From assembly GCF_015689195.1 (NCBI RefSeq), contig NZ_CP065044.1, forward strand, positions 3,100,001 through 3,164,000: a DNA stretch of 64,000 bases. Reading direction: 5' to 3'. This document shows, in pieces, positions 1-64,000 of the stretch. Position 1 is the stretch's first letter, and the number at the start of each line of letters is the position of its first letter. Made by a program: the position numbers and the translations under genes. Origin of the DNA: Pectobacterium aroidearum. GTDB taxonomy: Bacteria > Pseudomonadota > Gammaproteobacteria > Enterobacterales > Enterobacteriaceae. Below the pieces are notes generated by a model, which made no database searches, was not told the origin of the DNA, and worked only from the letters and a program-made list of their open reading frames with translations.

Positions 1-2
1 CG

Positions 3-1124
3 CAGAGAAACGCGCTACTCGGATATTCGTTGATGGGGGGCAGCTTTGCTCTGGCGACGATTTTAACACTTCTGACCTTCTTCCTGCTGAGAGGTATTCT
101 CATCAAACCAATGAATCAGTTGGTCGCGAGAATTCAGCGTATTGCGCAAGGCGATCTGACTCAGATGTCAGATCGTTATGGTAGGAATGAAATCGGTACG
201 CTAGCCAGCAACGTTCAGCAAATGCAATCTTCTCTGGTAACAACCGTCACTACCGTCCGGGAAAGTGCAGATTCTATTTATCAGGGTTCAACGGAGATCT
301 CATCCGGTAACACGGACCTTTCCTCACGAACCGAGCAGCAAGCCGCCGCGCTTGAGCAGACCGCAGCCAGCATGGAGCAATTGACGGCAACGGTGAAGCA
401 AAACTCAGAAAACGCACATCACGCAAGCCAGCTCGCAGCCAATGCATCTGGAAAAGCCAAACAGGGTGGCGAGATCGTTGCAAACGTCGTCAATACGATG
501 AACAGTATTTCGGGTAGTTCAAAGAAAATCTCTGAAATTACCAATGTCATTAACAGCATTGCATTCCAAACCAATATTCTCGCGCTAAATGCCGCAGTTG
601 AAGCTGCCAGAGCGGGAGAACAAGGTCGCGGTTTTGCCGTTGTCGCCAGTGAGGTTCGTAGCCTCGCACAGCGTAGTGCACAAGCCGCAAAAGAGATTGA
701 AACGCTGATTTCCGAATCCGTCAACCTGGTCAACAGTGGTTCTATTCTGGTTGATAATGCGGGTCAGACAATGAAAGAAATCGTCGATGCGGTCACTAAC
801 GTCACTGATATCATGGGGGAAATTGCCTCTGCCTCTGACGAACAAAGCCGGGGAATCTCTCAGGTTGGCCAGGCGATATCTGAAATGGACAGCGTGACAC
901 AGCAGAATGCTGCGCTTGTTCAGGAAGCCAGTGCAGCAGCAGCCTCGCTGGAGGAGCAAGCCGCACTACTGACCCGCGCAGTTGCGACATTTAAGCTATC
1001 TAGCCATTTATCAGGCGCTCCTTCAGCACCTGGTCGGCCGAACGCTCTGGCCGCAAAGGATCGTTCCTCACTCGCCCTCCCCCGTAAAACCAATACGGAA
1101 AACGGCAACTGGGAAACGTTCTAA
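3..1124 (+). CDS. Methyl-accepting chemotaxis protein, C-terminal part (cut by window edge)
   Basis: Transmembrane chemoreceptor that signals to CheA/CheW. The frame is open to the left edge, so the periplasmic sensor domain is missing. What remains is the second membrane helix (hydrophobic stretch ending in FFLLRGILI), a HAMP linker, and the long signalling helices. The conserved hairpin tip is visible ([20 protein letters not shown], then [16 protein letters not shown]). The protein ends in NWETF, the pentapeptide that tethers the CheR/CheB adaptation enzymes, so this is a high-abundance Tsr/Tar-type receptor. Its ligand cannot be told without the N terminus. A terminator hairpin follows directly. 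Confidence 0.95.
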
Positions 1125-1144
1125 TACTGGATACAGCAATCACA

Positions 1145-1186
1145 GCGAGCATTGTTAACTCGGACAATGCTCGTGTGTGTTCTTTT
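1145..1186 (+). terminator. Rho-independent terminator of the chemoreceptor gene
   Basis: Perfect 10-bp stem (CGAGCATTGT at 1146-1155 with ACAATGCTCG at 1164-1173), an 8-nt loop and a T-rich tail (TGTTCTTTTT), 20 nt after the receptor stop codon. Confidence 0.85.
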
Positions 1187-1389
1187 TACTCTTCGTCCGG
1201 CAACGTCTTTGGCTCAACAAACGTACCATCTTTGCTGTCAGCCTCATTGAAAAACCAGATACCGGCTGGGTAATCTTTTAATGCAACTAAATACATTATC
1301 CCTTCCTGAAACGTTTCCACAGCCAGAATCGTCCCTTCCCGGCGCGTTTTCCCATCGGTTTTAACCGTAACCAGATCGTTCACTTTCAT
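1186..1389 (-). CDS. dsrB: DsrB family protein
   Basis: A 67-residue protein matching enterobacterial DsrB along its length: it starts [13 protein letters not shown] and keeps the central [19 protein letters not shown] block. E. coli DsrB is about the same size, its gene lies near the small RNA gene dsrA, and its function is unknown. It converges on the chemoreceptor gene. The ATG at 1389 has a weak GAG ribosome binding site about 9 nt upstream. Confidence 0.85.
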
Positions 1390-1599
1390 AAAATTATCTC
1401 AAAATAGCTTCTAACATCAAAAAAACAGCATTATCATTTACAGCAACGGCAGTAATAGTACCTATATGAAATGATTAATTTTATTTGTTTTTAACAACGC
1501 CATATTGACCCTCTCTGTCATTAAATATCGATTATTCAGGCAAAAAATTGATCGTTTCTATCCTAGTACATCCGACAGACTCGCAAAAGAGATTAAAAG

Positions 1600-3015
1600 T
1601 TGAACGAACTATTGAACGTTAATGAACAGAGAGATAACGATGAGTTGGACTACAATCAAGTCATAACATCAGAATGGACGCAATTAATAGCTACAACCTC
1701 ACAGAAATCTTTTAATCTACTGCGCACTATCTCCGAGCAGAAAGCGTCCGACTTTGCTGACAAGTTCTACTCCTACATGCTCAAAGATCAGGAAGCTTCA
1801 CTTTTTCTTTCCAGTCAGCAAGTTCACGATCGCCTCCATGGGTCTATGAGTAAATGGATAGCAGATATTCTGACGAATACCGGAGAGCACCTGGCTGACC
1901 TGATTAATCATCAAAAGAAAATTGGCCAGATTCATGCACGTATTGGCATTCCCGTCGATTTGGTTGAGCGCGGAGCCCGGCGTCTAAAATGGCACCTTTA
2001 TGAAGACATTGCGCAGGTCGCCGAGGATAAAGCGCTGTGTTTTGATGCCATGCGTTTTGCCTCTATCTCTATGGATATTGCCATAGAGATCATGAGTAAA
2101 ACCTATTCACAATCGCACGAGCTCGCCGCCAAAAATGAAGAATCCTATCGGCTATTTTCCATTCTAGAAAATGCCAGTATGGAAAGAGAGCGTCAGAACG
2201 CATCGCTACTCAACTGGGAAAATGCTTTTATTTTCAGCGTTGCAACAGGTACGCCTCTTTCCAGCATCCAGGACCTAAGTGATTCAGAGTTCGGTCTGTG
2301 GTTTAACCATAAGGGAAAATCCAGTTTCAGTAACATTCAGGGAATACGCACTATCGCCTCGATCATAACGGAAACGGATGAGTATATTCGCGGCTATAGC
2401 ACTACCGCACTACTGACGCAGCAGGATTATGCTCCGCTGCTTAAAGCAGTCAGAAGCAAGATTTATAAAATAAACATGCTTTTGGGATCGCTATTTGACG
2501 AAGTCCAAAAGCTGGAAAGTGGTAAGGATACGTTGACCCTTCTGCTAAACCGTCGCTTCCTGCCAACCATTCTTCGGCATGAAATATCGCTGGCAATGCA
2601 CTCAAGTACTCCGCTCAGCATCGCCATGATTGATATTGACCATTTTAAAACCGTCAATGACACCTATGGCCATGCTGCTGGCGATAACATCCTGAAAAGG
2701 ATTGCAGAAGTGCTGTATGAAAGTACGAGAAACAGCGACTATGTTTTCCGTTACGGCGGGGAAGAATTCATGATCGTGCTTATTGAGACGCCCAAAGTCG
2801 CCGCCCACACCATCATCGAGCGACTGAGAAAGAAAATTCAGGATCACCCTATTCATCTTCAAAACGGCGAAAGCATTACAATGACCATAAGTGCAGGTAT
2901 CGCCGTGTACAACGGTCATCCGGATTATGAATGTCTGATAAAGGCAGCGGACGATGCACTCTATCAGGCCAAGGCCAACGGCAGAAACAGGATCGAATAC
3001 GCGCAAGAGGAATAA
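1600..3015 (+). CDS. Globin-coupled diguanylate cyclase (DosC/PccGCS type)
   Basis: Heme oxygen sensor that makes cyclic di-GMP from two GTP in the cytoplasm. Domains in order are an N-terminal sensor globin (about residues 20-180) with proximal histidine H112 in QIHARIGIP, a middle helical domain (about 190-300), and a C-terminal GGDEF domain. The active-site motif is GGEEF. An inhibitory I-site RxxD (RNSD) lies exactly five residues before it, which predicts product inhibition. The length of 471 fits the family (E. coli DosC is 460). The start is an uncommon TTG at 1600 with AAGAG upstream; no ATG lies near the N terminus, and a second TTG at 1612 is possible. In Pectobacterium the PccGCS homologue has been studied as an oxygen-responsive regulator. 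Confidence 0.92.
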   Translation: MNELLNVNEQRDNDELDYNQVITSEWTQLIATTSQKSFNLLRTISEQKASDFADKFYSYMLKDQEASLFLSSQQVHDRLHGSMSKWIADILTNTGEHLADLINHQKKIGQIHARIGIPVDLVERGARRLKWHLYEDIAQVAEDKALCFDAMRFASISMDIAIEIMSKTYSQSHELAAKNEESYRLFSILENASMERERQNASLLNWENAFIFSVATGTPLSSIQDLSDSEFGLWFNHKGKSSFSNIQGIRTIASIITETDEYIRGYSTTALLTQQDYAPLLKAVRSKIYKINMLLGSLFDEVQKLESGKDTLTLLLNRRFLPTILRHEISLAMHSSTPLSIAMIDIDHFKTVNDTYGHAAGDNILKRIAEVLYESTRNSDYVFRYGGEEFMIVLIETPKVAAHTIIERLRKKIQDHPIHLQNGESITMTISAGIAVYNGHPDYECLIKAADDALYQAKANGRNRIEYAQEE

Positions 3016-3287
3016 CTATTTTTCCTTGTTGCAAGCCTGCGTTTCTGGACACCGCCGGAAAAGAATAGCCCGCTATTCATCATCGCAGGTTTGCATCCTC
3101 CTCTAAGCAAGCCGTGTCCCCCTCAACTGAACAAATTCACAGCATAAAAACGATAAACTACCGATTTTACTAACCAACCCGCCAAAAATTTGATACATAT
3201 TCAATAAATAAGCATGATCGTCGACAATGCATCATGTAGTGAATCTTTGATAGTTTGAACTTATTTTATGCAGGGGAGGAATGAGCA

Positions 3288-3506
3288 TTGCAGCGACAGC
3301 AGGTTTCATCGTCACGAATTCATTCGATTGGGTACGATACAAAAACGCACAGCCTTGAGATAGAATTTCATAATAAAGAGATCTATCAATATGTTGGCGT
3401 GCCTGAATCTATCTATAAAAAATTTATGTCTGATGCTGTCGTCTCTAAAGGTCGTTTCTTTGATGGCGTGATAAAAGATAAATTTTTATGCCGAAAAATC
3501 AGATAG
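3288..3506 (+). CDS. KTSC domain protein
   Basis: A 72-residue protein of the KTSC family (small domain named after lysyl-tRNA synthetase C-terminal fusions), with the typical SSRIHSIGYD start and the IEFHNKEIYQYVGVPESIY core. It may bind nucleic acid but its role is not known. The start is TTG at 3288, because an in-frame stop lies two codons upstream and a strong GGGGAGGA site (3273-3280) is spaced 7 nt from it. The ATG at 3281 opens only a 24-codon frame in another phase. Confidence 0.82.
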   Translation: MQRQQVSSSRIHSIGYDTKTHSLEIEFHNKEIYQYVGVPESIYKKFMSDAVVSKGRFFDGVIKDKFLCRKIR

Positions 3507-3733
3507 ATGAAAATGTAACCATCACATCCTCGGTATTTGTCGCCGTTTCTTAACGGCGATGTGGCGATGTAAAGTGTCGCGTTGCGCCATATCAATTTGC
3601 CATTTCCGCCCTCAGTCGCCTTCCAGCATTACAACTCATCATGTGAATTAAACATATATCTAGGTGGTATCTTTTCGATAACATCCCTTCAGTTCGTGTG
3701 AGTATCTATCCTGTCTAACTACGGAGAATTCAT

Positions 3734-4090
3734 ATGATCGCATCGGATATCCAGGGGGCTAATTCTTTATTTGCCCAGACCAACAAGCACGCTATTGTGC
3801 CAGATGAAGATACTTTCAAAATGGCACTTGAGAAGGCAAAGGAAAGCGGACAGATCTCCAGACACGAGCACAGCGCTAAAGTTGAACCTCAGCGTTCAAA
3901 AGCAGCGCAAGAATTTATGGACTGGGTATCTATGTCCCATGAAGAAAGATTATTTTTCTCCGTACTTGCATCCATGGGAATATCCAAGGAGCAATATGAG
4001 GCAATGCCGTTAGAAGAACGCATGGCGTTAGACCTCAAAGTACAAGAGCGTATAAAAGAAATGGCGGAGCAAGACCAGCAGCTTGCGTAA
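3734..4090 (+). CDS. Small acidic hypothetical protein
   Basis: 118 residues with no family I can name. It is hydrophilic and rich in Glu, Lys and Met, mainly helical by eye, and has no signal peptide or membrane segment. The second half (FMDWVSMSHEERLFFSVLAS, then MGISKEQYEAMP) looks like a compact helical domain and is followed by a charged tail. The ATG at 3734 has a good GGAGAA ribosome binding site (3722-3727). It stands alone between the KTSC gene and the island boundary, so it is probably the last core-chromosome gene before island 1. Confidence 0.7.
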   Translation: MIASDIQGANSLFAQTNKHAIVPDEDTFKMALEKAKESGQISRHEHSAKVEPQRSKAAQEFMDWVSMSHEERLFFSVLASMGISKEQYEAMPLEERMALDLKVQERIKEMAEQDQQLA

Positions 4091-4357
4091 TGGCAGCAAA
4101 TGAGCCAGTTAAAGCGATACGGGTGACATCTTAGCGTCATTGACGCTTATAGCCCGTTACATTATGTAGAGGAAAGCAGCAGCCTTTTTAGATAAGAGCG
4201 ATTAGCCGAAAAACAGGAAATAGTAAGTTCCTGACTATCAGCCAGACGACATGATATCTGCCGCAAAGCTCCGATGATTGATGGTCAGAATAAAAGGTCA
4301 AAGTCGTACCGACCTAGCACTGACAAAAAATCATATTAGGAAAGCGATTTTCAGGCA

Positions 4358-4380
4358 CAAAAAAACCGCCTCTCGGCGGT
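4358..4380 (-). terminator. Rho-independent terminator beside the island boundary
   Basis: Stem ACCGCC/GGCGGT (4365-4370 with 4375-4380), loop TCTC, and a run of seven T on the minus strand. It lies just downstream of the duplicated tRNA-Leu 3' end and was probably the original terminator of the tRNA operon before island 1 inserted. Confidence 0.75.
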
Positions 4381-4424
4381 CTACGACATTGCACATAATG
4401 TGCTTGTTTTAATTCTTTTTAAAA

Positions 4425-4449
4425 CAATGGTGCCGGGACGGGACTTGAA
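4425..4449 (-). repeat. Imperfect copy of the tRNA-Leu 3' end, likely far attachment site of island 1
   Basis: The 25 bp starting CAATGGTGCC and ending CGGGACTTGAA match 31650-31675, the 3' end of tRNA-Leu including CCA, with one mismatch and one 1-nt gap. It has the same orientation as the intact tRNA and is followed by a terminator as the tRNA is, so it fits the att copy left by integration. The imperfection suggests an old insertion or a donor tRNA allele that differed. Confidence 0.75.
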
Positions 4450-4723
4450 AAATCAACCCATCTTATTGAAAATAAAGACACATCACAAGTGAAAATAGAC
4501 GATATATCCTCATTTGTATACTCAGTCTTTTTCCCTTCACACCAGCGACTACTCGCCACACAATTCAACAGTGATGTTAAAAATGTTGCGATGCAAAATC
4601 TGATGTATAAATAACATCGGTACAACTTCATTCAGCGGTTAGATGCTATCGTGGTTTAATGTAGATAGCAAAACCATTATCAAGACAGCGAGTGCATTTC
4701 TGGCAATCGGTTCACCGCTATCA

Positions 4724-4921
4724 TCAGGTCTGGGGGGCTTTAGGTTGCTCCCTGTCCTCCATAAAATCAGAAGTGGCATCCTCGGTAGCAAACCAACCAT
4801 CCCAGCCCTCCCCCGATGACGTAGTGATACGCGAGTGATCGATCACAGTTGTATCTGCGTCTTTCACATCATCGGTTAATGCAGCAGTTTTTGAGATACT
4901 ACTATTCCCTTTTTTCATCAT
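4724..4921 (-). CDS. Orphan VapB-type antitoxin, degenerate N terminus
   Basis: The C-terminal half (AALTDDVK, then GEGWDGWFATEDATSDFMED, then REQP) follows the pattern of VapB antitoxins, whose tail wraps the VapC ribonuclease. The usual N-terminal SpoVT/AbrB DNA-binding strand, normally of the type VFQSNRSQAVRLPK, is reduced to MKKGNSSISK. The chosen ATG at 4921 has GAAGAAGG just upstream; the frame continues to 4945. A vapC gene should follow on the minus strand below 4724, but no PIN-domain frame is present before the island edge. It is therefore probably a decayed, toxin-less remnant. Confidence 0.6.
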   Translation of the reverse strand: MMKKGNSSISKTAALTDDVKDADTTVIDHSRITTSSGEGWDGWFATEDATSDFMEDREQPKAPQT

Positions 4922-5043
4922 CGCCCTTCTTCCGCCAAACGACACGTGACATGCCGCATCCTCTTTTACATTACCAGATTAGCACTACAGGCATCGTAGC
5001 CAAGAGATGAGTAATCTCCATCCCACATCCAACCGGTCGATCA

Positions 5044-5880
5044 CTACCTCGCAGCCAACATCCCTGGATAATGTTTGGCGATAATGTCGTTCATCTGATC
5101 GATCAGGTCGAGACGCTTAAAGGCGAGATGCCCGGTTCCTTTCTGAAAGTAACGCACGCTAAAATACTCATCCTCGTATTCCTGCTGATGGGGATGATCG
5201 CGGATATGGTCCATCAGCCGGATGGTGACATCGACACGGTTGTCGGGGATCGGTTTACCATCCAGCAGATACAGCATACGCTCCAGATCGGCCAGTTGAT
5301 CGCGTCGCCAGCCCCAGTTCAGACCAAAGCCCCAACGGTTGTATGTCACCAGATTGCTGATGATGATTTTCTTGCCGAAGTAACAAGGGTGATTGGTCTT
5401 GTAATCCCACGATAACCCTTTGAATACGTTAATCACACCTCGCTCAAATACCTCCTGCTTGCTCTGATGAAGTTGCTCAAAGGTGCTGAGGATATTGGCT
5501 TCGCTGATGGTCGGTAACGCACCCTCATCCAGATTTTTATGCCACTGGCTACGCGCTTCAGCATCCATAAGCGACAGCATGCCGGATTTCAGCATCAGGT
5601 CGCGCCAGATATTTCGATCCAGCGTGCGGGTGATGGCTGGCATCGCCTTGTTGGGTACTTCTGTTAGCCAGCAGTCGTAGCGATGCCCCTGCTTTAACGC
5701 CCAGTCTTCAGCGGTGCCGCCACCAATAGTCGCTGTTAGTATTGAGATCGCCCGTAGCTGGTTGAGGAGCTGTTCTATCTGTTGCAGCGCAGTATCACGT
5801 CCGGTAACGATACGTTCGATATTGGTCGAGCAAATCAGCTCGGTATGTTCGGTCAAAACCTCGGGTTCAATTTGCATCAT
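5044..5880 (-). CDS. DUF4942 domain protein
   Basis: 279 residues with the DUF4942 domain over most of the C-terminal two thirds (RTLDRNIWRDLM, INVFKGLSWDYKTNHPC, GKKIIISNLV, YFSVRYFQKGTGHLAFKRLD). Such proteins are common in P4-like islands and plasmids. A role in DNA methylation or replication has been suggested for related proteins but is not established. The start is taken at the paired ATG codons (5880/5877), because the frame further upstream runs through the terminator hairpin of the preceding toxin gene. It is the last gene of the CbeA/CbtA cluster. Confidence 0.8.
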   Translation of the reverse strand: MMQIEPEVLTEHTELICSTNIERIVTGRDTALQQIEQLLNQLRAISILTATIGGGTAEDWALKQGHRYDCWLTEVPNKAMPAITRTLDRNIWRDLMLKSGMLSLMDAEARSQWHKNLDEGALPTISEANILSTFEQLHQSKQEVFERGVINVFKGLSWDYKTNHPCYFGKKIIISNLVTYNRWGFGLNWGWRRDQLADLERMLYLLDGKPIPDNRVDVTIRLMDHIRDHPHQQEYEDEYFSVRYFQKGTGHLAFKRLDLIDQMNDIIAKHYPGMLAAR

Positions 5881-5896
5881 TTGTGGTCCATACATA

Positions 5897-5929
5897 AAAG
5901 CAAATGCGCCAGCCGCTAAGGACTGGCGC
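5897..5929 (-). terminator. Terminator after cbtA
   Basis: Stem GCGCCAG/CTGGCGC (5906-5912 with 5923-5929), a 10-nt loop and a T-rich tail (TTGCTTTT) on the minus strand. It separates the toxin gene from the DUF4942 gene. Confidence 0.75.
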
Positions 5930-5994
5930 ATTATGCATCGGGGAGAGGAATAAACAGGTTTGGCGTGGTGTGACTGGAAAGTGACTCGCAGTCT

Positions 5995-6315
5995 TTATGC
6001 TTTAAGCAAGCCGGTAGCGCGTCTGGCACGGAGAATATCAACGGCGGTGAGAAACGGTGATTGCTCCTGCCAGTTAAAACCGTCGCGATCGATACGCACC
6101 AGTTCGTATTTCTCCACCAGAAAATTGACGGCATTGACCAGCGTGACGCCAGCATCGATATGCGCCTGAATGACGTTTTCCTCACAGAACGGTGTGTCGT
6201 TCAGCGTCAGGCCGTAGTGCTTTTCTAACAGGTAGGTAAGCAGTTGCTGCCAGACGGCTATAGGTGACGGGCAGGATTGCTCCTCCCGTGACGGGATTTC
6301 CGGTATGGTTTGCAT
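5995..6315 (-). CDS. cbtA: CbtA/YeeV-family toxin (type IV toxin-antitoxin)
   Basis: 106 residues resembling E. coli CbtA, YkfI and YpjF: the central block [20 protein letters not shown], the [17 protein letters not shown] block and the closing [11 protein letters not shown]. In E. coli these toxins block growth by inhibiting polymerisation of the cytoskeletal proteins MreB and FtsZ. The length fits the shorter YpjF form (109) rather than CbtA (124). It lies 69 nt downstream of the antitoxin gene, in the standard antitoxin-first order. Confidence 0.88.
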
Positions 6316-6384
6316 GGGAATATTCTCTTCAGATTAAGTCGATAAAATCAGGGAGGCGTTCAGGATGGCGAGAGAAACAACGGG

Positions 6385-6720
6385 TTATTCTGCTGCCGCA
6401 GCAGAGGGATAAATAGCAATATACACGTAACCAAAACTACCCAGCGTATCGGCTTCACAGGTCCATTCGTTGCAATGCAGCGTGATGCAGCCCTGCTGGC
6501 GGGGATTCAACTCACCCGAGCACAGTTTTTGTTCCAACTGCTTAATCATCTCCGGGAAGCAGCGTTCCAGATGACGGGCTTCCGTTTCGCTAAACGTACC
6601 GACAATGCTGGCCCGGTCTGCCAGATAATGCAGATAGTGACCTTCCTGCACCAGCCTGGCTCCGAATTGCGGCATGACGGCACGTTTTAGTCCCCATTCC
6701 GGGGTCTCCGATGATGGCAT
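6385..6720 (-). CDS. cbeA: CbeA/YeeU-family antitoxin
   Basis: 111 residues matching the YeeU/YagB/YfjZ family (PEWGLKRAVMPQFGARLVQE, HYLADRASIVGTF, ending near YVYIAIYPS). In type IV systems this antitoxin does not bind the toxin; it stabilises MreB and FtsZ filaments. It is followed by cbtA. The small yeeT-type gene that often lies between radC and cbeA in E. coli islands is absent (only 39 nt separate them). Confidence 0.88.
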   Translation of the reverse strand: MPSSETPEWGLKRAVMPQFGARLVQEGHYLHYLADRASIVGTFSETEARHLERCFPEMIKQLEQKLCSGELNPRQQGCITLHCNEWTCEADTLGSFGYVYIAIYPSAAAAE

Positions 6721-6759
6721 GATGGTTTCCTTATAAAAGAGCGGTAGTAAATGTGAGCA

Positions 6760-7233
6760 TCACAACCAGCCACGTTCAGCGAACGACACTACCTCAGTAC
6801 CGCCGACAACCAGATGATCGAGGACTCTGACGTCGAGTTGTGACAGTGAGTCCTTCAGCTTGTCGGTGATATGGCGGTCAGCCTGACTGGGCTCGGCACA
6901 GCCGGAAGGATGATTGTGTGCCAGTATCACGGCGGCGGCATTATGGCGCAGTGAGGCTTTGAGGATTTCACGTGGATGCACTTCGGTACTGTTGATACCG
7001 CCCAGTGCGATAACTTCCTTTTCTATCAGACGATGCTGGTTATCCAGATACAGCACCATAAAGACTTCACGCCCCAGACTGCTGAGTTCCAACATCAACC
7101 AGCTTTTGGTGTCCTCCGAGGTTTTAAACTGTCGCGCATTTTTTCGTACCCGTTTTTCCAGCAAGCACAACGCCATCTGGATGATGCGTTGCTCTCTGGA
7201 CGCAACGTGGCCTGCCAATGAATTACATGACAT
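6760..7233 (-). CDS. RadC-family JAB-domain protein (YeeS type)
   Basis: 157 residues with a C-terminal JAB/MPN domain: the metal-binding motif HNHPSG followed by D ten residues on ([19 protein letters not shown]), and the conserved end [10 protein letters not shown]. Island-borne RadC proteins of this size are common upstream of cbeA/cbtA. Despite the name, a DNA-repair role is not supported, and the activity is unknown. The N-terminal helical part (residues 1-35) is shorter than in chromosomal RadC. It is first in the minus-strand cluster radC-cbeA-cbtA-DUF4942. Confidence 0.88.
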
Positions 7234-7438
7234 GGTGGTTCCTTGTAATTGAACAGAAAGAGAGGAATGAATAGAAAAAGAGCAGGTCAGAGTAGCAATC
7301 CTATTCTTTTCAGTAACTGATATCCCTTGGCGTACTCATCGCAGCCTGTGACTGTTATGGGGCAAGGGAAAGCACGTGAGTTGGCCCATCAGATAACCTG
7401 TGGGCCAGTCATTTTCAGAGCAAATAAACAACACAACG

Positions 7439-8044
7439 TTAGGGGGCGGCAAGCGCAGAAAGCGAGCTATATCCACGTTTGATATCACAGTGCTTTGCAT
7501 TGGCATCAATCAGGGACTGACCCAACTTTTTGGCAAGCAACGTTGCTGGATACTGATAGCTCCACCCCATTGGGTTATGATCAAAGGTGCCATCGTTATA
7601 ATAGAAATGAAAAACAAATGAGCCTGTTCGATAATCCAGCATATTGGAAATCGCTTTTGCCAGATTAGCCGAGTGGAGGCTATCCATGAGCGTTTTAGCA
7701 TGGTCAGCATTGTTATTCATTTGATGAATACCACCAGGATAATACTGCACGGTCATTCCTGTTGCGCCTTCGACGTTGTCACCGTAAATCCCTTTCAGGT
7801 AGTACCGTATATTTAGCTGATTGTCTTTGGCATAACACGTCAGAACGAATTTCTCCGTGTTACGTCCCTTTTTACCGATAATGATAAAATCATCAACACC
7901 TGCCGCTATTTTGTTGTGTCTAACATCAACGGTGTCAACAACCGCATTCTTATAGCTAATTGGCTTGGGATCATAAGCAGCGGCATACAACTGAGAACTC
8001 CATAGCGATATAGCCAATAGCGTGGTTATCATTATATTTTTCAT
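7439..8044 (-). CDS. Secreted or periplasmic protein of unknown function
   Basis: 201 residues starting with a clear signal peptide (MKNIMITTLLAISLWSSQLY, cleavage likely after AYAA-like residues 20-23). The mature part is polar, with two cysteines (C69-region FVLTCYAKD and near the C terminus HCDIK) that could form a disulfide. I recognise no domain. It follows the membrane protein gene by 28 nt and is probably co-transcribed with it, which suggests a shared envelope function. Confidence 0.7.
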   Translation of the reverse strand: MKNIMITTLLAISLWSSQLYAAAYDPKPISYKNAVVDTVDVRHNKIAAGVDDFIIIGKKGRNTEKFVLTCYAKDNQLNIRYYLKGIYGDNVEGATGMTVQYYPGGIHQMNNNADHAKTLMDSLHSANLAKAISNMLDYRTGSFVFHFYYNDGTFDHNPMGWSYQYPATLLAKKLGQSLIDANAKHCDIKRGYSSLSALAAP

Positions 8045-8072
8045 ATAAATAGTCCTTTATGATGCCCTGTTG

Positions 8073-8627
8073 TTATTTTTCATCTGCGAGCGTGACATAG
8101 ATGGCGTTGTCTGCTCGTACCTCAATCGTTAACGGTTGTTTAAAACCAGAATTCATCAATGCATAGGCCTGATAAAAGCGCCCTTTAACTTCTTCTTTTA
8201 CATCAGTAACACGAATGCAATGTTCTTCAATTCCCTGACGTTTCATAATTTTTGTAACAACAGGGCAGGCACTTTGCGCCAGAAGATCTGTCCCTGACTG
8301 ACTTTTAAAATGATTACCAACCAACACGGAGAGGACAGTACAAAGCAGCCATACCTGCAATAAACGCCACGGTTTTCCTTGCCTTTCATCACGCTGACGT
8401 AGATAGACCATTGGCAATACAAACCACCAGACTGCCGGTGCCTCTTTTTCCTGTTTCATCAGTTGCAGACGATCCAGTAATACCCAAATTAGAGAAAAGA
8501 CGGTATAGAGCGTTAGGGCTACTTGTTGTGGCAGAAAAATTGCGGAAATGGCCCAGATGGCGGGAAGCCCGATAGCCATAGACCAGGCGTGACTATCATA
8601 TTTGGAAAGCGGATACGGTTTAAACAT
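8073..8627 (-). CDS. Inner-membrane protein of unknown function
   Basis: 184 residues. Three or four hydrophobic segments lie in the first 105 residues (around AWSMAIGLPAIWAISAIFLP, VALTLYTVFSLIWVLL, VWWFVLPMVYL and LLQVWLLCTVLSVLVGNHF). A soluble domain of about 80 residues with two cysteines follows, probably outside the membrane. A DUF2628-like or membrane-anchored sensor arrangement is possible but not supported. It is first in a two-gene unit with the secreted protein at 7439. Confidence 0.68.
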   Translation of the reverse strand: MFKPYPLSKYDSHAWSMAIGLPAIWAISAIFLPQQVALTLYTVFSLIWVLLDRLQLMKQEKEAPAVWWFVLPMVYLRQRDERQGKPWRLLQVWLLCTVLSVLVGNHFKSQSGTDLLAQSACPVVTKIMKRQGIEEHCIRVTDVKEEVKGRFYQAYALMNSGFKQPLTIEVRADNAIYVTLADEK

Positions 8628-8924
8628 AGTGAAGTTACCCTTTAAAAGTGAAGAAATGAATGAAATAGGAAAATAATCCTTATTAACCAGTTAATTGGAT
8701 TGAGTGGCAGAAGGAGTGGCTTTAGCTGGCTGATGAAAGATCGTATAGGGATAGCGCAAGGAGAGATAATCGTTAATTCAGATCGATATGTATAAATCGA
8801 TCGTCATTATCTATCATAAAAACGATCGATAATTATTTATTAATCGACATAAACTATCATAAATCAATGTTCGATCGTTAAAACAGATCATAACGAAAGT
8901 GATAACGCCACCACAGAAAAGGAA
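8628..8924. promoter_or_regulatory. AT-rich intergenic region with repeated ATCGAT/CGATCG and CTATCATAAA motifs
   Basis: 297 nt without a gene. From 8760 to 8885 the sequence is very AT-rich and carries at least four ATCGAT or CGATCG palindromes (near 8782, 8797, 8824 and 8873) and two copies of CTATCATAAA (near 8812 and 8853). It lies upstream of the minus-strand unit 8627-7439, so it is a likely promoter/operator region. Confidence 0.45.
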
Positions 8925-9800
8925 TTAAAAGAAGATATGCCAAAGTGATTTAGCCAGTGAAATCAGACGTTCTCTTACTGTTAATAGAACTGTTGAAAAT
9001 GCCTTGGAAGTGAGTATGTTGCCGATTGTCTCATCAAATATGTCGCCAACCGCATCGGCAAAACGCTCACGTGCACTGCCAATCACTTTTTCTGTTCTAT
9101 ACACGGTTCCCAGTCGGCCGACAACACCACCACTGGCTCTGGCTGGTAATGCCATTATGAATGTTTCCACCCACTGGTGCAGGTTGTACCCTTCCGAAGC
9201 AGAAACAGCCAAAACAGGGTGTACAGGTTTAAAGGTTGATTCCACTCGTTCTGTCTTGAGCGTCAGATTTTTATACTGACTCTCAGAAGGGCGATTGTTC
9301 TTCCACTCGCGACAAGGTTCAATTTTGTCAGCCTGGCTGAGTACAAAAAGAAATCTGGCCGGGTCAGAACCAGCCTGAAGGAGTTTTCGGTAACATTGGA
9401 TATCCTCATTCCAGGCGCGTTCATCTGCTTTCAGCACCCAGATAATCAAATCCAACTTCTCAGCCCATTCCTGATAAAGACGAGAATAGACTTTGTCGAG
9501 CCCTGGCGTTTCACCCACACCAGGAAAATCAATAAGGCTAAGGGTATGTGACTTGTAACTTACCTGATAACGTTGAATGCGCCGGGTACATCCGTTGACG
9601 GCATCCACTTTGGCAGGAGGAGGACTGAAAAGCGTATTACACAGGCTGGACTTGCCAGCGCCACTTTTGCCCATCAGGCCAATAACAGGTGAATAATGAA
9701 TGGCCTTATCAAGCTGGTTAAAAATTCGGTAGGCGATATCGTCGGGCATCGATGACAATACGGGAGCCAGTAATAGGTATAGTTGAGATTTCTGTTTCAT
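8925..9800 (-). CDS. yfjP: YfjP/YeeP-family 50S ribosome-binding-like GTPase
   Basis: 291 residues with an N-terminal Era/EngA-like GTPase: G1 GLMGKSGAGKSSLCNTLF, G3 DFPGVGE and G4-like SQADK. A C-terminal amphipathic region follows (RLGTVYRTEKVIGSARERFA and the last 40 residues). YfjP and YeeP of the E. coli CP4 islands have this layout. Their function is unknown, although some related island GTPases have been linked to toxin or surface functions. The ATG at 9800 is preferred over 9836 because AGGA lies 7 nt before it. Confidence 0.85.
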   Translation of the reverse strand: MKQKSQLYLLLAPVLSSMPDDIAYRIFNQLDKAIHYSPVIGLMGKSGAGKSSLCNTLFSPPPAKVDAVNGCTRRIQRYQVSYKSHTLSLIDFPGVGETPGLDKVYSRLYQEWAEKLDLIIWVLKADERAWNEDIQCYRKLLQAGSDPARFLFVLSQADKIEPCREWKNNRPSESQYKNLTLKTERVESTFKPVHPVLAVSASEGYNLHQWVETFIMALPARASGGVVGRLGTVYRTEKVIGSARERFADAVGDIFDETIGNILTSKAFSTVLLTVRERLISLAKSLWHIFF

Positions 9801-9873
9801 TTTATATCCTGTAATAATCACATTATCGAATATCACAGGAATAATGTATTTCTATAAAATAATGCAACTGTAA

Positions 9874-10695
9874 TCAGGATAATTGGTAGGGCTCTTTAAG
9901 TAATTTACGGTCTTTTAAATTAAATCTCTCCTGGCTGAATGCTGTCGTAATACCCCGAATAACAACCCCTCCCGGAAATAGACCTTCCTTTTCTGCTTTT
10001 TTGTTTACTATTTCGTTCCAGGATACAGGCTCTCGTAACACAGGAATGAAAAAACCATTTTTATCTTTACAAAACTTTTTTCTATCATCAATGGGAGCAA
10101 AACCAGTATATCTTTTAGCAATACCTTGCTGCCAATTTTTACTGATGAGGTTGGTCTGCCTCAAATAGTTAATGTTGAAAAAATCATAATAACCACCATG
10201 TTTTATCCATAGTTCTTGAGTGATGATGATAGGGTGATAGTTCACATAATAAATTATATTAAATAAATTTTCATTGCGTATAAAAACCCGCCCCTCAAGC
10301 TCCGTTTTTAGTAGGATAACGAAATAATCAAGTCTCGGCAGTGATATGTGCTTTATTGTAACCTCGTTATTAAAATCATTATATATAGAGGCATCTATAT
10401 CACTATTAAGTGTTTTGTTATGATACTCTTCTCTTTCTTTCACAGAACGAAATGGCATAACGTTAATATTGCATTGGCTCGCTAATATAAAATGTTGACC
10501 TTGAATCTTATAGGGTTCATAAATCATTATCCCTGATTTTATTATCGTTTTTTCCTGATTGCGTTCCATCTCCTGCCTGATTAATCCTTCGAGATATCCC
10601 GACTTTGTTACCCCTTGTTCGGCTGCTGTATTTGTCACCCAGTCATAGGTTGTCGTATTGGAAAAGTAGGTTGTAATTTTATGCTTGCTTGCCAT
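9874..10695 (-). CDS. Hypothetical protein with possible ribbon-helix-helix N terminus
   Basis: 273 residues (start at 10695, with AAAGG upstream; the frame continues to 10731). The first 45 residues (KITTYFSNTTTYDWVTNTAA, then EQGVTKSGYLEGLIRQEMER) have the strand-helix-helix spacing of MetJ/Arc DNA-binding domains. The remaining 230 residues are rich in aromatic residues, Ile and Asn and match nothing I know. Codon use is AT-rich compared with its neighbours. A 13-bp palindrome and a third half-site flank a likely promoter just upstream, which fits self-repression by this protein. Confidence 0.6.
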   Translation of the reverse strand: MASKHKITTYFSNTTTYDWVTNTAAEQGVTKSGYLEGLIRQEMERNQEKTIIKSGIMIYEPYKIQGQHFILASQCNINVMPFRSVKEREEYHNKTLNSDIDASIYNDFNNEVTIKHISLPRLDYFVILLKTELEGRVFIRNENLFNIIYYVNYHPIIITQELWIKHGGYYDFFNINYLRQTNLISKNWQQGIAKRYTGFAPIDDRKKFCKDKNGFFIPVLREPVSWNEIVNKKAEKEGLFPGGVVIRGITTAFSQERFNLKDRKLLKEPYQLS

Positions 10696-10731
10696 GTTCG
10701 ATGGACCTTTAACCGCTGGATACATCGTCAT

Positions 10732-10792
10732 AGTAAGTCACTTTATTATATCAATCAAACAAAAAGTAGGTCACTAAAAAGTGACCTACTTT
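10732..10792 (-). promoter_or_regulatory. Promoter with palindromic operator upstream of the 9874-10695 gene
   Basis: Perfect 13-bp inverted repeat AAAGTAGGTCACT/AGTGACCTACTTT (10763-10775 with 10780-10792, loop AAAA). A further half-site AGTAAGTCACT lies at 10732-10742. A TATAAT box on the minus strand (10745-10750) lies between them. Placement over the -35 area and just past the -10 is typical of a repressor operator. It has no T-tract, so it is less likely a terminator. Confidence 0.6.
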
Positions 10793-11491
10793 AAAACAAA
10801 ACAAATTTATACAATGAGTTGTAAGTTATCATGCTGTGGATGGCTGATGATAAAAGATACCCAAGGAAATCAAGTATCCATCTTTACGATACTCACTCAA
10901 TAGGCGATTCTGTGAAAAATTACGCCAGATACTATCAGGTGTAATCGCAGTAATACCGTTCTCACTGATGTATCAGACAAGGGAGCTGCGATACGATCGG
11001 TCAAGAAACCCAATTATTCGCAACGTCGGGAAACCATGCACGGAAAGGTGATGTGTTCGTTCTGCGCCTCCTTAAGCATTTGATGACTGGTCCAGAAGAG
11101 ATAACTCCAGAGTAAAAATCAGTCTTAAAATGGCAAAATTCGGGTACAAAGGCCAGGTAGCACCACACTTCTTCGATTTTGAGAATCAGGAACATCTATC
11201 GGATTGGATAATATCTATTAAAGAAGGGATTAATATACATAACGCTATGATGATAAGCATTAGATCCTATTTTAATCATTATCAATGACAAGTAGACATC
11301 GTATATGCATATCTTATGCTGGAAGGTATAGGTACTTGAGTCATATGGGGTGGGATAACCTTGGAGGCATGGTGTACAGCACTCATTGATAGTAACAGAA
11401 CGATGAGTGCTGACCATTACCACTAACCACGAGATTTTATTTTTCAAAGGAATGTGGATTGTCTGAAACCAACATTCATTGAGATAATGCC
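10793..11491. other. Long intergenic stretch, no supported gene
   Basis: About 700 nt. A short plus-strand frame near 11005-11115 (ending KHLMTGPEEITPE) may be the tail of a decayed gene, but there is no start or family support. The two minus-strand frames here have no recognisable content. I see nothing else definite. Confidence 0.4.
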
Positions 11492-12085
11492 ATGAAGAAA
11501 ATCCCCCCTGAAAAATATAATAATTATTACCTTTATAAAATTAAAAAGACGCTGGAGTTAGCGGTGCTAGCTCACCATAGAACGTTTGTTGTTCGCGTTG
11601 ATTTGCATTTCCCTGATAATGTTCATGTTGAAAATAATAAGGCCGTTAGCGCCTTTACACCGGCCCTAGAATCTCGACTCATAGCCAAATACAAACGACA
11701 GGTAAAGAAAAACCCCGGTAAACAGATTCACCAGTCAGACCTGCACTACGTCTGGGTCAGGGAGCAAAATCAATGTGGTACGAAAATCCATTACCACGCA
11801 CTGCTCATGTTCAATAAAGATGCGTTCTATACGCTCGGTGATTACACACAAAGAGGCAATTTGGCTGATATGATCATTCAGGCATGGTGCAGCGCATTGA
11901 GTCTGGATGCAGAGCAACACCGCACACTTGTCACATTCCCCACAAATCCTTGCTATTACCTGTATTGGGCAGACGCAAGCAAAGGTACCAACTTTGACGA
12001 CATAAATAGCCGCATTGAGTATATGGCGAAACACCGAGACAAGCAGTACAGCAGGAAAGTACGCACAATGGGATGCTCAGCCTAA
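11492..12085 (+). CDS. YagK/YfjJ C-terminal domain protein (inovirus Gp2 family)
   Basis: 197 residues, apparently full length. Key parts are an N-terminal YNNYYLYKIKKTLELAVLAH block, TFVVRVDLHFP, a replication-protein-like IHYHALLMFN segment (HxH embedded in a hydrophobic strand, reminiscent of rolling-circle Rep motif II) and the end SRIEYMAKHRDKQY then RTMGCSA. Proteins of this family occur in P4-like islands and inoviruses and are thought to act in element replication; the activity of this copy is untested. It comes before alpA on the same strand. Confidence 0.85.
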   Translation: MKKIPPEKYNNYYLYKIKKTLELAVLAHHRTFVVRVDLHFPDNVHVENNKAVSAFTPALESRLIAKYKRQVKKNPGKQIHQSDLHYVWVREQNQCGTKIHYHALLMFNKDAFYTLGDYTQRGNLADMIIQAWCSALSLDAEQHRTLVTFPTNPCYYLYWADASKGTNFDDINSRIEYMAKHRDKQYSRKVRTMGCSA

Positions 12086-12274
12086 TGCTAAGCAATTCAT
12101 AGGAACAATTCGTACCTTACTGATCACACTGGCTATTATCGAAAACGTAGCTAGTGGATCATCACATTTGGTATTTAGTTTTTTACGCAGTCTTCCATCC
12201 ACTGAGGAGGACTGTATTTTACATCAATCATCAGTCATTCCTCCTTTAACTTACTGACTTAAAGGAGATTTATC

Positions 12275-12484
12275 ATGAGCAATACCACATCCTTATTGAA
12301 CGATCAGCTTGTCGACATGGCGTTTATCACAGAGTTTACACAGCTTACCGATAAGTGGTTTTACAAACTGATTCAGGAAGGCGCATTCCCAAAACCGATC
12401 AAACTCGGACGTAGCTCACGCTGGCTGAAAAGCGAAGTAGAAGCCTGGGTACAGCAGCGTATTGATGTTTCCCGCCAACCGTAA
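12275..12484 (+). CDS. alpA: AlpA-family excisionase/regulator
   Basis: 69 residues with the AlpA winged-helix layout: FITEFTQLTDKWFYKLIQEG (helix-turn-helix), FPKPIKLGRSSRW (wing) and LKSEVEAWVQQRI. In CP4-57, AlpA activates integrase expression and so promotes excision, and a similar role for the integrase at 30191 is likely. A strong AAAGGAG lies 8 nt before the ATG. It is closely followed by the restriction cargo. Confidence 0.9.
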   Translation: MSNTTSLLNDQLVDMAFITEFTQLTDKWFYKLIQEGAFPKPIKLGRSSRWLKSEVEAWVQQRIDVSRQP

Positions 12485-12658
12485 TGAGATGATAGTGACA
12501 AAATGGCTCTGGTAACCGCTCCGATATTCATGGTGAGATAATCCTAATGGAACTTAAGAAATCCATATCAATCGAATAGAACCATACGCTATACATCTTG
12601 AATCCCACTGATTTTGCGAGCATTATCGCAATATATTCCCTTTTTGTTTGTATTGCGC

Positions 12659-13531
12659 ATGCCATCTGTTCAGGAACTTCAAACCGCAATTTCCAATATG
12701 TCTATATGGCGTAAAGGTGATCAACGTGCGCCTCATAAGCCATTGTTGCTGCTTTATGTCCTATCGGCCTATCAGCAAGGACACCCGCGCCTGTTTCACT
12801 ATGGCGACGAAATCCGTCCGCAACTCTTGGCACTTTTAAACAGTTTTGGGCCACAGCGACGCGCTCATTACCCTGAAATGCCATTCTGGCGACTGAAGGG
12901 AGATGGTTTTTGGCAGTTGCAGAACGACGAGCATTGTTCACCGCAGAAAGGGAGTAAAGAGCCGCCAAACCGCGAGCTGATTCAGCACGATGTCATGGGG
13001 GGATTTAATGAAGCCAGCTATCAACTATTATGCAAACAACCTCAACTTATCGATAAACTGGCTCAGCAGATTTTAAGCGAGCATTTTCCTGAAAGTGTTC
13101 AGGACGTAATTGCCAACCGCCTGGAGCTGTCGCTAGATGATGTACGCAAGTCTCGCGATCCTCATTTCCGTCAAACGGTACTACGTGCGTATCAATACCG
13201 CTGTGCGGTCTGCGGTTATGATTTACGACATGATACAACGCCTGTCGGCCTCGAGGCGGCGCACATCAAATGGAAGCAATACGGTGGCCCTTGCACCGTG
13301 ACCAACGGATTGGCCTTGTGCTCAGTACATCACTCTGCGTTTGATATTGGCGTTATCGGTATTGATGACAGTATGAAGTTGATGGTTTCTGAAGGCGTGA
13401 ATGGCAGCAAGATCGTCGAAAGGCTATTCTGGGATTTTGAGGAAAAACCGCTGTTTCTGCCTAAAAAGCGGGAGTATTACCCGCTTGAGCAGTTTGTGGA
13501 ATGGCATCGAGGGCAGGTTTTTAGGGGGTGA
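12659..13531 (+). CDS. HNH restriction endonuclease, phosphorothioated-DNA-binding (SBD-HNH) type
   Basis: 290 residues. The N terminus has the RAPHKPLLLLYVLSAY block typical of sulfur-binding-domain restriction enzymes related to ScoMcrA. The C terminus has an HNH nuclease with Cys pairs (YRCAVCGYDL, EAAHIKWKQYGGP, NGLALCSVHHSAFD). Such type IV enzymes cut DNA carrying phosphorothioate modification. No dnd/ssp modification genes are in the window, as expected for a host that attacks modified DNA. The start at ATG 12659 (MPSVQELQTAI) fits the family; the frame extends to a TTG at 12614 without a conserved sequence. It is the first gene of the defence block. Confidence 0.82.
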   Translation: MPSVQELQTAISNMSIWRKGDQRAPHKPLLLLYVLSAYQQGHPRLFHYGDEIRPQLLALLNSFGPQRRAHYPEMPFWRLKGDGFWQLQNDEHCSPQKGSKEPPNRELIQHDVMGGFNEASYQLLCKQPQLIDKLAQQILSEHFPESVQDVIANRLELSLDDVRKSRDPHFRQTVLRAYQYRCAVCGYDLRHDTTPVGLEAAHIKWKQYGGPCTVTNGLALCSVHHSAFDIGVIGIDDSMKLMVSEGVNGSKIVERLFWDFEEKPLFLPKKREYYPLEQFVEWHRGQVFRG

Positions 13532-13707
13532 ATATCACTTCAAAAGCTCATTTAGATTTAAGCGCATACTTTAGGTTATGTGAATTGTTCAATCCCCCCT
13601 TCACCTTAATTTATTCATATTTAAGTATAAATATTGAAGCTAATATTTAATTTTTCCAGATTACTGAATTATAATTAGACTAATTGTGTACACCATAGAG
13701 TCAGGCC
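13532..13707. other. AT-rich gap before the defence regulator
   Basis: 176 nt with low GC between the HNH gene and the interrupted HTH gene. It probably holds the promoter of the regulator, but I see no clear box. Confidence 0.35.
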
Positions 13708-13917
13708 ATGATTCGTTGCCATCTCGCTCGCCTTATGGGAAAGCGAAAAATGTAGATCTCCGATGTTTTGCGTGAAACAGACCTTAGCCGAAATACTGTG
13801 ACGCTAATGTATAAGGAGATGGCGCAGAAGATCGACATCGAGGCTTTGGATAAACTTTGTCGCCTATTTGAATGTGAAGTGGCTGATACGCTGGAGTTTA
13901 CGGATGAGCAAGGATAA
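13708..13917 (+). pseudogene. XRE-type HTH regulator interrupted by an in-frame amber codon
   Basis: Reading from ATG 13708 gives a 69-codon Cro/CI-like protein (YozG type): MIRCHLARLMGKRKM, stop TAG at 13753-13755, then ISDVLRETDLSRNTVTLMYK and the end FECEVADTLEFTDEQG with TAA at 13915-13917. Apart from the stop at codon 16 the domain is complete. Its end overlaps the start of the sigma-54 regulator by 14 nt, so the two genes would normally be translationally coupled. It may be inactive, re-started internally, or suppressed. Confidence 0.85.
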
Positions 13918-15403
13918 GCCCCATACGCTGGTCAGTTGGATTGGAGGGAACGACCTCAAAGCCACCGGCAGTTCTGAAGCCCATGGCCAAGCGCTTGGTC
14001 CGATTGCTGCGACGCTTATAGCGCAACCATTTGATACCGTAGAGCTGCTTTACAACTACCCGGAACATCAGGTGAAACCCTACTTGGCCTGGTTGCAGGG
14101 GCTAATTTCCACACCGATCCGTGCTCATTCTATTTCGCTCTCTTCGCCGGTAAACTTCGGTGAAATCTATCTCCAGGTCGATCTGCAACTATCCAGGCTT
14201 ACCGCAGAGGGAGCCGAGTTATTCCTCCTGTTAAGCCCTGGTACGCCAGCCATGCAGGCAGTGTGGATCTTACTGGGTAAGACCCGTTATCCCTGCCAGT
14301 TTTACCAATCATCCATTGAGCAGGGTGTCCAGCAAGTCGATATCCCCTTTGAGCTTTCCGCAGAATATCTGCCCGCCGCTAAAAATATCGGTAGTGAAAA
14401 GATTAGCCAACTAGCAAAAACCAGTCCCCCTATCAATGCGGCCTTTGACAATATTGTCACCCGAAATCCCCATATGCAGTATCTAAAAATGCAGGCACAA
14501 ATACTGGCAGAACGTGAGGTGCCAGTACTGATTTATGGGGAGACTGGTACAGGTAAAGAGCTCTTTGCCCGTGCTATTCATAATGCAAGTCATAGGGCCA
14601 GCAAGCCATTTGTGCCGGTTAACTGCGGCGCCATTCCAACCGAGCTGGTTGATTCAATCCTCTTCGGTCATAAGAAAGGTGCCTTCACTGGTGCCTTAGC
14701 CGACAAGGTTGGTTTATTCGAGCAAGCAAATGGCGGGACGCTTTTTCTGGATGAATTTGGCGAGTTGGAACCCAGTATACAAGTGCGTTTATTGCGCGTG
14801 TTGCAGGAAGGAACATTCATCCCTGTCGGCGGCATAAAAGAACAAAATGTCGACGTTCGCCTGATTACGGCGACTCACCGTAACCTGATGAGCGAAGTCG
14901 TCAATGGTAACTTTAGGGAAGATCTGTTCTACCGCGTCGCGGTTGGCGTGCTACATTTGCCGCCCCTGAGAGAACGTGCCGGGGATGTGTCACTACTAGC
15001 AGATAGTCTTGTTAACGCGATGAGTATCCATGATCCAATGCTTAGGCATAAAAAAATTTCTCCTGACGCAAAGAATCTTATCCTGCAATACGCTTGGCGA
15101 GGAAATGTGCGTGAATTGCAATCCACATTGTTACGCGCGGCTCTTTGGTGCCAAGGTGATAATATTACCGCCACGGATATCCGTCAGGCGATGTTTCATA
15201 TGCCAGAGCGAGAAACAAGACTGATGGAAAAAGATGTTTCACAAGGTGTTGATATACAGGAAATTATTGGAAATATTGCTGCAAATTATATCCGTAAAGC
15301 GTTGGAGCATAGCGGCCAGAACAAGACTAGGGCAGCAAAGCTACTGGGGTTGAAAAACTACCAAACACTGAATAATTGGATGGAAAAGTACGGTATTTCT
15401 TAG
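13904..15403 (+). CDS. Sigma-54-dependent activator with RtcR-like CARF sensor domain
   Basis: 499 residues from ATG 13904. Residues about 1-160 resemble the N-terminal CARF-type domain of RtcR: a strand ELFLLLSPGTPAMQAVWILL followed by YPCQFYQSS corresponds to the nucleotide-binding loop region. Residues about 185-425 are a bacterial enhancer-binding AAA+ domain with Walker A GETGTGK (212-218), the sigma-54 contact loop GAFTGA (259-264) and LFLDEFGEL as Walker B. The last 45 residues are a Fis-type HTH (NKTRAAKLLGLKNYQTLNNW). By family it should sense a nucleotide or RNA-end ligand and open a sigma-54 promoter. A near-perfect one lies 15 nt downstream, ahead of hsdR. Confidence 0.9.
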   Translation: MSKDKPHTLVSWIGGNDLKATGSSEAHGQALGPIAATLIAQPFDTVELLYNYPEHQVKPYLAWLQGLISTPIRAHSISLSSPVNFGEIYLQVDLQLSRLTAEGAELFLLLSPGTPAMQAVWILLGKTRYPCQFYQSSIEQGVQQVDIPFELSAEYLPAAKNIGSEKISQLAKTSPPINAAFDNIVTRNPHMQYLKMQAQILAEREVPVLIYGETGTGKELFARAIHNASHRASKPFVPVNCGAIPTELVDSILFGHKKGAFTGALADKVGLFEQANGGTLFLDEFGELEPSIQVRLLRVLQEGTFIPVGGIKEQNVDVRLITATHRNLMSEVVNGNFREDLFYRVAVGVLHLPPLRERAGDVSLLADSLVNAMSIHDPMLRHKKISPDAKNLILQYAWRGNVRELQSTLLRAALWCQGDNITATDIRQAMFHMPERETRLMEKDVSQGVDIQEIIGNIAANYIRKALEHSGQNKTRAAKLLGLKNYQTLNNWMEKYGIS

Positions 15404-15417
15404 TGTCTGAATAAACT

Positions 15418-15433
15418 TGGCACAACCTTTGCT
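15418..15433 (+). promoter_or_regulatory. Sigma-54 (-24/-12) promoter of the hsdR operon
   Basis: TGGCAC, five bases, TTGCT: all conserved positions of the sigma-54 consensus (GG at 15419-15420, GC at 15431-15432, 12 bp apart). The start point is expected near 15445, giving a short leader to the hsdR ATG at 15482. It lies directly after the gene for a sigma-54 activator on the same strand. Confidence 0.85.
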
Positions 15434-15481
15434 AAACATCATACATGTAGAGCGTGGGCCAGCAGGGGCATAAAAATTATT

Positions 15482-18400
15482 ATGAAATCAACTAATTTTG
15501 AATTCTTACGACCTGAGAACGATGTGCTTGCCAACCTCGGGGGTCTGGCCGAGGCGGTACTACATATTGATCCCGGCAGTACCCTCACCCGCCTACGTAG
15601 TTTTGCTGAAGAGCTGACCAAAGTCATTTATAAGGAAGAACGGCTGCCGCGCATGCCGCAATCCAGCTTCTATGAACTGACCAAAAGCCCGGTTTTCAAA
15701 AGCTGTGTCAGTAAATCGCTGATTAACCAAATCAATTTTTTGCGTATTCAAGGTAATGATACCGCTCATGGCGCAGAAGGCAATGTGCATAATGCTCAAA
15801 TGGCACTGGGTACTGCGTACCAGTTGGCCATGTATATGGGCGTTAAGTACTACAGTAAGAAAAAAGATCAGATTCCCGCGTTAGTCGAGGTAACAGACCC
15901 TACGGTAAGGCTAAATCAGCTACAAAAATCCGTTTCAAGCTACGAAAAAGAACTGCAAAAACAGCAGGAAGCACTCGAACGCGTGATGGAGCAATTGGAG
16001 CATGAGCGCACCAAAAATATCGATAAACTTGAGCTTCCTGCAACGTTGGACCGACAAAAACGCCAGCAGCAGAGTCAGCAAGTGGCCGACAGTCTGCAAT
16101 GGAACGAAGCCAAAACCCGTGCGCTATTGGTCGATACCATGCTGTTGCAAGCCGGTTGGGATATCCACAACCCTGAACAGGTTGGTCAGGAATTTGAAGT
16201 GATCTTTCCCAACAATCCCTCAGGCAAAGGTCGGGTGGATTACGTGCTATGGGGCGACAACGGTCACCCGCTTGCCGTTATCGAAGCGAAAAAATCGGGT
16301 AATACCAATCTGCAAGCCGGTCGAGAGCAGGCTCGTCTCTATGCTGATGCTTTTGAGCACATGGGCTACCAACGGCCAGTAATTTTCTATTCTAACGGCT
16401 ATGAAACCTTCATTTGGGACGATCATCAGTACAATACCTATCGCCCGGTGTATGGCTTCTACAGTAAGGACAGCTTGGACTATCTGATCTACCAACGCCA
16501 TTACCGCACCGCTGAATTGGAAAAATTCAACCCGGAGCTTAGCATTGCTGACCGCCCTTATCAGATCGAAGCCATTAAAACGGTCGCGGCCCACTTCCAG
16601 AACCAGCGCCGCAAGGCGTTGATTATTCAGGCGACCGGTACAGGAAAAACCCGTGTTGCCATTGCACTGGCTGAATTACTGCTTCGCACTGGCTGGGCCA
16701 AACGTGTTCTGTTTTTGTGTGACCGTAAAGAACTGCGAGTTCAGGCCGACGACGCTTTTAAGCAAAATCTGCCTTCAGAGCCACGCTGTGTGATTGGTGA
16801 AATCAACAAGATTGATAAAAGTGCTCGTATCTATATTGCCACTTACCCCGGCATGATGAACCGCTTCGCTCAACTAGATGTGGGCTTCTTTGATCTGATC
16901 ATTGCGGATGAATCCCATCGCAGTATCTACAACAAATACCGCGATCTGTTCGATTACTTCGATGCGCTACAAGTAGGCCTAACCGCGACCCCGGTGAAAT
17001 TTATCAGTCGCAATACGTTCGATATATTCGATTGTGAAACCACTGACCCAACGTTTGAATTCGGGCTGGATGCAGCGATTAACAACGAACCACCCTATTT
17101 GGTACCGTTCCGGGTTAAAGACCTCACCACCGACTTCCTGCGTGATGGTATCCACTACAATGACCTCACCGAAGAGCAGAAGCGCCAACTAGAAGAAGAT
17201 TTGGGCGATGAAGAAGCCCGTAATACCACGGTTGCAGGCAAAGATATTGGCCGTAAGATCTTCAGTGAAGATACGGACCGCATTATTCTGGAAAATCTGA
17301 TCAACAATGGCATCAAAGATGAAACCGGCTCGCTAGTCGGTAAAACCATTATCTTTGCCCAAAGTCAAGATCATGCCGAGCATCTGGAAAGACGGTTCTG
17401 CAAGCTGTACCCACAGTATGGTACTAAAGTGTGTAAGGTCATCCATAATAAGATTCCTCATGTAGGAAGCCTGATCAAAGAGTTCAAAAAAGCGGATAAT
17501 GCGTTTCGTATTGCGATATCGGTCGACATGCTCGATACGGGCATTGACGTGCCCGAAGTGGTCAATTTGGTGTTTGCTAAGCCTGTAAAAAGCTGGGTGA
17601 AATTTTGGCAGATGATTGGCAGAGGTACGCGCCTACGGCCCCATCTTTTCGGGCCTGACAAACACAAAACCGAATTCCTGATTTTTGACCATTACGGCAA
17701 CTTCGATTTCTTTGAAGAGGAATATCAGGAGCCAGAAAACACTGGCGGCAAATCCTTGCTGCAAACCACCTTCGAAGCCCGATTTGAGCTGGCTCAAGCT
17801 GCCTTACAACAAAACCATGCAGTAGCCTTCGATGCAGCGATTGAATTACTGCGTGCCGATATTAACGACCTGCCAGACACCAGTATTGCAGTAAAACGCG
17901 AATTACGGGTCGTACACCAGCTACAACAAACCGATTTACTGAAGCGCTTTGACGCTAAAACTCAGTATCTACTGGTCAGTAATATCGCACCATTAATGTC
18001 AGCCCGAGTGTTGCGTGACAAACATGCGATACAGTTGGACAAGCTTATCGCCAACTTAGAGCGTAATCTGGTAATGCAAGCCAGTGGCTTCGATGATGGT
18101 CGAGATCAGCTGTTGGCTGAACTTGATACGCTGGCTGTCAACATCCAGGCTGTGCGCCAGAAAGATGCTATCATCGCGGAAGTACGTAGTGCCGATTTCT
18201 GGCAAGATCCCACGATTGATAAGCTGGAAAAAGCCCGTAAAGAACTGCGCGGCATTATGAAATACCGCCGCAGCGGCAGCGGTGGTGTATATGCTATGCC
18301 AGCAACAAAAACAGGTGACTCAGGTCTGCAAGTAAAAGAGCGCGAGGCAATCTTCTCAGGTGCTAATGAGGCCATGATCTATCGCCGCAGACTCAAAGAT

Positions 18401-18853
18401 ATTCTGGATAAAATGATCGCAGTTAACCCCACGTTGCAGAAAATTCATAAAGGTGAACCCATTGCCGAGTCAGAGCTGATAACGCTTACCTCGACCATCC
18501 TTACTAGCCATCCGAGTGTGAGTTTGGAGGTACTGAATGAATTCTATGGCCGCACTGCTGATCAACTGCACCTGACGGTACGTGAGATTATAGGGCTGGA
18601 TCCGCAAGCCATTGAAGACCACTTCAAAGGTTTTCTGCACACCCATCCAGCACTCACCGCTAAGCAGGTACGCTTTATGAACTTGCTGAAGAACCATATC
18701 GCCCAGCACGGTTCTATCGTGATCGACACACTATACGAAAAACCTTTTATTTCCGTTTCGCATGAGGGTGTTGATGGAGTCTTCCCTCCCGGTGACGTCG
18801 ACGAATTGATAGCTGTCTTAGAGCCATTTTTGAAGCAGGAAGATGCCCGTTGA
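15482..18853 (+). CDS. hsdR: Type I restriction enzyme subunit R
   Basis: 1123 residues. It has an N-terminal DUF4145-like helical domain (about 20-125), a coiled coil (about 140-200), and a PD-(D/E)xK nuclease with D253, E268 and K270 (GRVDYVLW, AVIEAKKSG). An SF2 translocase follows: Walker A QATGTGKT near 383-390, motif II DESH 476-479, GLTATP, and QMIGRGTRLRP as motif VI. The C terminus is an EcoEI_R_C-like domain. All catalytic motifs are intact, so it should be active. It is first in the hsdRMS order and is served by the sigma-54 promoter. Confidence 0.96.
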   Translation: MKSTNFEFLRPENDVLANLGGLAEAVLHIDPGSTLTRLRSFAEELTKVIYKEERLPRMPQSSFYELTKSPVFKSCVSKSLINQINFLRIQGNDTAHGAEGNVHNAQMALGTAYQLAMYMGVKYYSKKKDQIPALVEVTDPTVRLNQLQKSVSSYEKELQKQQEALERVMEQLEHERTKNIDKLELPATLDRQKRQQQSQQVADSLQWNEAKTRALLVDTMLLQAGWDIHNPEQVGQEFEVIFPNNPSGKGRVDYVLWGDNGHPLAVIEAKKSGNTNLQAGREQARLYADAFEHMGYQRPVIFYSNGYETFIWDDHQYNTYRPVYGFYSKDSLDYLIYQRHYRTAELEKFNPELSIADRPYQIEAIKTVAAHFQNQRRKALIIQATGTGKTRVAIALAELLLRTGWAKRVLFLCDRKELRVQADDAFKQNLPSEPRCVIGEINKIDKSARIYIATYPGMMNRFAQLDVGFFDLIIADESHRSIYNKYRDLFDYFDALQVGLTATPVKFISRNTFDIFDCETTDPTFEFGLDAAINNEPPYLVPFRVKDLTTDFLRDGIHYNDLTEEQKRQLEEDLGDEEARNTTVAGKDIGRKIFSEDTDRIILENLINNGIKDETGSLVGKTIIFAQSQDHAEHLERRFCKLYPQYGTKVCKVIHNKIPHVGSLIKEFKKADNAFRIAISVDMLDTGIDVPEVVNLVFAKPVKSWVKFWQMIGRGTRLRPHLFGPDKHKTEFLIFDHYGNFDFFEEEYQEPENTGGKSLLQTTFEARFELAQAALQQNHAVAFDAAIELLRADINDLPDTSIAVKRELRVVHQLQQTDLLKRFDAKTQYLLVSNIAPLMSARVLRDKHAIQLDKLIANLERNLVMQASGFDDGRDQLLAELDTLAVNIQAVRQKDAIIAEVRSADFWQDPTIDKLEKARKELRGIMKYRRSGSGGVYAMPATKTGDSGLQVKEREAIFSGANEAMIYRRRLKDILDKMIAVNPTLQKIHKGEPIAESELITLTSTILTSHPSVSLEVLNEFYGRTADQLHLTVREIIGLDPQAIEDHFKGFLHTHPALTAKQVRFMNLLKNHIAQHGSIVIDTLYEKPFISVSHEGVDGVFPPGDVDELIAVLEPFLKQEDAR

Positions 18854-18884
18854 TAAAAAATCAATGGCAATGATTGAAGTACAA

Positions 18885-18901
18885 GAGAGACGCAGTCTCT
18901 C
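18885..18901 (+). other. Intercistronic hairpin between hsdR and hsdM
   Basis: GAGAGAC, loop GCA, GTCTCTC: a perfect 7-bp stem in the 119-nt gap between hsdR and hsdM, with no T-tract. It could be an RNA processing or attenuation site that sets the R:M ratio. Confidence 0.5.
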
Positions 18902-18972
18902 ACATTCAGTAATCGTAGAGTGGATAAGCGCCGCAATAGCGTATCCAGCACATTTAAATATCAGAGAAAAAA

Positions 18973-20577
18973 ATGCTAACAGGTCAAATACGTAACGATA
19001 TCGACAAACTCTGGGAAAAATTCTGGACTGGCGGTATCACCAACCCCTTAACGGTTATTGAGCAAATCAGCTACCTGATGTTTGCCCGTATGCTCGACAT
19101 GCAGGAAGACCTGGCCGAGCGTAAAGCAAGCCGTACCAGTAAAGACTTTGATCGCCTGTTCCCTAATACACCCGCGGGGCAGTTGCTGCGTTGGAAAAAC
19201 TTTAAAAACCTCAGCGGTAAAGAACTGCACAAGCATCTTAAGGAAAACGTTTTCCCTTATTTTGCTAAACTTGGCAAGAAATCTGATGAGCAAGATGGTT
19301 TAGGCCACAGCGGCAGTGCCATCAAAGCCCTGGGACATATTGGCGAATATATGCAAGATGCCGATCTTGAAATTAAAAACGAATCGGTACTGGTCAGCGC
19401 GGTGGAGATGGTGGATGCATTACCACTGACTCAAAACGATATAAAAGGCGATATTTACGAATACCTGCTCAGCAAACTGACCACCGCCGGTATCAATGGC
19501 CAATTCCGTACTCCACGTCATATTATCGATGCCATGATCGAACTGGCAGCTCCTCAGCCCACTGAAACGATCTGTGACCCGGCCTGCGGTACCGCCGGAT
19601 TTCTCGCCCGCACCATGGAATACCTAAACCGTGTACATTCCAGTAAGGCCGGTGTTTTTGCAGACGAAGAAGGCAACAAGTACTATTCTGGTGACCTGTT
19701 AGAGCCTTACCGAAACCATATCAACAAACAGATGTTCTGGGGCTTCGATTTCGACACCACGATGCTGCGCGTCAGCAGTATGAATATGGCGTTGCACGGG
19801 GTAAATGGGGCCAATATTCTCTATCAGGACAGTTTGAGTAAATCAATTAAAGAAAACTTTCCTCAGCAGGAAGAAAACTTCTTCGATGTGATACTTGCCA
19901 ACCCGCCCTTCAAAGGTAGCCTGGACGAAACCAACACCAACCCCGATGTGCTGGGCCTGGTAAAAACCAAAAAAACTGAACTGCTATTTGTTGCCCATAT
20001 TCTGCGAGCACTTAAGCTCGGTGGTCGCGCCGCCGTTATCGTGCCCGATGGCGTGTTATTCGGCTCTAGCAATGCCCACCAACAACTGCGCAAAGAACTA
20101 ATCGAAAATAACCAGCTTGAAGGTATTGTTAGCCTGCCTAGTGGAGTGTTTAAACCCTATGCTGGTGTCAGCACCGCCATTCTGATGTTTACCAAAGGGG
20201 GGGCTACTGACCGGGTCTGGTTCTATGACCTGCAGGCTGACGGTTATTCATTAGACGATAAGCGCACACCGCTGAAAGGCAAAGATGGCAACGACCTACC
20301 CGATGCTATCGCTAAGTGGAAGCAATATTGTGCTTTGGTGCAGAAGAATGCCTCTGCCCAAGAGATCCACAGCACCTTTGGTGATAAAACGCAAAAGGCC
20401 TTCGTGGTGGATGTCAAAGATATTGCCACCAACAAATTTGATCTCTCTATCAACCGCTACAAAGAAGTGGTGTATGCAGAAGAAGCGTTTGAGGACCCAA
20501 AGAAGATTCTGCAAAAGCTGAAAGCGCTGGAAAGCGAGATTATGGCGGATCTGGATGAGTTGGAGGAGATGCTATGA
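18973..20577 (+). CDS. hsdM: Type I restriction-modification DNA methyltransferase subunit M
   Basis: 534 residues. An N-terminal HsdM helical domain (NDIDKLWEKFWTGGI) precedes an adenine-N6 methyltransferase core with the SAM motif DPACGTAGFL and catalytic NPPF (ILANPPFKGS). A long insertion before motif IV is usual in the family. With HsdS it methylates the recognition site, and with HsdR it restricts. Its stop overlaps the hsdS start by 4 nt (ATGA), so the two are coupled. Confidence 0.96.
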   Translation: MLTGQIRNDIDKLWEKFWTGGITNPLTVIEQISYLMFARMLDMQEDLAERKASRTSKDFDRLFPNTPAGQLLRWKNFKNLSGKELHKHLKENVFPYFAKLGKKSDEQDGLGHSGSAIKALGHIGEYMQDADLEIKNESVLVSAVEMVDALPLTQNDIKGDIYEYLLSKLTTAGINGQFRTPRHIIDAMIELAAPQPTETICDPACGTAGFLARTMEYLNRVHSSKAGVFADEEGNKYYSGDLLEPYRNHINKQMFWGFDFDTTMLRVSSMNMALHGVNGANILYQDSLSKSIKENFPQQEENFFDVILANPPFKGSLDETNTNPDVLGLVKTKKTELLFVAHILRALKLGGRAAVIVPDGVLFGSSNAHQQLRKELIENNQLEGIVSLPSGVFKPYAGVSTAILMFTKGGATDRVWFYDLQADGYSLDDKRTPLKGKDGNDLPDAIAKWKQYCALVQKNASAQEIHSTFGDKTQKAFVVDVKDIATNKFDLSINRYKEVVYAEEAFEDPKKILQKLKALESEIMADLDELEEML

Positions 20578-21623
20578 GTTGGCCTACAGTGAGTCTTAAA
20601 GATATTGCTGTCGCTCATTACGGCAAAGCGCTTAAAAAAGAACATAGGGATGATACGGGCAATTACATCGTTTACGGTAGCTCGGGTGAAGTGGGCAAGC
20701 ACTGCGATTATGTGGCAGATTTTCCGACATTAATCATCGGGCGTAAGGGCTCTGTCGGCGAGGTGGTTTGGGCACCAAAGGGGGGGTGGATCATTGATAC
20801 TGCGTTTTATTTGGAGTTATTTGATTGTGAGACAGTTGATCTTCGCTATTTGTTCTATTCTTTGAAACGAGCAAACTTAGTTTCGAAGACAATTACTACA
20901 TCAATTCCTGGACTGAACAGAGATGATTTGTACTGTACACAAATCCCCCTCCCTCCCTTAAACGAACAAAAACGCATCGCTGCCATTCTCGATAAAGTAG
21001 ATGCTATCCGACGTAAGCGCAAGCAAGCCATCCAGCTTGCCAATGACTTTCTGCGTGCTGTTTTTCTGAATATGTTTGGTGATCCAAACAGCAACAGTAA
21101 GAATGCTCATGTTATACCAATGACGGAAGTCTTTAGCATCAGAACAGGTAGTCTGAATTCTAATGCTGCGGTAGTGGGAGGTAAGTATCCTTTCTTCACT
21201 TGCGCAAAAGAGGTGTTTGCAATTGATGACTATGCCTTCAATCAAGAAGCTCTGCTACTAGCTGGAAATAATGCTCAAGCTGATTATGACGTGAAACATT
21301 ACAAAGGAAAATTCAATGCCTACCAACGGACATATGTGCTTACTCTTCGAAACCTAAACTGGAGTTATCCTTTCTATAAATTCGCACTGGAATACCAACT
21401 GTCGAACTTAAAAAGGATATCCAAAGGATCGAATACAAAATACATCACAATGGAGATAATGAGCAGAACAATGCTTCCTGTACCAAATGAGTTGGAGCAA
21501 CGATCATTTGTTCAATATTTTAATAACATCAAAAAATTCCTTGCTTTTTCAGAGAAATATGAGGATGAAAGTGAAAACTTATTTACATCCTCAAACCAAA
21601 AAGCCTTTCGAGGTGAACTGTGA
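20574..21623 (+). CDS. hsdS: Type I restriction-modification specificity subunit S
   Basis: 349 residues with two target-recognition domains. TRD1 (about 1-125) ends in the conserved QIPLPPLNEQKRIAAILDKV helix start. TRD2 (about 175-300) ends in a divergent MLPVPNELEQRSF. The protein is rather short compared with the usual 400-450, mainly through a compact second half. The DNA site cannot be read from sequence. A 44-nt gap leads to the next gene on the same strand. Confidence 0.93.
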   Translation: MSWPTVSLKDIAVAHYGKALKKEHRDDTGNYIVYGSSGEVGKHCDYVADFPTLIIGRKGSVGEVVWAPKGGWIIDTAFYLELFDCETVDLRYLFYSLKRANLVSKTITTSIPGLNRDDLYCTQIPLPPLNEQKRIAAILDKVDAIRRKRKQAIQLANDFLRAVFLNMFGDPNSNSKNAHVIPMTEVFSIRTGSLNSNAAVVGGKYPFFTCAKEVFAIDDYAFNQEALLLAGNNAQADYDVKHYKGKFNAYQRTYVLTLRNLNWSYPFYKFALEYQLSNLKRISKGSNTKYITMEIMSRTMLPVPNELEQRSFVQYFNNIKKFLAFSEKYEDESENLFTSSNQKAFRGEL

Positions 21624-21667
21624 ATAGTCAGCATCCCTTTCCTGATGAACTATAGGAGTGAGTCCAA

Positions 21668-24600
21668 ATGGACTTATTTGACCCGCTAACAATTCAGCTA
21701 ACCTTACCCACAAAGGCTGCACCTACTAGCAAAGTGGGTGGAAATTTTGTGCACAAACTGCTTTTCAGAGCAACGAAAGTTGAATCTCAAGTCAGACATG
21801 CAGATTTTCCAGGATATCTTGAGCTTGTTACGGGTTTACCTGCTCCTTTGGATTGCATTTATCTGAAAGATCCCAATACCAGGGGTAAATGTCCGGATGG
21901 TTTGGCTTCTCTCAAAGCTAAAGAACCGTTTACCTTTGAAGATTGGCAGGAAGGTATCCAACTAAGTTGGGAGCAATTCCCGGAGCAGGCATTTAGCAAG
22001 GAGCCAGAGGAAATTAACCGACTTTGGCATAATCAATTTCAGTTTAAAGAAGAAGATACTGAACACGACTTTCCAGGACTCCGAAAACCTCAACTAGGCG
22101 CGCTTCATGCCATCGCAGGCTATTTTGCTACTGATTTACAAGTAGAACCGGCAACTGTTGTTTTGCCTACAGGAACGGGGAAAACGGAAACAATGCTGGC
22201 CACTATGGTTTATCAGCGGTGTGGGAAAATTCTGGTTATCGTTCCATCTGATTCCCTGCGGTCGCAAATATCCAAAAAATTTATTGAATTTGGGTATTTA
22301 CCAGAGCTCACTGTCGTTCCCTTCAATATTGCACTCCCTAACGTCGCTATTATTAAAAAGGGAATTCAAACGGTTGAAGAGGCTGAACAGTTAGTCGGCA
22401 CGTCCAATGTTTTAGTTGCAACGACCAGCGTATTATCTGCCTGCTCCGAAGATGCGTTAAATACACTTTGTGGCTCGTGTACCCATCTTTTTATTGATGA
22501 AGCTCATCATATATCAGCATCATCCTGGCTGGCTATTCGTGAGCGATTTAGAGATAAGCATGTAATACAGTTTACCGCAACCCCGTTCAGAAATGATAAG
22601 AAGTCCCTTGGTGGGAAAATTATCTATAACTACACTATGGGGGAAGCTCAGCGAGCAGGTTATTTTACAAATGTGAATTTGTTGCCTGTAGAAGAGTACT
22701 ACTCCGATCTTGTAGACCACGCAATCGCAGAGATGGCTATAGGTCAACTGCGTGCGGATTTGAATAATGGTCTAGACCACTTACTCATGGCTCGCACAAG
22801 CAATAAGCATCGGGCAGAAGAGCTTGTTATTACATATCAGAGAATTGCATCGGAATTTAACCCAATTATTGTTCATTCTGATTATTCTAAAACTGAGGTA
22901 AGAAACCGCCTTGATGCATTGCTGGTGAGACAATCCAGAATCGTTATTTGCGTAGATATGCTGGGTGAAGGCTACGATCTACCCAACTTAAAAATTGCCG
23001 CCTTACATGATCATCATAAGTCTCTTGCAGTAACTCTCCAGTTCATTGGCCGCTTTACACGCGTAAACCGAGCTCAAAATCTCGGGCAAGCGAGTGTCGT
23101 AATGAATGTTGCAGATCCTAATGTCGAAGGTGAGCTACAACACCTTTATTCAACAGACGCCGATTGGGATAGCGTACTGAGGCGACTCTCAGAAGGAAGA
23201 ATTGCAAGGGAGATTCGACTGCAAGAGGTCGTGGATGCCTTAAAAAGAGAAGGGGATTTGCATGACCAGATTTCCCTTTGGAACCTTGAGCCAAGCTGTT
23301 CAGTTATGTTATTCAAGACCTCTTGCGACCAGTGGGAACCGAAAAGGTACGAAGAAAAACTTCCCAAATTCGATGAATCCTGGCACGCAATAGCAGATGA
23401 TGAGAATTTGCTTGTAGTGTTAGCTGTTCAGACATCCGCCGTCCGATGGGGAAGCTACAAAGATCTCAAAGATACGAACTACAAGATTTTAATTGCGCAT
23501 TGGGACCCCGATAGATCTGCCTTATTTGTATTTTCAAATGACTACAAAGCATTTCGAGTGGAAAATTTAGTCAGCGCTATATGCGACGATAATGTTGAAC
23601 TCGTCAGTGGCGACAAGGTATTCAACGTGTTTAACGGTATTGAATACCCCTTGGCAAGAAATCTTGGGGCATCCCAGATCGGAGCTATCAGTTTTACTCA
23701 ATACTTTGGCCCAAATGTTACCGAAGGGCTTTCATTGATTGAAGCATCACAATCCAGCCTGAGTAATATTGCCGCCCTCGGTTATGAATCAGGGAATCGC
23801 GTAATCTGGGGATGCTCACAGCGTAGAGGCAAAGTCTGGTCACCACAAAAAGGTGGCAGCATTACTGATTGGTGCGACTGGGTTAAGAAAGCCTGGGATA
23901 AGATCTTCAGCTCCGAACCTGACCCAAATAACCTGACGCGTAATTTTTTGCGTCCTGTCCCATTGCTTGCCCCTTATGAGTCGTATCCGATATCAGCGCA
24001 ATGGGGCGAGTATTTGCTTACTGCGTTTGAGGATAAAGTCGATTTTCACTTTGGTGCTGTAGTAGCTCATCTGTACCTGGTGGAAGTCAGGGCTGCTGGC
24101 AAGTTTGATGATGGCAGTGTGAGACTCATATTCTCTACAGATACGGTTGAATCCGAATACAAGCTTTGTCTTTCAAAAAATACGACATCCAAAGGTTATG
24201 ATTATCAGCTGATATCAGGCCCTGAAGTCTTCGTACAACGAGGTACATCTGATCCGTTGTCACTCGCCGAATACATGAAAATTGATCCAGTGATGATTCA
24301 TTACGCTGATGGTTCATTTTCATACAATGCGCATATAGTCCATGTAAGCCAAAATATTGGCCTTTATGATAGAAAAGAGATTGTCGCTTTCGACTGGCAT
24401 GGGACAGATATTAGAATCGAGTCCATGGGATATGGACGTGATCAAGCTTCGATCCAATGGCGTTGGTTCAATGAAATCCAAGAAGATTACGATGTCATTG
24501 TTAACGATGATGGAAAAGGTGAGTCAGCTGATTTAGTTGGTTTAAAAATCCTTGATGACGGTATTGTGCTAACCTTAATTCATTGCAAATACTCAGGCTC

Positions 24601-24949
24601 AGATGAGCCAGGGGCCAGACTTAAAGACCTCTACGAAGTATGTGGTCAGGCACAGAGGTGTATTCGTTGGAAACACCTTAATCTTACCTATTTATATCAC
24701 CATATTAAGCGTCGTGAGGAACAATGGCGTTCGCGTGGCTATTCTCGTTTCTTAAAGGGTACTATTAAGGAGCTGGCTGCTATGAAAGAACGTGCTAGGA
24801 CAACCCCTATTAGATTCAATGTCATAATTGTTCAGCCAGGCCTTGATGCTAATCAAATTAATGAAGAAGGTCTGAAATTACTTGGTAGTACCGCTCTTTT
24901 TATCAAGAAAACAACCATGGCTAATTTAGCAGTTATTGGTTCAGAATAA
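21668..24949 (+). CDS. DEAD/DEAH helicase fused to a putative nuclease domain (defence-associated)
   Basis: 1093 residues. An SF2 helicase core has Walker A PTGTGKT (166-173 region), DEAH in FIDEAHHIS (277-280), FTATPFRND as motif III and QFIGRFTRVNR as motif VI. The last 170 residues include ESADLVGLKI and LTLIHCKYSG, the order of a PD-(D/E)xK-type site with the acidic residue of the third strand replaced by His-Cys before Lys. A nuclease role is therefore an inference. It begins 44 nt after hsdS and ends 15 nt before an AAA ATPase, forming a second three-gene module. I cannot name the system. Confidence 0.82.
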   Translation: MDLFDPLTIQLTLPTKAAPTSKVGGNFVHKLLFRATKVESQVRHADFPGYLELVTGLPAPLDCIYLKDPNTRGKCPDGLASLKAKEPFTFEDWQEGIQLSWEQFPEQAFSKEPEEINRLWHNQFQFKEEDTEHDFPGLRKPQLGALHAIAGYFATDLQVEPATVVLPTGTGKTETMLATMVYQRCGKILVIVPSDSLRSQISKKFIEFGYLPELTVVPFNIALPNVAIIKKGIQTVEEAEQLVGTSNVLVATTSVLSACSEDALNTLCGSCTHLFIDEAHHISASSWLAIRERFRDKHVIQFTATPFRNDKKSLGGKIIYNYTMGEAQRAGYFTNVNLLPVEEYYSDLVDHAIAEMAIGQLRADLNNGLDHLLMARTSNKHRAEELVITYQRIASEFNPIIVHSDYSKTEVRNRLDALLVRQSRIVICVDMLGEGYDLPNLKIAALHDHHKSLAVTLQFIGRFTRVNRAQNLGQASVVMNVADPNVEGELQHLYSTDADWDSVLRRLSEGRIAREIRLQEVVDALKREGDLHDQISLWNLEPSCSVMLFKTSCDQWEPKRYEEKLPKFDESWHAIADDENLLVVLAVQTSAVRWGSYKDLKDTNYKILIAHWDPDRSALFVFSNDYKAFRVENLVSAICDDNVELVSGDKVFNVFNGIEYPLARNLGASQIGAISFTQYFGPNVTEGLSLIEASQSSLSNIAALGYESGNRVIWGCSQRRGKVWSPQKGGSITDWCDWVKKAWDKIFSSEPDPNNLTRNFLRPVPLLAPYESYPISAQWGEYLLTAFEDKVDFHFGAVVAHLYLVEVRAAGKFDDGSVRLIFSTDTVESEYKLCLSKNTTSKGYDYQLISGPEVFVQRGTSDPLSLAEYMKIDPVMIHYADGSFSYNAHIVHVSQNIGLYDRKEIVAFDWHGTDIRIESMGYGRDQASIQWRWFNEIQEDYDVIVNDDGKGESADLVGLKILDDGIVLTLIHCKYSGSDEPGARLKDLYEVCGQAQRCIRWKHLNLTYLYHHIKRREEQWRSRGYSRFLKGTIKELAAMKERARTTPIRFNVIIVQPGLDANQINEEGLKLLGSTALFIKKTTMANLAVIGSE

Positions 24950-24964
24950 CTTAGAGGCTAGATT

Positions 24965-26608
24965 ATGAGAATAACTAAAATATCACTGACAAATTTCCGT
25001 TCCTTTAAAGAAACACAAACAATCGATATTGCACCAGTGACACTTTTGTTTGGTCCAAATAGTGTTGGTAAGAGCTCTATATTAATGGCACTCGCTTATG
25101 TACAGCAGATTCTGAAGCAAGGGCATTGCAACCCGCAAAAGCTAGATGCCCTAGGTAACAAAACAATAGGTGGTTTTCGTGCACTTGTTCACGGGCAGGA
25201 CCTAACGAAAACTATTCGAATTCGGCTGGATTATTCGCCGGATAAAACGCCGTTTGTATACTATGGTTCGGATGTCGATGCGATGACAAACCATATTCAA
25301 TACGCCCACTATGTTTTGATGAATGACTTCGGCGGCAGCATCGAATCTGGAACGGTTGAGTTCGAGATTGCATGGTCAGAGCGTTTCAAGCGGGCTTATG
25401 TAAAAAATTACCGAGTTTGGGCTAATGATGTATACGTGGGCTGTGTCAATTCTTCTGAGGATCTGAAAAACACTCTGGTTCAGGAGCTTAATACTCAGCA
25501 TCCTCTACTTATCCCCTATAACAATGAAGACTGGCTTGAGAGCGAGTATGGAGAAGCTGAGGGTAGAGAACCTCTGGAGCTGGACGAATATCATACGGAA
25601 TTTGAGCAGGTTCTGAACCAGTTGAACCCAAACCCAGCTTCAACTGCTACTGTAGCAGATAAAGACAATTCGGGAACTGACTTCGTAAACCGCATTGCTC
25701 CTATTGCATTAGCCTGTCGAAGTGGTGCAATCCCTTTACTTGGAACCCCTGTTGTTACCAATTTGTCTGGACAGGATTTTGATGAATTTGATGAGCACTT
25801 TAATTTTCTTGTAGTTCAGGAGATATTGAGTCAGGTTTTCGTATTACCCCTTGATATGCTAATGAAATATCTAAGCAAAAGTGTTCAGATTGGCCCAATT
25901 CGCTTAGTGCCAGATAACGATTATGTGCCTAACCCCCATCCAGAACAAAGGGACTGGGTAGATGGTTCAGCAGCTTGGGATTTACTGTACAAAGATCCCA
26001 ACAGTGATAGCACTATCCGAAAGCTGCTCGGAAGCACTAGTGACTGGTTTGCATCAAGCAACAAACTTGATGCAGGCTACGAAATCATCAACCGCTCTAT
26101 TGCTGAGAGTACAAATATCGATAGTACTGATGAGCATATGGGGCTACTCAATAAGCGGCATGTTTTCTTTAGAGAACTTCGTAGTAATATTCTACTGTCA
26201 GCAAACCAATTGGGTACTGGTATTTCTCAGGTTCTTCCGATAGTTGTTGCGGCAAATTATGATGACATTGCACTTATAAGCGTTGAACAGCCTGAATTAC
26301 ATATTCATCCCCGCATTCAAGTAGAAATTGCAGAAGTTTTTCTTCATGCGAAGGATAAACACTCCTTTCTAATCGAAACACACAGTGAGCATTTGATTCT
26401 TCGACTTTTAAAAAGAATAAGACAGACAACAGATAATGAACTCCCTGATGGTTCTAAGCCTATACGAGGAGAAGATGTATCAATCATTTACTTGGAACCT
26501 ACAGAGAACGGTGTTTTGACAAAGAGAATTTGCGTGGATGAGGATGGAGAATTTGTTGAACGTTGGCCTCAAGGCTTCTTTGTTGAGCGTCGAGAGGAGC
26601 TTATATAA
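24965..26608 (+). CDS. AAA ATPase of the SMC/OLD-like ABC type
   Basis: 547 residues. Walker A is FGPNSVGKSSIL (about 29-40), the signature-like region is LSANQLGTGISQVLPI, Walker B is ISVEQPELHIHP and the H-loop is LIETHSEHLILRLL. This is the layout of DUF3696/OLD-like ATPases found in many anti-phage systems, where they pair with an effector. No TOPRIM nuclease is attached, unlike OLD/GajA. The stop overlaps the next start (TAATG), so it is coupled to the PLD-like gene. Confidence 0.85.
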   Translation: MRITKISLTNFRSFKETQTIDIAPVTLLFGPNSVGKSSILMALAYVQQILKQGHCNPQKLDALGNKTIGGFRALVHGQDLTKTIRIRLDYSPDKTPFVYYGSDVDAMTNHIQYAHYVLMNDFGGSIESGTVEFEIAWSERFKRAYVKNYRVWANDVYVGCVNSSEDLKNTLVQELNTQHPLLIPYNNEDWLESEYGEAEGREPLELDEYHTEFEQVLNQLNPNPASTATVADKDNSGTDFVNRIAPIALACRSGAIPLLGTPVVTNLSGQDFDEFDEHFNFLVVQEILSQVFVLPLDMLMKYLSKSVQIGPIRLVPDNDYVPNPHPEQRDWVDGSAAWDLLYKDPNSDSTIRKLLGSTSDWFASSNKLDAGYEIINRSIAESTNIDSTDEHMGLLNKRHVFFRELRSNILLSANQLGTGISQVLPIVVAANYDDIALISVEQPELHIHPRIQVEIAEVFLHAKDKHSFLIETHSEHLILRLLKRIRQTTDNELPDGSKPIRGEDVSIIYLEPTENGVLTKRICVDEDGEFVERWPQGFFVERREELI

Positions 26609-27534
26609 TGATTTACGAATACGCACTTGATCCTAACGTTTTATATTCATGGGCAACGAATGAACGTGATTATGCCGAGTTCCTCAGAGAATATGGATTA
26701 GGTACACCTCGTATTATCAGCAGCTTCCCAAAGGAAAAAAAATCCAAACTTCGCAGCTACTTGCTCCAGTATAGCCCTGATGATACCCAATCGTTAACGG
26801 CCCAGAGATACACTGAAATGGTTATCAATATCTTGAATTCGATTGTAGTTCGGGAAGTTCAGGATCATGAAGTTACCAATTGGCAGGAGGCCGCTGTTAT
26901 TGAAAATAGGAGGATTCCTTTCGGTGTGATTTTGTCATCAATGGAGATTGAAGAAAACAACAATATCACAATAAGTTCCATGTACTCCCAAAGCAGTATA
27001 TGGAATCATCCAGGTCAATTAGTTATTTCACGCACGAATGCAGAGTTGTTCTCTATCGTTTCAAATTTAGTATGCCTAGCGGAGAATAAAATTGTCATTA
27101 TTGATCCCTATGGTTGGACAACTGAGGCAGTGAGATTTATCCGATTTATGCTTCAATCTATTCCTCGCAATCGAGTTGTCAGTAACTTCCCGATAATAAT
27201 GCTATTTTACAAGGAAAAGAGAGGCAGTGAGAATGGTGGTAGAGGAAGTCCATCTGCTGGCCACGTTAGGCTTCAGATTATACAAGGTTTGATAGATGAT
27301 TTGCCGAATCTACAGGTTCAAGTTTTTGAGCTAAGGGAGAGAGGTGATGCTGATGTCTTTCATAATCGATGCATTTTGACCGAACATGGCGGGATAATTA
27401 CTGGCCACGGCATTAGTGTATCTGGCGAAGAGTCTCATACCGATGAGGCTATTTTGATGAGTTCAGATATCTATCAGAAAAAATGGCAACAATTTGTAGA
27501 GCAAAATTGCTACGAAGTGGCCTCAGAAGCGTAA
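26608..27534 (+). CDS. Putative PLD-like effector of the helicase-ATPase module
   Basis: 308 residues. The C-terminal half contains IIDPYGWTTEAVRFI and then VFHNRCILTEHGGIITGHGI. The pattern FHxR(x)LT...G followed by a short glycine-rich turn resembles degenerate phospholipase-D/MIT-type domains, in which HxK becomes HxR. The N-terminal 140 residues are unlike anything I recognise (IPFGVILSS, WNHPGQLVISRTN). If catalytic it may be a nuclease; otherwise a regulator. It is the last gene of the same-strand run and a hairpin follows its stop. Confidence 0.65.
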   Translation: MIYEYALDPNVLYSWATNERDYAEFLREYGLGTPRIISSFPKEKKSKLRSYLLQYSPDDTQSLTAQRYTEMVINILNSIVVREVQDHEVTNWQEAAVIENRRIPFGVILSSMEIEENNNITISSMYSQSSIWNHPGQLVISRTNAELFSIVSNLVCLAENKIVIIDPYGWTTEAVRFIRFMLQSIPRNRVVSNFPIIMLFYKEKRGSENGGRGSPSAGHVRLQIIQGLIDDLPNLQVQVFELRERGDADVFHNRCILTEHGGIITGHGISVSGEESHTDEAILMSSDIYQKKWQQFVEQNCYEVASEA

Positions 27535-27560
27535 ATGGCTATCACAATTATGATAGCCAT
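27535..27560 (+). terminator. Hairpin ending the defence operon
   Basis: ATGGCTATCA, loop CAATTA, TGATAGCCAT: a perfect 10-bp stem directly after the stop codon. There is no strong T-run, so termination would be weak or Rho-assisted. Confidence 0.55.
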
Positions 27561-28177
27561 CTTGGCACTCAGGTGTCTTCAGTAGGGTCTGGCGCTTTTT
27601 CCCAAAATCATCAGTTAAGAACGCCTAATTGAAAATTTTACAGCGTGGAATTTTAATTAAGCTGACTGAAGAGGTAGTTCGGCTTTTAATGATGTAGACG
27701 GTCTACAAGAGACTTAATTGAGTTAACTGAGCTGATATTTATCCATATCAGTTGAGTCTCCCAAAGTTTGGGTGTATGAGCTTCAGGTACTATGAACAAG
27801 CATCCAACGATCAAGTCTGACGGCTATTTGCTGCAGTCACTCTTCCAAAAAATATTCTGAATCTAGGGCTTTGATAGTCAGAGTCTGTCGGGTAGTTACA
27901 CCAACGCCATATTCGATCATTAAGGCAGCGAGTCGAGCGCCGTCGATCAGCACGATGCGTTTCTCAATTAGCCCAACGTATTCCTGCGCATCACGGCTAA
28001 AAGTGGAGGTTGTGATAAATACACCCTTGCGCGCACGATGCAGATCGAGCGCACCAGCGAAGGCCTGAATTTCGGGACGGCCTACGGTTTTGTCGGTGTG
28101 TAAGTATCCCTGCAATACGGACCATTCACTTTTAGAGATCTTCCGACATACTAACTATGTCCCCTGAGGAGATCGCT

Positions 28178-28444
28178 ATGCGCAAGATCCGATTCACTGA
28201 ACACCAGATCATCGCCGTTCTGAAGTCCGTCGAAGCCGGACGAACCGTCAAAGATGTCTGCCGCGAAGCCGCTATATCCGAAGCCAGCTATTACAACTGG
28301 AAAGCAAAATACGGCGGGATGGAAGCGGCTGATATTAAAAAGATCAAAGATCTGGAAGACGAGAACCGGCGGCTCAAACAGATGTTTGCCGACCTCAGTC
28401 TGGAATGCCGGGCGCTAAAAGATGTTATTGAAAAAAAGCTTTAA
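28178..28444 (+). CDS. IS3-family transposase OrfA
   Basis: 88 residues from ATG 28178 (GAGGAG about 7 nt upstream; the frame extends to 28157). It is a helix-turn-helix DNA-binding protein: MRKIRFTEHQIIAVLKSVEA, then VCREAAISEASYYNWKAKYG. A leucine-zipper-like helix (LEDENRRLKQMFADLSLE) mediates multimer formation. It binds the IS ends. The frameshift site AAAAAAAG lies near its 3' end. Confidence 0.93.
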   Translation: MRKIRFTEHQIIAVLKSVEAGRTVKDVCREAAISEASYYNWKAKYGGMEAADIKKIKDLEDENRRLKQMFADLSLECRALKDVIEKKL

Positions 28445-28494
28445 AACCAGCGATAAAACGTGAGCTCGTCAGTTATCTGACCTCGCAGTTTGCG

Positions 28495-29289
28495 ATGAGC
28501 ATACGTCAGGCATGCAGGACGTTATCGTTGAGCAGGACGGTGTTTTTATACCAGCCAGATACCCGGCGTGATGAATCGGTGATCCAGGGGCTGCTAGTGA
28601 TGGCTGAACGCTATCCACGATACGGATTTAAGAAGCTTTTTCAGGTATTGCGCAGGCAGGGGAATACCTGGAATCACAAGCGTGTTCACCGAATTTACTG
28701 TCTTCTGAAACTGAATTTTCGTCGCAAAGGAAAGCAACGTCTGCCGGTGCGTAATCCGGCTCCACTGGCGACCCCAGAGGCGCTGAACCAGAGCTGGTCC
28801 ATCGATTTTATGCACGACGCGCTGGTCTGCGGCAGACGCTTCAGAACCTTCAATGTGGTGGATGATTTTAACCGGGAAGCCCTGGCCATTGAAATTGACC
28901 TGAATATCCCGGCCCAGCGTGTTGTCCGGGTACTGGATAGGATCGTGGCAAACCGTGGATATCCGCTGAAGATGAGGATGGATAATGGGCCAGAACTTAT
29001 ATCGCTGGCGCTGGCTCAATGGGCCGAAGAGCATGGCGTGATGCTGGACTTTATCAAGCCGGGTAAACCGACGCAAAACGCATTTATCGAACGCTTTAAC
29101 CGGACGTACCGGACCGAAATACTGGATTTTTATCTGTTCAGAACACTGAATGAAGCACGGGAAATTACAGAGCGCTGGCTGGCTGAATATAACGGTGAGC
29201 GGCCCCATGAATCCCTGAATAACCTGACGCCGGAAGAGTACCGTCTGATGGCTGAAAACCCGGAAATCTCAAAAAGTGCGTGGAACTAA
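28495..29289 (+). CDS. IS3-family transposase OrfB (DDE integrase core)
   Basis: 264 residues in the -1 frame relative to orfA. The frame is open from the slippery site, so the active OrfAB fusion would add about 17 residues before this start. It has an N-terminal HTH_21 region (YPRYGFKKLFQVLRRQG) and the rve core with DDE residues in SIDFMHD, MRMDNGPEL and FIERFNRTYR. All three catalytic residues are present, so it should be functional. Confidence 0.93.
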   Translation: MSIRQACRTLSLSRTVFLYQPDTRRDESVIQGLLVMAERYPRYGFKKLFQVLRRQGNTWNHKRVHRIYCLLKLNFRRKGKQRLPVRNPAPLATPEALNQSWSIDFMHDALVCGRRFRTFNVVDDFNREALAIEIDLNIPAQRVVRVLDRIVANRGYPLKMRMDNGPELISLALAQWAEEHGVMLDFIKPGKPTQNAFIERFNRTYRTEILDFYLFRTLNEAREITERWLAEYNGERPHESLNNLTPEEYRLMAENPEISKSAWN

Positions 29290-30190
29290 AACGGGTGTGC
29301 TTACAGGTGTAGCGTTTAGCCTGAAGGTAGATCGAGTCGAGGCCCAACCGGTCCTCCTTGATGATACCGTCTATTCCTCCATCGCTCTGATAGCGAGTCG
29401 TCTGGGCAGCATCCTGCTGACTTCCACCATACCCCATAGCTACCATTAGATCGACCACTAGCAGTTCGAAAAAGCGGGGTGATGTGGAGAGTATTTCGGC
29501 CAGCAAATCATCGGAAAGCGATTGATTGATGGCTGCAAGCGCCTGTTCTATCTGCTCTTGCGGAGTATTAGCTTGCTCGGTGACTGATTGGTATGTTTCA
29601 CCAGTCACGGCTTGTGGGGTGTTTCCTGTGCTTTCACTGGAAGCCAAGGTAAAGGCGACGAATTCCTGAAACTGGCCAAGATAGTGGTTGTCAATAGTGT
29701 GGCCTGATGCTAGCGCTGTCTTACCCCGTTCAGTTATAAGACAGATGCCTCGTTTGGGCTGCTCGATCAACCCCGCCTTAACAAGATAGGTTTTAGCCCA
29801 GCCAACTCGTGAGCGGATCGTAGTTTGACGCCCGCTTGGCAAAGTTTCAGCGAGTTGCTCTGGGGTAAAGGCATAATGCTGGCAAACAAGCCCGAATACC
29901 TCTCTCAGAGCACGCATGGCCCCATCAGCCAATACTTTAAGTACTACTGGCATCATAGATTCATAGCTGGGTAGATTTTCTTTCATCGAGCGACCAAAGC
30001 TTGAAAAAACAGAGAGATATTATATTGCCATACGGTTCTAGCTGGAACCAGTTGGTTTTACGGATTCTGATATCATCAGAAGCAGAACAAAGGGAAGATA
30101 ACAAATGCTCTTCCCCACAACCTACCACTAACCAAGAAAATATATAATCAGGAAGTTATCGTAACCGAATGTGCTTCCACCTATGATATA

Positions 30191-31450
30191 TTAACCACTC
30201 GTCAACTTCCCAAAATCAAACGGACTAACTCCCCTCTCCCGGTTCGCATCGAGAAAGTCCGCCCACCACTGCAACATCAACCGACGCTCATCCAAATGCT
30301 CCGCCTTATGGATATACGCTGCCCGAACACCATTACGTTCCTGGTGGCTCATCTGCCGCTCTACCGCATCCCTAGACCACAAGCCCGACTCAATCAGTGA
30401 ACTACAGGCCATGGTACGAAAGCCGTGACCACACACTTCCGTTTTAGTGTCATAGCCCATGGTTTGCAGTGCTTTATTTACTGTGCCCTCACTAACGGGT
30501 TTTCGTGAGGAATGATCGCCAATGAAAACCAACTCGCAATGCCCACTCACCTCTCTGATCTTTTTAAGGATCTCCAGTGCCTGACGGCTCAGCGGAACAA
30601 GATGTGGTGTGTGCATTTTTGAACCACGTTCGGAGAATTTCACACCGGGGATCGGTTCACGTTCAGGGGGAATCGTCCACAACGCTCGTTCAAAGTCGAT
30701 TTCCGGCCAGCGGGCAAAACGGAGTTCGCTGGAACGAATGAAAATCAGTAGGGAGAGATTAATAACCCACTTGGTAAACTCACGGCCTTTGTAACCGTCA
30801 ATGCGGCCAAGAAGTTCAGGCAAACGTTCAAGCGCTAATGCCGGACGATGTTCAACTTTGCCAGGCATTATCGCCCCTGCCATATCCTGCGCCGGATTAT
30901 AGTCAATCAGGCCGTTTTGTACGGCATAGGTCATGATGGCGGTCACACGCTGTTTTAGACGCTTAGCAACTTCCAAGCGTCCTGAACGTTCAACGCTTTT
31001 GATCGGTGCCAGTAAGTCGCGTGTTTTCAGATCGGCGATATGTGTGTTGCCAATAGCGGGGAAAATATTGTCGCTCAGGCTTTTCTGGATACGTTCGCCA
31101 TGGGATTCCGACCACTTCTTGTTGTCGGCGTGCCAGGCGCGAGCCACGACTTCGAAGGTCTTTTCATCCTCTTCCTGTTTCGCTTTTATCGCTTTCTTAT
31201 GTTCGCGGGGATCGATGCCCGCAGCGACCTGTTTCCGAGCTTCATCCCGTTTCTGACGCGCTTCAGAAAGAGAGACTTCAGGATAAACGCCTAATGCCAT
31301 GAGATGTTGCTTGCCACCAAAACGAAAGCGCAGCCGCCAGTATTTGGAACCATTGGGATGAACCAGCAGAAACATCCCATCACCGTCAGTCAGTGAATAC
31401 TCTTTTTCTTCTGGTTTTGCCGAACGCACTTTGATATCGGTCAGAGCCAT
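30191..31450 (-). CDS. int: P4-type tyrosine integrase of island 1
   Basis: 419 residues. It has an N-terminal DUF4102 arm-binding domain (ALTDIKVRSAKPEEKEYSL, DGDGMFLLVHPNGSKYWRLR), a core-binding domain (residues about 100-190) and a catalytic domain with R in RSSELRFARW, HGFR (HxxR), H in SHQERN and Tyr in AAYIHKAE. It recombines the tRNA-Leu 3' end. It lies 203 nt downstream of the tRNA, pointing away from it, the standard P4 layout. The start at 31450 has GAGG about 9 nt upstream; ATG 31465 is also possible. Confidence 0.93.
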   Translation of the reverse strand: MALTDIKVRSAKPEEKEYSLTDGDGMFLLVHPNGSKYWRLRFRFGGKQHLMALGVYPEVSLSEARQKRDEARKQVAAGIDPREHKKAIKAKQEEDEKTFEVVARAWHADNKKWSESHGERIQKSLSDNIFPAIGNTHIADLKTRDLLAPIKSVERSGRLEVAKRLKQRVTAIMTYAVQNGLIDYNPAQDMAGAIMPGKVEHRPALALERLPELLGRIDGYKGREFTKWVINLSLLIFIRSSELRFARWPEIDFERALWTIPPEREPIPGVKFSERGSKMHTPHLVPLSRQALEILKKIREVSGHCELVFIGDHSSRKPVSEGTVNKALQTMGYDTKTEVCGHGFRTMACSSLIESGLWSRDAVERQMSHQERNGVRAAYIHKAEHLDERRLMLQWWADFLDANRERGVSPFDFGKLTSG

Positions 31451-31613
31451 TATCAATATCCTCATTGGTGCTTACGGTGAGTATACAGAGCAAGATAGAA
31501 CCAACATATATACTCAGATGTATACTCACAAGCAAGTTGATGTAGGTTGAATTGCGTTGACGTTGGGAGAGTATGGAATGAAGGGAAAGCCAGTAAAACC
31601 GTGGGTTTTAGGC

Positions 31614-31642
31614 AAAAAAATAGACGTCGGTTGACGTCTATT
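31614..31642 (-). terminator. Terminator of the tRNA operon
   Basis: Perfect 10-bp stem AATAGACGTC/GACGTCTATT with loop AACC (minus strand) and a run of seven T. It lies 10 nt after the 3' end of tRNA-Leu. Confidence 0.88.
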
Positions 31643-31652
31643 GATTTATCAA

Positions 31653-31739
31653 TGGTGCCCGGGGCGGGACTTGAACCCGCACAGCGCGAACGCCGAGGGA
31701 TTTTAAATCCCTTGTGTCTACCGATTTCACCACCCGGGC
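31653..31739 (-). tRNA. leuZ: tRNA-Leu(UAA)
   Basis: 87-nt class II tRNA with encoded CCA. The acceptor stem is GCCCGGG/CCCGGGC, the anticodon arm GGGATTTAAAATCCC gives UAA, the variable arm is long (CGGCGTTCGCGCTG), and the T-arm contains GGGTTCAAGTCCC. It corresponds to leuZ of the glyW-cysT-leuZ operon. Its 3' end is the attachment site of island 1 and has been restored intact by the island. Confidence 0.97.
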
Positions 31740-31747
31740 TTAAATAT

Positions 31748-31821
31748 TGGAGGCGCGTTCCGGAGTCGAACCGGACTAGACGGATTTGCAATCCGCTACA
31801 TAACCGCTTTGTTAACGCGCC
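31748..31821 (-). tRNA. cysT: tRNA-Cys(GCA)
   Basis: 74 nt with acceptor stem GGCGCGT/ACGCGCC plus encoded TCCA, anticodon arm CGGATTGCAAATCCG (GCA) and T-arm CCGGTTCGACTCCGG. It lies 8 nt upstream of tRNA-Leu on the same strand. In enterobacteria this is normally the only tRNA-Cys gene, so its expression must survive the nearby ICE insertion. Confidence 0.97.
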
Positions 31822-31871
31822 AGAATATTTAGGTCTTAAGACCAACATCCGCTATTGCCGATGCTTTAAAT

Positions 31872-31889
31872 TGGAGCGGGAAACGAGTC
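31872..31889 (-). repeat. tRNA-Gly 3' end remnant, attachment site of the ICE
   Basis: The minus strand reads GACTCGTTTCCCGCTCCA, the last 18 bases of enterobacterial tRNA-Gly(GCC) with one mismatch (canonical GTCTCG...). ICEclc-type elements use this 18-bp tRNA-Gly end as their core site. Sequence further upstream no longer matches the tRNA. The complete glyW should therefore lie at the other end of the ICE, beyond the window. Confidence 0.85.
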
Positions 31890-32447
31890 TTAAACCCACC
31901 CGTTATCTCTTTGTTTTAGAAAGAGTTTCCCGACGTCCCTAGATAGGATGGACAGCATTATGGACTAGAACTTAGATCTTGGCAAGTCGGAACCTAAATT
32001 TTTTTCCATACAGCGTCATACACGTCCAACAACATCCACCAGACATGGTCCAGAAAGACCTCACCAAGCCCTTTCAACAAGGCAAACCAACCATCAAGTG
32101 CCCCCCTCTGTAGCCAACATCAAACAAGTGCTACACCCTACCAGCCCGCCCCGTCATCCATATCTATAGGCAAAAAACGCACAAGCTGTGAACAAACACC
32201 TATAAGAGACAGCCTTAGCATGAGCGATGCTTCACAGCCGAGTTGCTTTGACACCTATCCCCTCTGAGAAAGACTCGGCTTAGCAAGCTATGAGATGCCC
32301 TACATCCTCATCACCAACTGAGGCTGCATTTCAGCATGGGGTGCCCGCAAATGTAGATCAATATCGCGAATGCATACCATTCGCGCAGCGGAGCCTTCCT
32401 CCATAAAAAGGAACCAATACCCAATGGAAAGAAAGGAGTATGTAAAT
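31890..32447. other. ICE end region without genes
   Basis: 558 nt between the attachment site and the LysR gene. It contains the outward-facing promoter described separately. I see no other convincing element. The segment is less GC-rich than the ICE body. Confidence 0.5.
31957..31985 (-). promoter_or_regulatory. Outward-facing sigma-70 promoter at the ICE end (Pcirc-like)
   Basis: On the minus strand: -35 TTGCCA (31985-31980), exactly 17 bp, -10 CATAAT (31962-31957), each 5 of 6 to consensus. A GC-rich GCTGTCC stretch follows. It points out of the ICE across the tRNA-Gly remnant into tRNA-Cys and tRNA-Leu. In ICEclc an outward promoter in this position (Pcirc) drives the integrase gene after circularisation. 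Confidence 0.6.
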
Positions 32448-33374
32448 ATGAGGATACGCCACCTGCGATATTTCTTGATCGTAGCCGAAGAACAAAGCTT
32501 CACCCGCGCGGCTGCCAGAGTCCATATCGAACCATCCCCTCTGTCCCGAGCCATCAAGGAACTGGAGAACTATCTAGGGGTTCAACTGCTTCATCGGTCC
32601 AAAGGCCGCATCAGGCTAACCTGGCCGGGTGAAGTGTTTCGTGAAGAGGCTCAACGCATCATTGCCTTTATAGAGAACGCCCAAACACGAGTTAGCTCGG
32701 CCTCGCAAGGCTACCGTGGCCGATTGCGTATTGGGCTTGCAGACAGCCTGGCCCCACCAAGGCTCACGACACTGCTCGCGCGCTGTCGAGAAGAAGAACC
32801 GAGTACAGAAATCAGGATTACTGAAATGACCGTCAGCGAGATGTTATTGGCTCTCAGCCACGATCAAATTGATGTAGGTTTTACCGTCGATAATTCAATC
32901 ATACCGGGATACCTCAAAGAGGTTGTATGGACAGATCGCCCAGCCATCGCGATACCGACTCACCATCCCCTGCTCTCTCAAGAAAAAATCTCTGACTCAG
33001 AGATACTTCGCTATCCGCTAGTGCTTTGCCACCCCGAGCAGTGTACTGGTGGATATAACCTGACTCGACATTTTTTCAGCAACCCGTCATTTCCAACACC
33101 AAATATTGCCGAATATGTTTCAGGACATGAGCCCATGATCATGCTGGTTGCAGCAGGCTATGGGATCGGTATCGGACTTGAATCCCAAATTGCTCTCTAT
33201 AACCATCCAAATGTCATTATCCGAGAAGCAGCAGACAATATTCCCAGCACAGCCACGTTTGCCGTAACCACAGAGAGGGAACGATCAGCGGAGTTGGAGC
33301 GGTTCATCAGCCGGGCGGTCACGATCGGAGAAATGCCAAGCTTTCCGCACCTCTCACATACCAGAACCCCGTGA
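32448..33374 (+). CDS. LysR-family transcriptional regulator
   Basis: 308 residues from ATG 32448 (AAGGAG 12-17 nt upstream; starts at 32424 and 32370 are in frame but lack conservation). The N-terminal winged HTH is MRIRHLRYFLIVAEEQSFTR, then AAARVHIEPSPLSRAIKELE. The C terminus is a LysR substrate-binding domain of the BenM/CatM-like type (GLADSLAPPRLTTLLARCRE, DVGFTVDN, VAAGYGIGIG). It lies between the ICE end and alpA, the area where ICEclc encodes regulators of transfer competence. A role in ICE activation is inferred from position only. A long hairpin follows the gene. Confidence 0.88.
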   Translation: MRIRHLRYFLIVAEEQSFTRAAARVHIEPSPLSRAIKELENYLGVQLLHRSKGRIRLTWPGEVFREEAQRIIAFIENAQTRVSSASQGYRGRLRIGLADSLAPPRLTTLLARCREEEPSTEIRITEMTVSEMLLALSHDQIDVGFTVDNSIIPGYLKEVVWTDRPAIAIPTHHPLLSQEKISDSEILRYPLVLCHPEQCTGGYNLTRHFFSNPSFPTPNIAEYVSGHEPMIMLVAAGYGIGIGLESQIALYNHPNVIIREAADNIPSTATFAVTTERERSAELERFISRAVTIGEMPSFPHLSHTRTP

Positions 33375-33390
33375 CACACAAATGAAACAA

Positions 33391-33430
33391 AAGGACTGTT
33401 TTTGTCATTTTTATGACAGAAACAGTCCTT
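33391..33430 (+). terminator. Long hairpin terminator after the LysR gene
   Basis: 18-nt arms starting AAGGACTGTTTTTGTCAT (33391-33408) pair with 33413-33430 with a single mismatch, loop TTTTT. Internal T-tracts exist in both directions, so it could act on both strands. Confidence 0.75.
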
Positions 33431-33812
33431 CAAATACATCAAAAACACTTGTCACACAAGTATGTTGGACGAGTACGCATAGCTCTCAAGGCTTGAAGAA
33501 TAAGCCAGCCACCAACATAAATTCATCTCAGACATTTTTTGTCCGCAAATAAATAGAAAACAAAGTATTCCAACTTCTCATTTTTATAAATCAGGAATGT
33601 TGATCGTCTGCACGCTTTATCAGTTGGAAGTGATAACCAATATTGTCACCTTTCCGGAGCGAGCGAACATTGGCTTAAATCAAATCTCGCACCTGTTGCG
33701 GCAAGAAAGCGGTGACCAGCTCGTTCCTATTGTTTGATGAGGCCTATTGATGCTGCCGATTTAATGGCAATCACCCTCAATAAGCGCTACCAAGCATTAA
33801 GGAGTGACTATC
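33431..33812 (+). promoter_or_regulatory. Upstream region of the alpA-parA operon
   Basis: About 380 nt without a gene. In ICEclc the corresponding region carries the alpA promoter that is activated in the few transfer-competent cells. I cannot assign boxes with confidence here. Confidence 0.4.
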
Positions 33813-34025
33813 ATGTTCCAACAAAACACTCATCCCGTTCCTGAGCGTCGTATCCTGCGCCGGGCTGAAGTTGAAGCCAAAACAGGCTTTAAAAGGGCCC
33901 ATATTTATAATTTGATGAAGGAAGGTAAGTTTCCCAAGGCTCTGCGCCTCGGCGTCCGCGCCGTCGGATGGGACTCTGCCGAAATCGATCAGTGGATCAC
34001 TGATCGTCTCAAAGAACGCGCCTGA
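33813..34025 (+). CDS. alpA: AlpA-family regulator of the ICE
   Basis: 70 residues from ATG 33813, with AAGGAG 8 nt upstream (the frame runs to a GTG at 33804 inside that site). The fold motifs are RRAEVEAKTGFKRAHIYNLM, then KEGKFPKALRLGVRAVGWDS and AEIDQWITDRL. It is the first gene of the alpA-parA-parB operon, as in ICEclc. It probably regulates ICE genes or excision. Confidence 0.9.
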   Translation: MFQQNTHPVPERRILRRAEVEAKTGFKRAHIYNLMKEGKFPKALRLGVRAVGWDSAEIDQWITDRLKERA

Positions 34026-34058
34026 CTGCTCCCAGTCACTCATTACCAGGAGCAGACC

Positions 34059-34922
34059 ATGCAGGTGATTTCTGTTATTTCGACAAAAGGTGGCGTGGGT
34101 AAAACAACCATTGCAGCCAACCTAGGAAGTTTCGTTGCCGATGCAGGATTGCGCGTACTCCTACTCGATCTCGATATGCAGCCTACGCTGTCCTCTTACT
34201 ATGAGATGCTGAGCCCCGCCCCTGGCGGCATCTATGAGCTACTGGCATTCAACGAGCAGGACTTGGGAAAGATTGTCTCTCGTACCACCATTGATCGTCT
34301 GGACCTTGTGCTATCCAACGATGAACACCGGCATTTGCACACGCTGCTGCTTCACGCTCCGGACGGCAGGCTGAGGCTGCACAACTTATTGCCTGTATTC
34401 CAGCCACACTACGACCTCGTTGTTATTGATACGCAGGGAGCACGCACCGTCTTGCTGGAGATGGCATTACTGGCATCGCAACAAGCCATTTCACCTGTCA
34501 CGCCAGAAATACTCGCCGCTCGGGAGCTACGTCGGGGAACCTTGCAACTGATCGCGGACATCGCGCCTTATCGTAATCTGGGCATTACCCCCCCACCACT
34601 ACACCTGCTGATCAATCGCGTGCCTGCCGTGTCGTCCAATGCCCGTATGATCCAAAAAACCTTGCGCCTGATTTTTCAGGAGCAAGCGGGCATTCACATT
34701 CTGGACACCGAGATACCCGCAATTGAAGCGTTTCCCCGTGCGGCGACTCGCGGTCTGCCAGCACATCGCGTTGAGCGTACCAGGCCTTATGGCCGCCAGA
34801 CCCGCTCTGCGCGAGAAATCATGTGCAGCCTGGCAACCGAATTGCTGCCCCAGTGGCGTGAGCAGTTCGCGCTGGTCACAGGAAAAACCAGCGGAGGGCA
34901 TGCCCATGTCAAATGCCCGTGA
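34059..34922 (+). CDS. parA: ParA-family partition ATPase of the ICE
   Basis: 287 residues. The deviant Walker A is KGGVGKTT (10-17), Walker A' is LLLDLDMQPTLSSYY and Walker B is LVVIDTQGAR. It is a SMALL ParA/Soj type without an HTH. ICE ParA with its ParB stabilises the element during or after excision. ATG at 34059 has CAGGAG just before it. Its end overlaps the next gene by 17 nt. Confidence 0.93.
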   Translation: MQVISVISTKGGVGKTTIAANLGSFVADAGLRVLLLDLDMQPTLSSYYEMLSPAPGGIYELLAFNEQDLGKIVSRTTIDRLDLVLSNDEHRHLHTLLLHAPDGRLRLHNLLPVFQPHYDLVVIDTQGARTVLLEMALLASQQAISPVTPEILAARELRRGTLQLIADIAPYRNLGITPPPLHLLINRVPAVSSNARMIQKTLRLIFQEQAGIHILDTEIPAIEAFPRAATRGLPAHRVERTRPYGRQTRSAREIMCSLATELLPQWREQFALVTGKTSGGHAHVKCP

Positions 34923-35166
34923 ACTGGCTAAAGGCCACAAGCAACTACTACCGCTGATCGAATACGCACTGCAAGAAGGCTGGGAGGTTGTGCGTACCTC
35001 TGGTGGGCATTTGAAGTTCACCAAGCCTGGTATGCCACCGATCTTCACCAGTTCGACAGCTAGCGACTATCGTGCTGGGCGTAATGCGCGCGCCTTACTA
35101 CGGCGAACACAACACCAGTTTGCTACTGACGAATCCTCTCCTGACAAGGGAGGCCACCATGCCTGA
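34906..35166 (+). CDS. Small HicA-fold-like protein between parA and parB
   Basis: 86 residues. The core WEVVRTSGGHLKFTKPGMPP resembles the dsRNA-binding fold of HicA/YcfA (strand, GGH at the catalytic-histidine position, strand). No HicB partner is present. In ICEclc a small gene called shi occupies this slot, so it is more likely a conserved ICE function than a toxin. ATG 34906 has GGAGG about 8 nt upstream. It overlaps parA at the start and parB at the end. Confidence 0.7.
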   Translation: MSNARELAKGHKQLLPLIEYALQEGWEVVRTSGGHLKFTKPGMPPIFTSSTASDYRAGRNARALLRRTQHQFATDESSPDKGGHHA

Positions 35167-36883
35167 TATTTCCGTACAAGACCTTGCCGGCAAACTTCTG
35201 AGCGAAGGCTTCACGAGCAAAGCACCCATTGCAGAGGTGTTGAGCGCACCTATTGCAGAAACGGCAATGGTTATCACGCTTGATGAGCTATCACCGTATG
35301 AACTTGATCCACGACTAACGCGCAACCCGCTCTACGACGAGATCAAAGCCTCAATACGCGAGCGCGGACTCGACTCTCCTCCCTCCATCACTCAGCGCCC
35401 AGGGGCAAAGGGCTATATCATTCGCAACGGAGGCAATACCAGACTCTCGATCCTGCGCGAACTCTGGACTGAGACCAGAGACGAACGCTTTTTCTGCATT
35501 CCATGCCTGTTCCGCCCATGGCCGGAACGCGGTGAAATCATCGCATTAACGGGGCATCTGGCTGAGAACGAGCTGCACGGTGGCCTGTCATTTATTGAAC
35601 GTGCCCTAGGCGTCAATAAAGCACGGGAGCTTTATGAAGAAGAGACCGGGAAATCACTGTCACAGTCAGAGCTGGCCCGCCGACTCAAGGCCGATGGCTA
35701 CCCTGTACCCCAGCCCCATATCAGTCGCATGCAAGAGGCCATTCAATACTTACTTCCGGCCATCCCTACTGTGCTTTATGCCGGGCTGGGAAGGCATCAG
35801 GTAGAGCAGTTGACCAGCCTGCGGCGTGCTGCTGAACGGGCCTGGTCCGCTCGCAGCACCAACACACACCACCACATCGACTTCACCACCTTGTTTCAGG
35901 ATGTGTTGGTGATGTTCGACAGCACACCGGGCAATTTCAGTGTCCAGCGCATACAGGATGAGTTGATTGGACAAATGGCCAATCTGCTGGAGATGGAATA
36001 CGACACGCTGGCATTCGAGATCACCGACACCGATCGGCGTTGGCAGTTACTCAGCAATGAAGCACCATCGGCTGAGCCTGGGGCATCGACGCTGCAAGAG
36101 AAGACGCCATTACTCGTCACGCCTCCCGGCGTTACATCGGAATCCACGTCGCCCAGGAACATCGAGCCATCAACGACCAGCAAGGCGTCTACACAACCGG
36201 CACCGCCCCCGTCTGAACCTGTTGGCCGCGCCTCACAAGACAAATCTGCGGCAGGAAACGATGAGCATGCCACGCTACTGCAACAGCATGTTGTTTCTCC
36301 TGCTGGCACAACCGAACGGCTGCAGTCGATTCAGCGGCTGGTCGCTGACCATACTGGCGAGACCCTGCCGGACTTCGAACGCAATGTCTTGCAATCCATC
36401 CCTATCCAGGCCGATAGCCTGTATCCGATCACTGATATCTGGCACATTGAAGCATCACTGGATGAACCTTCTCGACTACGCACCCATATTGCGCAGTTTG
36501 CCGCAGAAATCGCCCATGAAGTCGGTGCGCAAGATGCTATTGAGCCCTACGAAAATGGCATCGGATTCAGTTGCAAATGCGCCGATGACCGTGCCAACAC
36601 AGATACGTCAGCATCCATGGTGCTGGCGCTGCTGCACGCTCTGAGCGCCCCCTATCTGCCCGCCACACATCCGTTTTCAGATACCACGTCTTCGATCCGG
36701 TTTGGGCTACTCGGGCATTTGTTGCAGGGGATACTGGACGCGAGCAATGACGCCAACGATGCACCACAGCGGCTCAATGACAGCGCACTGGTGAAGCTGT
36801 TTCGATTGCTACGGCTGACCCGCAGGCTGATCGACATTGAGAACGGCACACAAGATGACGGCGACGTCATTCCCGGATCATGA
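35159..36883 (+). CDS. parB: ParB-like protein (BisD-type) of the ICE
   Basis: 574 residues from ATG 35159 (AAGGGAGG 5 nt upstream). The N-terminal ParB/Srx domain is LSPYELDPRLTRNPLYDEIK, GYIIRNGGNTRLSILRELW. A KorB-like HTH follows (KSLSQSELARRLKADGYPVP, then QPHISRMQEAIQYLLP). Residues about 320-400 form a Ser/Pro/Thr-rich linker, and the C-terminal 170 residues are unknown. In ICEclc the protein in this place together with the DUF2857 product has been described as the activator BisDC. That function here is inferred from order and domains. Confidence 0.88.
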   Translation: MPDISVQDLAGKLLSEGFTSKAPIAEVLSAPIAETAMVITLDELSPYELDPRLTRNPLYDEIKASIRERGLDSPPSITQRPGAKGYIIRNGGNTRLSILRELWTETRDERFFCIPCLFRPWPERGEIIALTGHLAENELHGGLSFIERALGVNKARELYEEETGKSLSQSELARRLKADGYPVPQPHISRMQEAIQYLLPAIPTVLYAGLGRHQVEQLTSLRRAAERAWSARSTNTHHHIDFTTLFQDVLVMFDSTPGNFSVQRIQDELIGQMANLLEMEYDTLAFEITDTDRRWQLLSNEAPSAEPGASTLQEKTPLLVTPPGVTSESTSPRNIEPSTTSKASTQPAPPPSEPVGRASQDKSAAGNDEHATLLQQHVVSPAGTTERLQSIQRLVADHTGETLPDFERNVLQSIPIQADSLYPITDIWHIEASLDEPSRLRTHIAQFAAEIAHEVGAQDAIEPYENGIGFSCKCADDRANTDTSASMVLALLHALSAPYLPATHPFSDTTSSIRFGLLGHLLQGILDASNDANDAPQRLNDSALVKLFRLLRLTRRLIDIENGTQDDGDVIPGS

Positions 36884-36894
36884 GGAGCACAGCC

Positions 36895-37458
36895 ATGACC
36901 GGTCCACACCCTCTCAATCAGGCTGTCATCGCACAGGCACTGCATGATCTGCGCAATGGCCAATTGCGCAGAGCCAAGTCCATGGGATTCGATGACACCG
37001 ACCTTGACGCACTGAAACATCCTGCCATGGCGAGCGTGCTGGCCAACGCCAACGTGTCCTGGTGCTCCGTCGTGGTCAACCGAGATGTGCTGCGTCGCCT
37101 CCTGCATCAGGTCGACGATGTAACCGAGGAAGTCGCCAGAATCGACCGGCTTTTGCGCCTGGGTGCCAGTACCGAACTTATCAGCAAGTTCTTCGGGCTC
37201 ACCCATCAGGAAATCGCGTTGCGCCGCAGTGTGATCGGATTGCCAAAAAGGAAAGGTCGCCATCCGGTTCTGACCGAAGAGCAGGATACCAATCTGTGGC
37301 ACCGCTGGTCTGCTGCAGTCAAGTCACAAAAAGTGGCACTCAATGACGATATGGCTATGCTGGATATCGCAGCGGAACTTGCCGAAGCCACGGATCTGCC
37401 GCTGTCCGTTATCTGGAGTGCCATACGCAGATGGATTGATGAAGGGCAGACCAGATGA
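36895..37458 (+). CDS. DUF2857 protein (BisC-like)
   Basis: 187 residues. It contains an HTH-like segment ELISKFFGLTHQEIALRRSV followed by GLPKRKGRHPVLTEEQD, the DUF2857 pattern, which recalls FlhC-type activators. ATG 36895 has GAGGAG 7 nt upstream; ATG 36880 overlaps the parB stop and is an alternative. Its end overlaps the STY4528-type gene by 4 nt (ATGA). With ParB it may form the heteromeric activator known as BisDC in ICEclc. Confidence 0.78.
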   Translation: MTGPHPLNQAVIAQALHDLRNGQLRRAKSMGFDDTDLDALKHPAMASVLANANVSWCSVVVNRDVLRRLLHQVDDVTEEVARIDRLLRLGASTELISKFFGLTHQEIALRRSVIGLPKRKGRHPVLTEEQDTNLWHRWSAAVKSQKVALNDDMAMLDIAAELAEATDLPLSVIWSAIRRWIDEGQTR

Positions 37459-38669
37459 CGGGTGGCCAGCCACGCACAAACGGCCCCATCCGGCTGAATG
37501 AGTTGTTCGACCAGGCTTTCTCCCGTCTGCAACCGCAATCTGCGAAACCGGTTCAATCCGCCTCATCGCCTGCGGCAACGGATGGTTTCCTCTTTAGCGG
37601 CAACCACCACGACAGTGTGCCACGGGCACTACTGATGGACGGGCGACTCACCCCGCTTGAACGCAACGGCTGGCAAGTTTTCCGGTTGATGCTCGCAGAA
37701 GATGGTATCACCGCGATGCCAACGTACGATCAGCTCGCCCCCTGGCTCGCTTCCATGCCGTGTGCGGCCAAAGCGTCTCACGAAACAGTCGCACGCACCC
37801 TGACGATGCTGCGCCTGACCCGATGGATCAGCCTGGTCAGACGCAGACGTGATCCACGAACAGGCCGCATTCTGGGCAACCTCTATGTCCTGCATGATGA
37901 GCCACTCACACCCTATGAGGCAATCCAGCTTGACGCCGACTACCTGGCGCTGGTCAGCCAGTCTCTGGTTCATGCCAGCAAATCTGTCCAGCGTGTCGGC
38001 ATGTATACGCTACAGGAGATGTCCCAGGACTCGATGCTCAGCGGCCAGGTACTGCCAACCCGATTGCAGGTGCTGACGCAGCGTCTGGCCGCACAGGGCT
38101 GGCGCATGGATTCACGTTACCCACAGGATATGAACGATCACAATTCCGAAGAAGGGATAACGCCCCCTCTTCGGAATAATGGCGACCTGACTTCGGATTC
38201 CAAATCAGGCCTGAGCGCCAGCAAAATCAGCCCACTTCGGAATCCGAAAAACATAAGTACAGTACATATAAAAGAAAATAATAAAAAAATACTTACAGTA
38301 CCGCGTGCGCAAGAACTTGGAATGCTGAGTTTCCCGGAGCGTTTTATGGCACTCAAGGCTGAGCAGCAATCGGGTGCGCTGGCCGCATTACAGTCGGTTG
38401 AACCCAATTTGCACCAATCCGTCCTTGACGAATGGGATGCCCGTTGCACGACAACCAGCATTCGAAATCCTGCGGGCTATCTGTTTGGCATCATCCAGAA
38501 AGCCCTGCGTGGTGATTTCCGAGCCTGGGCTGGGCAGAAGGACAACACACAAACAACGCCTGCCACCACACCACGTGAAGCGCCTCCTCCACCGCAGCCG
38601 CCTGCGGCAAACAGAGATGTCGCACTGGCCCATCTGGCACGGCTGCGCAAATTGCTGGATACCCCCTGA
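37455..38669 (+). CDS. STY4528-family ICE replication-associated protein
   Basis: 404 residues. A conserved N-terminal half with winged-helix character includes RALLMDGRLTPLERNGWQVF, MPTYDQLAPWL and the RTLTMLRLTRWISLVRRRRD helix. The Ser/Asn-rich centre carries a lower-GC stretch near 38250-38300. The C terminus ends in a Pro-rich tail. Family members sit at this place in SPI-7 and PAPI-1 type islands and are annotated as pathogenicity-relevant replication proteins, with little direct evidence. It is coupled to the gene before it. Confidence 0.82.
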   Translation: MTGGQPRTNGPIRLNELFDQAFSRLQPQSAKPVQSASSPAATDGFLFSGNHHDSVPRALLMDGRLTPLERNGWQVFRLMLAEDGITAMPTYDQLAPWLASMPCAAKASHETVARTLTMLRLTRWISLVRRRRDPRTGRILGNLYVLHDEPLTPYEAIQLDADYLALVSQSLVHASKSVQRVGMYTLQEMSQDSMLSGQVLPTRLQVLTQRLAAQGWRMDSRYPQDMNDHNSEEGITPPLRNNGDLTSDSKSGLSASKISPLRNPKNISTVHIKENNKKILTVPRAQELGMLSFPERFMALKAEQQSGALAALQSVEPNLHQSVLDEWDARCTTTSIRNPAGYLFGIIQKALRGDFRAWAGQKDNTQTTPATTPREAPPPPQPPAANRDVALAHLARLRKLLDTP

Positions 38670-38700
38670 ATTCGGCATGTCCACAATCATCCATAGTCGT

Positions 38701-38846
38701 CTATACCCTGGGTATAGCTGCATACATAGCCTTCCAGGCGAGATGCACACGACTCATGCAGAAATAGCCATGCATCGTCCACTGACGTCCACCGTCGCCT
38801 ATACCCCGGGTATAGCTGCACACACACCCTTCCAGCACGAGGCATC
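38701..38846. repeat. Two direct repeats, each headed by a 17-bp palindrome CTATACCC-N-GGGTATAG
   Basis: Copies of the palindrome lie at 38701-38717 and 38799-38815. Each is followed by CTGCA(T/C)ACA..., then CCTTCCAG..GAG, so the repeat unit is about 45 bp, with starts 98 bp apart. They lie in the 281-nt gap before the TIGR03761 gene. They are likely operator sites for an ICE regulator or origin iterons. Confidence 0.75.
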
Positions 38847-38950
38847 TGTTGCTTCGCAAAACAGGCTGACCAGCAGTGCGGTTTCATGACTGACGGCCTT
38901 CCCGTTGCAGCCGAAGCTGACGACTCGTTTCACTACAGAGAGTCATCACC

Positions 38951-39769
38951 ATGGCCAACGAAAACAATGCCACTGAATCCTTGCAATTGAACCTGGGGTC
39001 ATTGCGCAGTGCGATGTCACTGACCCTGCATACTCACCACGCATCGCGCATCTGGCACGGACGCGCAGCCGCAGAAGGCAAACCCGGTATCGTCGGCTTG
39101 AACGGATTTGTCTCCATCATGAACAAGCTCAAACGCGGGGCCGAGCAGGACGATCCCTACTCTGACTGGTGGATGTTGCGCATCGAAGACAAGCTGTCGC
39201 TCACCAAAGAACAGCTCCAGAGCTTGCGCCAACAAGTGGATCAGGCACTGGCAGACGTACCGTCCGCGCTAAGCCTTGGAGAAAACATGAATGTGCAACC
39301 CGTCAAGCTGCCACTGTTCGTCTCCTCGCAACTGGGCTTTATGGCGGTCTATTTACTGGCCGACTACGACGATCTTGCTCGCCGCCTGATCCTGGCCCAC
39401 CACACCGCATTGATCGACCGATCAACTCTCGAACGCTGGCTTAACGACGGTGCCCATGCCCTGCGCAGTCTCTTCAGTTTGGCACAGCAATACCGCTACT
39501 CCGGCACCCAGCGTGACGACTTTGCCGCCAACAATGCCGCAGCCCGTGCCGCAGTGGAAAAGTTCGGAGAACTGCCGCAAGACGTACTCGAAGGCGCGCG
39601 CCGTTCACGCTTCGCACCACCCTTGATCCGGCGTGGACAAACGCATATGGCGCACTCAGGCACCACGAATCAAACATCCTCACACGAGGACGAGCCTGCG
39701 GATGCCCCTGCCAGCGCCAGCGAAAAGCCAACCGAAGGTGCACAAAATAGCGAGGATGACCACGCATGA
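38951..39769 (+). CDS. TIGR03761-family (PFL_4669) integrating conjugative element protein
   Basis: 272 residues: LQLNLGSLRSAMSLTLHTHH, then ASRIWHGRAAAEGKPGIVGL, a central SDWWMLRIEDKL, and a variable polar tail rich in Ser, Ala and Glu. It is a conserved ICE core gene of unknown function, always close to ssb and topB, so a DNA-processing role is plausible. The start has GAGAG upstream. Its end overlaps the DUF3158 gene by 4 nt. Confidence 0.88.
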   Translation: MANENNATESLQLNLGSLRSAMSLTLHTHHASRIWHGRAAAEGKPGIVGLNGFVSIMNKLKRGAEQDDPYSDWWMLRIEDKLSLTKEQLQSLRQQVDQALADVPSALSLGENMNVQPVKLPLFVSSQLGFMAVYLLADYDDLARRLILAHHTALIDRSTLERWLNDGAHALRSLFSLAQQYRYSGTQRDDFAANNAAARAAVEKFGELPQDVLEGARRSRFAPPLIRRGQTHMAHSGTTNQTSSHEDEPADAPASASEKPTEGAQNSEDDHA

Positions 39770-40326
39770 GCGCATCGACACGTTTCACCATGCTGGAACA
39801 GACCGCCTTCCAGCAGTTGGAACATGCAGGCTACCTAAAAGGCCTTTTAAAACCTTTTAAAGGTAAAGGGGCACTCGAAGTCTGGGCCAGCCAATGCGAG
39901 GCACTGCGCGACGACCTGATCGTGCTGGCGCAACGGCAGATTCTGGCTCAGGCACGCAGCCATCCCTTCAACCTGCTACCGACGCAACTGGCCCAGCAAA
40001 CCACTGGCGCAGGCACCACTTTTCTGCGCTGGCGCAACCTCGACCGCAGCAGCATGGGCGTGGCCCTATGGCAAGAGGTGATGGTCAACCCGGCCACGCC
40101 ACCCGGACTCATCAGCGATTTACATGCAATGGAAGTCCAGCGAGCTGTGCTGAACATGCAGATTAGCCTGTTGCACACACTCACACGCCAGGCCAGGGAC
40201 TGCGCCAGCAAACTGGTTCATGCCGACGAGGTTTATCTGCGCCGGACAGGCCATCAGGCAGATCTGAGCCAGCCACATCCAGGTGAAGACCGCATGAAAT
40301 ATCCGGCATCGGCACAACGCCGTTGA
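39766..40326 (+). CDS. DUF3158-family ICE protein
   Basis: 186 residues. Notable segments are FTMLEQTAFQQLEHAGYLKG, LVLAQRQILAQARSHPFNLL and TTFLRWRNLDRSSMGVALWQ. This small helical protein occurs only with TIGR03761 and ssb in this ICE family; its function is unknown. It is translationally coupled to the previous gene (ATGA overlap). Confidence 0.85.
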   Translation: MSASTRFTMLEQTAFQQLEHAGYLKGLLKPFKGKGALEVWASQCEALRDDLIVLAQRQILAQARSHPFNLLPTQLAQQTTGAGTTFLRWRNLDRSSMGVALWQEVMVNPATPPGLISDLHAMEVQRAVLNMQISLLHTLTRQARDCASKLVHADEVYLRRTGHQADLSQPHPGEDRMKYPASAQRR

Positions 40327-40334
40327 CGGTTTCC

Positions 40335-40365
40335 GCCTGCATTGTCTTTCCAGTGCGGGCCTTTC
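40335..40365 (+). promoter_or_regulatory. Leader hairpin ahead of ssb
   Basis: GCCTGCATTG (40335-40344) pairs with CAGTGCGGGC (40351-40360) through eight Watson-Crick and two G-U pairs, loop TCTTTC, then CTTTC. It lies 23 nt before the ssb start codon. Confidence 0.55.
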
Positions 40366-40387
40366 ACATCAAGCAGGAGTCATCAAT

Positions 40388-40789
40388 ATGAGTACACATT
40401 TCAGCGGCGAGGGAAATATAGGCTCTGCGCCAGAGTTCCACGAATATCCCAACGGTAACGAAGAACCACGTCGGGTGCTGCGCCTGAACGTCTACTTCGA
40501 CAACCCCGTCCCCGGCAAGAGCGGTGCATTTGAAGATCGCGGCGGCTTCTGGCGGCCGGTTGACTGGTGGCATCGTGACGCGGAACAATTCGTCGAGCTG
40601 TTCCAGAAAGGCATGCGGGTCGTGGTCAGCGGACGTGTAGAGCGAGATGACTGGACCGATGAGAACAATAATCCGCGTACGACTTATCGAGTCAATGCAC
40701 GCAGTGTTGGTATCCTCCCTTACCGGATCGAGGCTATCATCCTGAGCCCCAAGCCGGGGGCCACAGATCCGGTGTCTCAGGCCGAGTAA
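40388..40789 (+). CDS. ssb: ICE single-stranded DNA-binding protein
   Basis: 133 residues with an OB-fold: STHFSGEGNIGSAPEFHEYP, VLRLNVYFDNP, FWRPVDWWHRD and MRVVVSGRVERDDW. It resembles the ICE-specific DUF3577-free SSB of PAPI-type islands rather than chromosomal SSB, and it lacks the acidic DIPF tail. It should protect single-stranded transfer intermediates. It is followed by a 317-nt gap and topB. Confidence 0.88.
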   Translation: MSTHFSGEGNIGSAPEFHEYPNGNEEPRRVLRLNVYFDNPVPGKSGAFEDRGGFWRPVDWWHRDAEQFVELFQKGMRVVVSGRVERDDWTDENNNPRTTYRVNARSVGILPYRIEAIILSPKPGATDPVSQAE

Positions 40790-41106
40790 CACATTGCACT
40801 TCAGGACGATCACCGACAGCGGTCGTCCCCTATTCCACTGATGTCTATTGCGTTTCGCGCGCTCCAGCACAAGAAGTTGGCTGCGTAAACGAGCCGTGCC
40901 CAGTGTAGGCCTTTCTCGACACCGAAGCCGCCGCAGGCGCACTCTTGATACACCATTCAGCCTGGATGCGAATGGTGTGCCATTCACCGATGATTGGCAT
41001 CAAACTCGAAAATCAAATACGTTAGCTCGCAATCCGCATTCTTTATCATTTTAAACTCTCCAGCCGGGAATACTCGACAGCATGATCCACGTGCCGAGAG
41101 AATTCT
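40790..41106. other. Gap between ssb and topB
   Basis: 317 nt without a supported gene. It is lower in GC towards the topB start (TTTATCATTTTAAA near 41041), which could hold a promoter. Confidence 0.4.
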
Positions 41107-43119
41107 ATGAGGCTATTTCTGTGCGAGAAGCCCTCTCAGGGCAAAGATATCGGACGTGTACTGGGGGCCACCCAAAGAGGCAATGGCTGCCTCGCAGGTT
41201 CAGGTATCACCGTAACCTGGTGCATTGGTCATCTCGTTGAGGCCGCCCCCCCAGAAACCTATGGCGAGCAGTACAAACGCTGGTCTATCGAGCAGTTGCC
41301 CATTATCCCTGAGCGCTGGCGTGTCGAAGTCAAATCAAAGACCGCTTCGCAATTCAACGTCGTCAAAGACCTTCTGAGCAAGGCCACTGAGCTAGTCATC
41401 GCGACGGATGCTGACCGGGAGGGCGAGTTGATCGCACGCGAGATCATCGAACTGTGCGGTTATCGCGGCCCTATCCAGAGGCTCTGGTTATCGGCACTCA
41501 ATGACGCGTCGATCCGCAAAGCACTGGCAGCGCTCAGACCATCAGGCGAAACTCTGCCGATGTACTTCTCGGCCCTGGCCCGTTCCCGCGCAGACTGGCT
41601 GATCGGCATGAACCTCAGTCGCCTGTTCACCGTCATGGGGCGGCGGGCCGGTTACGACGGCGTACTCTCCGTTGGCCGGGTACAAACCCCAACGCTGAAA
41701 CTGGTTGTCGATCGCGACCGCGAGATCGCTCGCTTTGTCTCAGTGCCGTTCTGGGCAGTCGAGACCGTGCTATCAAGCGCAGGTCAATCTTTCACTGCAG
41801 TCTGGCTGGCACCAGATACAGCAACAGACGATGCCGGCCGCTGCCTGCAGGAGCCCATAGCCCGGCAGGCTGTGGAGCGCATGCGTATTGCTGGCAGCGC
41901 ACAGGTCACGTCTGTCGAGACTGAACGCCTGCGTGAAGGCGCACCGTTACCCTTCGATCTGGGTACACTGCAGGAAATCTGTTCCAAGCAACTGGGCCTG
42001 GATGTGCAGGAAACCCTGGAAATCGCCCAGGCACTGTACGAGACTCACAAAGCCACGACGTACCCGCGCTCAGACTCCGGCTACCTGCCTGAAAGCATGT
42101 TCGCCGAGGTGCCGGTGGTACTCGACAGTCTTCTCAAGACCGATCCAGGCCTGAGGCCGATCGTTGACCAGCTAGACCGCAATCAACGATCGCGTGCCTG
42201 GAACGACAGCAAAGTCACGGCGCACCACGGCATCATCCCCACACTCGAACCCGCTAATCTCACGGCGATGAGCGACAAAGAGCAGGCAGTCTATAAACTG
42301 ATCCGTGCCCACTATCTGGCGCAGTTTCTGCCGCAACATGAATTCGACCGTACCACCGCGCGCCTGTCATGCACGGGCGAAACACTGCAAGCGGTCGGCA
42401 AGCAGATCGTCGTCATCGGGTGGCGACAGGTGCTCACTGAACCCAGGCCAGATGAGGATGGCGAGACCACACTACGCAGCCAGGTTCTGCCAGCGCTGCA
42501 TGAAGGATTGTCCTGCCAGATAACTGGCATCGACTGTAAAGCACTCAAGACATCGCCGCCACGTCCTTATACCCAGGGCGAACTGGTCAAGGCGATGAAG
42601 GGGGTAGCCAAACTGGTCTCAGATCCGCGCCTCAAACAAAAGCTGAAGGACACCACGGGTATCGGCACTGAGGCAACTCGCGCCAATATCATCAAAGGGT
42701 TACTTGACCGTGGCTACCTGCTGAAGAAAAGCCGTTCAGTACGCGCCTCCGATGCGGCCTTTACACTCATCGACGCCGTTCCCGGTGCCATTGCCGACCC
42801 AGGCATGACTGCTATCTGGGAACAGGCGCTGGACATGATCGAAGCCGGTCAGCTCACACTCGATGTCTTTATCGACAAGCAGTCAGCCTGGATCACGCAA
42901 TTGGTGCAGCAGTATCGAGGAGCATCGCTGTCTATCAAGGTGCCACAGGGACCCGCATGCCCCGAATGCGGCACCGCTATGCGTCAACGCACCGGCAAGA
43001 GCGGGCCATTCTGGTCTTGTCCTCGTTACCCCGACTGCAAAGGCTCTCAGCCTATCGACAGTGGTAAACACAAACGCGCCATGCCGCGCAAGCGTAGCCG
43101 CAGTTCCCGGGAGCCCTGA
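41107..43119 (+). CDS. topB: DNA topoisomerase III
   Basis: 670 residues, a type IA topoisomerase. The TOPRIM domain has E7 (LFLCEKPSQGKDIG) and DADREGE (101-107). The catalytic tyrosine is Y319 in TTYPRSDSGYLP, and the active-site helix has HHGIIPT. The C-terminal zinc finger is CPECGTAMRQRTGKSGPFWS, then CPRYPDC. ICE-encoded copies are thought to resolve or decatenate transfer intermediates. It ends in a basic tail (KRAMPRKRSRSS). Confidence 0.96.
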   Translation: MRLFLCEKPSQGKDIGRVLGATQRGNGCLAGSGITVTWCIGHLVEAAPPETYGEQYKRWSIEQLPIIPERWRVEVKSKTASQFNVVKDLLSKATELVIATDADREGELIAREIIELCGYRGPIQRLWLSALNDASIRKALAALRPSGETLPMYFSALARSRADWLIGMNLSRLFTVMGRRAGYDGVLSVGRVQTPTLKLVVDRDREIARFVSVPFWAVETVLSSAGQSFTAVWLAPDTATDDAGRCLQEPIARQAVERMRIAGSAQVTSVETERLREGAPLPFDLGTLQEICSKQLGLDVQETLEIAQALYETHKATTYPRSDSGYLPESMFAEVPVVLDSLLKTDPGLRPIVDQLDRNQRSRAWNDSKVTAHHGIIPTLEPANLTAMSDKEQAVYKLIRAHYLAQFLPQHEFDRTTARLSCTGETLQAVGKQIVVIGWRQVLTEPRPDEDGETTLRSQVLPALHEGLSCQITGIDCKALKTSPPRPYTQGELVKAMKGVAKLVSDPRLKQKLKDTTGIGTEATRANIIKGLLDRGYLLKKSRSVRASDAAFTLIDAVPGAIADPGMTAIWEQALDMIEAGQLTLDVFIDKQSAWITQLVQQYRGASLSIKVPQGPACPECGTAMRQRTGKSGPFWSCPRYPDCKGSQPIDSGKHKRAMPRKRSRSSREP

Positions 43120-43319
43120 GTCGCTCTGAACCCAAAGAGCCATGTCACGTCTTCTGTGATGACATGGCCTCACCCCCCGCGCCCGTGCGGGAATCCCGGC
43201 GCGCCAGTCTTCTGCTAAACCGTGCGCACCTCGCCATGCTCCGGCAGCGAGGCAAGAAGGCAACTCATCCATGGACGCACCAGACGCGTTCCCCCTTATC
43301 CGGTTCTTCCGCCCTCCAT

Positions 43320-43370
43320 GAAGGGTTTCCTGATGCTTTGTTTGATAGGCCAGACATCAGGAAACCCTTC
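43320..43370. repeat. Perfect 16-bp inverted repeat
   Basis: GAAGGGTTTCCTGATG (43320-43335) pairs with CATCAGGAAACCCTTC (43355-43370) across a 19-nt loop. There is no T-tract, so a protein-binding or RNA structural site is as likely as a terminator. Confidence 0.7.
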
Positions 43371-43552
43371 GGGGATGACGGTATTCATTGCCGCGCCCAA
43401 CGGCGAAAAACTGGGTTCCCTTTGTGTGTGGATACATGCCAGAGGATTCCGGCCACAACCACGATAACGGCCGGGTGCGATTGCTGCGACAGCGAACGGT
43501 TTTGACGACGACTGCATCCTGAAACAGCCCACAGGTGGTTTCTTCCTACCGA

Positions 43553-43582
43553 GTCGGAGGCCAGCAGGTCCCCGACACTTTT
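43553..43582 (+). promoter_or_regulatory. Leader hairpin with U-tract ahead of the methyltransferase gene
   Basis: GTCGG (43553-43557) pairs with CCGAC (43572-43576), followed by ACTTTTTCT. About 65 nt remain to the start codon. Confidence 0.45.
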
Positions 43583-43645
43583 TCTCCTGATTTACGACAT
43601 ATCCGGTTGGGCCTGTGGCCTTGAACCAAACAAACAGGAGACACA

Positions 43646-45109
43646 ATGAGCACACAACCCCTACCCCATGCACTGCAGTTCGGCAGTGTTTGCAGCGGAA
43701 TTGAAGCCGTCAGCCTGGCCTGGGAACCACTCGGTATGAAAGCCGCCTGGTTCTCGGAAATCGATCCCTTTCCGTGTGCCCTACTCGCACACCGCTACCC
43801 CCATGTCCCCAATCTCGGCGACATGACGCGCATCGCCAACCAGGTACGCGTTGGTGAGGTCATCGCCCCGGACATTCTTGTTGGCGGAACGCCTTGCCAG
43901 GCATTCAGCATCGCCGGCGCGCGACGGGGGCTGAACGACCCTCGCGGTGCCTTAACCCTCAGCTACGTGGAGCTTGCCAATGCCATCGACCAAACCCGTA
44001 TCAAAAACCATCAGCCCCCCGCCACGCTCGTCTGGGAAAACGTCCCCGGCGTGCTCAGTGATCGATCTAACGCCTTTGGTTGCCTGCTGGGCGCACTGGC
44101 CGGAGAAAGCCATGCGCTCAAACCACCAGGGTCCAAATGGGCGCACGCAGGTCACGTGTCTGGACCCCACCGGCGCATTGCGTGGCGGGTTCTCGATGCC
44201 CAATATTTCGGTGTCGCCCAGCGTCGCAAGCGCGTGTTTCTTGTGGCAAGTGGTCGAGACGACCTCGATCCCTGCGAAGTACTTTTTGAGCGCGACAGCG
44301 TGCGCGGGAATTCTTCAGCGGGCAGCTCGCCGTGGCAAGAAGCTGCCCGCGCTGCTGGAGCAGGCCCTGCGACAGCAAGCGACTATGCCGGACTGAGCCC
44401 CTATGGCAAGGTGGTCACGACATTCAGCTTCGGCGGTGGTACAGGGCCAGTCAACGTGGCTGCCTGTCTGATGGCCGCTGGAGCCAAACACGATATCTGC
44501 ACCGAAAACTTCCTGGTTCAGTCGGTAGCTGGCCCCCTCAGCCATACACCGAACACGGCAAATTATGGCAAAGACTATCGGGAAAATGGCAACGACAAAT
44601 CTATCCCGATGATTGCCTTTACTGCCCAGGACTACGGTGCGGATGCCGTAAAAGGCGTGACGCCCACTTTGCGGACCCGGGCCTGGCCTGCCATCGCCTT
44701 TGCACAGAACGGGCGCGGCGAACTGCGCCTGGAATCGGGTCATGGCCAGATCGCTGGCACGCTGCTCGCCAGCGGCGGAAAACCCGGTCAAGGCATGCCA
44801 ACCGTGTTCAGCGCCACGCGATGCGGCAACGACAAGGACCCTGTACTGACGCAGAACCTGGAAACACATCTTCATTACACGCCACGCAAACCAGACGAAC
44901 AATGTTGGCCGCAATGGCGGGTCAGGCGGTTGATGCCGATCGAATGCGAACGTCTGCAGGGCATGCCCGATGACTGGACACAGGTGCCGTACCGTGGCAA
45001 ACCGGCGGCCGACACGCCTCGCTACAAAGCCATTGGCAACTCAATGGCCGTGACCTGTGTGGCATGGTTGGGGCAGCGTCTGCTCGGAGCCATGCAACAG
45101 TCCAGGTAA
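43646..45109 (+). CDS. DNA (cytosine-5) methyltransferase
   Basis: 487 residues. The m5C motifs appear in order: I FGSVCSGIEAVSLAWEPLGM, IV GGTPCQAFSIAG with catalytic C84, VI WENVPGV (E131), VIII AQRRKRVFLVA, and the C-terminal X YKAIGNSMAVTCVAWL. The target-recognition region is about 215-420. No cognate restriction enzyme is next to it, so it is an orphan enzyme that may protect the ICE from host restriction. ATG at 43646 has CAGGAG before it. Confidence 0.94.
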   Translation: MSTQPLPHALQFGSVCSGIEAVSLAWEPLGMKAAWFSEIDPFPCALLAHRYPHVPNLGDMTRIANQVRVGEVIAPDILVGGTPCQAFSIAGARRGLNDPRGALTLSYVELANAIDQTRIKNHQPPATLVWENVPGVLSDRSNAFGCLLGALAGESHALKPPGSKWAHAGHVSGPHRRIAWRVLDAQYFGVAQRRKRVFLVASGRDDLDPCEVLFERDSVRGNSSAGSSPWQEAARAAGAGPATASDYAGLSPYGKVVTTFSFGGGTGPVNVAACLMAAGAKHDICTENFLVQSVAGPLSHTPNTANYGKDYRENGNDKSIPMIAFTAQDYGADAVKGVTPTLRTRAWPAIAFAQNGRGELRLESGHGQIAGTLLASGGKPGQGMPTVFSATRCGNDKDPVLTQNLETHLHYTPRKPDEQCWPQWRVRRLMPIECERLQGMPDDWTQVPYRGKPAADTPRYKAIGNSMAVTCVAWLGQRLLGAMQQSR

Positions 45110-45428
45110 CACCGTTTCTATAAGACAGGAGCGTGTTGTTTGTTGTTCATCGCGCTCCCTGTAAAGCGTCTTTCTACCATACGCGACACCAATACGGACG
45201 AATCCTGATGCGTTTTGTTCCACGCATACGGACCGTTATCGCGCCATGCTGCATACATGTTCGCTGGCGTAGCCGGCAGCATCCCAGGCGGTCCAGGCCA
45301 TCAAGACCGCGGCACGCTGATAGCGTGTTGGCTTTCGCCATCACCAGAGCGCTTAGCGTCCATTTATTCCACCCACAGGGCTCTCCTCCCTTGTGGCTGG
45401 GGAGCTCCTTTTTTTTGGAGACTTTCCC
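45110..45428. other. Gap with T8 tract before the next ICE gene
   Basis: 319 nt without a gene. The end holds imperfect hairpins (CCACAGGG...CCCTTGTGG near 45370) and a run of eight T directly before GGAG of the next ribosome binding site. Confidence 0.45.
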
Positions 45429-46226
45429 ATGGATCATCAAACCATTCGCAATCAGATGCAGTCATTGGTGCGTGACCACGTTCCTTCCAATGCCCGCAGC
45501 TTCAAGTTCAACATTTTTGACGGCCAGCCCAAGGTTTCGACACTGGGCTTTCACATTGATCCCAAGCCTTTTGAAGGAAAGATCATCGCCAGGACTGAGG
45601 ATGCCATTGTCGTCAAGACGGGCCGAATCGAGTTCGCCGTGCTTGACCGGACGCTCGTGACCGAAGATCCAGACGAAGGAGCCAAGGTGCAGGTCGAACC
45701 CTATGCCCGGCATCGCTTCGACGGTCTTCGCGCAGATACACCCGAAGAGCGCACCGAATACACCTCTGATGGCAAGCCCTACAAGCTTCAGACGTATGTA
45801 CTCGGCTCCGCACCCGCCAGGCTTCCGATCCCGCAACCCCGCAGCCCGGAGTTACAGGAACTGATCAGGCAACTGGAGGAACTGCCGGCACCGGATGGTT
45901 TTCGTCGGATTACGCACCTGCTGGTTGATGCGGGTGCACGGGATTTCACCTGGGTCGATCCGCTGCCCAAGGACATCATCGCTACACCACCGGCTATCAG
46001 CTTCAACACCAACACGGCGAAATTCAATGGCCGCGTCACTGTGCAATACGAACGCGCCGATGACCTCTATGCCGTAGTGCTGAGCCACGATGGAGAGTTG
46101 GTTGAACGGGTTGACGGTGTGTTCTTCGATACCCTCGGAGACGTACTGTTCAGGCTGATCGACGATGGCAGTTGGCGTCGCATACGTGTGCGCACCATTC
46201 AAAAGCCGCTGCGACGCAAGTCATGA
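45429..46226 (+). CDS. ICE protein of unknown function
   Basis: 265 residues from ATG 45429 (GGAG 8 nt upstream; the frame extends to 45393 through the T8 tract, which is unlikely to be coding). The N-terminal half is FKFNIFDGQPKVSTLGFHID then DRTLVTEDPDEGAKV, and the C-terminal half has QLEELPAPDGFRRITHLLVD. KfrB-like or DUF-type beta-rich domains are possible. There are no membrane segments. It is one of several single-gene units with hairpin leaders in this part of the ICE. Confidence 0.72.
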   Translation: MDHQTIRNQMQSLVRDHVPSNARSFKFNIFDGQPKVSTLGFHIDPKPFEGKIIARTEDAIVVKTGRIEFAVLDRTLVTEDPDEGAKVQVEPYARHRFDGLRADTPEERTEYTSDGKPYKLQTYVLGSAPARLPIPQPRSPELQELIRQLEELPAPDGFRRITHLLVDAGARDFTWVDPLPKDIIATPPAISFNTNTAKFNGRVTVQYERADDLYAVVLSHDGELVERVDGVFFDTLGDVLFRLIDDGSWRRIRVRTIQKPLRRKS

Positions 46227-46373
46227 CGCTACAGACAACCCGTCTATACGGTGGGTTATCTGACCAGCATCGTTTACTTATCGCACCTCGACTGGATACG
46301 CACCAATCCCCCGCCCCGGACAACGGTTCTTTACTGTGTTGCCCGGCATACCATCCTCTCAGGAGTAACGTGT

Positions 46374-46739
46374 ATGACTTTACGCTTCAAAGGAGCCGAA
46401 TTGCGGCCCATCATCGCAGAGGCTGTTGCCAATCAGTGCCGCATTATCCTGGTCAAGGACCACGGTGTTTACTGGCTTGCCGAGCATGGTGAACGCCATC
46501 CTGATGGGCGTCAAAAGTTAATCGCCTATGCGGTTGGCTGCAACCCTGATGTTGCGCCCTTTGACGACTGGTGGGAGCGTTCACGCGCCGAGTTCGGTGG
46601 CGATGATTTTGGTGAGTTTTTCGAACCTGGCGACAGGGTGTTTACCGGCATCCTGGATGGTGCTGGTGATCTCGAAGTGTCCGCTACCGCAACACAGATT
46701 TTCCTGCAAGTTGTCGCGACAAGCCCCGATAGCAACTGA
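46374..46739 (+). CDS. DUF3085 protein
   Basis: 121 residues from ATG 46374 (AGGAG 9 nt upstream). It has the DUF3085 pattern: GAELRPIIAEAVANQCRIIL, YWLAEHGERHPDGR, AYAVGCNPDVAPFDDWWERS. It is a conserved accessory gene of this ICE family with unknown function. A terminator hairpin follows 17 nt after the stop. Confidence 0.82.
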   Translation: MTLRFKGAELRPIIAEAVANQCRIILVKDHGVYWLAEHGERHPDGRQKLIAYAVGCNPDVAPFDDWWERSRAEFGGDDFGEFFEPGDRVFTGILDGAGDLEVSATATQIFLQVVATSPDSN

Positions 46740-46755
46740 GCCTCGTCCTCCATAG

Positions 46756-46780
46756 CCCCCTCATGGGGGCTTCTTTCCTC
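46756..46780 (+). terminator. Terminator hairpin after the DUF3085 gene
   Basis: AGCCCCC, loop TCAT, GGGGGCT (46756-46773) followed by TCTTTCCT. Confidence 0.75.
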
Positions 46781-46864
46781 TCGCGCCAACACCTCCACCG
46801 CTGACACGCATTCGTCTCAGCCCACTACAGGCCATTCCACCAGCGATACCCTGGAGACGCCCAC

Positions 46865-47707
46865 ATGCGCGACCCGTTCAAGATTGACTCCCCGACCTGC
46901 ATCAGTTTTTCCGGTGGCCGCACCAGTGCCTATATGCTGTGGCGCGTTTTACAGGCCAACGGCGGCCTGCCTGCCGATACCGTAGTCTGCTTCGCCAACA
47001 CGGGCAAAGAAGTAGAAGCTACCCTGCGCTTCGTGCGTGACTGCGCCACGCATTGGAAAACCCCTATCCACTGGCTCGAATATCAGGACGCTGCACCAGG
47101 GTTCAAGCGGGTCGATTTCACGACTGCCAGCCGTCAGGGTGAGCCTTTCGAGGCGTTGATCCGTAAACGCCAATACCTGCCCAACCCTGTTGCTCGCGGC
47201 TGCACCACCAGCCTGAAAATTCGGCCGATGCATAAATACCTGCGCAGTCTCGGTTGGACAGAATGGGATCAATTCATTGGCATCCGCGCCGACGAGCAAC
47301 GGCGTGTCGCCAAAATTCGGGCGCGCGGTCACTCTACGGAATCAAGCCATGAAATGATGTGCATGCCATTGGCCGATGCAAACATCAGCGTATACGAGGT
47401 CAGTGCGTTCTGGCAGGCGCAGCCTTTCGATCTGGAACTGTTGACCGTGAAAGGCCGCACACTCGAAGGCAACTGTGATTTGTGCTTCCTCAAGCCACAA
47501 GGACAGCGCCTGGCCCTCATCAAGGCCAGACCGGAAGCAGCCATATGGTGGATTCGTATGGAATCACTGAACCTGGCCAACAAGCCCAGTGGCACACGGT
47601 TTCGTGTTGATGGCCCCAGCTATGCCGATCTGGCACGATTTGCCGCAAACCAGGGTGATCTGTTCGATTCAACCGAAGATGCGGTGGCCTGTTTTTGCGG
47701 TGATTAA
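46865..47707 (+). CDS. Phosphoadenosine-phosphosulfate-reductase-like (PP-loop ATPase) protein
   Basis: 280 residues. The PP-loop is SFSGGRTSAYML (residues about 14-25). CxT and cysteine motifs follow (RGCTTSLKIRPMHKYL, then GNCDLCFLK and a C-terminal CFCGD), which could bind an iron-sulfur cluster or zinc. Such N-type ATP pyrophosphatases activate substrates for sulfur or nucleotide chemistry. ICE-borne members have no known substrate. It is not a normal CysH, because it lacks the ECGLH ending and sits outside any sulfur operon. A base-modification or antirestriction role is only a guess. Confidence 0.85.
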   Translation: MRDPFKIDSPTCISFSGGRTSAYMLWRVLQANGGLPADTVVCFANTGKEVEATLRFVRDCATHWKTPIHWLEYQDAAPGFKRVDFTTASRQGEPFEALIRKRQYLPNPVARGCTTSLKIRPMHKYLRSLGWTEWDQFIGIRADEQRRVAKIRARGHSTESSHEMMCMPLADANISVYEVSAFWQAQPFDLELLTVKGRTLEGNCDLCFLKPQGQRLALIKARPEAAIWWIRMESLNLANKPSGTRFRVDGPSYADLARFAANQGDLFDSTEDAVACFCGD

Positions 47708-47772
47708 ATCGCGCCGCAGGGAAACCTGATTGTCTTGGGTCTGTACTGATCAGGTGCCACTTTGGATAACGA

Positions 47773-48096
47773 CTAGGGCAGCAACAACTGCTCCTGAGTT
47801 TTGCCCGCTGCAAGCGCCTCCTTGAACCAATTCGGCTGCTTGCCTCGACCACTCCAGGTCAGACTTGGGTTGTCGGGATGTGCATATTTGGGAGCCACAG
47901 GATTTTTTACCCGAGGACTTGGCTTTGAGTTCGGGAAGACCTGCTCCAGCTCCAGATTTTCACCTTCCAGCAACTGCAGAATTTTCTCGCGAACGGCCTT
48001 GACTCGTTCACGTTCTCCCTTGACCAGTTGATCCTGTGCGGATGCGATCAGGTCCTTCAATTCGGCTGCGGACAGCGCCTGCAAATCAATCGACAT
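47773..48096 (-). CDS. H-NS-family histone-like silencer
   Basis: 107 residues. It has an N-terminal coiled-coil oligomerisation helix (ALSAAELKDLIASAQDQLVK, then GERERVKAVREKIL) and a C-terminal DNA-binding segment KYAHPDNPSLTWSGRGKQPN, then WFKEALAAGKT. The TWSGRGKQP loop matches the AT-hook-like motif of Bv3F/HvrA-type H-NS. It is the only ICE gene here on the minus strand apart from the cargo. Mobile-element H-NS often silences the element's own genes or mimics host H-NS to cut the fitness cost. Confidence 0.92.
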   Translation of the reverse strand: MSIDLQALSAAELKDLIASAQDQLVKGERERVKAVREKILQLLEGENLELEQVFPNSKPSPRVKNPVAPKYAHPDNPSLTWSGRGKQPNWFKEALAAGKTQEQLLLP

Positions 48097-48473
48097 TATT
48101 TCTCCCTCCGTGGGTGATGCAGAAACTCGTTAAGTACGCGTTTGTACCACGACAGCCATTTCCAGAGGAATGGCATCTCGAAAATAGGGAACGACTCCGG
48201 TTCATATTTCTCGTCGCGCCGTCATTGAAGCGCGGGCAGTCTGTCGGCATGTTTTGCTGACGTTGTCAGCGACATGCCACGCAACCACGGTCTCCAAGGT
48301 TGCGGTGCGGCAAAAACCGCATGACCGAGCCAGTTCGCCCAGCATCCTCACGCGAACGACTACCGGTTTATACCGGTAGTGGATGCATCCGCCTTATCAA
48401 CCCATCGCGGGGTGACACACCCTCGCCATAGGGCCTGGTGTGTCTCCGCTTCATTTTCAATGGAGATTTCACC
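48097..48473. promoter_or_regulatory. Divergent intergenic region with palindrome
   Basis: 377 nt between the divergent hns-like gene and the STY4534-type gene. It contains the 8-bp-arm palindrome CTACCGGT-TTAT-ACCGGTAG (48360-48379) and a GACACACC/GGTGTGTC leader hairpin (48414-48421 with 48437-48444) before the ribosome binding site at 48463. Confidence 0.6.
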
Positions 48474-49394
48474 ATGAGCCATTCTACCTCAGGCGAAAAA
48501 GCCTATTTCGATCTGCACACCGAAGGGTACGGTCGTCTGCAGCGTGTGCGGGAAGTTCCCGTACGCGGTGGCCGACGTGCTCAGCCCTTTCTGGCTTGCA
48601 CCATCGCCGCGTTGGTCGGCTCTGTCAAAGAACCGGTCACCCGCTATTTTGACGTCAAGGTCTCAGGTGCCGAGGCTAAAAAACTGGTCGAACACTACGT
48701 CGGCATGGATGATCCAAAGCAGCGCCCGATGGTCAAGTTCCGGCTGGGGGATCTGTGGAGTGATGCATTCATCCGCCCCAGCGGTGAACGCAAGGGTGAG
48801 CCAGCAGCCAGCCTCAAGGGGCGACTCCTGAAGGCTGAACTGATCGACCCTGCCACACTGGCGGCTATCGAACAGTACGAACTGATCACTCGGGGCATTG
48901 GCTACCTCAATCGACCCAAAGACGTTACACCGAAGGAGGGTGACCCATTCCTCGCGTGCACCATTGGTGCTCTGGCCGGGCCTGTTGAAGAGCCGGAATA
49001 CCGGTACATCAACACCATCGTGACCGCGCCGGAGGCTCAACATCTGGTACGCCGTTGCGTGCAGGCCATCGAGGCTGAGCGCAAGGTATTGGTGGCCTTT
49101 CGTCTCAACGACATGAAAGCCGATCCGTACCTTCGCACGAAGGGCGAGCATGCCGGCGAGCCGGCTGCGAGTCTGGAGTCCAGATTGATCCATATTGGTC
49201 TGATCAAGATCGATGGCCAATTGGTCTATCCCACTGCCAACCAGCCCCCCTCTTCTGGGCACGCTACGGTGGCATCCACTGTGTCAGAAAGCCCTGATAA
49301 CAGCGCGGATATGCCTTCTACGACGTCCGGTACAGCCGGGCCTGAAGCGCAATCCTCGGTAGAAGAAGAGCCCGCTCTCGTCACTTCACTCTAA
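48474..49394 (+). CDS. STY4534-family ICE replication protein with duplicated DUF3577 domain
   Basis: 306 residues from ATG 48474 (TGGAG 9 nt upstream). Two similar halves are visible. The first has QPFLACTIAALVGSVKEPVT, RYFDV, FRLGDLWSDAF and GEPAASLKGRLLKAELI. The second has DPFLACTIGALAGPVEEPEY, RYINT, FRLNDMKADPY and GEPAASLESRLIHIGLI. Most family members have a single copy, so this is an internal tandem duplication. The last 55 residues are a Ser/Thr/Pro tail. Its role in ICE replication is assumed from the family name only. Confidence 0.88.
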   Translation: MSHSTSGEKAYFDLHTEGYGRLQRVREVPVRGGRRAQPFLACTIAALVGSVKEPVTRYFDVKVSGAEAKKLVEHYVGMDDPKQRPMVKFRLGDLWSDAFIRPSGERKGEPAASLKGRLLKAELIDPATLAAIEQYELITRGIGYLNRPKDVTPKEGDPFLACTIGALAGPVEEPEYRYINTIVTAPEAQHLVRRCVQAIEAERKVLVAFRLNDMKADPYLRTKGEHAGEPAASLESRLIHIGLIKIDGQLVYPTANQPPSSGHATVASTVSESPDNSADMPSTTSGTAGPEAQSSVEEEPALVTSL

Positions 49395-49404
49395 GCCGAT
49401 CGGC

Positions 49405-49435
49405 AAGACCTCACATTGGGGTCTTGTCTCTTTTT
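49405..49435 (+). terminator. Hairpin and T5 tract between two ICE genes
   Basis: AAGACC (49405-49410) pairs with GGTCTT (49420-49425), then GTCTCTTTTT. It lies 10 nt after the previous stop and about 45 nt before the next start. Confidence 0.7.
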
Positions 49436-49476
49436 CCAAGGTTATCGGTAGTACAACGCATCCCAGGAGATTATCC

Positions 49477-50151
49477 ATGGCTACAGCAGCCGTTCAATCC
49501 GCTCCCCCCATCATCGTTAGCGGCCAACTCGCAATCCGCACAATATCCGGTCGTAACGGCCGGTTCACAGTCGGTCGTCTCACCACACACCTTGGGTTGT
49601 TCCATGTCAAAGATCCCGAACTGGAGCAGTATCCCGAGGGGAAGTATGAGGGTGAATTTGCGATTCGATATATTTATCCGAAAGCCTATCCTGTCGGCGA
49701 CGGCATGCGATTCGAGATCCGGGCCAACCTGGATGGCATGACCTTGTCTGGTATCGACAAACTCAGCAAAGCAGAGGCTCGCGCCTTCGCCACGCAAGAT
49801 GTCGATCCGCTTGATGAGGAATCGGGTACTCAACCCGTACCCACGCCAACCGCAACGTCCAAATCCAAGGCCAGGCTTGCCCCTGTACAAGCCACCCAGG
49901 ACCCACTGGTCGACACCACGCCATTCAGCGTCGATGCACCCTCCGCGACTGTAGCGGCCTCGGACAATCCCGATAGCGATGATGCAGCATTGTTCGGCAT
50001 CCTCTGGCCGCTGGGTGAATCAGTGAAGCTGGACGCAACCATTGACCGCCGCACGTTGCGCCTGCAAGTCGCGCGGTTGAGCCAGTTGAGCTATGTGTTC
50101 GACACCACGGCCCAGCAGTGGAACCGCCAGTCTGAATCTCTGGCGACCTGA
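49477..50151 (+). CDS. DUF3275 protein
   Basis: 224 residues. The N-terminal 110 residues are the DUF3275 domain (PPIIVSGQLAIRTISGRNGR, FTVGRLTTHLG, EGKYEGEFAIRYIYPKAYPV). A Pro/Thr/Ser-rich linker (about 115-165) and a second conserved block near the C terminus follow (DDAALFGILWPLGESVKLDA, LRLQVARLSQLSYVFD). It is a conserved ICE gene next to the DUF3577 gene; function unknown. CAGGAG lies 9 nt before the ATG. Confidence 0.85.
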   Translation: MATAAVQSAPPIIVSGQLAIRTISGRNGRFTVGRLTTHLGLFHVKDPELEQYPEGKYEGEFAIRYIYPKAYPVGDGMRFEIRANLDGMTLSGIDKLSKAEARAFATQDVDPLDEESGTQPVPTPTATSKSKARLAPVQATQDPLVDTTPFSVDAPSATVAASDNPDSDDAALFGILWPLGESVKLDATIDRRTLRLQVARLSQLSYVFDTTAQQWNRQSESLAT

Positions 50152-50187
50152 TTCATACAGCTACCGCTATTGCGTTTTTCCCACCCG

Positions 50188-50233
50188 CCGGGGTCTTCCC
50201 CGCAGGGGAGGTTCCCGGTCCTTTCATTTCAGG
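50188..50233 (+). promoter_or_regulatory. Strong leader hairpin ahead of the 50243 gene
   Basis: CCGGGGTCTTCCCC-GCA-GGGGAGGTTCCCGG (50188-50218) forms nested stems CCGGG/CCCGG and CTTCCCC/GGGGAG, followed by TCCTTTCATTTC and then the ribosome binding site. Confidence 0.65.
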
Positions 50234-50242
50234 AGCCTCACC

Positions 50243-50584
50243 ATGAGTCGGCACTATTTCACGACCTTCTACAAGGGTCTTCCCACCCCCCTCTACCTCG
50301 GCTGGGATCGCCCAATGCAGTACTTCTTTCTCGTCATTGAGAAACCGGAAGAACAGATCGAGGAAGACACGTGTGACGAACACGACATCTATCTGTACAG
50401 CAACCTGCAAGAACGTGATCCATTTGGCCATGGCCTGGATTACTACCGTGCCGTGTTGCAGCGTTTTCAGATCACTGTGCCTGAGAGCATGTTCACCGAA
50501 GTTCTGCGTGATGCCGAAAACAATGTCGGCAACCGTGTAGTCATTCATCAAGCTGACGGTTCGTTCGCTGAGCGTGAAGGCTGA
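50243..50584 (+). CDS. Small conserved ICE protein of unknown function
   Basis: 113 residues from ATG 50243 (AGGAG 7 nt upstream; the longer open frame overlaps the previous gene and has no conservation). Contains YFTTFYKGLPTPLYLGWDRP, MQYFFLVIEKP and an acidic stretch EEQIEEDTCDEHDIYLYS. It may be a single beta-rich domain; I recognise no family. Confidence 0.72.
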   Translation: MSRHYFTTFYKGLPTPLYLGWDRPMQYFFLVIEKPEEQIEEDTCDEHDIYLYSNLQERDPFGHGLDYYRAVLQRFQITVPESMFTEVLRDAENNVGNRVVIHQADGSFAEREG

Positions 50585-50609
50585 ACGGCTCACGCACTTT
50601 CATCCCCTT

Positions 50610-50642
50610 GGGGCAACATTGCCCTACAGGCAGCGTTGCCCC
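50610..50642 (+). promoter_or_regulatory. Leader hairpin ahead of the 50666 gene
   Basis: GGGGCAACATTGCC, loop CTACA, GGCAGCGTTGCCCC: long near-perfect stem 24 nt before the start codon. Confidence 0.7.
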
Positions 50643-50665
50643 TCAGTGTTATTGAGGACACCACC

Positions 50666-51313
50666 ATGCCCGAATCTTCATTACCGCAACCGTTGTTCCG
50701 TATCGACGAATGCACTGACCTGATGGTCGATGCCTGCGTCTGCCGCGAGAATGGCGATCTGGTCTTTGTCTCAATCTGGGCGCGGGATACTGCCGTCCAG
50801 CAATTTATCGCCCGTCTCACACTCGGTCGCGATGAGGATGGATTGAACCAGTTTCACCTCATCACAGAACACGGCGGCTCCGTGCCTGTGTTCATCCCCT
50901 CGGTCGAGCGCCTTGAAAAACGCCTGACCCGCAACTATCGCCGCACGCTGTTTGGATCGCTCACCAATCTGTGGCTGTTCGACCAACGCTGCATCTGCCC
51001 TGACAAGAGCACAGCCAGCGCACTGGCGCTACTACCGCGATCTGCCGCTGAACCCACTGTTCGCTTGTGGCAACTCGTCAAAGACACATGTCCGCTGCCA
51101 CTGCTCGACCACTGGCAAATGCCGGTGCTGGAGTTGCTGCGCAGCCGCGACATGCTCCATGAGCTACCAGTCGCCCTCGGGCCGCTGCGGGGCTTTCGCC
51201 TTGGACTGGACGTGCCAGCACTCACCGACGCGCTGGGCGGGCTTATTCGTAACGGCGCTCTCACAGCCTATCCCTATCCATCACAGATCTGCACCTCGCA
51301 AGCGGCGGTCTGA
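50666..51313 (+). CDS. ICE protein of unknown function
   Basis: 215 residues from ATG 50666 (GAGG about 9 nt upstream; the frame runs back to 50636 through the hairpin). Segments of note are CVCRENGDLVFVSIWARDTA, a Cys pair near RCICPDKS, and RGFRLGLDVPALTDALGGLI. No known domain. It sits just before the methyltransferase gene in the same hairpin-separated series. Confidence 0.7.
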   Translation: MPESSLPQPLFRIDECTDLMVDACVCRENGDLVFVSIWARDTAVQQFIARLTLGRDEDGLNQFHLITEHGGSVPVFIPSVERLEKRLTRNYRRTLFGSLTNLWLFDQRCICPDKSTASALALLPRSAAEPTVRLWQLVKDTCPLPLLDHWQMPVLELLRSRDMLHELPVALGPLRGFRLGLDVPALTDALGGLIRNGALTAYPYPSQICTSQAAV

Positions 51314-51383
51314 CCATTCCACAGCAGGCGTACCTTACCAGGCACCTGCACTTTCTTTCATCATCGCCAGACAGGAGATTCCT

Positions 51384-52493
51384 ATGGCACTCATGTTTCC
51401 CCGGCTCGCCAGAAATTTTGCCAAAAATGGCTATTACCCTACCGATGAGTCCACGCTCGAACGGACACTCGCCGCACTGGCTCCCAGCGATGAGCCCATG
51501 TGCATTATTGATCCTTGTGCCGGCGAAGGCGTTGCGATTGCCGAAGCCGCCCATGCCCTCGGGCTTGCTCACACCCGGTCGTACGCTGTCGAATACGATC
51601 AGGAGCGCGCCAGCCATGCACGGTTGTTGGTCGAACACTGTATCCATGCCGATTTGATGGACACCATCATTTCGCGTCAGGCATTCGGCTTGCTCTGGCT
51701 CAATCCACCGTACGGCGACTTATCCAGAGATGCCAACGGCAATATCGGCTACGACGGTAAAGGCCGGCCCCGACTGGAAAAGTTGTTCTACCAGCGGACG
51801 CTGCCCCTGCTGCAGTACCACGGCATTCTCGTTTTCATCATTCCGTCCTATGTGCTCGACCAGGAAATGGTGGGCTGGCTTACGCGCCACTTCGCCGACC
51901 TGCGTGTCTTCCGTGCGGTAGATACACAGTTCAAACAAGTGGTGCTGTTTGGTCGTCGCGTTCGCCAGCGCGATCTGGCGAGTGAAGACGTGAAGTCCAC
52001 CCACACCCGATTGTTGCAAATCGGGCAGGGAGAACAGGAAGCAGCGGAATTGCCGTCCAAGTGGACATCATTGCCGTATGTCGTTCCAAGCGCCCAGGCT
52101 GAACCCGAGCATTTTTATCGCATCAGCATGGAGCCGATGCAGTTCGCCGAAGAAGTACAACGCCTGCGAGGTTTGTGGCCAGCGTTCGAGACTCACCTCG
52201 GTGCCGCGCAGCAGTCGCTGCGTGCGCCTGCTCGTGCGTTATCTGAATGGCACCTGGCATTAGCCCTGGCGGCGGGTGCTATCTCCGGTGTCGTGCAGTC
52301 CCCAAGCGGTCGCACGCTTGCAGTCAAGGGGGATACCTACAAGCAAAAAGCGACGAGCACCGAGTATTGCGAACGCGATGACGGCTCCATCGCCGAAACG
52401 CGCATCCTCACCGATAAGTTCGTGCCCGTCATCAGAGCATGGGACCTGTCTCCTGACTCAGCCACGCTGGGACAGATCCTTACCATCCATTAA
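51384..52493 (+). CDS. DUF6094-type SAM-dependent DNA methyltransferase
   Basis: 369 residues from ATG 51384 (AGGAG 7 nt upstream; the frame extends far back in another gene). The SAM-binding motif is IIDPCAGEGVAIAEAAHALG and the catalytic motif is LLWLNPPYGD, the N6-adenine type. An insertion and a C-terminal recognition-like domain follow. No partner nuclease is adjacent, so it is probably an ICE self-modification or antirestriction enzyme like the cytosine methyltransferase at 43646. Confidence 0.88.
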   Translation: MALMFPRLARNFAKNGYYPTDESTLERTLAALAPSDEPMCIIDPCAGEGVAIAEAAHALGLAHTRSYAVEYDQERASHARLLVEHCIHADLMDTIISRQAFGLLWLNPPYGDLSRDANGNIGYDGKGRPRLEKLFYQRTLPLLQYHGILVFIIPSYVLDQEMVGWLTRHFADLRVFRAVDTQFKQVVLFGRRVRQRDLASEDVKSTHTRLLQIGQGEQEAAELPSKWTSLPYVVPSAQAEPEHFYRISMEPMQFAEEVQRLRGLWPAFETHLGAAQQSLRAPARALSEWHLALALAAGAISGVVQSPSGRTLAVKGDTYKQKATSTEYCERDDGSIAETRILTDKFVPVIRAWDLSPDSATLGQILTIH

Positions 52494-52575
52494 TCCCCGC
52501 AAGGGGAAGCAGCATCACCCACACACCGCTGGCCACTGAACCGAGTTCAACGCCAGTCCGTTTCTCTTACCCATC

Positions 52576-52617
52576 GGGGCATACATCGCCTCTGGGGTGG
52601 TGCATGCCTCATTTTTT
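52576..52617 (+). promoter_or_regulatory. Leader hairpin and T6 tract ahead of the SNF2 gene
   Basis: GGGGCATACATCGCC (52576-52590) pairs imperfectly with GGTGGTGCATGCCTC (52596-52610) with G-U pairs, followed by ATTTTTT and then the ribosome binding site GGAG at 52618. Confidence 0.65.
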
Positions 52618-52628
52618 GGAGCATCTCC

Positions 52629-54908
52629 ATGAGCATACAAATCGAAGCGGCACCTGCCGTAACGCAATCACCCCAGACTGGAGATCTGTTCGCCCCTGCG
52701 AACGACGAACTCTCCATCAGCATGCAGGATTTTGTCAGCGAGTTCGGGGATGAATTGCTCGACTCTCTCAATCGGGCTAATCCACCGGTCTACAACGGTA
52801 TGCCACGTGCAAACCGACAACGTATCCTGGCCAATCTCAAGCGACAGTTGTTCCCCGCCCAGGCAGAGGTCGTGCATGCAGCGGCAGAGTTGCTCGTCAA
52901 TCAAGGCGAGCGTGCGGCCATCGTCAATGGTGAGATGGGGACGGGAAAAACCACCGTCGGCATCGCGCTGGCGGCGGTGCTCAATGCGGAAGGCTATCGC
53001 CGCACACTCGTCCTCAGCCCGCCACACCTGGTCTACAAATGGCGCAGGGAAATTCTCGAAACCGTCACGGGGGCCAAAGTCTGGGTGCTCAACGGCCCGG
53101 ACACGCTGCTCAAACTGATCAAGCTGCGCGAGCAACTGAATGTGCCAGCCGATGGACAGGAATTTTTCATCATTGGCCGTGTGCGCATGCGCATGGGATT
53201 CCACTGGAAGCCCGCGTTCTTTCGCAAGCGCACCCGTCACGGCACAGTTGGGCTTTGTCCACACTGCGGCACCATGGTTCGCAATCTTGATGGCGAACCG
53301 GTCAGCGCACTGGAACTCGACGCGGAGGAAGTACGTCGCAAGTGTAGTTTTTGCGAGAGTGCCCTCTGGACACTGATGCGACCACGTAGTTTGTCAGGCA
53401 GCGATCAATCCGCAGCGGTACTGCGGGCGCTGAAACGTATTCCAACCATAGGTGAAGCCACTGCGGCCAAGCTGATGAAGACCTTCGGCGATTCATTCCT
53501 GGCATCGATGCTGGGGGATAACTTCCACCAGTTCATCAACCTGATGGACAACCGAGGGGAATTGGTCTTTTCAGACAGGCAGGCTCAGCGCATGGAACGC
53601 GCCATGTCGAGTATGGAGTTCGGCTTCGGTGAAGGCGGTTATCAACCCAGCGAATTTGTGAAGCGGTATCTGCCGCAAAGCACGTTCGATTTGCTCATCG
53701 CCGACGAAGCCCACGAGTACAAGACAGGCAGTTCCGCGCAAGGTCAGGCCATGGGTGTTATTGCGGCCAAAACCCGCAAAACGCTGCTGCTCACCGGCAC
53801 GCTGATGGGAGGCTACGCTTCCGATTTGTTCTATCTGCTGTTCCGGGCGCTGCCCAGACGTATGATCGAAGACGGCTACCGACCAAGTGCCAGCGGCAGT
53901 ATGAACGCTGCAGCCATGGCATTCATGCGGGAGCACGGCGTCCTCAAGGATATCTATTCCGAGAGCGATGGTCCGTCCCACAAGACCGCCAAAGGCTCGA
54001 AGGTTACCGTCAGGACAGTCAAAGCGCCGGGATTCGGCCCCAAAGGTGTACTGCGCTGCGTTCTGCCCTTCACGATTTTCCTCAAGCTCCGGGATATTGG
54101 TGGCGTACTGCCCCCGTATGACGAAGAGTTCAGGGAAGTCGAGATGGACGCTGAGCAAAGTGATACCTACAGCAAGCTCGCTGCCAGCCTGACGACTCAG
54201 CTCAAGGAAGCCCTGCGAAAGCGGGACACCACCTTACTGGGCGTGGTGCTCAATGTGCTGCTGGCCTGGTCTGACTGCTGCTTTCGTGCTGAAACCGTGC
54301 GCCATCCACGTACGCGAGAAATACTGGCTTTCACCCCGGCCCAGTTCAATGAGCTGCAGGTGATGCCCAAGGAGCGGGAACTGATCGACATCTGCAAACA
54401 GGAGAAAGCAGAAGGTCGCAAGACTCTGATCTATTCCGTTTACACCGGTACGCGGGACACCACCAGCAGGCTGAAGATGTTGCTGGAGCAAGAGGGCTTC
54501 AAAGTAGCGGTACTGCGTGCGAGCGTAGATGCCAGCCGACGCGAAGACTGGATTGCCGAACAACTCGACAGAGGGATTGATGTCCTCATCACCAACCCCG
54601 AGCTGGTCAAGACTGGGCTGGATCTTCTGGAATTCCCAACGATTGTGTTCATGCAATCTGGGTACAACGTGTACACGCTGCAGCAGGCCGCACGTCGTTC
54701 CTGGCGTATAGGACAAAAGCAGCCTGTGAAGGTGATCTACCTGGGGTATACGGCCACGTCGCAGATGACCTGCCTGGCTCTGATGGCGAAGAAAATTCTG
54801 GTCTCTCAGAGCACGTCGGGAGACGTGCCTGAATCAGGACTGGATGTGCTTAATCAAGATGGCGACTCTATTGAAGTCGCTCTGGCCCGACAGCTTGTCG
54901 CGGCCTGA
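52629..54908 (+). CDS. SNF2-type DEAD/DEAH helicase of the ICE
   Basis: 759 residues. Walker A is GEMGTGKTTVGIAL (about 99-112), DEAH is in LLIADEAHEYKTG, motif III is LTGTLMGG, and the C-terminal lobe has the SNF2 signature QAARRSWRIGQKQPVKVIYL. A zinc-binding insert lies about 205-250 (CPHCGTMV, CSFCES). It is a conserved ICE gene just before the variable cargo site and pilL. It could remodel protein-DNA complexes during transfer or act in defence; neither is shown. ATG at 52629 follows GGAG. Confidence 0.9.
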   Translation: MSIQIEAAPAVTQSPQTGDLFAPANDELSISMQDFVSEFGDELLDSLNRANPPVYNGMPRANRQRILANLKRQLFPAQAEVVHAAAELLVNQGERAAIVNGEMGTGKTTVGIALAAVLNAEGYRRTLVLSPPHLVYKWRREILETVTGAKVWVLNGPDTLLKLIKLREQLNVPADGQEFFIIGRVRMRMGFHWKPAFFRKRTRHGTVGLCPHCGTMVRNLDGEPVSALELDAEEVRRKCSFCESALWTLMRPRSLSGSDQSAAVLRALKRIPTIGEATAAKLMKTFGDSFLASMLGDNFHQFINLMDNRGELVFSDRQAQRMERAMSSMEFGFGEGGYQPSEFVKRYLPQSTFDLLIADEAHEYKTGSSAQGQAMGVIAAKTRKTLLLTGTLMGGYASDLFYLLFRALPRRMIEDGYRPSASGSMNAAAMAFMREHGVLKDIYSESDGPSHKTAKGSKVTVRTVKAPGFGPKGVLRCVLPFTIFLKLRDIGGVLPPYDEEFREVEMDAEQSDTYSKLAASLTTQLKEALRKRDTTLLGVVLNVLLAWSDCCFRAETVRHPRTREILAFTPAQFNELQVMPKERELIDICKQEKAEGRKTLIYSVYTGTRDTTSRLKMLLEQEGFKVAVLRASVDASRREDWIAEQLDRGIDVLITNPELVKTGLDLLEFPTIVFMQSGYNVYTLQQAARRSWRIGQKQPVKVIYLGYTATSQMTCLALMAKKILVSQSTSGDVPESGLDVLNQDGDSIEVALARQLVAA

Positions 54909-54919
54909 TGTTCCTGTCT

Positions 54920-54949
54920 GCCGGCGTCCCGCAAGGACGTCGGCTTTTT
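54920..54949 (+). terminator. Terminator after the SNF2 helicase gene
   Basis: GCCGGCGTCC (54920-54929) pairs with GGACGTCGGC (54935-54944) with one mismatch, then TTTTT. Confidence 0.82.
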
Positions 54950-55396
54950 CACATGACACGCCGCTCTGTGGCGGTGAATACAGCCCAGAGACAGCAAGCT
55001 TTTCGTCATAGCAGCTCATTCCTTCGCCCACCATCCAAAATAAAAAAGGCACAACCCCAGATGCAAGGGAAGATGCCTGCTTTCGACCCAAAACGGTCCT
55101 TTGGTCGGCCAGACAGCAGACATTCGGCGCACATTGTTGGACAATCCCTCCCCGTCAAATGTAGGACTTGAATGGCAGCATCGGCTCATTGCTTCACGGC
55201 GTGGCGACTAGGATATCGCCAATCTCATCAGCAAAGCGGATGGTCACGGGCAAGCGGTTTGAAAAAGCATGTGTTGCAGTTGATTTTCGACAGTGTGAGG
55301 ACATCCCGCATGATTGTCGAAAGCTAGGCCTCACCGCGTCGGATGCTCACCTCGCGCCATTCTCGAGCGCGTGCTCTCTGATGTCACCGTGCATGC
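54950..55396. other. Left edge of the cargo insertion, no gene seen
   Basis: About 450 nt between the SNF2 terminator and the 3' end of the convergent helicase gene. No frame has a recognisable product. Probably the junction between conserved ICE backbone and cargo. Confidence 0.45.
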
Positions 55397-57103
55397 TCAT
55401 GCAAACACGCTCATGGCCCTCGCTGAACCAATGACGTAGAGCAACGACTTCGCCCTCGTGGCCCCCACATAGAGGTATTCCCACAGCTCTTCCTCGACGA
55501 CCTCATCACCAACCCAAAGGACGACAACGGACGCCTCCAACCCCTTGAAACGGCCTACGGTGTCGACAAGCACGGAGTGGCGTTGTCCCGATGCCTCGAC
55601 CGCCCACGAAGTTCCTCCTGGAAGTCGCTGCGCTTGAAGCAAGCCATACAGCCGCGCCTTGGGACGCTTCGCCACCAAGACTGCAATGTCTTCCGGCGTC
55701 ACTGCGCCTGCGAGAAGCTCTCTGACAATATTACTAATGGCAATAGCTTGCTGCCCTTCATCCTCAACTAATGTTCGTGTGATGTCATTGCCGGGAAGGT
55801 CTGGGTCGTCAATTGGCGCGCCCGTGTAGAACCTATAGCCAGCGCGATGGATGGGGACGGTGTTGCGGCAGTTCGCGAGAAGACGGTAGGGCTCATTTGC
55901 TACTGGCAGGTTGGCATGCTTGCGGTAGAGAGACTGGTTTTCGTCGATGAAGATATACAACACCCCTTGCTCAGGGTCGCTGAGCAATTCCTCTATCGAG
56001 AACCAGTAGTCGTCGCTGAAATCTTGTGCTTCATCAACAAGCAGCGCATCGTACTTCGTGTCCAGGATTTCGTTGGAGCGAGCCAAGGCGAAGGGCATCT
56101 GGACTTCGAAGATGTGCGTCTCGCCAGTGCCGGGGAATGCTGCCTGCGCTTCGGCGAGCAGGTCCACACCGGCTGCTTGGCGAGCCTCGGCGATGCGTCT
56201 ATCGCAGAGTTGATGGAAGCTGAGTACGGTGATGCGGGGCTGGTCGGAGACACTCACGGCCAACGCATCCGCGAGTCGCCGGTTGTAGCAAAGCAGCAGG
56301 ACCGACTGTGCCGTCTCCGCGAGTTGCCGAGCCTTCTCGACCGCTATCAGAGTCTTGCCGGTGCCAGCTCCGCCAGCGATGATCGCGCGCTTGTGATTCC
56401 CTAGAATGCGGAGGATCTTCGCTTGGTTTGTGGTCAGACGGATGCGTGCCTGCTCGGCTGCGTCCAGTACCCCCCGCAGCGCTGGCAGAACCTCAACGGA
56501 ACTACACAAGATGTCTTCCACCAACCGAACCCCTTGAGCGCCCAAGGGGTCTTCGTTTGCCTGCGTCCAGAAGGCTTGCAATCGGGCAAGCCAAGGCACA
56601 AGTGCGACGATGTCGGTGTCGATACCGATGATTGGCCGCTGACGGTCTGGCGCAACGAGCCGTTGTGCGTCGTGAATGTCCGGCAGCATCACCGCATGGC
56701 CCAGAGTCACCCGGGTGCCTCGCCACTGACGCCAGAGGGCGTGGCCAAGGAGTTGGTCCTTCAGCGCGTAGCGCTCACCAGCAGCTTGTCGGAAAGGGTC
56801 CTTGATGTCATGCACAGTGCTATTTCGGTCGATGGACTGCCAGCGCCCGGTGACTGCGTCAAACGAAACGCCTCCGCCCTTGACCTCGACGGCGAATACA
56901 CCACTTTGCGGCATGACGATGGTGAAATCCGCCTCCCCCTCGAGCAGCCATCCCCGGTCGTTGCGAAATATCCAGTTGATGGAGTAGAGGACAAGAACAT
57001 CGGCAGGCAGTTGTCGTCGGCACTCCTCGTAGAAGCGCGCCTCAGCCTGCGACTTTAGACCTCGAAGCTGCTCTCGGGTTAGCTCAGGAAGCATGCGTGC
57101 CAT
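55397..57103 (-). CDS. NERD-UvrD helicase/nuclease (second gene of the cargo pair)
   Basis: 568 residues. The N-terminal NERD nuclease-like domain has D59, E73 and K75 (LEGEADFTIVMPQSGVFAVE then VKGG). An SF1 UvrD-like helicase follows: Walker A GGAGTGKT (244-251), motif II VDEAQDF (356-362), VDTVGRFKGLEASVVV and the closing GATRAKSLLYVIGS. Both active sites are complete. It starts 4 nt after the stop of the GHKL gene, so the two are tightly coupled and probably act together, most plausibly against foreign DNA. Confidence 0.9.
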   Translation of the reverse strand: MARMLPELTREQLRGLKSQAEARFYEECRRQLPADVLVLYSINWIFRNDRGWLLEGEADFTIVMPQSGVFAVEVKGGGVSFDAVTGRWQSIDRNSTVHDIKDPFRQAAGERYALKDQLLGHALWRQWRGTRVTLGHAVMLPDIHDAQRLVAPDRQRPIIGIDTDIVALVPWLARLQAFWTQANEDPLGAQGVRLVEDILCSSVEVLPALRGVLDAAEQARIRLTTNQAKILRILGNHKRAIIAGGAGTGKTLIAVEKARQLAETAQSVLLLCYNRRLADALAVSVSDQPRITVLSFHQLCDRRIAEARQAAGVDLLAEAQAAFPGTGETHIFEVQMPFALARSNEILDTKYDALLVDEAQDFSDDYWFSIEELLSDPEQGVLYIFIDENQSLYRKHANLPVANEPYRLLANCRNTVPIHRAGYRFYTGAPIDDPDLPGNDITRTLVEDEGQQAIAISNIVRELLAGAVTPEDIAVLVAKRPKARLYGLLQAQRLPGGTSWAVEASGQRHSVLVDTVGRFKGLEASVVVLWVGDEVVEEELWEYLYVGATRAKSLLYVIGSARAMSVFA

Positions 57104-57107
57104 GGGG

Positions 57108-60100
57108 CTACTCGTAACTCAGCGTCATCGTTGCGGGATTGAAGACCTTGCTGAAGGATTGCCTGCCGCCTTCGAACTCGATGTGCAGCTTGGCCAGTTG
57201 GCCACCTCCCTTGACCTTGGTGATGCGCCCCTTACCTTCATTCACAATAGTGACGAACATGCCAACCTCCGGGCGCTGGGGCCTTGCGGCGACGGTCTTG
57301 GCTATCGCCTTCCATCCCTTATCGAAGCGGAACTGCGTGGTCAGCCCAAAAGGATCCTGCACCAAGAACAGCTGACGACGGTTGTCGTCGGTGGCGTACT
57401 CGACCACACAGAGCCAATACCGGCCTCTGGCTGAGTTAGCCTTCGCGAGCTCAGTAGGAGTCAGGGCCACCCCTGCCTCGGTCCAAGCGCCCCCCAGTCC
57501 CTTGACCTCGATGTATTCCTCGCGCCCATCCACGGTCAAGGCCTTGATGTCAAAGCCCGGGTTTCCGGGCGGCATCACTTCCACAAACTTCCACTGCGAC
57601 GCAGCCTTCTCGAGGAAGTACTTGACCGCAGCTTGTTCGACAGTGCGGTTTCGTTTCGCGGCCTCTGGGTCCGGTTCCGCATCTGGCGATACCGATGGCT
57701 TCGTTTGATCCGAGGTGTCTGCGTAGCTAAGTAACCGTCCTCTCTTCATTTGCGCTGGTCTTGACTTACGCCCCCTGCGTCCTGCGTGTGAGCCGCCACT
57801 AGGAGTTCCCGTGCCGAGACGTACTGGTGCTAGTTCTCCGTAGGGTGCGTGGCTCGCGCTGCCGTCTGGCTTATGCGCAACTCCTGACGCGCCGCCATTT
57901 CCCCCCACAGCGCCAGCGGGTGGCGTCGGACTCGGTGCGGGCGCTGGAGAGGCAGTGGAGTCACTCCATGGCAGGTTACCACCCGTTGCTTCTGGTGATG
58001 GACTGCCGTCCAATGGACCTGCGGGTAAGCCTGCCCCTCCAGTCGCCGCATTAGGGGGTGGCGCAGAGTTCTTGTCTTGACCGCTGCCGCTTGGCGGACG
58101 AAGCGCAGCACTGGGGGAGGCTGGTGGTGCCGTCGTCTTAGCCTCGGCGTCCCAGCCCTCAGAAGCAGGCAGAGTTGCTGGTGCTGGAGGTTCAAGACCG
58201 AGTGCTCGGGCCAGCGCGAGCTCTTCCTCGGGCGGAAGTGCGCTGACGTTACGCAGCCGAAGGTACACTTCGGCGTCCTGCACTGTCGGCGAAATTAAAA
58301 CCCGGCTGATGATATCGGTGAACACCACAGGAAGACGCAAAAGCTTGCGGACTTCCAATGCCACTTGGTCCAAGTGCGAAGGAGCTTCAGCGTTGAGCAA
58401 GAGTTCGGCACCTCGTCGGGCCACCGGACCGGTGGTCCTACGCACAGACGCACCAAGAGTTACGTCAAGCGCTAGGTCCTGAACAATGACAACCTCGAGG
58501 CCATGGAGCGCTTCAAACAGCTTGTCCCTGATAGCGGTCTCAAAACGCTCATGGCTCTGCGTGTAGACCACCCGGGCGAGGCACATGAACATGCTCCGCA
58601 GCTTCTGAGTGAGTTGCTCATCGGTCGTCCCCCTGATGCCGGGTACGACCGCCACCTTCAGTGAGGCCGAAAGTGTCTCGACTCCCAACCTGGTAAGAAG
58701 TTGCGTGACCGCGGAAAGCTGTTCTGGCGCAATGGCCAACAAGGAAACGTGCAGCAAGTCCTTGAAGAGCGCCGCGTACTCAGGCGCATCGTTGAAGTAA
58801 AGCGACGCAGAATTCGCAACAAGCTTGCCGCGGTGATTGAGGAAGAGCGGTTGTGTCTTCATCCGCTCCATCCAAGTAGGCTGTGGGCTCAGCGGATTGG
58901 TAGATGACAGCGCGGTAAGTTCGCGGCTTAGTCGCCTGTAGATAACAATGGCGATGTCTGCACGTTCGCTCTCCGACTCCACTGTCTCAAGTTCCGCTAG
59001 AGCGGCGACCCACTTAGCCAGTTCCAGTTCGAGCGGAACATGCAGCAGGCGGGTGAAGAAGTTCGTGTAGTCGACGTAATGCGTATTCAGGGGGGGATGC
59101 CGTGCATCGAGGAAGCGCACACCAGTTGGGCGCCAGCAGGCGTCGCCGAGTAGAACCCACGTAAGGCTCCCACCGCGTCCGATGGCGATGAGCGTTTCGT
59201 TTGTGAACGCAGCTTGAATCGTAGCTCCGTCGATGTTCCATAGCTTCTCGAGTTGCCTGTAGATACGTCGTATCTGCTCCCTGGTACTGCCACCATCGGT
59301 GCGAATTTGCCGAAGCCGCTTGATACACGCTTTAGCATCTATCTTATAGGTGATGCCGCACGCTGCGAGGAAGCACTCATCCCAGACGTCAGCGTCCACG
59401 TACGTGAGATTTCCGCCCAGGAGGTCTCGCACCTCGGAGCAGTCGTGATAGGTTTGCTCCAGCGGCACGGTCACTCGGCGTCTGGTTGGAGCGGTGGTTT
59501 CGCGCAGTGCTGTCCCGAACTGCGTCTGGGTGGTCGCCTTTCCGTAACGGGCCTGATGAATCGTCAGTCCGTCGTAGCGGACCCAGTGCTTGTTCAGGCA
59601 CTCGAGCGTAACCCGCCGCACCATCTGGTCCTCGGCCTGGAGCAACGCAGAGAGTTCGTCACTGCATACAGCATCACCAGTGGTCTGGGAGACGACCATC
59701 GGAGTCTCGTGTACCCCGATTCGAATGAAAAACTCGCGCCACCGTTGAAGGTCGGTCGCGGTCTCATCCTTGTCGAGCTTGCCCGTCGGCTTGAGGATGT
59801 ACTTCTCCGAAAGCAACTTCCCCGTTGGAAGCTTGTCTCCGAGCAAGCCCTCAATGTTGAAGTCCGGGTGATACTCCTTGCTCAGGTAAATCGAGCTGGG
59901 CCGCTCGAAGAACCATACGCCATCCTCTTCACGCTTGCTGCCCAGGTATAGACCCGTGCGGAGCGCCTCCAAGGCGGTCGCTTCTGGCTGACCTTCGCGA
60001 GCTTTGGCCAGATAGGCGTCGAGTTTGTCGCGAAGGTACCGGATGTGTCCAAGAAGTGCCGCCGGGTCCGCCTTCTTGAACCCGTCTGGTGTGTGGTGCG

Positions 60101-61826
60101 GTAAGACGTGACGCTGGATGAGTTCGTACGGCTTGTCGTGTTGAACCCCAAGGCTGTCCAAGAGAGCCAGTACATCCGGAGCCGTATCAGTAGCCCGAGC
60201 ATAGAACTCGCTATCAACGACGGTAAGCATGTGCTCGAAGCCGTACGTCTCCGTTGAGTTCAGGGGGTAGAAAACTGCGTCGCCTTCGGGCGTGGCCATG
60301 CTTCCGCCAGCGGCAGGAATGCAAGGAAGCTTCAGCATCCCTTCTACGTAGTCGGCCCGCCTTGGTGACTTCGCGATGTATTCGTAGAACTGAACCTTCC
60401 ACTCCAGGTCCTTATCCTTCAGCCATTCGCTGTGCTTGCCGAAGATCTCCAGTACCTCCGCGATGAGAAGCTTTCGGCAGGACAACCGCTCAAGCCCGCC
60501 TTCGGGAGCCACGAAGTCAGGCGTCGGGTAATCGGCTCCGAACAGAGCCACCGCATCGGCCCAACTAAAGAGCCTGCGGATTGCATCTGACGCCAACAGT
60601 ACTTCCGCAGGTTTACGCCAACCACCGCCTTCAACGGGAATGCAGGCAACTTCCTTGAGCGCGTCAACAGTCTGCGCCACCACTGGGGCGAAGAACGGGT
60701 CAACGACATCGTTTTTTCCAGGTAGAAACCGCAGATAGCTGAGCGACAGCGCCGGATACGCCTTGAACTCCTCGACAGCTGCCACGAACGCTGGAGCGAT
60801 TGAATCGCGCAGGCGCCGGTTCCAAGGCAGTTCCTCGTGTATGCCTTCGCGGCTGGAGGTGAGGACGAAGTCGGCTTGGATGTAGAAGGAAAAACCGAAC
60901 TCACGGATTGGGAGAAAGGCGTAAGTTGGGCATCCTTCGACGGGAGCCGCAGCGCCATCGGCGGACAGGGGAAAGGCAAGGACGACGTTGACATGTTCAA
61001 CCTTCTCCCGCTTTGGCTCAACGATGTCTGACATGTCGAGTGAGAACTTCGAACGGAGGTACATCGACAGCTCTCGGGACTCAGCCTGACCTGGACGCTC
61101 ACTGACAACAGTCAGTGCGCTGAGGGACTCATCATCCGCTCGTTCATAGCGTACGCTGAAATCGTTCGTGTGAACCTTGAGCAGGCGAAGCTTCTCCAGG
61201 AACAGGAGCAACGTCGCGTTGATGTCAGTCAAAAGCGCTGGCGAGAAGTCGTTCCCTGCCCTCGCAGGGAGAACGACGGTCGTCTCCTCATCGACATCAT
61301 CCGCTCGGGTGTCAATCCAGTGAGGAACAACATAGCCCAGCGGGTCCTCAGGGGCGGTCAGGTCGAACCGGAAGTGATAGCCGTTGGAGTGAATCTCCGG
61401 GGTGTCCGTGACCTTGAACACCGACTTGAAGCCAATACCCTTCTCTCCGATGTAGCCGACCTTGTTCTTTTTGGAGCTCTCACCGGCGCTGCACAACGCA
61501 CGAACGTTGGCGGGGGTGAAGCCGACTTCGTTGTTGGAGACGACGAGTTCTCCTGGGCCCAACTGGAAAGAGAGTGCTGGCTCTACATCAAGGGCGTAGT
61601 GGTTGTCGTCTGCGTTCTGAACCAGCTCGAGCAGGAAGTGCGATTCCTTGGAGTTGAGATCCTTCGCGACAGTCTCAAGAAGGTTGCGGTACTTGCGAAC
61701 CAACCTATCAACGACCTCGCGGCCATCGCCCACGAGCTCGGCGCCGATACCGAACTCGTACCGCCTGATGTGCTCAATGACGTCTCTTGGTGAGATCGGA
61801 CCTTCCGCGGTGCTCGCAATGCTCAT
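57108..61826 (-). CDS. Giant GHKL/HSP90-like ATPase with C-terminal DUF3883 nuclease-like domain
   Basis: 1572 residues from ATG 61826 (MSIASTAEG; the frame runs on to 61925). The N terminus is a sacsin/HSP90-type ATPase: N-box HFLLELVQNADDNHYA (about 63-78), NNEVGFTP, and the lid-side motif GEKGIGFKSVF. A long middle region of about 1000 residues has no known domain. A Pro/Ser/Gly-rich linker lies about 1290-1420. The C-terminal DUF3883 domain has FDIKAL...EEYIEVKG, a PD-(D/E)xK layout (D, E, K). Proteins of this build are found in defence islands. With the NERD helicase it forms a two-gene candidate defence system carried by the ICE. Confidence 0.88.
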   Translation of the reverse strand: MSIASTAEGPISPRDVIEHIRRYEFGIGAELVGDGREVVDRLVRKYRNLLETVAKDLNSKESHFLLELVQNADDNHYALDVEPALSFQLGPGELVVSNNEVGFTPANVRALCSAGESSKKNKVGYIGEKGIGFKSVFKVTDTPEIHSNGYHFRFDLTAPEDPLGYVVPHWIDTRADDVDEETTVVLPARAGNDFSPALLTDINATLLLFLEKLRLLKVHTNDFSVRYERADDESLSALTVVSERPGQAESRELSMYLRSKFSLDMSDIVEPKREKVEHVNVVLAFPLSADGAAAPVEGCPTYAFLPIREFGFSFYIQADFVLTSSREGIHEELPWNRRLRDSIAPAFVAAVEEFKAYPALSLSYLRFLPGKNDVVDPFFAPVVAQTVDALKEVACIPVEGGGWRKPAEVLLASDAIRRLFSWADAVALFGADYPTPDFVAPEGGLERLSCRKLLIAEVLEIFGKHSEWLKDKDLEWKVQFYEYIAKSPRRADYVEGMLKLPCIPAAGGSMATPEGDAVFYPLNSTETYGFEHMLTVVDSEFYARATDTAPDVLALLDSLGVQHDKPYELIQRHVLPHHTPDGFKKADPAALLGHIRYLRDKLDAYLAKAREGQPEATALEALRTGLYLGSKREEDGVWFFERPSSIYLSKEYHPDFNIEGLLGDKLPTGKLLSEKYILKPTGKLDKDETATDLQRWREFFIRIGVHETPMVVSQTTGDAVCSDELSALLQAEDQMVRRVTLECLNKHWVRYDGLTIHQARYGKATTQTQFGTALRETTAPTRRRVTVPLEQTYHDCSEVRDLLGGNLTYVDADVWDECFLAACGITYKIDAKACIKRLRQIRTDGGSTREQIRRIYRQLEKLWNIDGATIQAAFTNETLIAIGRGGSLTWVLLGDACWRPTGVRFLDARHPPLNTHYVDYTNFFTRLLHVPLELELAKWVAALAELETVESESERADIAIVIYRRLSRELTALSSTNPLSPQPTWMERMKTQPLFLNHRGKLVANSASLYFNDAPEYAALFKDLLHVSLLAIAPEQLSAVTQLLTRLGVETLSASLKVAVVPGIRGTTDEQLTQKLRSMFMCLARVVYTQSHERFETAIRDKLFEALHGLEVVIVQDLALDVTLGASVRRTTGPVARRGAELLLNAEAPSHLDQVALEVRKLLRLPVVFTDIISRVLISPTVQDAEVYLRLRNVSALPPEEELALARALGLEPPAPATLPASEGWDAEAKTTAPPASPSAALRPPSGSGQDKNSAPPPNAATGGAGLPAGPLDGSPSPEATGGNLPWSDSTASPAPAPSPTPPAGAVGGNGGASGVAHKPDGSASHAPYGELAPVRLGTGTPSGGSHAGRRGRKSRPAQMKRGRLLSYADTSDQTKPSVSPDAEPDPEAAKRNRTVEQAAVKYFLEKAASQWKFVEVMPPGNPGFDIKALTVDGREEYIEVKGLGGAWTEAGVALTPTELAKANSARGRYWLCVVEYATDDNRRQLFLVQDPFGLTTQFRFDKGWKAIAKTVAARPQRPEVGMFVTIVNEGKGRITKVKGGGQLAKLHIEFEGGRQSFSKVFNPATMTLSYE

Positions 61827-62244
61827 CACTTCGCAGTCGGTTTGATGATGTTCCAATGGCACTCCCTTGACTATTATGACACCACGGATGCGATCGATAA
61901 GTGCGCCTATACCACCGGCAGCCACAGGGAGTGGCCTTGGATGACCCGGAAAGCTGGTCCCCCGGGAAATCGAATCAGCAACTCTTGGTCAAGCGGCACC
62001 TCTCGACGTAGGACAAGAGCGAAACTGCCAGCCTAGAGTTGCCGTGAGAAACCGATTATGGCCGACTACAGAGGTTGAACGACCGCTTCTGACCGATAAC
62101 AGACATTATAGAATTTCGTTCAGATTTTTGTTACTTCTACTTGAATAACTTTGCATATTATCGATCCACTTTAGCTTTAGCCAGAACATGGTGATTGCCG
62201 AGGAACGCTGAGGCTACCGTCATAAAGTGTTTTACCTGTACCAG
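61827..62244. promoter_or_regulatory. Upstream region of the cargo operon
   Basis: About 420 nt. The part near 62100-62165 is AT-rich and should contain the promoter of the minus-strand GHKL-helicase pair, but no clear boxes can be assigned. Confidence 0.4.
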
Positions 62245-62575
62245 CAACTCCCACATATACCAGCGCCGATTGCAGGCGGATCGCCAACGAAATGACGTAG
62301 TTTTCCAGCCGCTCCGCATCTAGATGCTCCAGGTGACGAAAAATTCACACCAGTTCATCGTCCACGATAAGCTGGATGTCCTTGCCGGGCGGACACATCG
62401 GAACATAACGGCACGGATTCGTGCCGTCCGAGCACAGTCCTCATACTTCGGCCAGGTTGAACATCCTGCGCAGTACGCCAAAGGTTCGGTTCACCTCGGT
62501 CTGCTTGTAGGCCGCGTCTTCATCAAATCGGCCACACCCGGACACTTCACGTCTTGTACCTTGATACAGAAATAG
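62245..62575 (-). pseudogene. Decayed phage-type tyrosine integrase fragment
   Basis: On the minus strand conceptual translation gives IKVQDVKCPGVAD, then after a 1-nt deletion DEDAAYKQTEVNRTFGVLRR, MFNLAEV, stop (TGA where Trp is expected), GLCSDGTNPCRYVPM, PPGKDIQLIVDDELV, stop, and IFRHLEHLDAERLENYVISL. This is the core-binding domain of a phage integrase family common on transposons and plasmids, with at least two stops and a frameshift. The catalytic half is missing. It marks an old recombination event at the right edge of the cargo. Confidence 0.82.
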
Positions 62576-62658
62576 GAAGGCACCCAATCCGCATTCTTTG
62601 CTGATCAAACCCACGCCTCAGACGAAGGTAACAGCTCATCGCTATAGAGAGCTGAACC

Positions 62659-63228
62659 ATGTCACCAACACATTCAATCCGGCTGCTGTTTGTCAGCCAC
62701 CTGCTGATCATTGCAGCCTTGAGCAGCGGATGCACACCAACCACTGCCCCGCCCCCCTCTCCGCCCATCAAAGCGGTCGCCTCGGTTCCCGACGCTACGC
62801 CGGACTTCATTCCCGTTGTACGTTACGGACGCTATACCCTGGTCGAACTGGCTCCCGATGCGGCACAGCGCGATCTGTTGCTGCAGGTGATCGATGTATC
62901 AATACCCGAGCATTCCCGCGCTACCGTGGGTGACGGCCTGCGGCACGCGCTCAAGCGAAGTGGCTACCAGCTCTGCGAAACAGCCCAGTCTGTTATTGAA
63001 CTCTATTCACTGCCACTGCCCGTTGCGCATCTACACCTCGGCCCGATGACCTTGCGGGAGACATTGCTTACATTGGCCGGGCCGTACTGGGCGATGTACG
63101 TCGATAACCGTACGCGACAAGTGTGTTTCAAACGCACCGATATCGACGCTGGCGCTGGCACAGCAAATGGCGACACTCAGGTCGCCGATGCAGTTAAGCC
63201 CCTCCCTCATGCTGGAGGGCAACCATGA
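62659..63228 (+). CDS. pilL: PilL N-terminal-domain lipoprotein (ICE pilus gene)
   Basis: 189 residues. It has a signal peptide with lipobox (LLIIAALSSGC, Cys near residue 25), then a PilL_N domain (FIPVVRYGRYTLVELAPDAA, SVIELYSLPLP, MTLRETLLTLAGPYWAMYVD). It resembles secretin-associated PilL proteins of the type IVB mating pilus and GI-type secretion system. It is the first gene of the conjugation block; its stop overlaps the next start. Confidence 0.86.
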   Translation: MSPTHSIRLLFVSHLLIIAALSSGCTPTTAPPPSPPIKAVASVPDATPDFIPVVRYGRYTLVELAPDAAQRDLLLQVIDVSIPEHSRATVGDGLRHALKRSGYQLCETAQSVIELYSLPLPVAHLHLGPMTLRETLLTLAGPYWAMYVDNRTRQVCFKRTDIDAGAGTANGDTQVADAVKPLPHAGGQP

Positions 63229-63875
63229 ACAACACCGCCATCACGTTGAGGCACGCCTCAACCATGATCATCCGACTCCTGGTCTGGGTGTGGCTGGGTG
63301 TACTGACTGCTCTTGCCGTCCTGAACTATCGCGCAACAGCCAATTTGGTCAAACGCGAGCAGGTGGATGCCAGCCTGCAACAGATTCAGGTACTGGAAGG
63401 TCGGCTGACAGAGCTGGCCGACAACATACAGGCTCTTGAAGCACGCCCGGTCCCTGCCAGTGCAACAGCCTTACGAAGCATGCAACACAGTCTGGAAACG
63501 CGTATTGCTCAGATGGAGCAAAAGCAAGAAAACTACGCCTCCACACAAGTCGTGCAAACGCTTCGTGATGAGCTGACGCAACTCAAGTCTCAACAGAAAG
63601 CAGCCATTCAAAGCGCTCCAACCACCAGCCGCACCACCAATCCTGCTGCTACCGCGCCCAGGAAAATGCCATTCCCGTTTCGCATCCTGGGTCTGGAGCT
63701 GCGCGCAGGACAACGCATGGTATCGATTGCACCGGCCAGTGGAGAACCCGCACCTGAGCAAATCCAGCTTGTATTACCCGGTGAAACCGTGAGCCAGTGG
63801 CGACTGGAAACCATCGATGGCGACACCGCAATTTTCAGCCGTGCCGGGCAGACACGACGCCTGGCGATCCCCTGA
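63225..63875 (+). CDS. Membrane-anchored coiled-coil ICE protein
   Basis: 216 residues. One N-terminal membrane helix (MIIRLLVWVWLGVLTALAVL, about 14-33) is followed by a coiled coil (about 45-125, with heptads through LEGRLTELADNIQALEAR and QTLRDELTQLKSQQ), a Thr/Pro linker and a C-terminal beta-rich domain (FRILGLELRAGQRMVSIAPA). This bitopic inner-membrane layout suits a secretion or pilus assembly factor. It is coupled to pilL by a 4-nt overlap (ATGA). Confidence 0.78.
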   Translation: MNNTAITLRHASTMIIRLLVWVWLGVLTALAVLNYRATANLVKREQVDASLQQIQVLEGRLTELADNIQALEARPVPASATALRSMQHSLETRIAQMEQKQENYASTQVVQTLRDELTQLKSQQKAAIQSAPTTSRTTNPAATAPRKMPFPFRILGLELRAGQRMVSIAPASGEPAPEQIQLVLPGETVSQWRLETIDGDTAIFSRAGQTRRLAIP

Positions 63876-63886
63876 TGGAGAAGACC

Positions 63887-64000
63887 ATGAAACGTCTGAT
63901 GACGATCCTCCTCACTGCCACACTGGCCACTCTGACAATGTCCGCGATGGCACAGCCCTCCACCACGATGCAGTCCCGTATCGTACCGACCCAGGTCGAA
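63887..64000 (+). CDS. Start of an exported ICE conjugation protein (cut by window edge)
   Basis: 38 codons are visible: signal peptide MKRLMTILLTATLATLTMSA-MAQ, then PSTTMQSRIVPTQVE. GGAG lies 6-9 nt before ATG 63887. By its place after pilL it is probably the TIGR03759-type ICE protein, but too little is present to be sure. Confidence 0.6.
   Translation, partial: MKRLMTILLTATLATLTMSAMAQPSTTMQSRIVPTQVE

Follow-up and report, generated by a model that had tools for sequence, protein, structure and literature searches.

Is the type I restriction operon of Pectobacterium aroidearum placed under the control of a sensor protein, and how might such a switch be built? Restriction is usually taught to be always on: EcoKI-type systems are constitutive, their hsdRMS genes stand in R-M-S order with hsdR under its own promoter, and that promoter is not known to be sigma-54 dependent. 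The window analyzed here, a stretch of 64,000 nucleotides from contig NZ_CP065044.1 (coordinates below are those of the window, and all features lie on its + strand), likewise holds hsdR (15482–18853, 1123 aa), hsdM (18973–20577, 534 aa) and hsdS (20574–21623, 349 aa) in R-M-S order. Restriction, methyltransferase and specificity subunits are all recognized in this one locus, which thereby has the gene content of a type I restriction-modification system.

Control of such a system by a nearby sensor has been predicted before. In the available text of Makarova et al. 2014 (PMC4012209), RtcR-like CARF-NtrC-type activators are "often associated with restriction-modification systems", and such control is stated outright as a prediction; the 2024 CoCoNuT paper (PMC11090510), in the parts available, extends this idea and places RtcR homologs at the head of CoCoNuT superoperons. 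A sequence-only reading of the present DNA had held that no described type I system is controlled in this way, which stands for experiments in the literature searched and fails for the idea, in print in both papers.

A CARF sensor joined to a sigma-54 activator

The gene at 13904–15403 is an uninterrupted frame encoding a 499-aa CARF–AAA+–Fis-type HTH protein, whose translation carries the GAFTGA loop, a Walker A motif (GETGTGKE) and a Walker B motif (LFLDE), much as the sequence-only reading had described it. It matches the PADLOC family RtcR_PspF2--CARF_AAA_HTH (PDLC01995) over its full length (residues 7–498) at 708 bits, and its domains, scoring 223 bits for PF00158 and 23.6 bits for PF02954, are those of a sigma-54 enhancer-binding protein. 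Against the NCBIfam RtcR model (NF038308) it reaches 319.6 bits, below the curated cut-off of 650, while the true RtcR encoded by this genome reaches 839.7 bits. Because it scores 708 bits to RtcR_PspF2 but 320 to RtcR, we call the protein RtcR-like and not RtcR. Its N-terminal domain has the Rossmann-like fold and strand 5–6 hairpin of the CARF superfamily; this fold and a profile match to the genome's own RtcR back the earlier claim that the domain is CARF-like. A PDB sequence search gave no convincing match (two matches, E 0.79), and in none of 5,426 E. coli genomes did any stretch span 80% of the activator gene; among the 15 of 48 E. coli records listed, the matches fall in glrR.

Upstream lies a small HTH-like frame (13708–13917) with an in-frame TAG at 13753–13755 (codon 16), which is open in some relatives and is found upstream of the activator in only 9 of 78 loci. 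Position 13708, where the sequence-only reading began, belongs to this separate frame and not to the activator.

A predicted sigma-54 promoter and its control sites

Just past the activator stop codon stands TGGCACAACCTTTGCT (15418–15433), a candidate -24/-12 element with GG at -25/-24, GC at -13/-12 and the right spacing, separated from the hsdR ATG at 15482 by 48 bases. It is the sole exact match to TGGCAC-N5-TTGCW on either strand of the 64 kb. Matches with up to two mismatches number 37 against 41 expected, which is chance level; such loose matches are noise, and the case for the promoter therefore rests on conservation. Setting the C of the -12 GC at -12 places the predicted transcription start at 15444, in line with an in-frame ATG that stands at a constant distance from it in relatives; a start at about 15445 had been given earlier.

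We collected 80 related loci and scored 77 of them for an element no more than 60 nt from the activator stop, using sigma-54 and IHF consensus sequences with score weights and a cut-off of our own choosing. The element is present in 66 of the 77 (null mean 0.45 of 77), including all 54 loci with hsdR next to the activator, and hsdR was not detected next to the activator in any of the 11 loci without it. The sequence-only reading, which had placed TGGCAC-N5-TTGCT at 15418–15433 and made its case depend on a conserved site before hsdR in homologous loci, is borne out on both counts: the match is exact and recurs in relatives far above chance. Five of seven plasmid-borne relatives also carry the element before hsdR, one of the seven being a near-repeat of a locus already used. 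One locus (L116) keeps the promoter, yet no activator was detected upstream of it, and of seven unrelated enhancer-binding proteins of the same genome one is likewise followed by a site past its stop codon (0.87). The conservation before hsdR supports a sigma-54 promoter there that depends on an activator, and the layout of activator, predicted sigma-54 site and hsdR is one that recurs in dozens of other bacteria.

Two further sites lie within the activator coding sequence. Synonymous constraint marks a dyad at 15049–15081, about -395 to -363 from the predicted +1, as a candidate enhancer (UAS), and codon constraint marks CAAGGTGTTGAT (15242–15253), centered at about -197, as a candidate IHF site. 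Both halves of the dyad are present in 41 of 55 hsdR-type genes, against 1.1 in synonymous shuffles, leaving 14 without the two-half pattern, and the copy at 15049–15081 is the only one with zero mismatches in the 5.0-Mb genome. One longer variant of the dyad pattern gave 0 matches, and a second pattern search of the same genome found a single one-mismatch site, equal to the control level. The IHF-type site occurs in 46 of the 55 hsdR-type genes versus 6.2 in synonymous shuffles, two of its codons are invariant or nearly so (GAT 35/35, CAA 33/35), and loci of the non-hsdR kind show no enrichment for it (5 of 23 versus 2.0, maximum 6). A peak of synonymous constraint at the start of the gene was discounted as an artifact of the alignment edge. 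The dyad is likely an enhancer, and with the -24/-12 element and the IHF-type site it would make up a complete, putative sigma-54 control region; the location of control sites within the activator gene is apparently new in the literature searched.

Predicted hsdR messages and an inverted repeat at the -12 element

In 50 of 54 scored loci the hsdR AUG falls at nucleotides 2–4 of the predicted mRNA, and the hsdR message is therefore predicted to be leaderless in these relatives, which appears to be new within the literature searched. The window differs, as its hsdR starts at nucleotide 39 of the predicted mRNA and is not predicted to be leaderless. A link between leaderless mRNA and the MazF "stress ribosome" is contested (PMC9031893, available text) and carries no weight in the argument here.

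An inverted repeat covers the -12 region in 30 of 45 distinct promoters, counted at a stem-score cut of 13 that was set after the scores had been seen; this too is apparently new in the literature searched, and the repeat could hide the hsdR ribosome site, on read-through RNA only. In the window, a minimum-free-energy fold pairs CCUUUGCU (15426–15433) with the Shine-Dalgarno-like AGCAGGGG (15461–15468), a possible read-through stem spanning 15426–15468 whose 5' arm lies before +1. Its signal is weak, as 91 of 2000 shuffles reach its level. Between loci the stem arms vary and covary, including G–U type changes, and a named-helix count and a swap null favor a helix in the relatives; since these sequences are related and the cut was set afterwards, the shuffle results for the relatives are not probabilities. 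Two of five covariation measures do not rise above shuffles (193/500 for pairs changed on both sides, 95/500 for further pair types), RNAalifold predicted no consensus pair for 42 aligned promoters, and 9 of 34 distinct rows form four or fewer of the eight named pairs.

We tentatively suggest, while thinking it more doubtful than probable, that one stretch could serve twice, as part of the -12 promoter in DNA and as the arm masking the hsdR ribosome site in read-through RNA. HsdM and HsdS would be made constantly from read-through, and HsdR only from the sigma-54 start past the 5' arm, on a message that lacks a leader in the relatives and is unmasked in the window, so that modification would be made always and restriction on demand. 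If this dual use is true, the hsdR message might perhaps be readable even with normal initiation damaged. The repeat in the relatives might instead be the DNA operator of a repressor, which we consider unlikely: it does overlap the promoter, and a few loci have the small HTH-like gene upstream, but such a frame was found upstream in only 9 of 78 loci, and arms that differ among loci and covary with G–U type changes fit pairing better than one fixed operator.

The sequence-only reading had also pointed to a hairpin before hsdM. It is present at 18885–18901, but its sequence recurs only in one near-identical locus (L025), and hairpins before hsdM in 50 loci have a median score of 16 versus 14 in shuffled sequence, with an equal 90th percentile; not conserved and about as strong as shuffled sequence, it was dropped as a regulatory element.

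A proposed switch for type I restriction

We propose, with a probability of about 0.85, that the adjoining type I restriction operon has a dedicated regulator, a sigma-54 enhancer-binding protein that senses through its CARF domain. With no signal, the CARF domain would keep the AAA+ ring switched off and the promoter past the activator stop codon would stay silent. The switch would be triggered by ligand binding, and the likeliest ligand is a nucleic-acid fragment from infection or damage, such as RNA with a 2',3'-cyclic phosphate end. The liganded activator would then assemble on the dyad enhancer within its own gene, IHF would bend the DNA between dyad and promoter, and sigma-54 polymerase would start at about 15444 and transcribe hsdR, probably with hsdM-hsdS behind it, raising restriction.

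That an ordinary type I operon merely lies beside an unrelated activator is extremely improbable: a single 16-mer match is weak evidence by itself, but the element is found in every one of the 54 loci where hsdR adjoins the activator, against a null mean of 0.45 over all 77 loci, and two further constrained sites lie in the activator gene. A more serious prospect, though one we would still bet against, is that the sigma-54 promoter exists but is not the only source: an ordinary promoter, by activator read-through or internally, would also yield useful levels of hsdR, hsdM and hsdS, leaving restriction always on and sigma-54 as a booster. The genes share one direction with no + strand terminator-like site listed between activator and hsdR, hsdM should precede restriction, and EcoKI-type constitutive expression offers a precedent; against this, read-through RNA could fold a stem before hsdR in 30 of the 45 distinct promoters, with covariation. 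Sigma-70-like sites in 13300–19200 are at chance level (7 versus 8.2 expected) and neither show nor exclude a promoter, and a terminator-like scan is also at chance (6 versus 6.6). As for the signal, a cyclic oligonucleotide of the kind sensed by Csm6/Can2 CARF domains seems improbable beside broken RNA, the signal of RtcR. Csm6 CARF domains head the structural matches of the activator, some of them bound to cyclic hexa-adenylate or an analogue, and a PADLOC Csx1/Csm6 model matches residues 7–144 (E 3e-4), but a common fold does not reveal the ligand, and oligoadenylates did not activate E. coli RtcR (PMC9650030, available text). A Cas10-palm search of the same genome gave five weak matches, two of them barely above the cut-off, from a family that also matches in the E. 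coli control.

The proposed switch shares with RtcR and rtcBA a CARF–AAA+–HTH activator, a sigma-54 promoter, and a UAS with an IHF site (for rtcBA, as given in the available parts of PMC9650030), and the rtcB promoter of the same genome has a sigma-54 element and an IHF-type match. By contrast, the window activator precedes hsdR and not rtcBA, scores below the RtcR cut-off (320 against 650 bits), and is followed in the same direction by its promoter, with the candidate control sites inside its own gene; its dyad was not seen at the same genome's rtcB promoter. The role is that proposed for the RtcR-like group in Makarova et al. 2014, and we infer that those activators and PADLOC RtcR_PspF2, to which the window activator belongs by 708 bits, are one family. 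The available text of PMC4012209 holds no promoter, enhancer or translation-start analysis. CoCoNuT loci likewise have a CARF activator ahead of type I restriction-modification and other defense genes (PMC11090510, in the parts available), but among the PADLOC matches listed for eight window proteins (the best 25 for some) none is a CoCoNuT part, and here the promoter was placed and tested across loci. RptR (PMC12255303) resembles the window activator in that a gene at the head of the system controls type I transcription, but it is a 79-aa repressor of type I restriction-modification islands, and CARF and RtcR have 0 occurrences in the available portion of that text.

Taken with dozens of relatives, the window locus points to a form of type I restriction that a CARF sensor turns on via sigma-54, and it makes the 2014 prediction precise by naming a start site, an enhancer and an IHF-type site, all predicted. 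The locus suggests a way to keep methylation ready while the nuclease is held back, and it offers a reporter for finding the ligand of this CARF family.

A CARF-type activator heading the hsdRMS genes

The gene at 13904–15403 encodes a regulator in which a sigma-54 AAA+ domain bearing the GAFTGA motif follows an N-terminal domain and precedes a Fis-type HTH; over its full length it matches the PADLOC RtcR_PspF2 CARF-AAA-HTH model with 708 bits. A model of the N domain built from 50 relatives has CARF topology, and the PDB structures that it resembles most are those of Csm6 and other CARF proteins. These results bear out the sequence-only reading, which had described an RtcR-like sensor joined to a GAFTGA-bearing AAA+ domain. 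The assignment as a true RtcR was rejected, as the RtcR model gives 320 of 650 bits; a separate true RtcR (840 bits) is encoded beside RtcB in the same 5.0-Mb single-contig genome, of which the window covers 3,100,001–3,164,000, and the N-domain profile aligns with it (94%, E 9e-8).

Downstream of the regulator lie hsdR, hsdM and hsdS, in that order. The genes 3’ of hsdS in the same direction (21668–27534), whose products are a helicase, an AAA_15 ATPase and a third protein that matches no family, are possibly part of the same operon. Further on are frames that we take to resemble an IS3-type transposase, with a truncated Mrr-like restriction protein on the other strand (28495–29986), and presumably, at 30191–64000, an integrase-like frame together with a long block that resembles an integrative element and holds more defence-like genes. 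Upstream, a small HTH-like frame (13708–13917) has a TAG at codon 16; near-identical L025, from Pectobacterium sp. PL152, has a matching open HTH-like piece behind a stop, and the frame is open in L027, L029, L036 and L082.

A sigma-54 promoter element past the activator stop

The sequence TGGCACAACCTTTGCT (15418–15433) is the single exact −24/−12 match within the 64-kb window. We collected relatives by using only the CARF domain as query against genome contigs, keeping the best 80 of 82 found, and scored 77 loci after excluding L026, L077 and L091, whose regulator frames are shortened or reach a contig end. In this best-80 set, hsdR is directly next in 54 of the 77 loci, and a sigma-54 element lies within 60 nt past the activator stop in 66 of 77, versus 0.45 in shuffles. 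The conserved site before hsdR that the sequence-only reading had proposed as a test was found in all 54 loci with hsdR next. The same scan returned the element in 0/54 cases 3’ of hsdR, 0/52 of hsdM and 0/46 of hsdS, and in 1/52 cases 5’ of hsdM.

Eleven loci lack the site (L030, L046, L066, L076, L085, L087, L088, L089, L090, L098 and L103). L046, the only one of these whose next genes were scanned, has a VWA, kinase and MkoA-like set. In L030 a site with an altered −24 (score 0.77) precedes what looks like the start of hsdR (L030:11464–11600); no hsdR frame was detected there, and it is a possible relic. VWA-(PP2C)-kinase-MkoA-like and MoxR-VWA modules are also preceded by this activator family (L046, L149, L151 and L069), with a site right past the activator stop in L069 and none there in the other three.

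Among plasmid relatives fetched later the site occurs in 5/7, or 4/6 leaving out L148, which is approximately the same stretch as the already-used L053; both site-less plasmid relatives carry a VWA-PP2C-kinase module. A separate set of ten stronger CARF-activator loci, excluding five weaker ones (L015, L016 and L022–L024), has it in 6/10, one of these (L010) being the same locus as L025. Other enhancer-binding proteins of the window’s own genome gave 1/7 fetched, from eleven matches. In the reverse approach, starting from HsdR in 369 genomes, 4 of 25 matches examined have the site, 19 do not and 2 were unscorable. The four are the window, two loci with an activator, and L116, in which no activator was detected upstream and promoter, inverted repeat and hsdR are still there (L116:1280–1500). 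L116 is a possible orphan promoter, and the sequence ahead of it looks like a short C-terminal activator remnant. Two of the 19, L135 and L138, have an activator nearby and a wrongly extrapolated hsdR start; past the activator stop, L138 has a 0.96 site and L135 none.

A candidate enhancer and IHF-type site within the activator gene

Where present, the site begins 0–25 nt past the activator stop, so that any enhancer at its usual distance has to fall within the activator coding sequence. Dereplication left 40 hsdR-type sequences; with the outlying L073, L074, L082, L092 and L102 omitted, we compared synonymous codons in the remaining 35 activators over 496 distant pairs. Two regions of constraint stand out among 303 windows, with z about 8. 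One, CAAGG(T/C)(A/G)TTGAT, with codons GAT in 35/35 and CAA in 33/35, corresponds to the IHF consensus WATCAANNNNTTR on the opposite strand (15242–15253 in the window). It is found in 46 of 55 hsdR-type genes versus 6.2 in synonymous shuffles (34 versus 4.1 in a strict form). The strict form placed it in 37 genes, where its centre lies 185–207 nt upstream of the predicted start.

The other is an imperfect dyad, TAAgAAAaTTTC...GCAAAaAAtcTTAT, which from its codon-level constraint is a candidate enhancer at 15049–15081, some 380 nt upstream. Both halves occur in 41/55 hsdR-type genes versus 1.1 in shuffles. The order UAS, IHF site, promoter is the classical sigma-54 layout. Among non-hsdR genes the dyad is weakly present (5/23 versus 0.45), and IHF-type enrichment was not seen (5/23 versus 2.0). 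A genome-wide search with a dyad consensus built from this set of loci, to which the window belongs, gave one copy without mismatch and four more at 2–3 mismatches, compared with five in total for the backward control. The rtcB promoter of the same genome served as a positive control, and there the scan picks up a −24/−12 site (0.91) together with an IHF-type match, with this dyad absent. A UAS and IHF site are described for rtcBA in an earlier study (PMC9650030).

The hsdR leader and the proposed switch

With mRNA positions counted from the −12 C, we scored 54 sequences, window included and L068 unscored. In 41/54 the predicted mRNA has its first in-frame hsdR ATG at nt 2, and in 50/54 an in-frame ATG falls at nt 2–4, three of the 50 having an additional ATG slightly upstream. 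The four that depart from this are the window and L025 (both nt 39), L100 and L073. Across 39 loci (25 distinct sequences), the five codons after the nt-2 ATG vary mainly at third positions and mostly encode M-D/N/E/S-R/K-I, and so look translated in relatives. A Shine-Dalgarno-like motif lies between +1 and the second ATG in only 1/39 loci and directly 5’ of the first ATG, ahead of +1, in 22/39, where it would be carried only by read-through RNA. In the window the ATG at predicted nt 2 runs straight into TAG, and hsdR starts at 15482.

This Shine-Dalgarno-like region belongs to an inverted repeat, in which it forms the 3’ arm; the 5’ arm extends into the −12 element. Arm sequences vary by locus and still pair: across 45 distinct of 55 promoters the mean stem score is 14.1 versus 11.0 (sd 0.38) with halves swapped, and 30/45 score at least 13, where swaps give 12.7 such promoters (maximum 20). 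Covariation in 42 ungapped promoters (34 distinct) is 0.363 versus 0.214; 0/500 shuffles reach this value, and sliding gives no more than 0.229. A further two measures do not exceed shuffles in these 42, RNAalifold returns no consensus helix over all of them, and 9 of the 34 distinct promoters have 4 or fewer of the 8 pairs. The relatives’ helix is absent from the window, whose best fold contains an 8-pair stem between the −12 region and AGCAGGGG ahead of hsdR; since 91/2000 shuffles reach this stem and the overall fold does not exceed shuffles in stability (z −0.36), this predicted stem is only suggestive.

Because hsdM starts within 60 nt past the preceding frame, or overlaps it, in 40/50 loci examined, it is probably co-transcribed. 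Between hsdR and hsdM, relatives can carry an RmuC-domain gene or YhcG nuclease (L029:14961–16886, L032:14907–17042, L071:14945–16666 and L081:14875–15936); in the window just 119 nt separate the two genes. The RmuC-domain gene invites comparison with ShdA of Shield, named in the CoCoNuT paper. One possible answer to how the chromosome stays protected is the inverted-repeat hairpin.

Such a switch was already predicted. Makarova et al. (2014) noted that R-M systems are often accompanied by RtcR-like proteins carrying NtrC-like AAA+ and HTH domains. They considered these proteins likely to activate genes downstream in a sigma-54 dependent way, and suggested that they might sense infection ligands and thereby regulate DNA restriction (PMC4012209). 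The CoCoNuT paper describes superoperons with RtcR homologs at their head, in which type I RM can be included (PMC11090510). The earlier statement that no type I system was described as controlled this way therefore holds for experiments, none being noticed in the portions of the literature searched, but not for the idea. Within those portions we noticed no account of promoter, enhancer or translation start for such a system, and this anatomy, as far as seen, had not been predicted.

By analogy to RtcR (PMC7790460), first ligand candidates would be 5’ tRNA halves with a 2’,3’-cyclic phosphate end; another study found tRNA fragments insufficient for RtcR activation in vitro (PMC9650030). In the working that we propose, a signal would lead to CARF release, the activator would then sit on the dyad, the DNA would be bent at the IHF-type site, and a sigma-54 start would result in hsdR being made.
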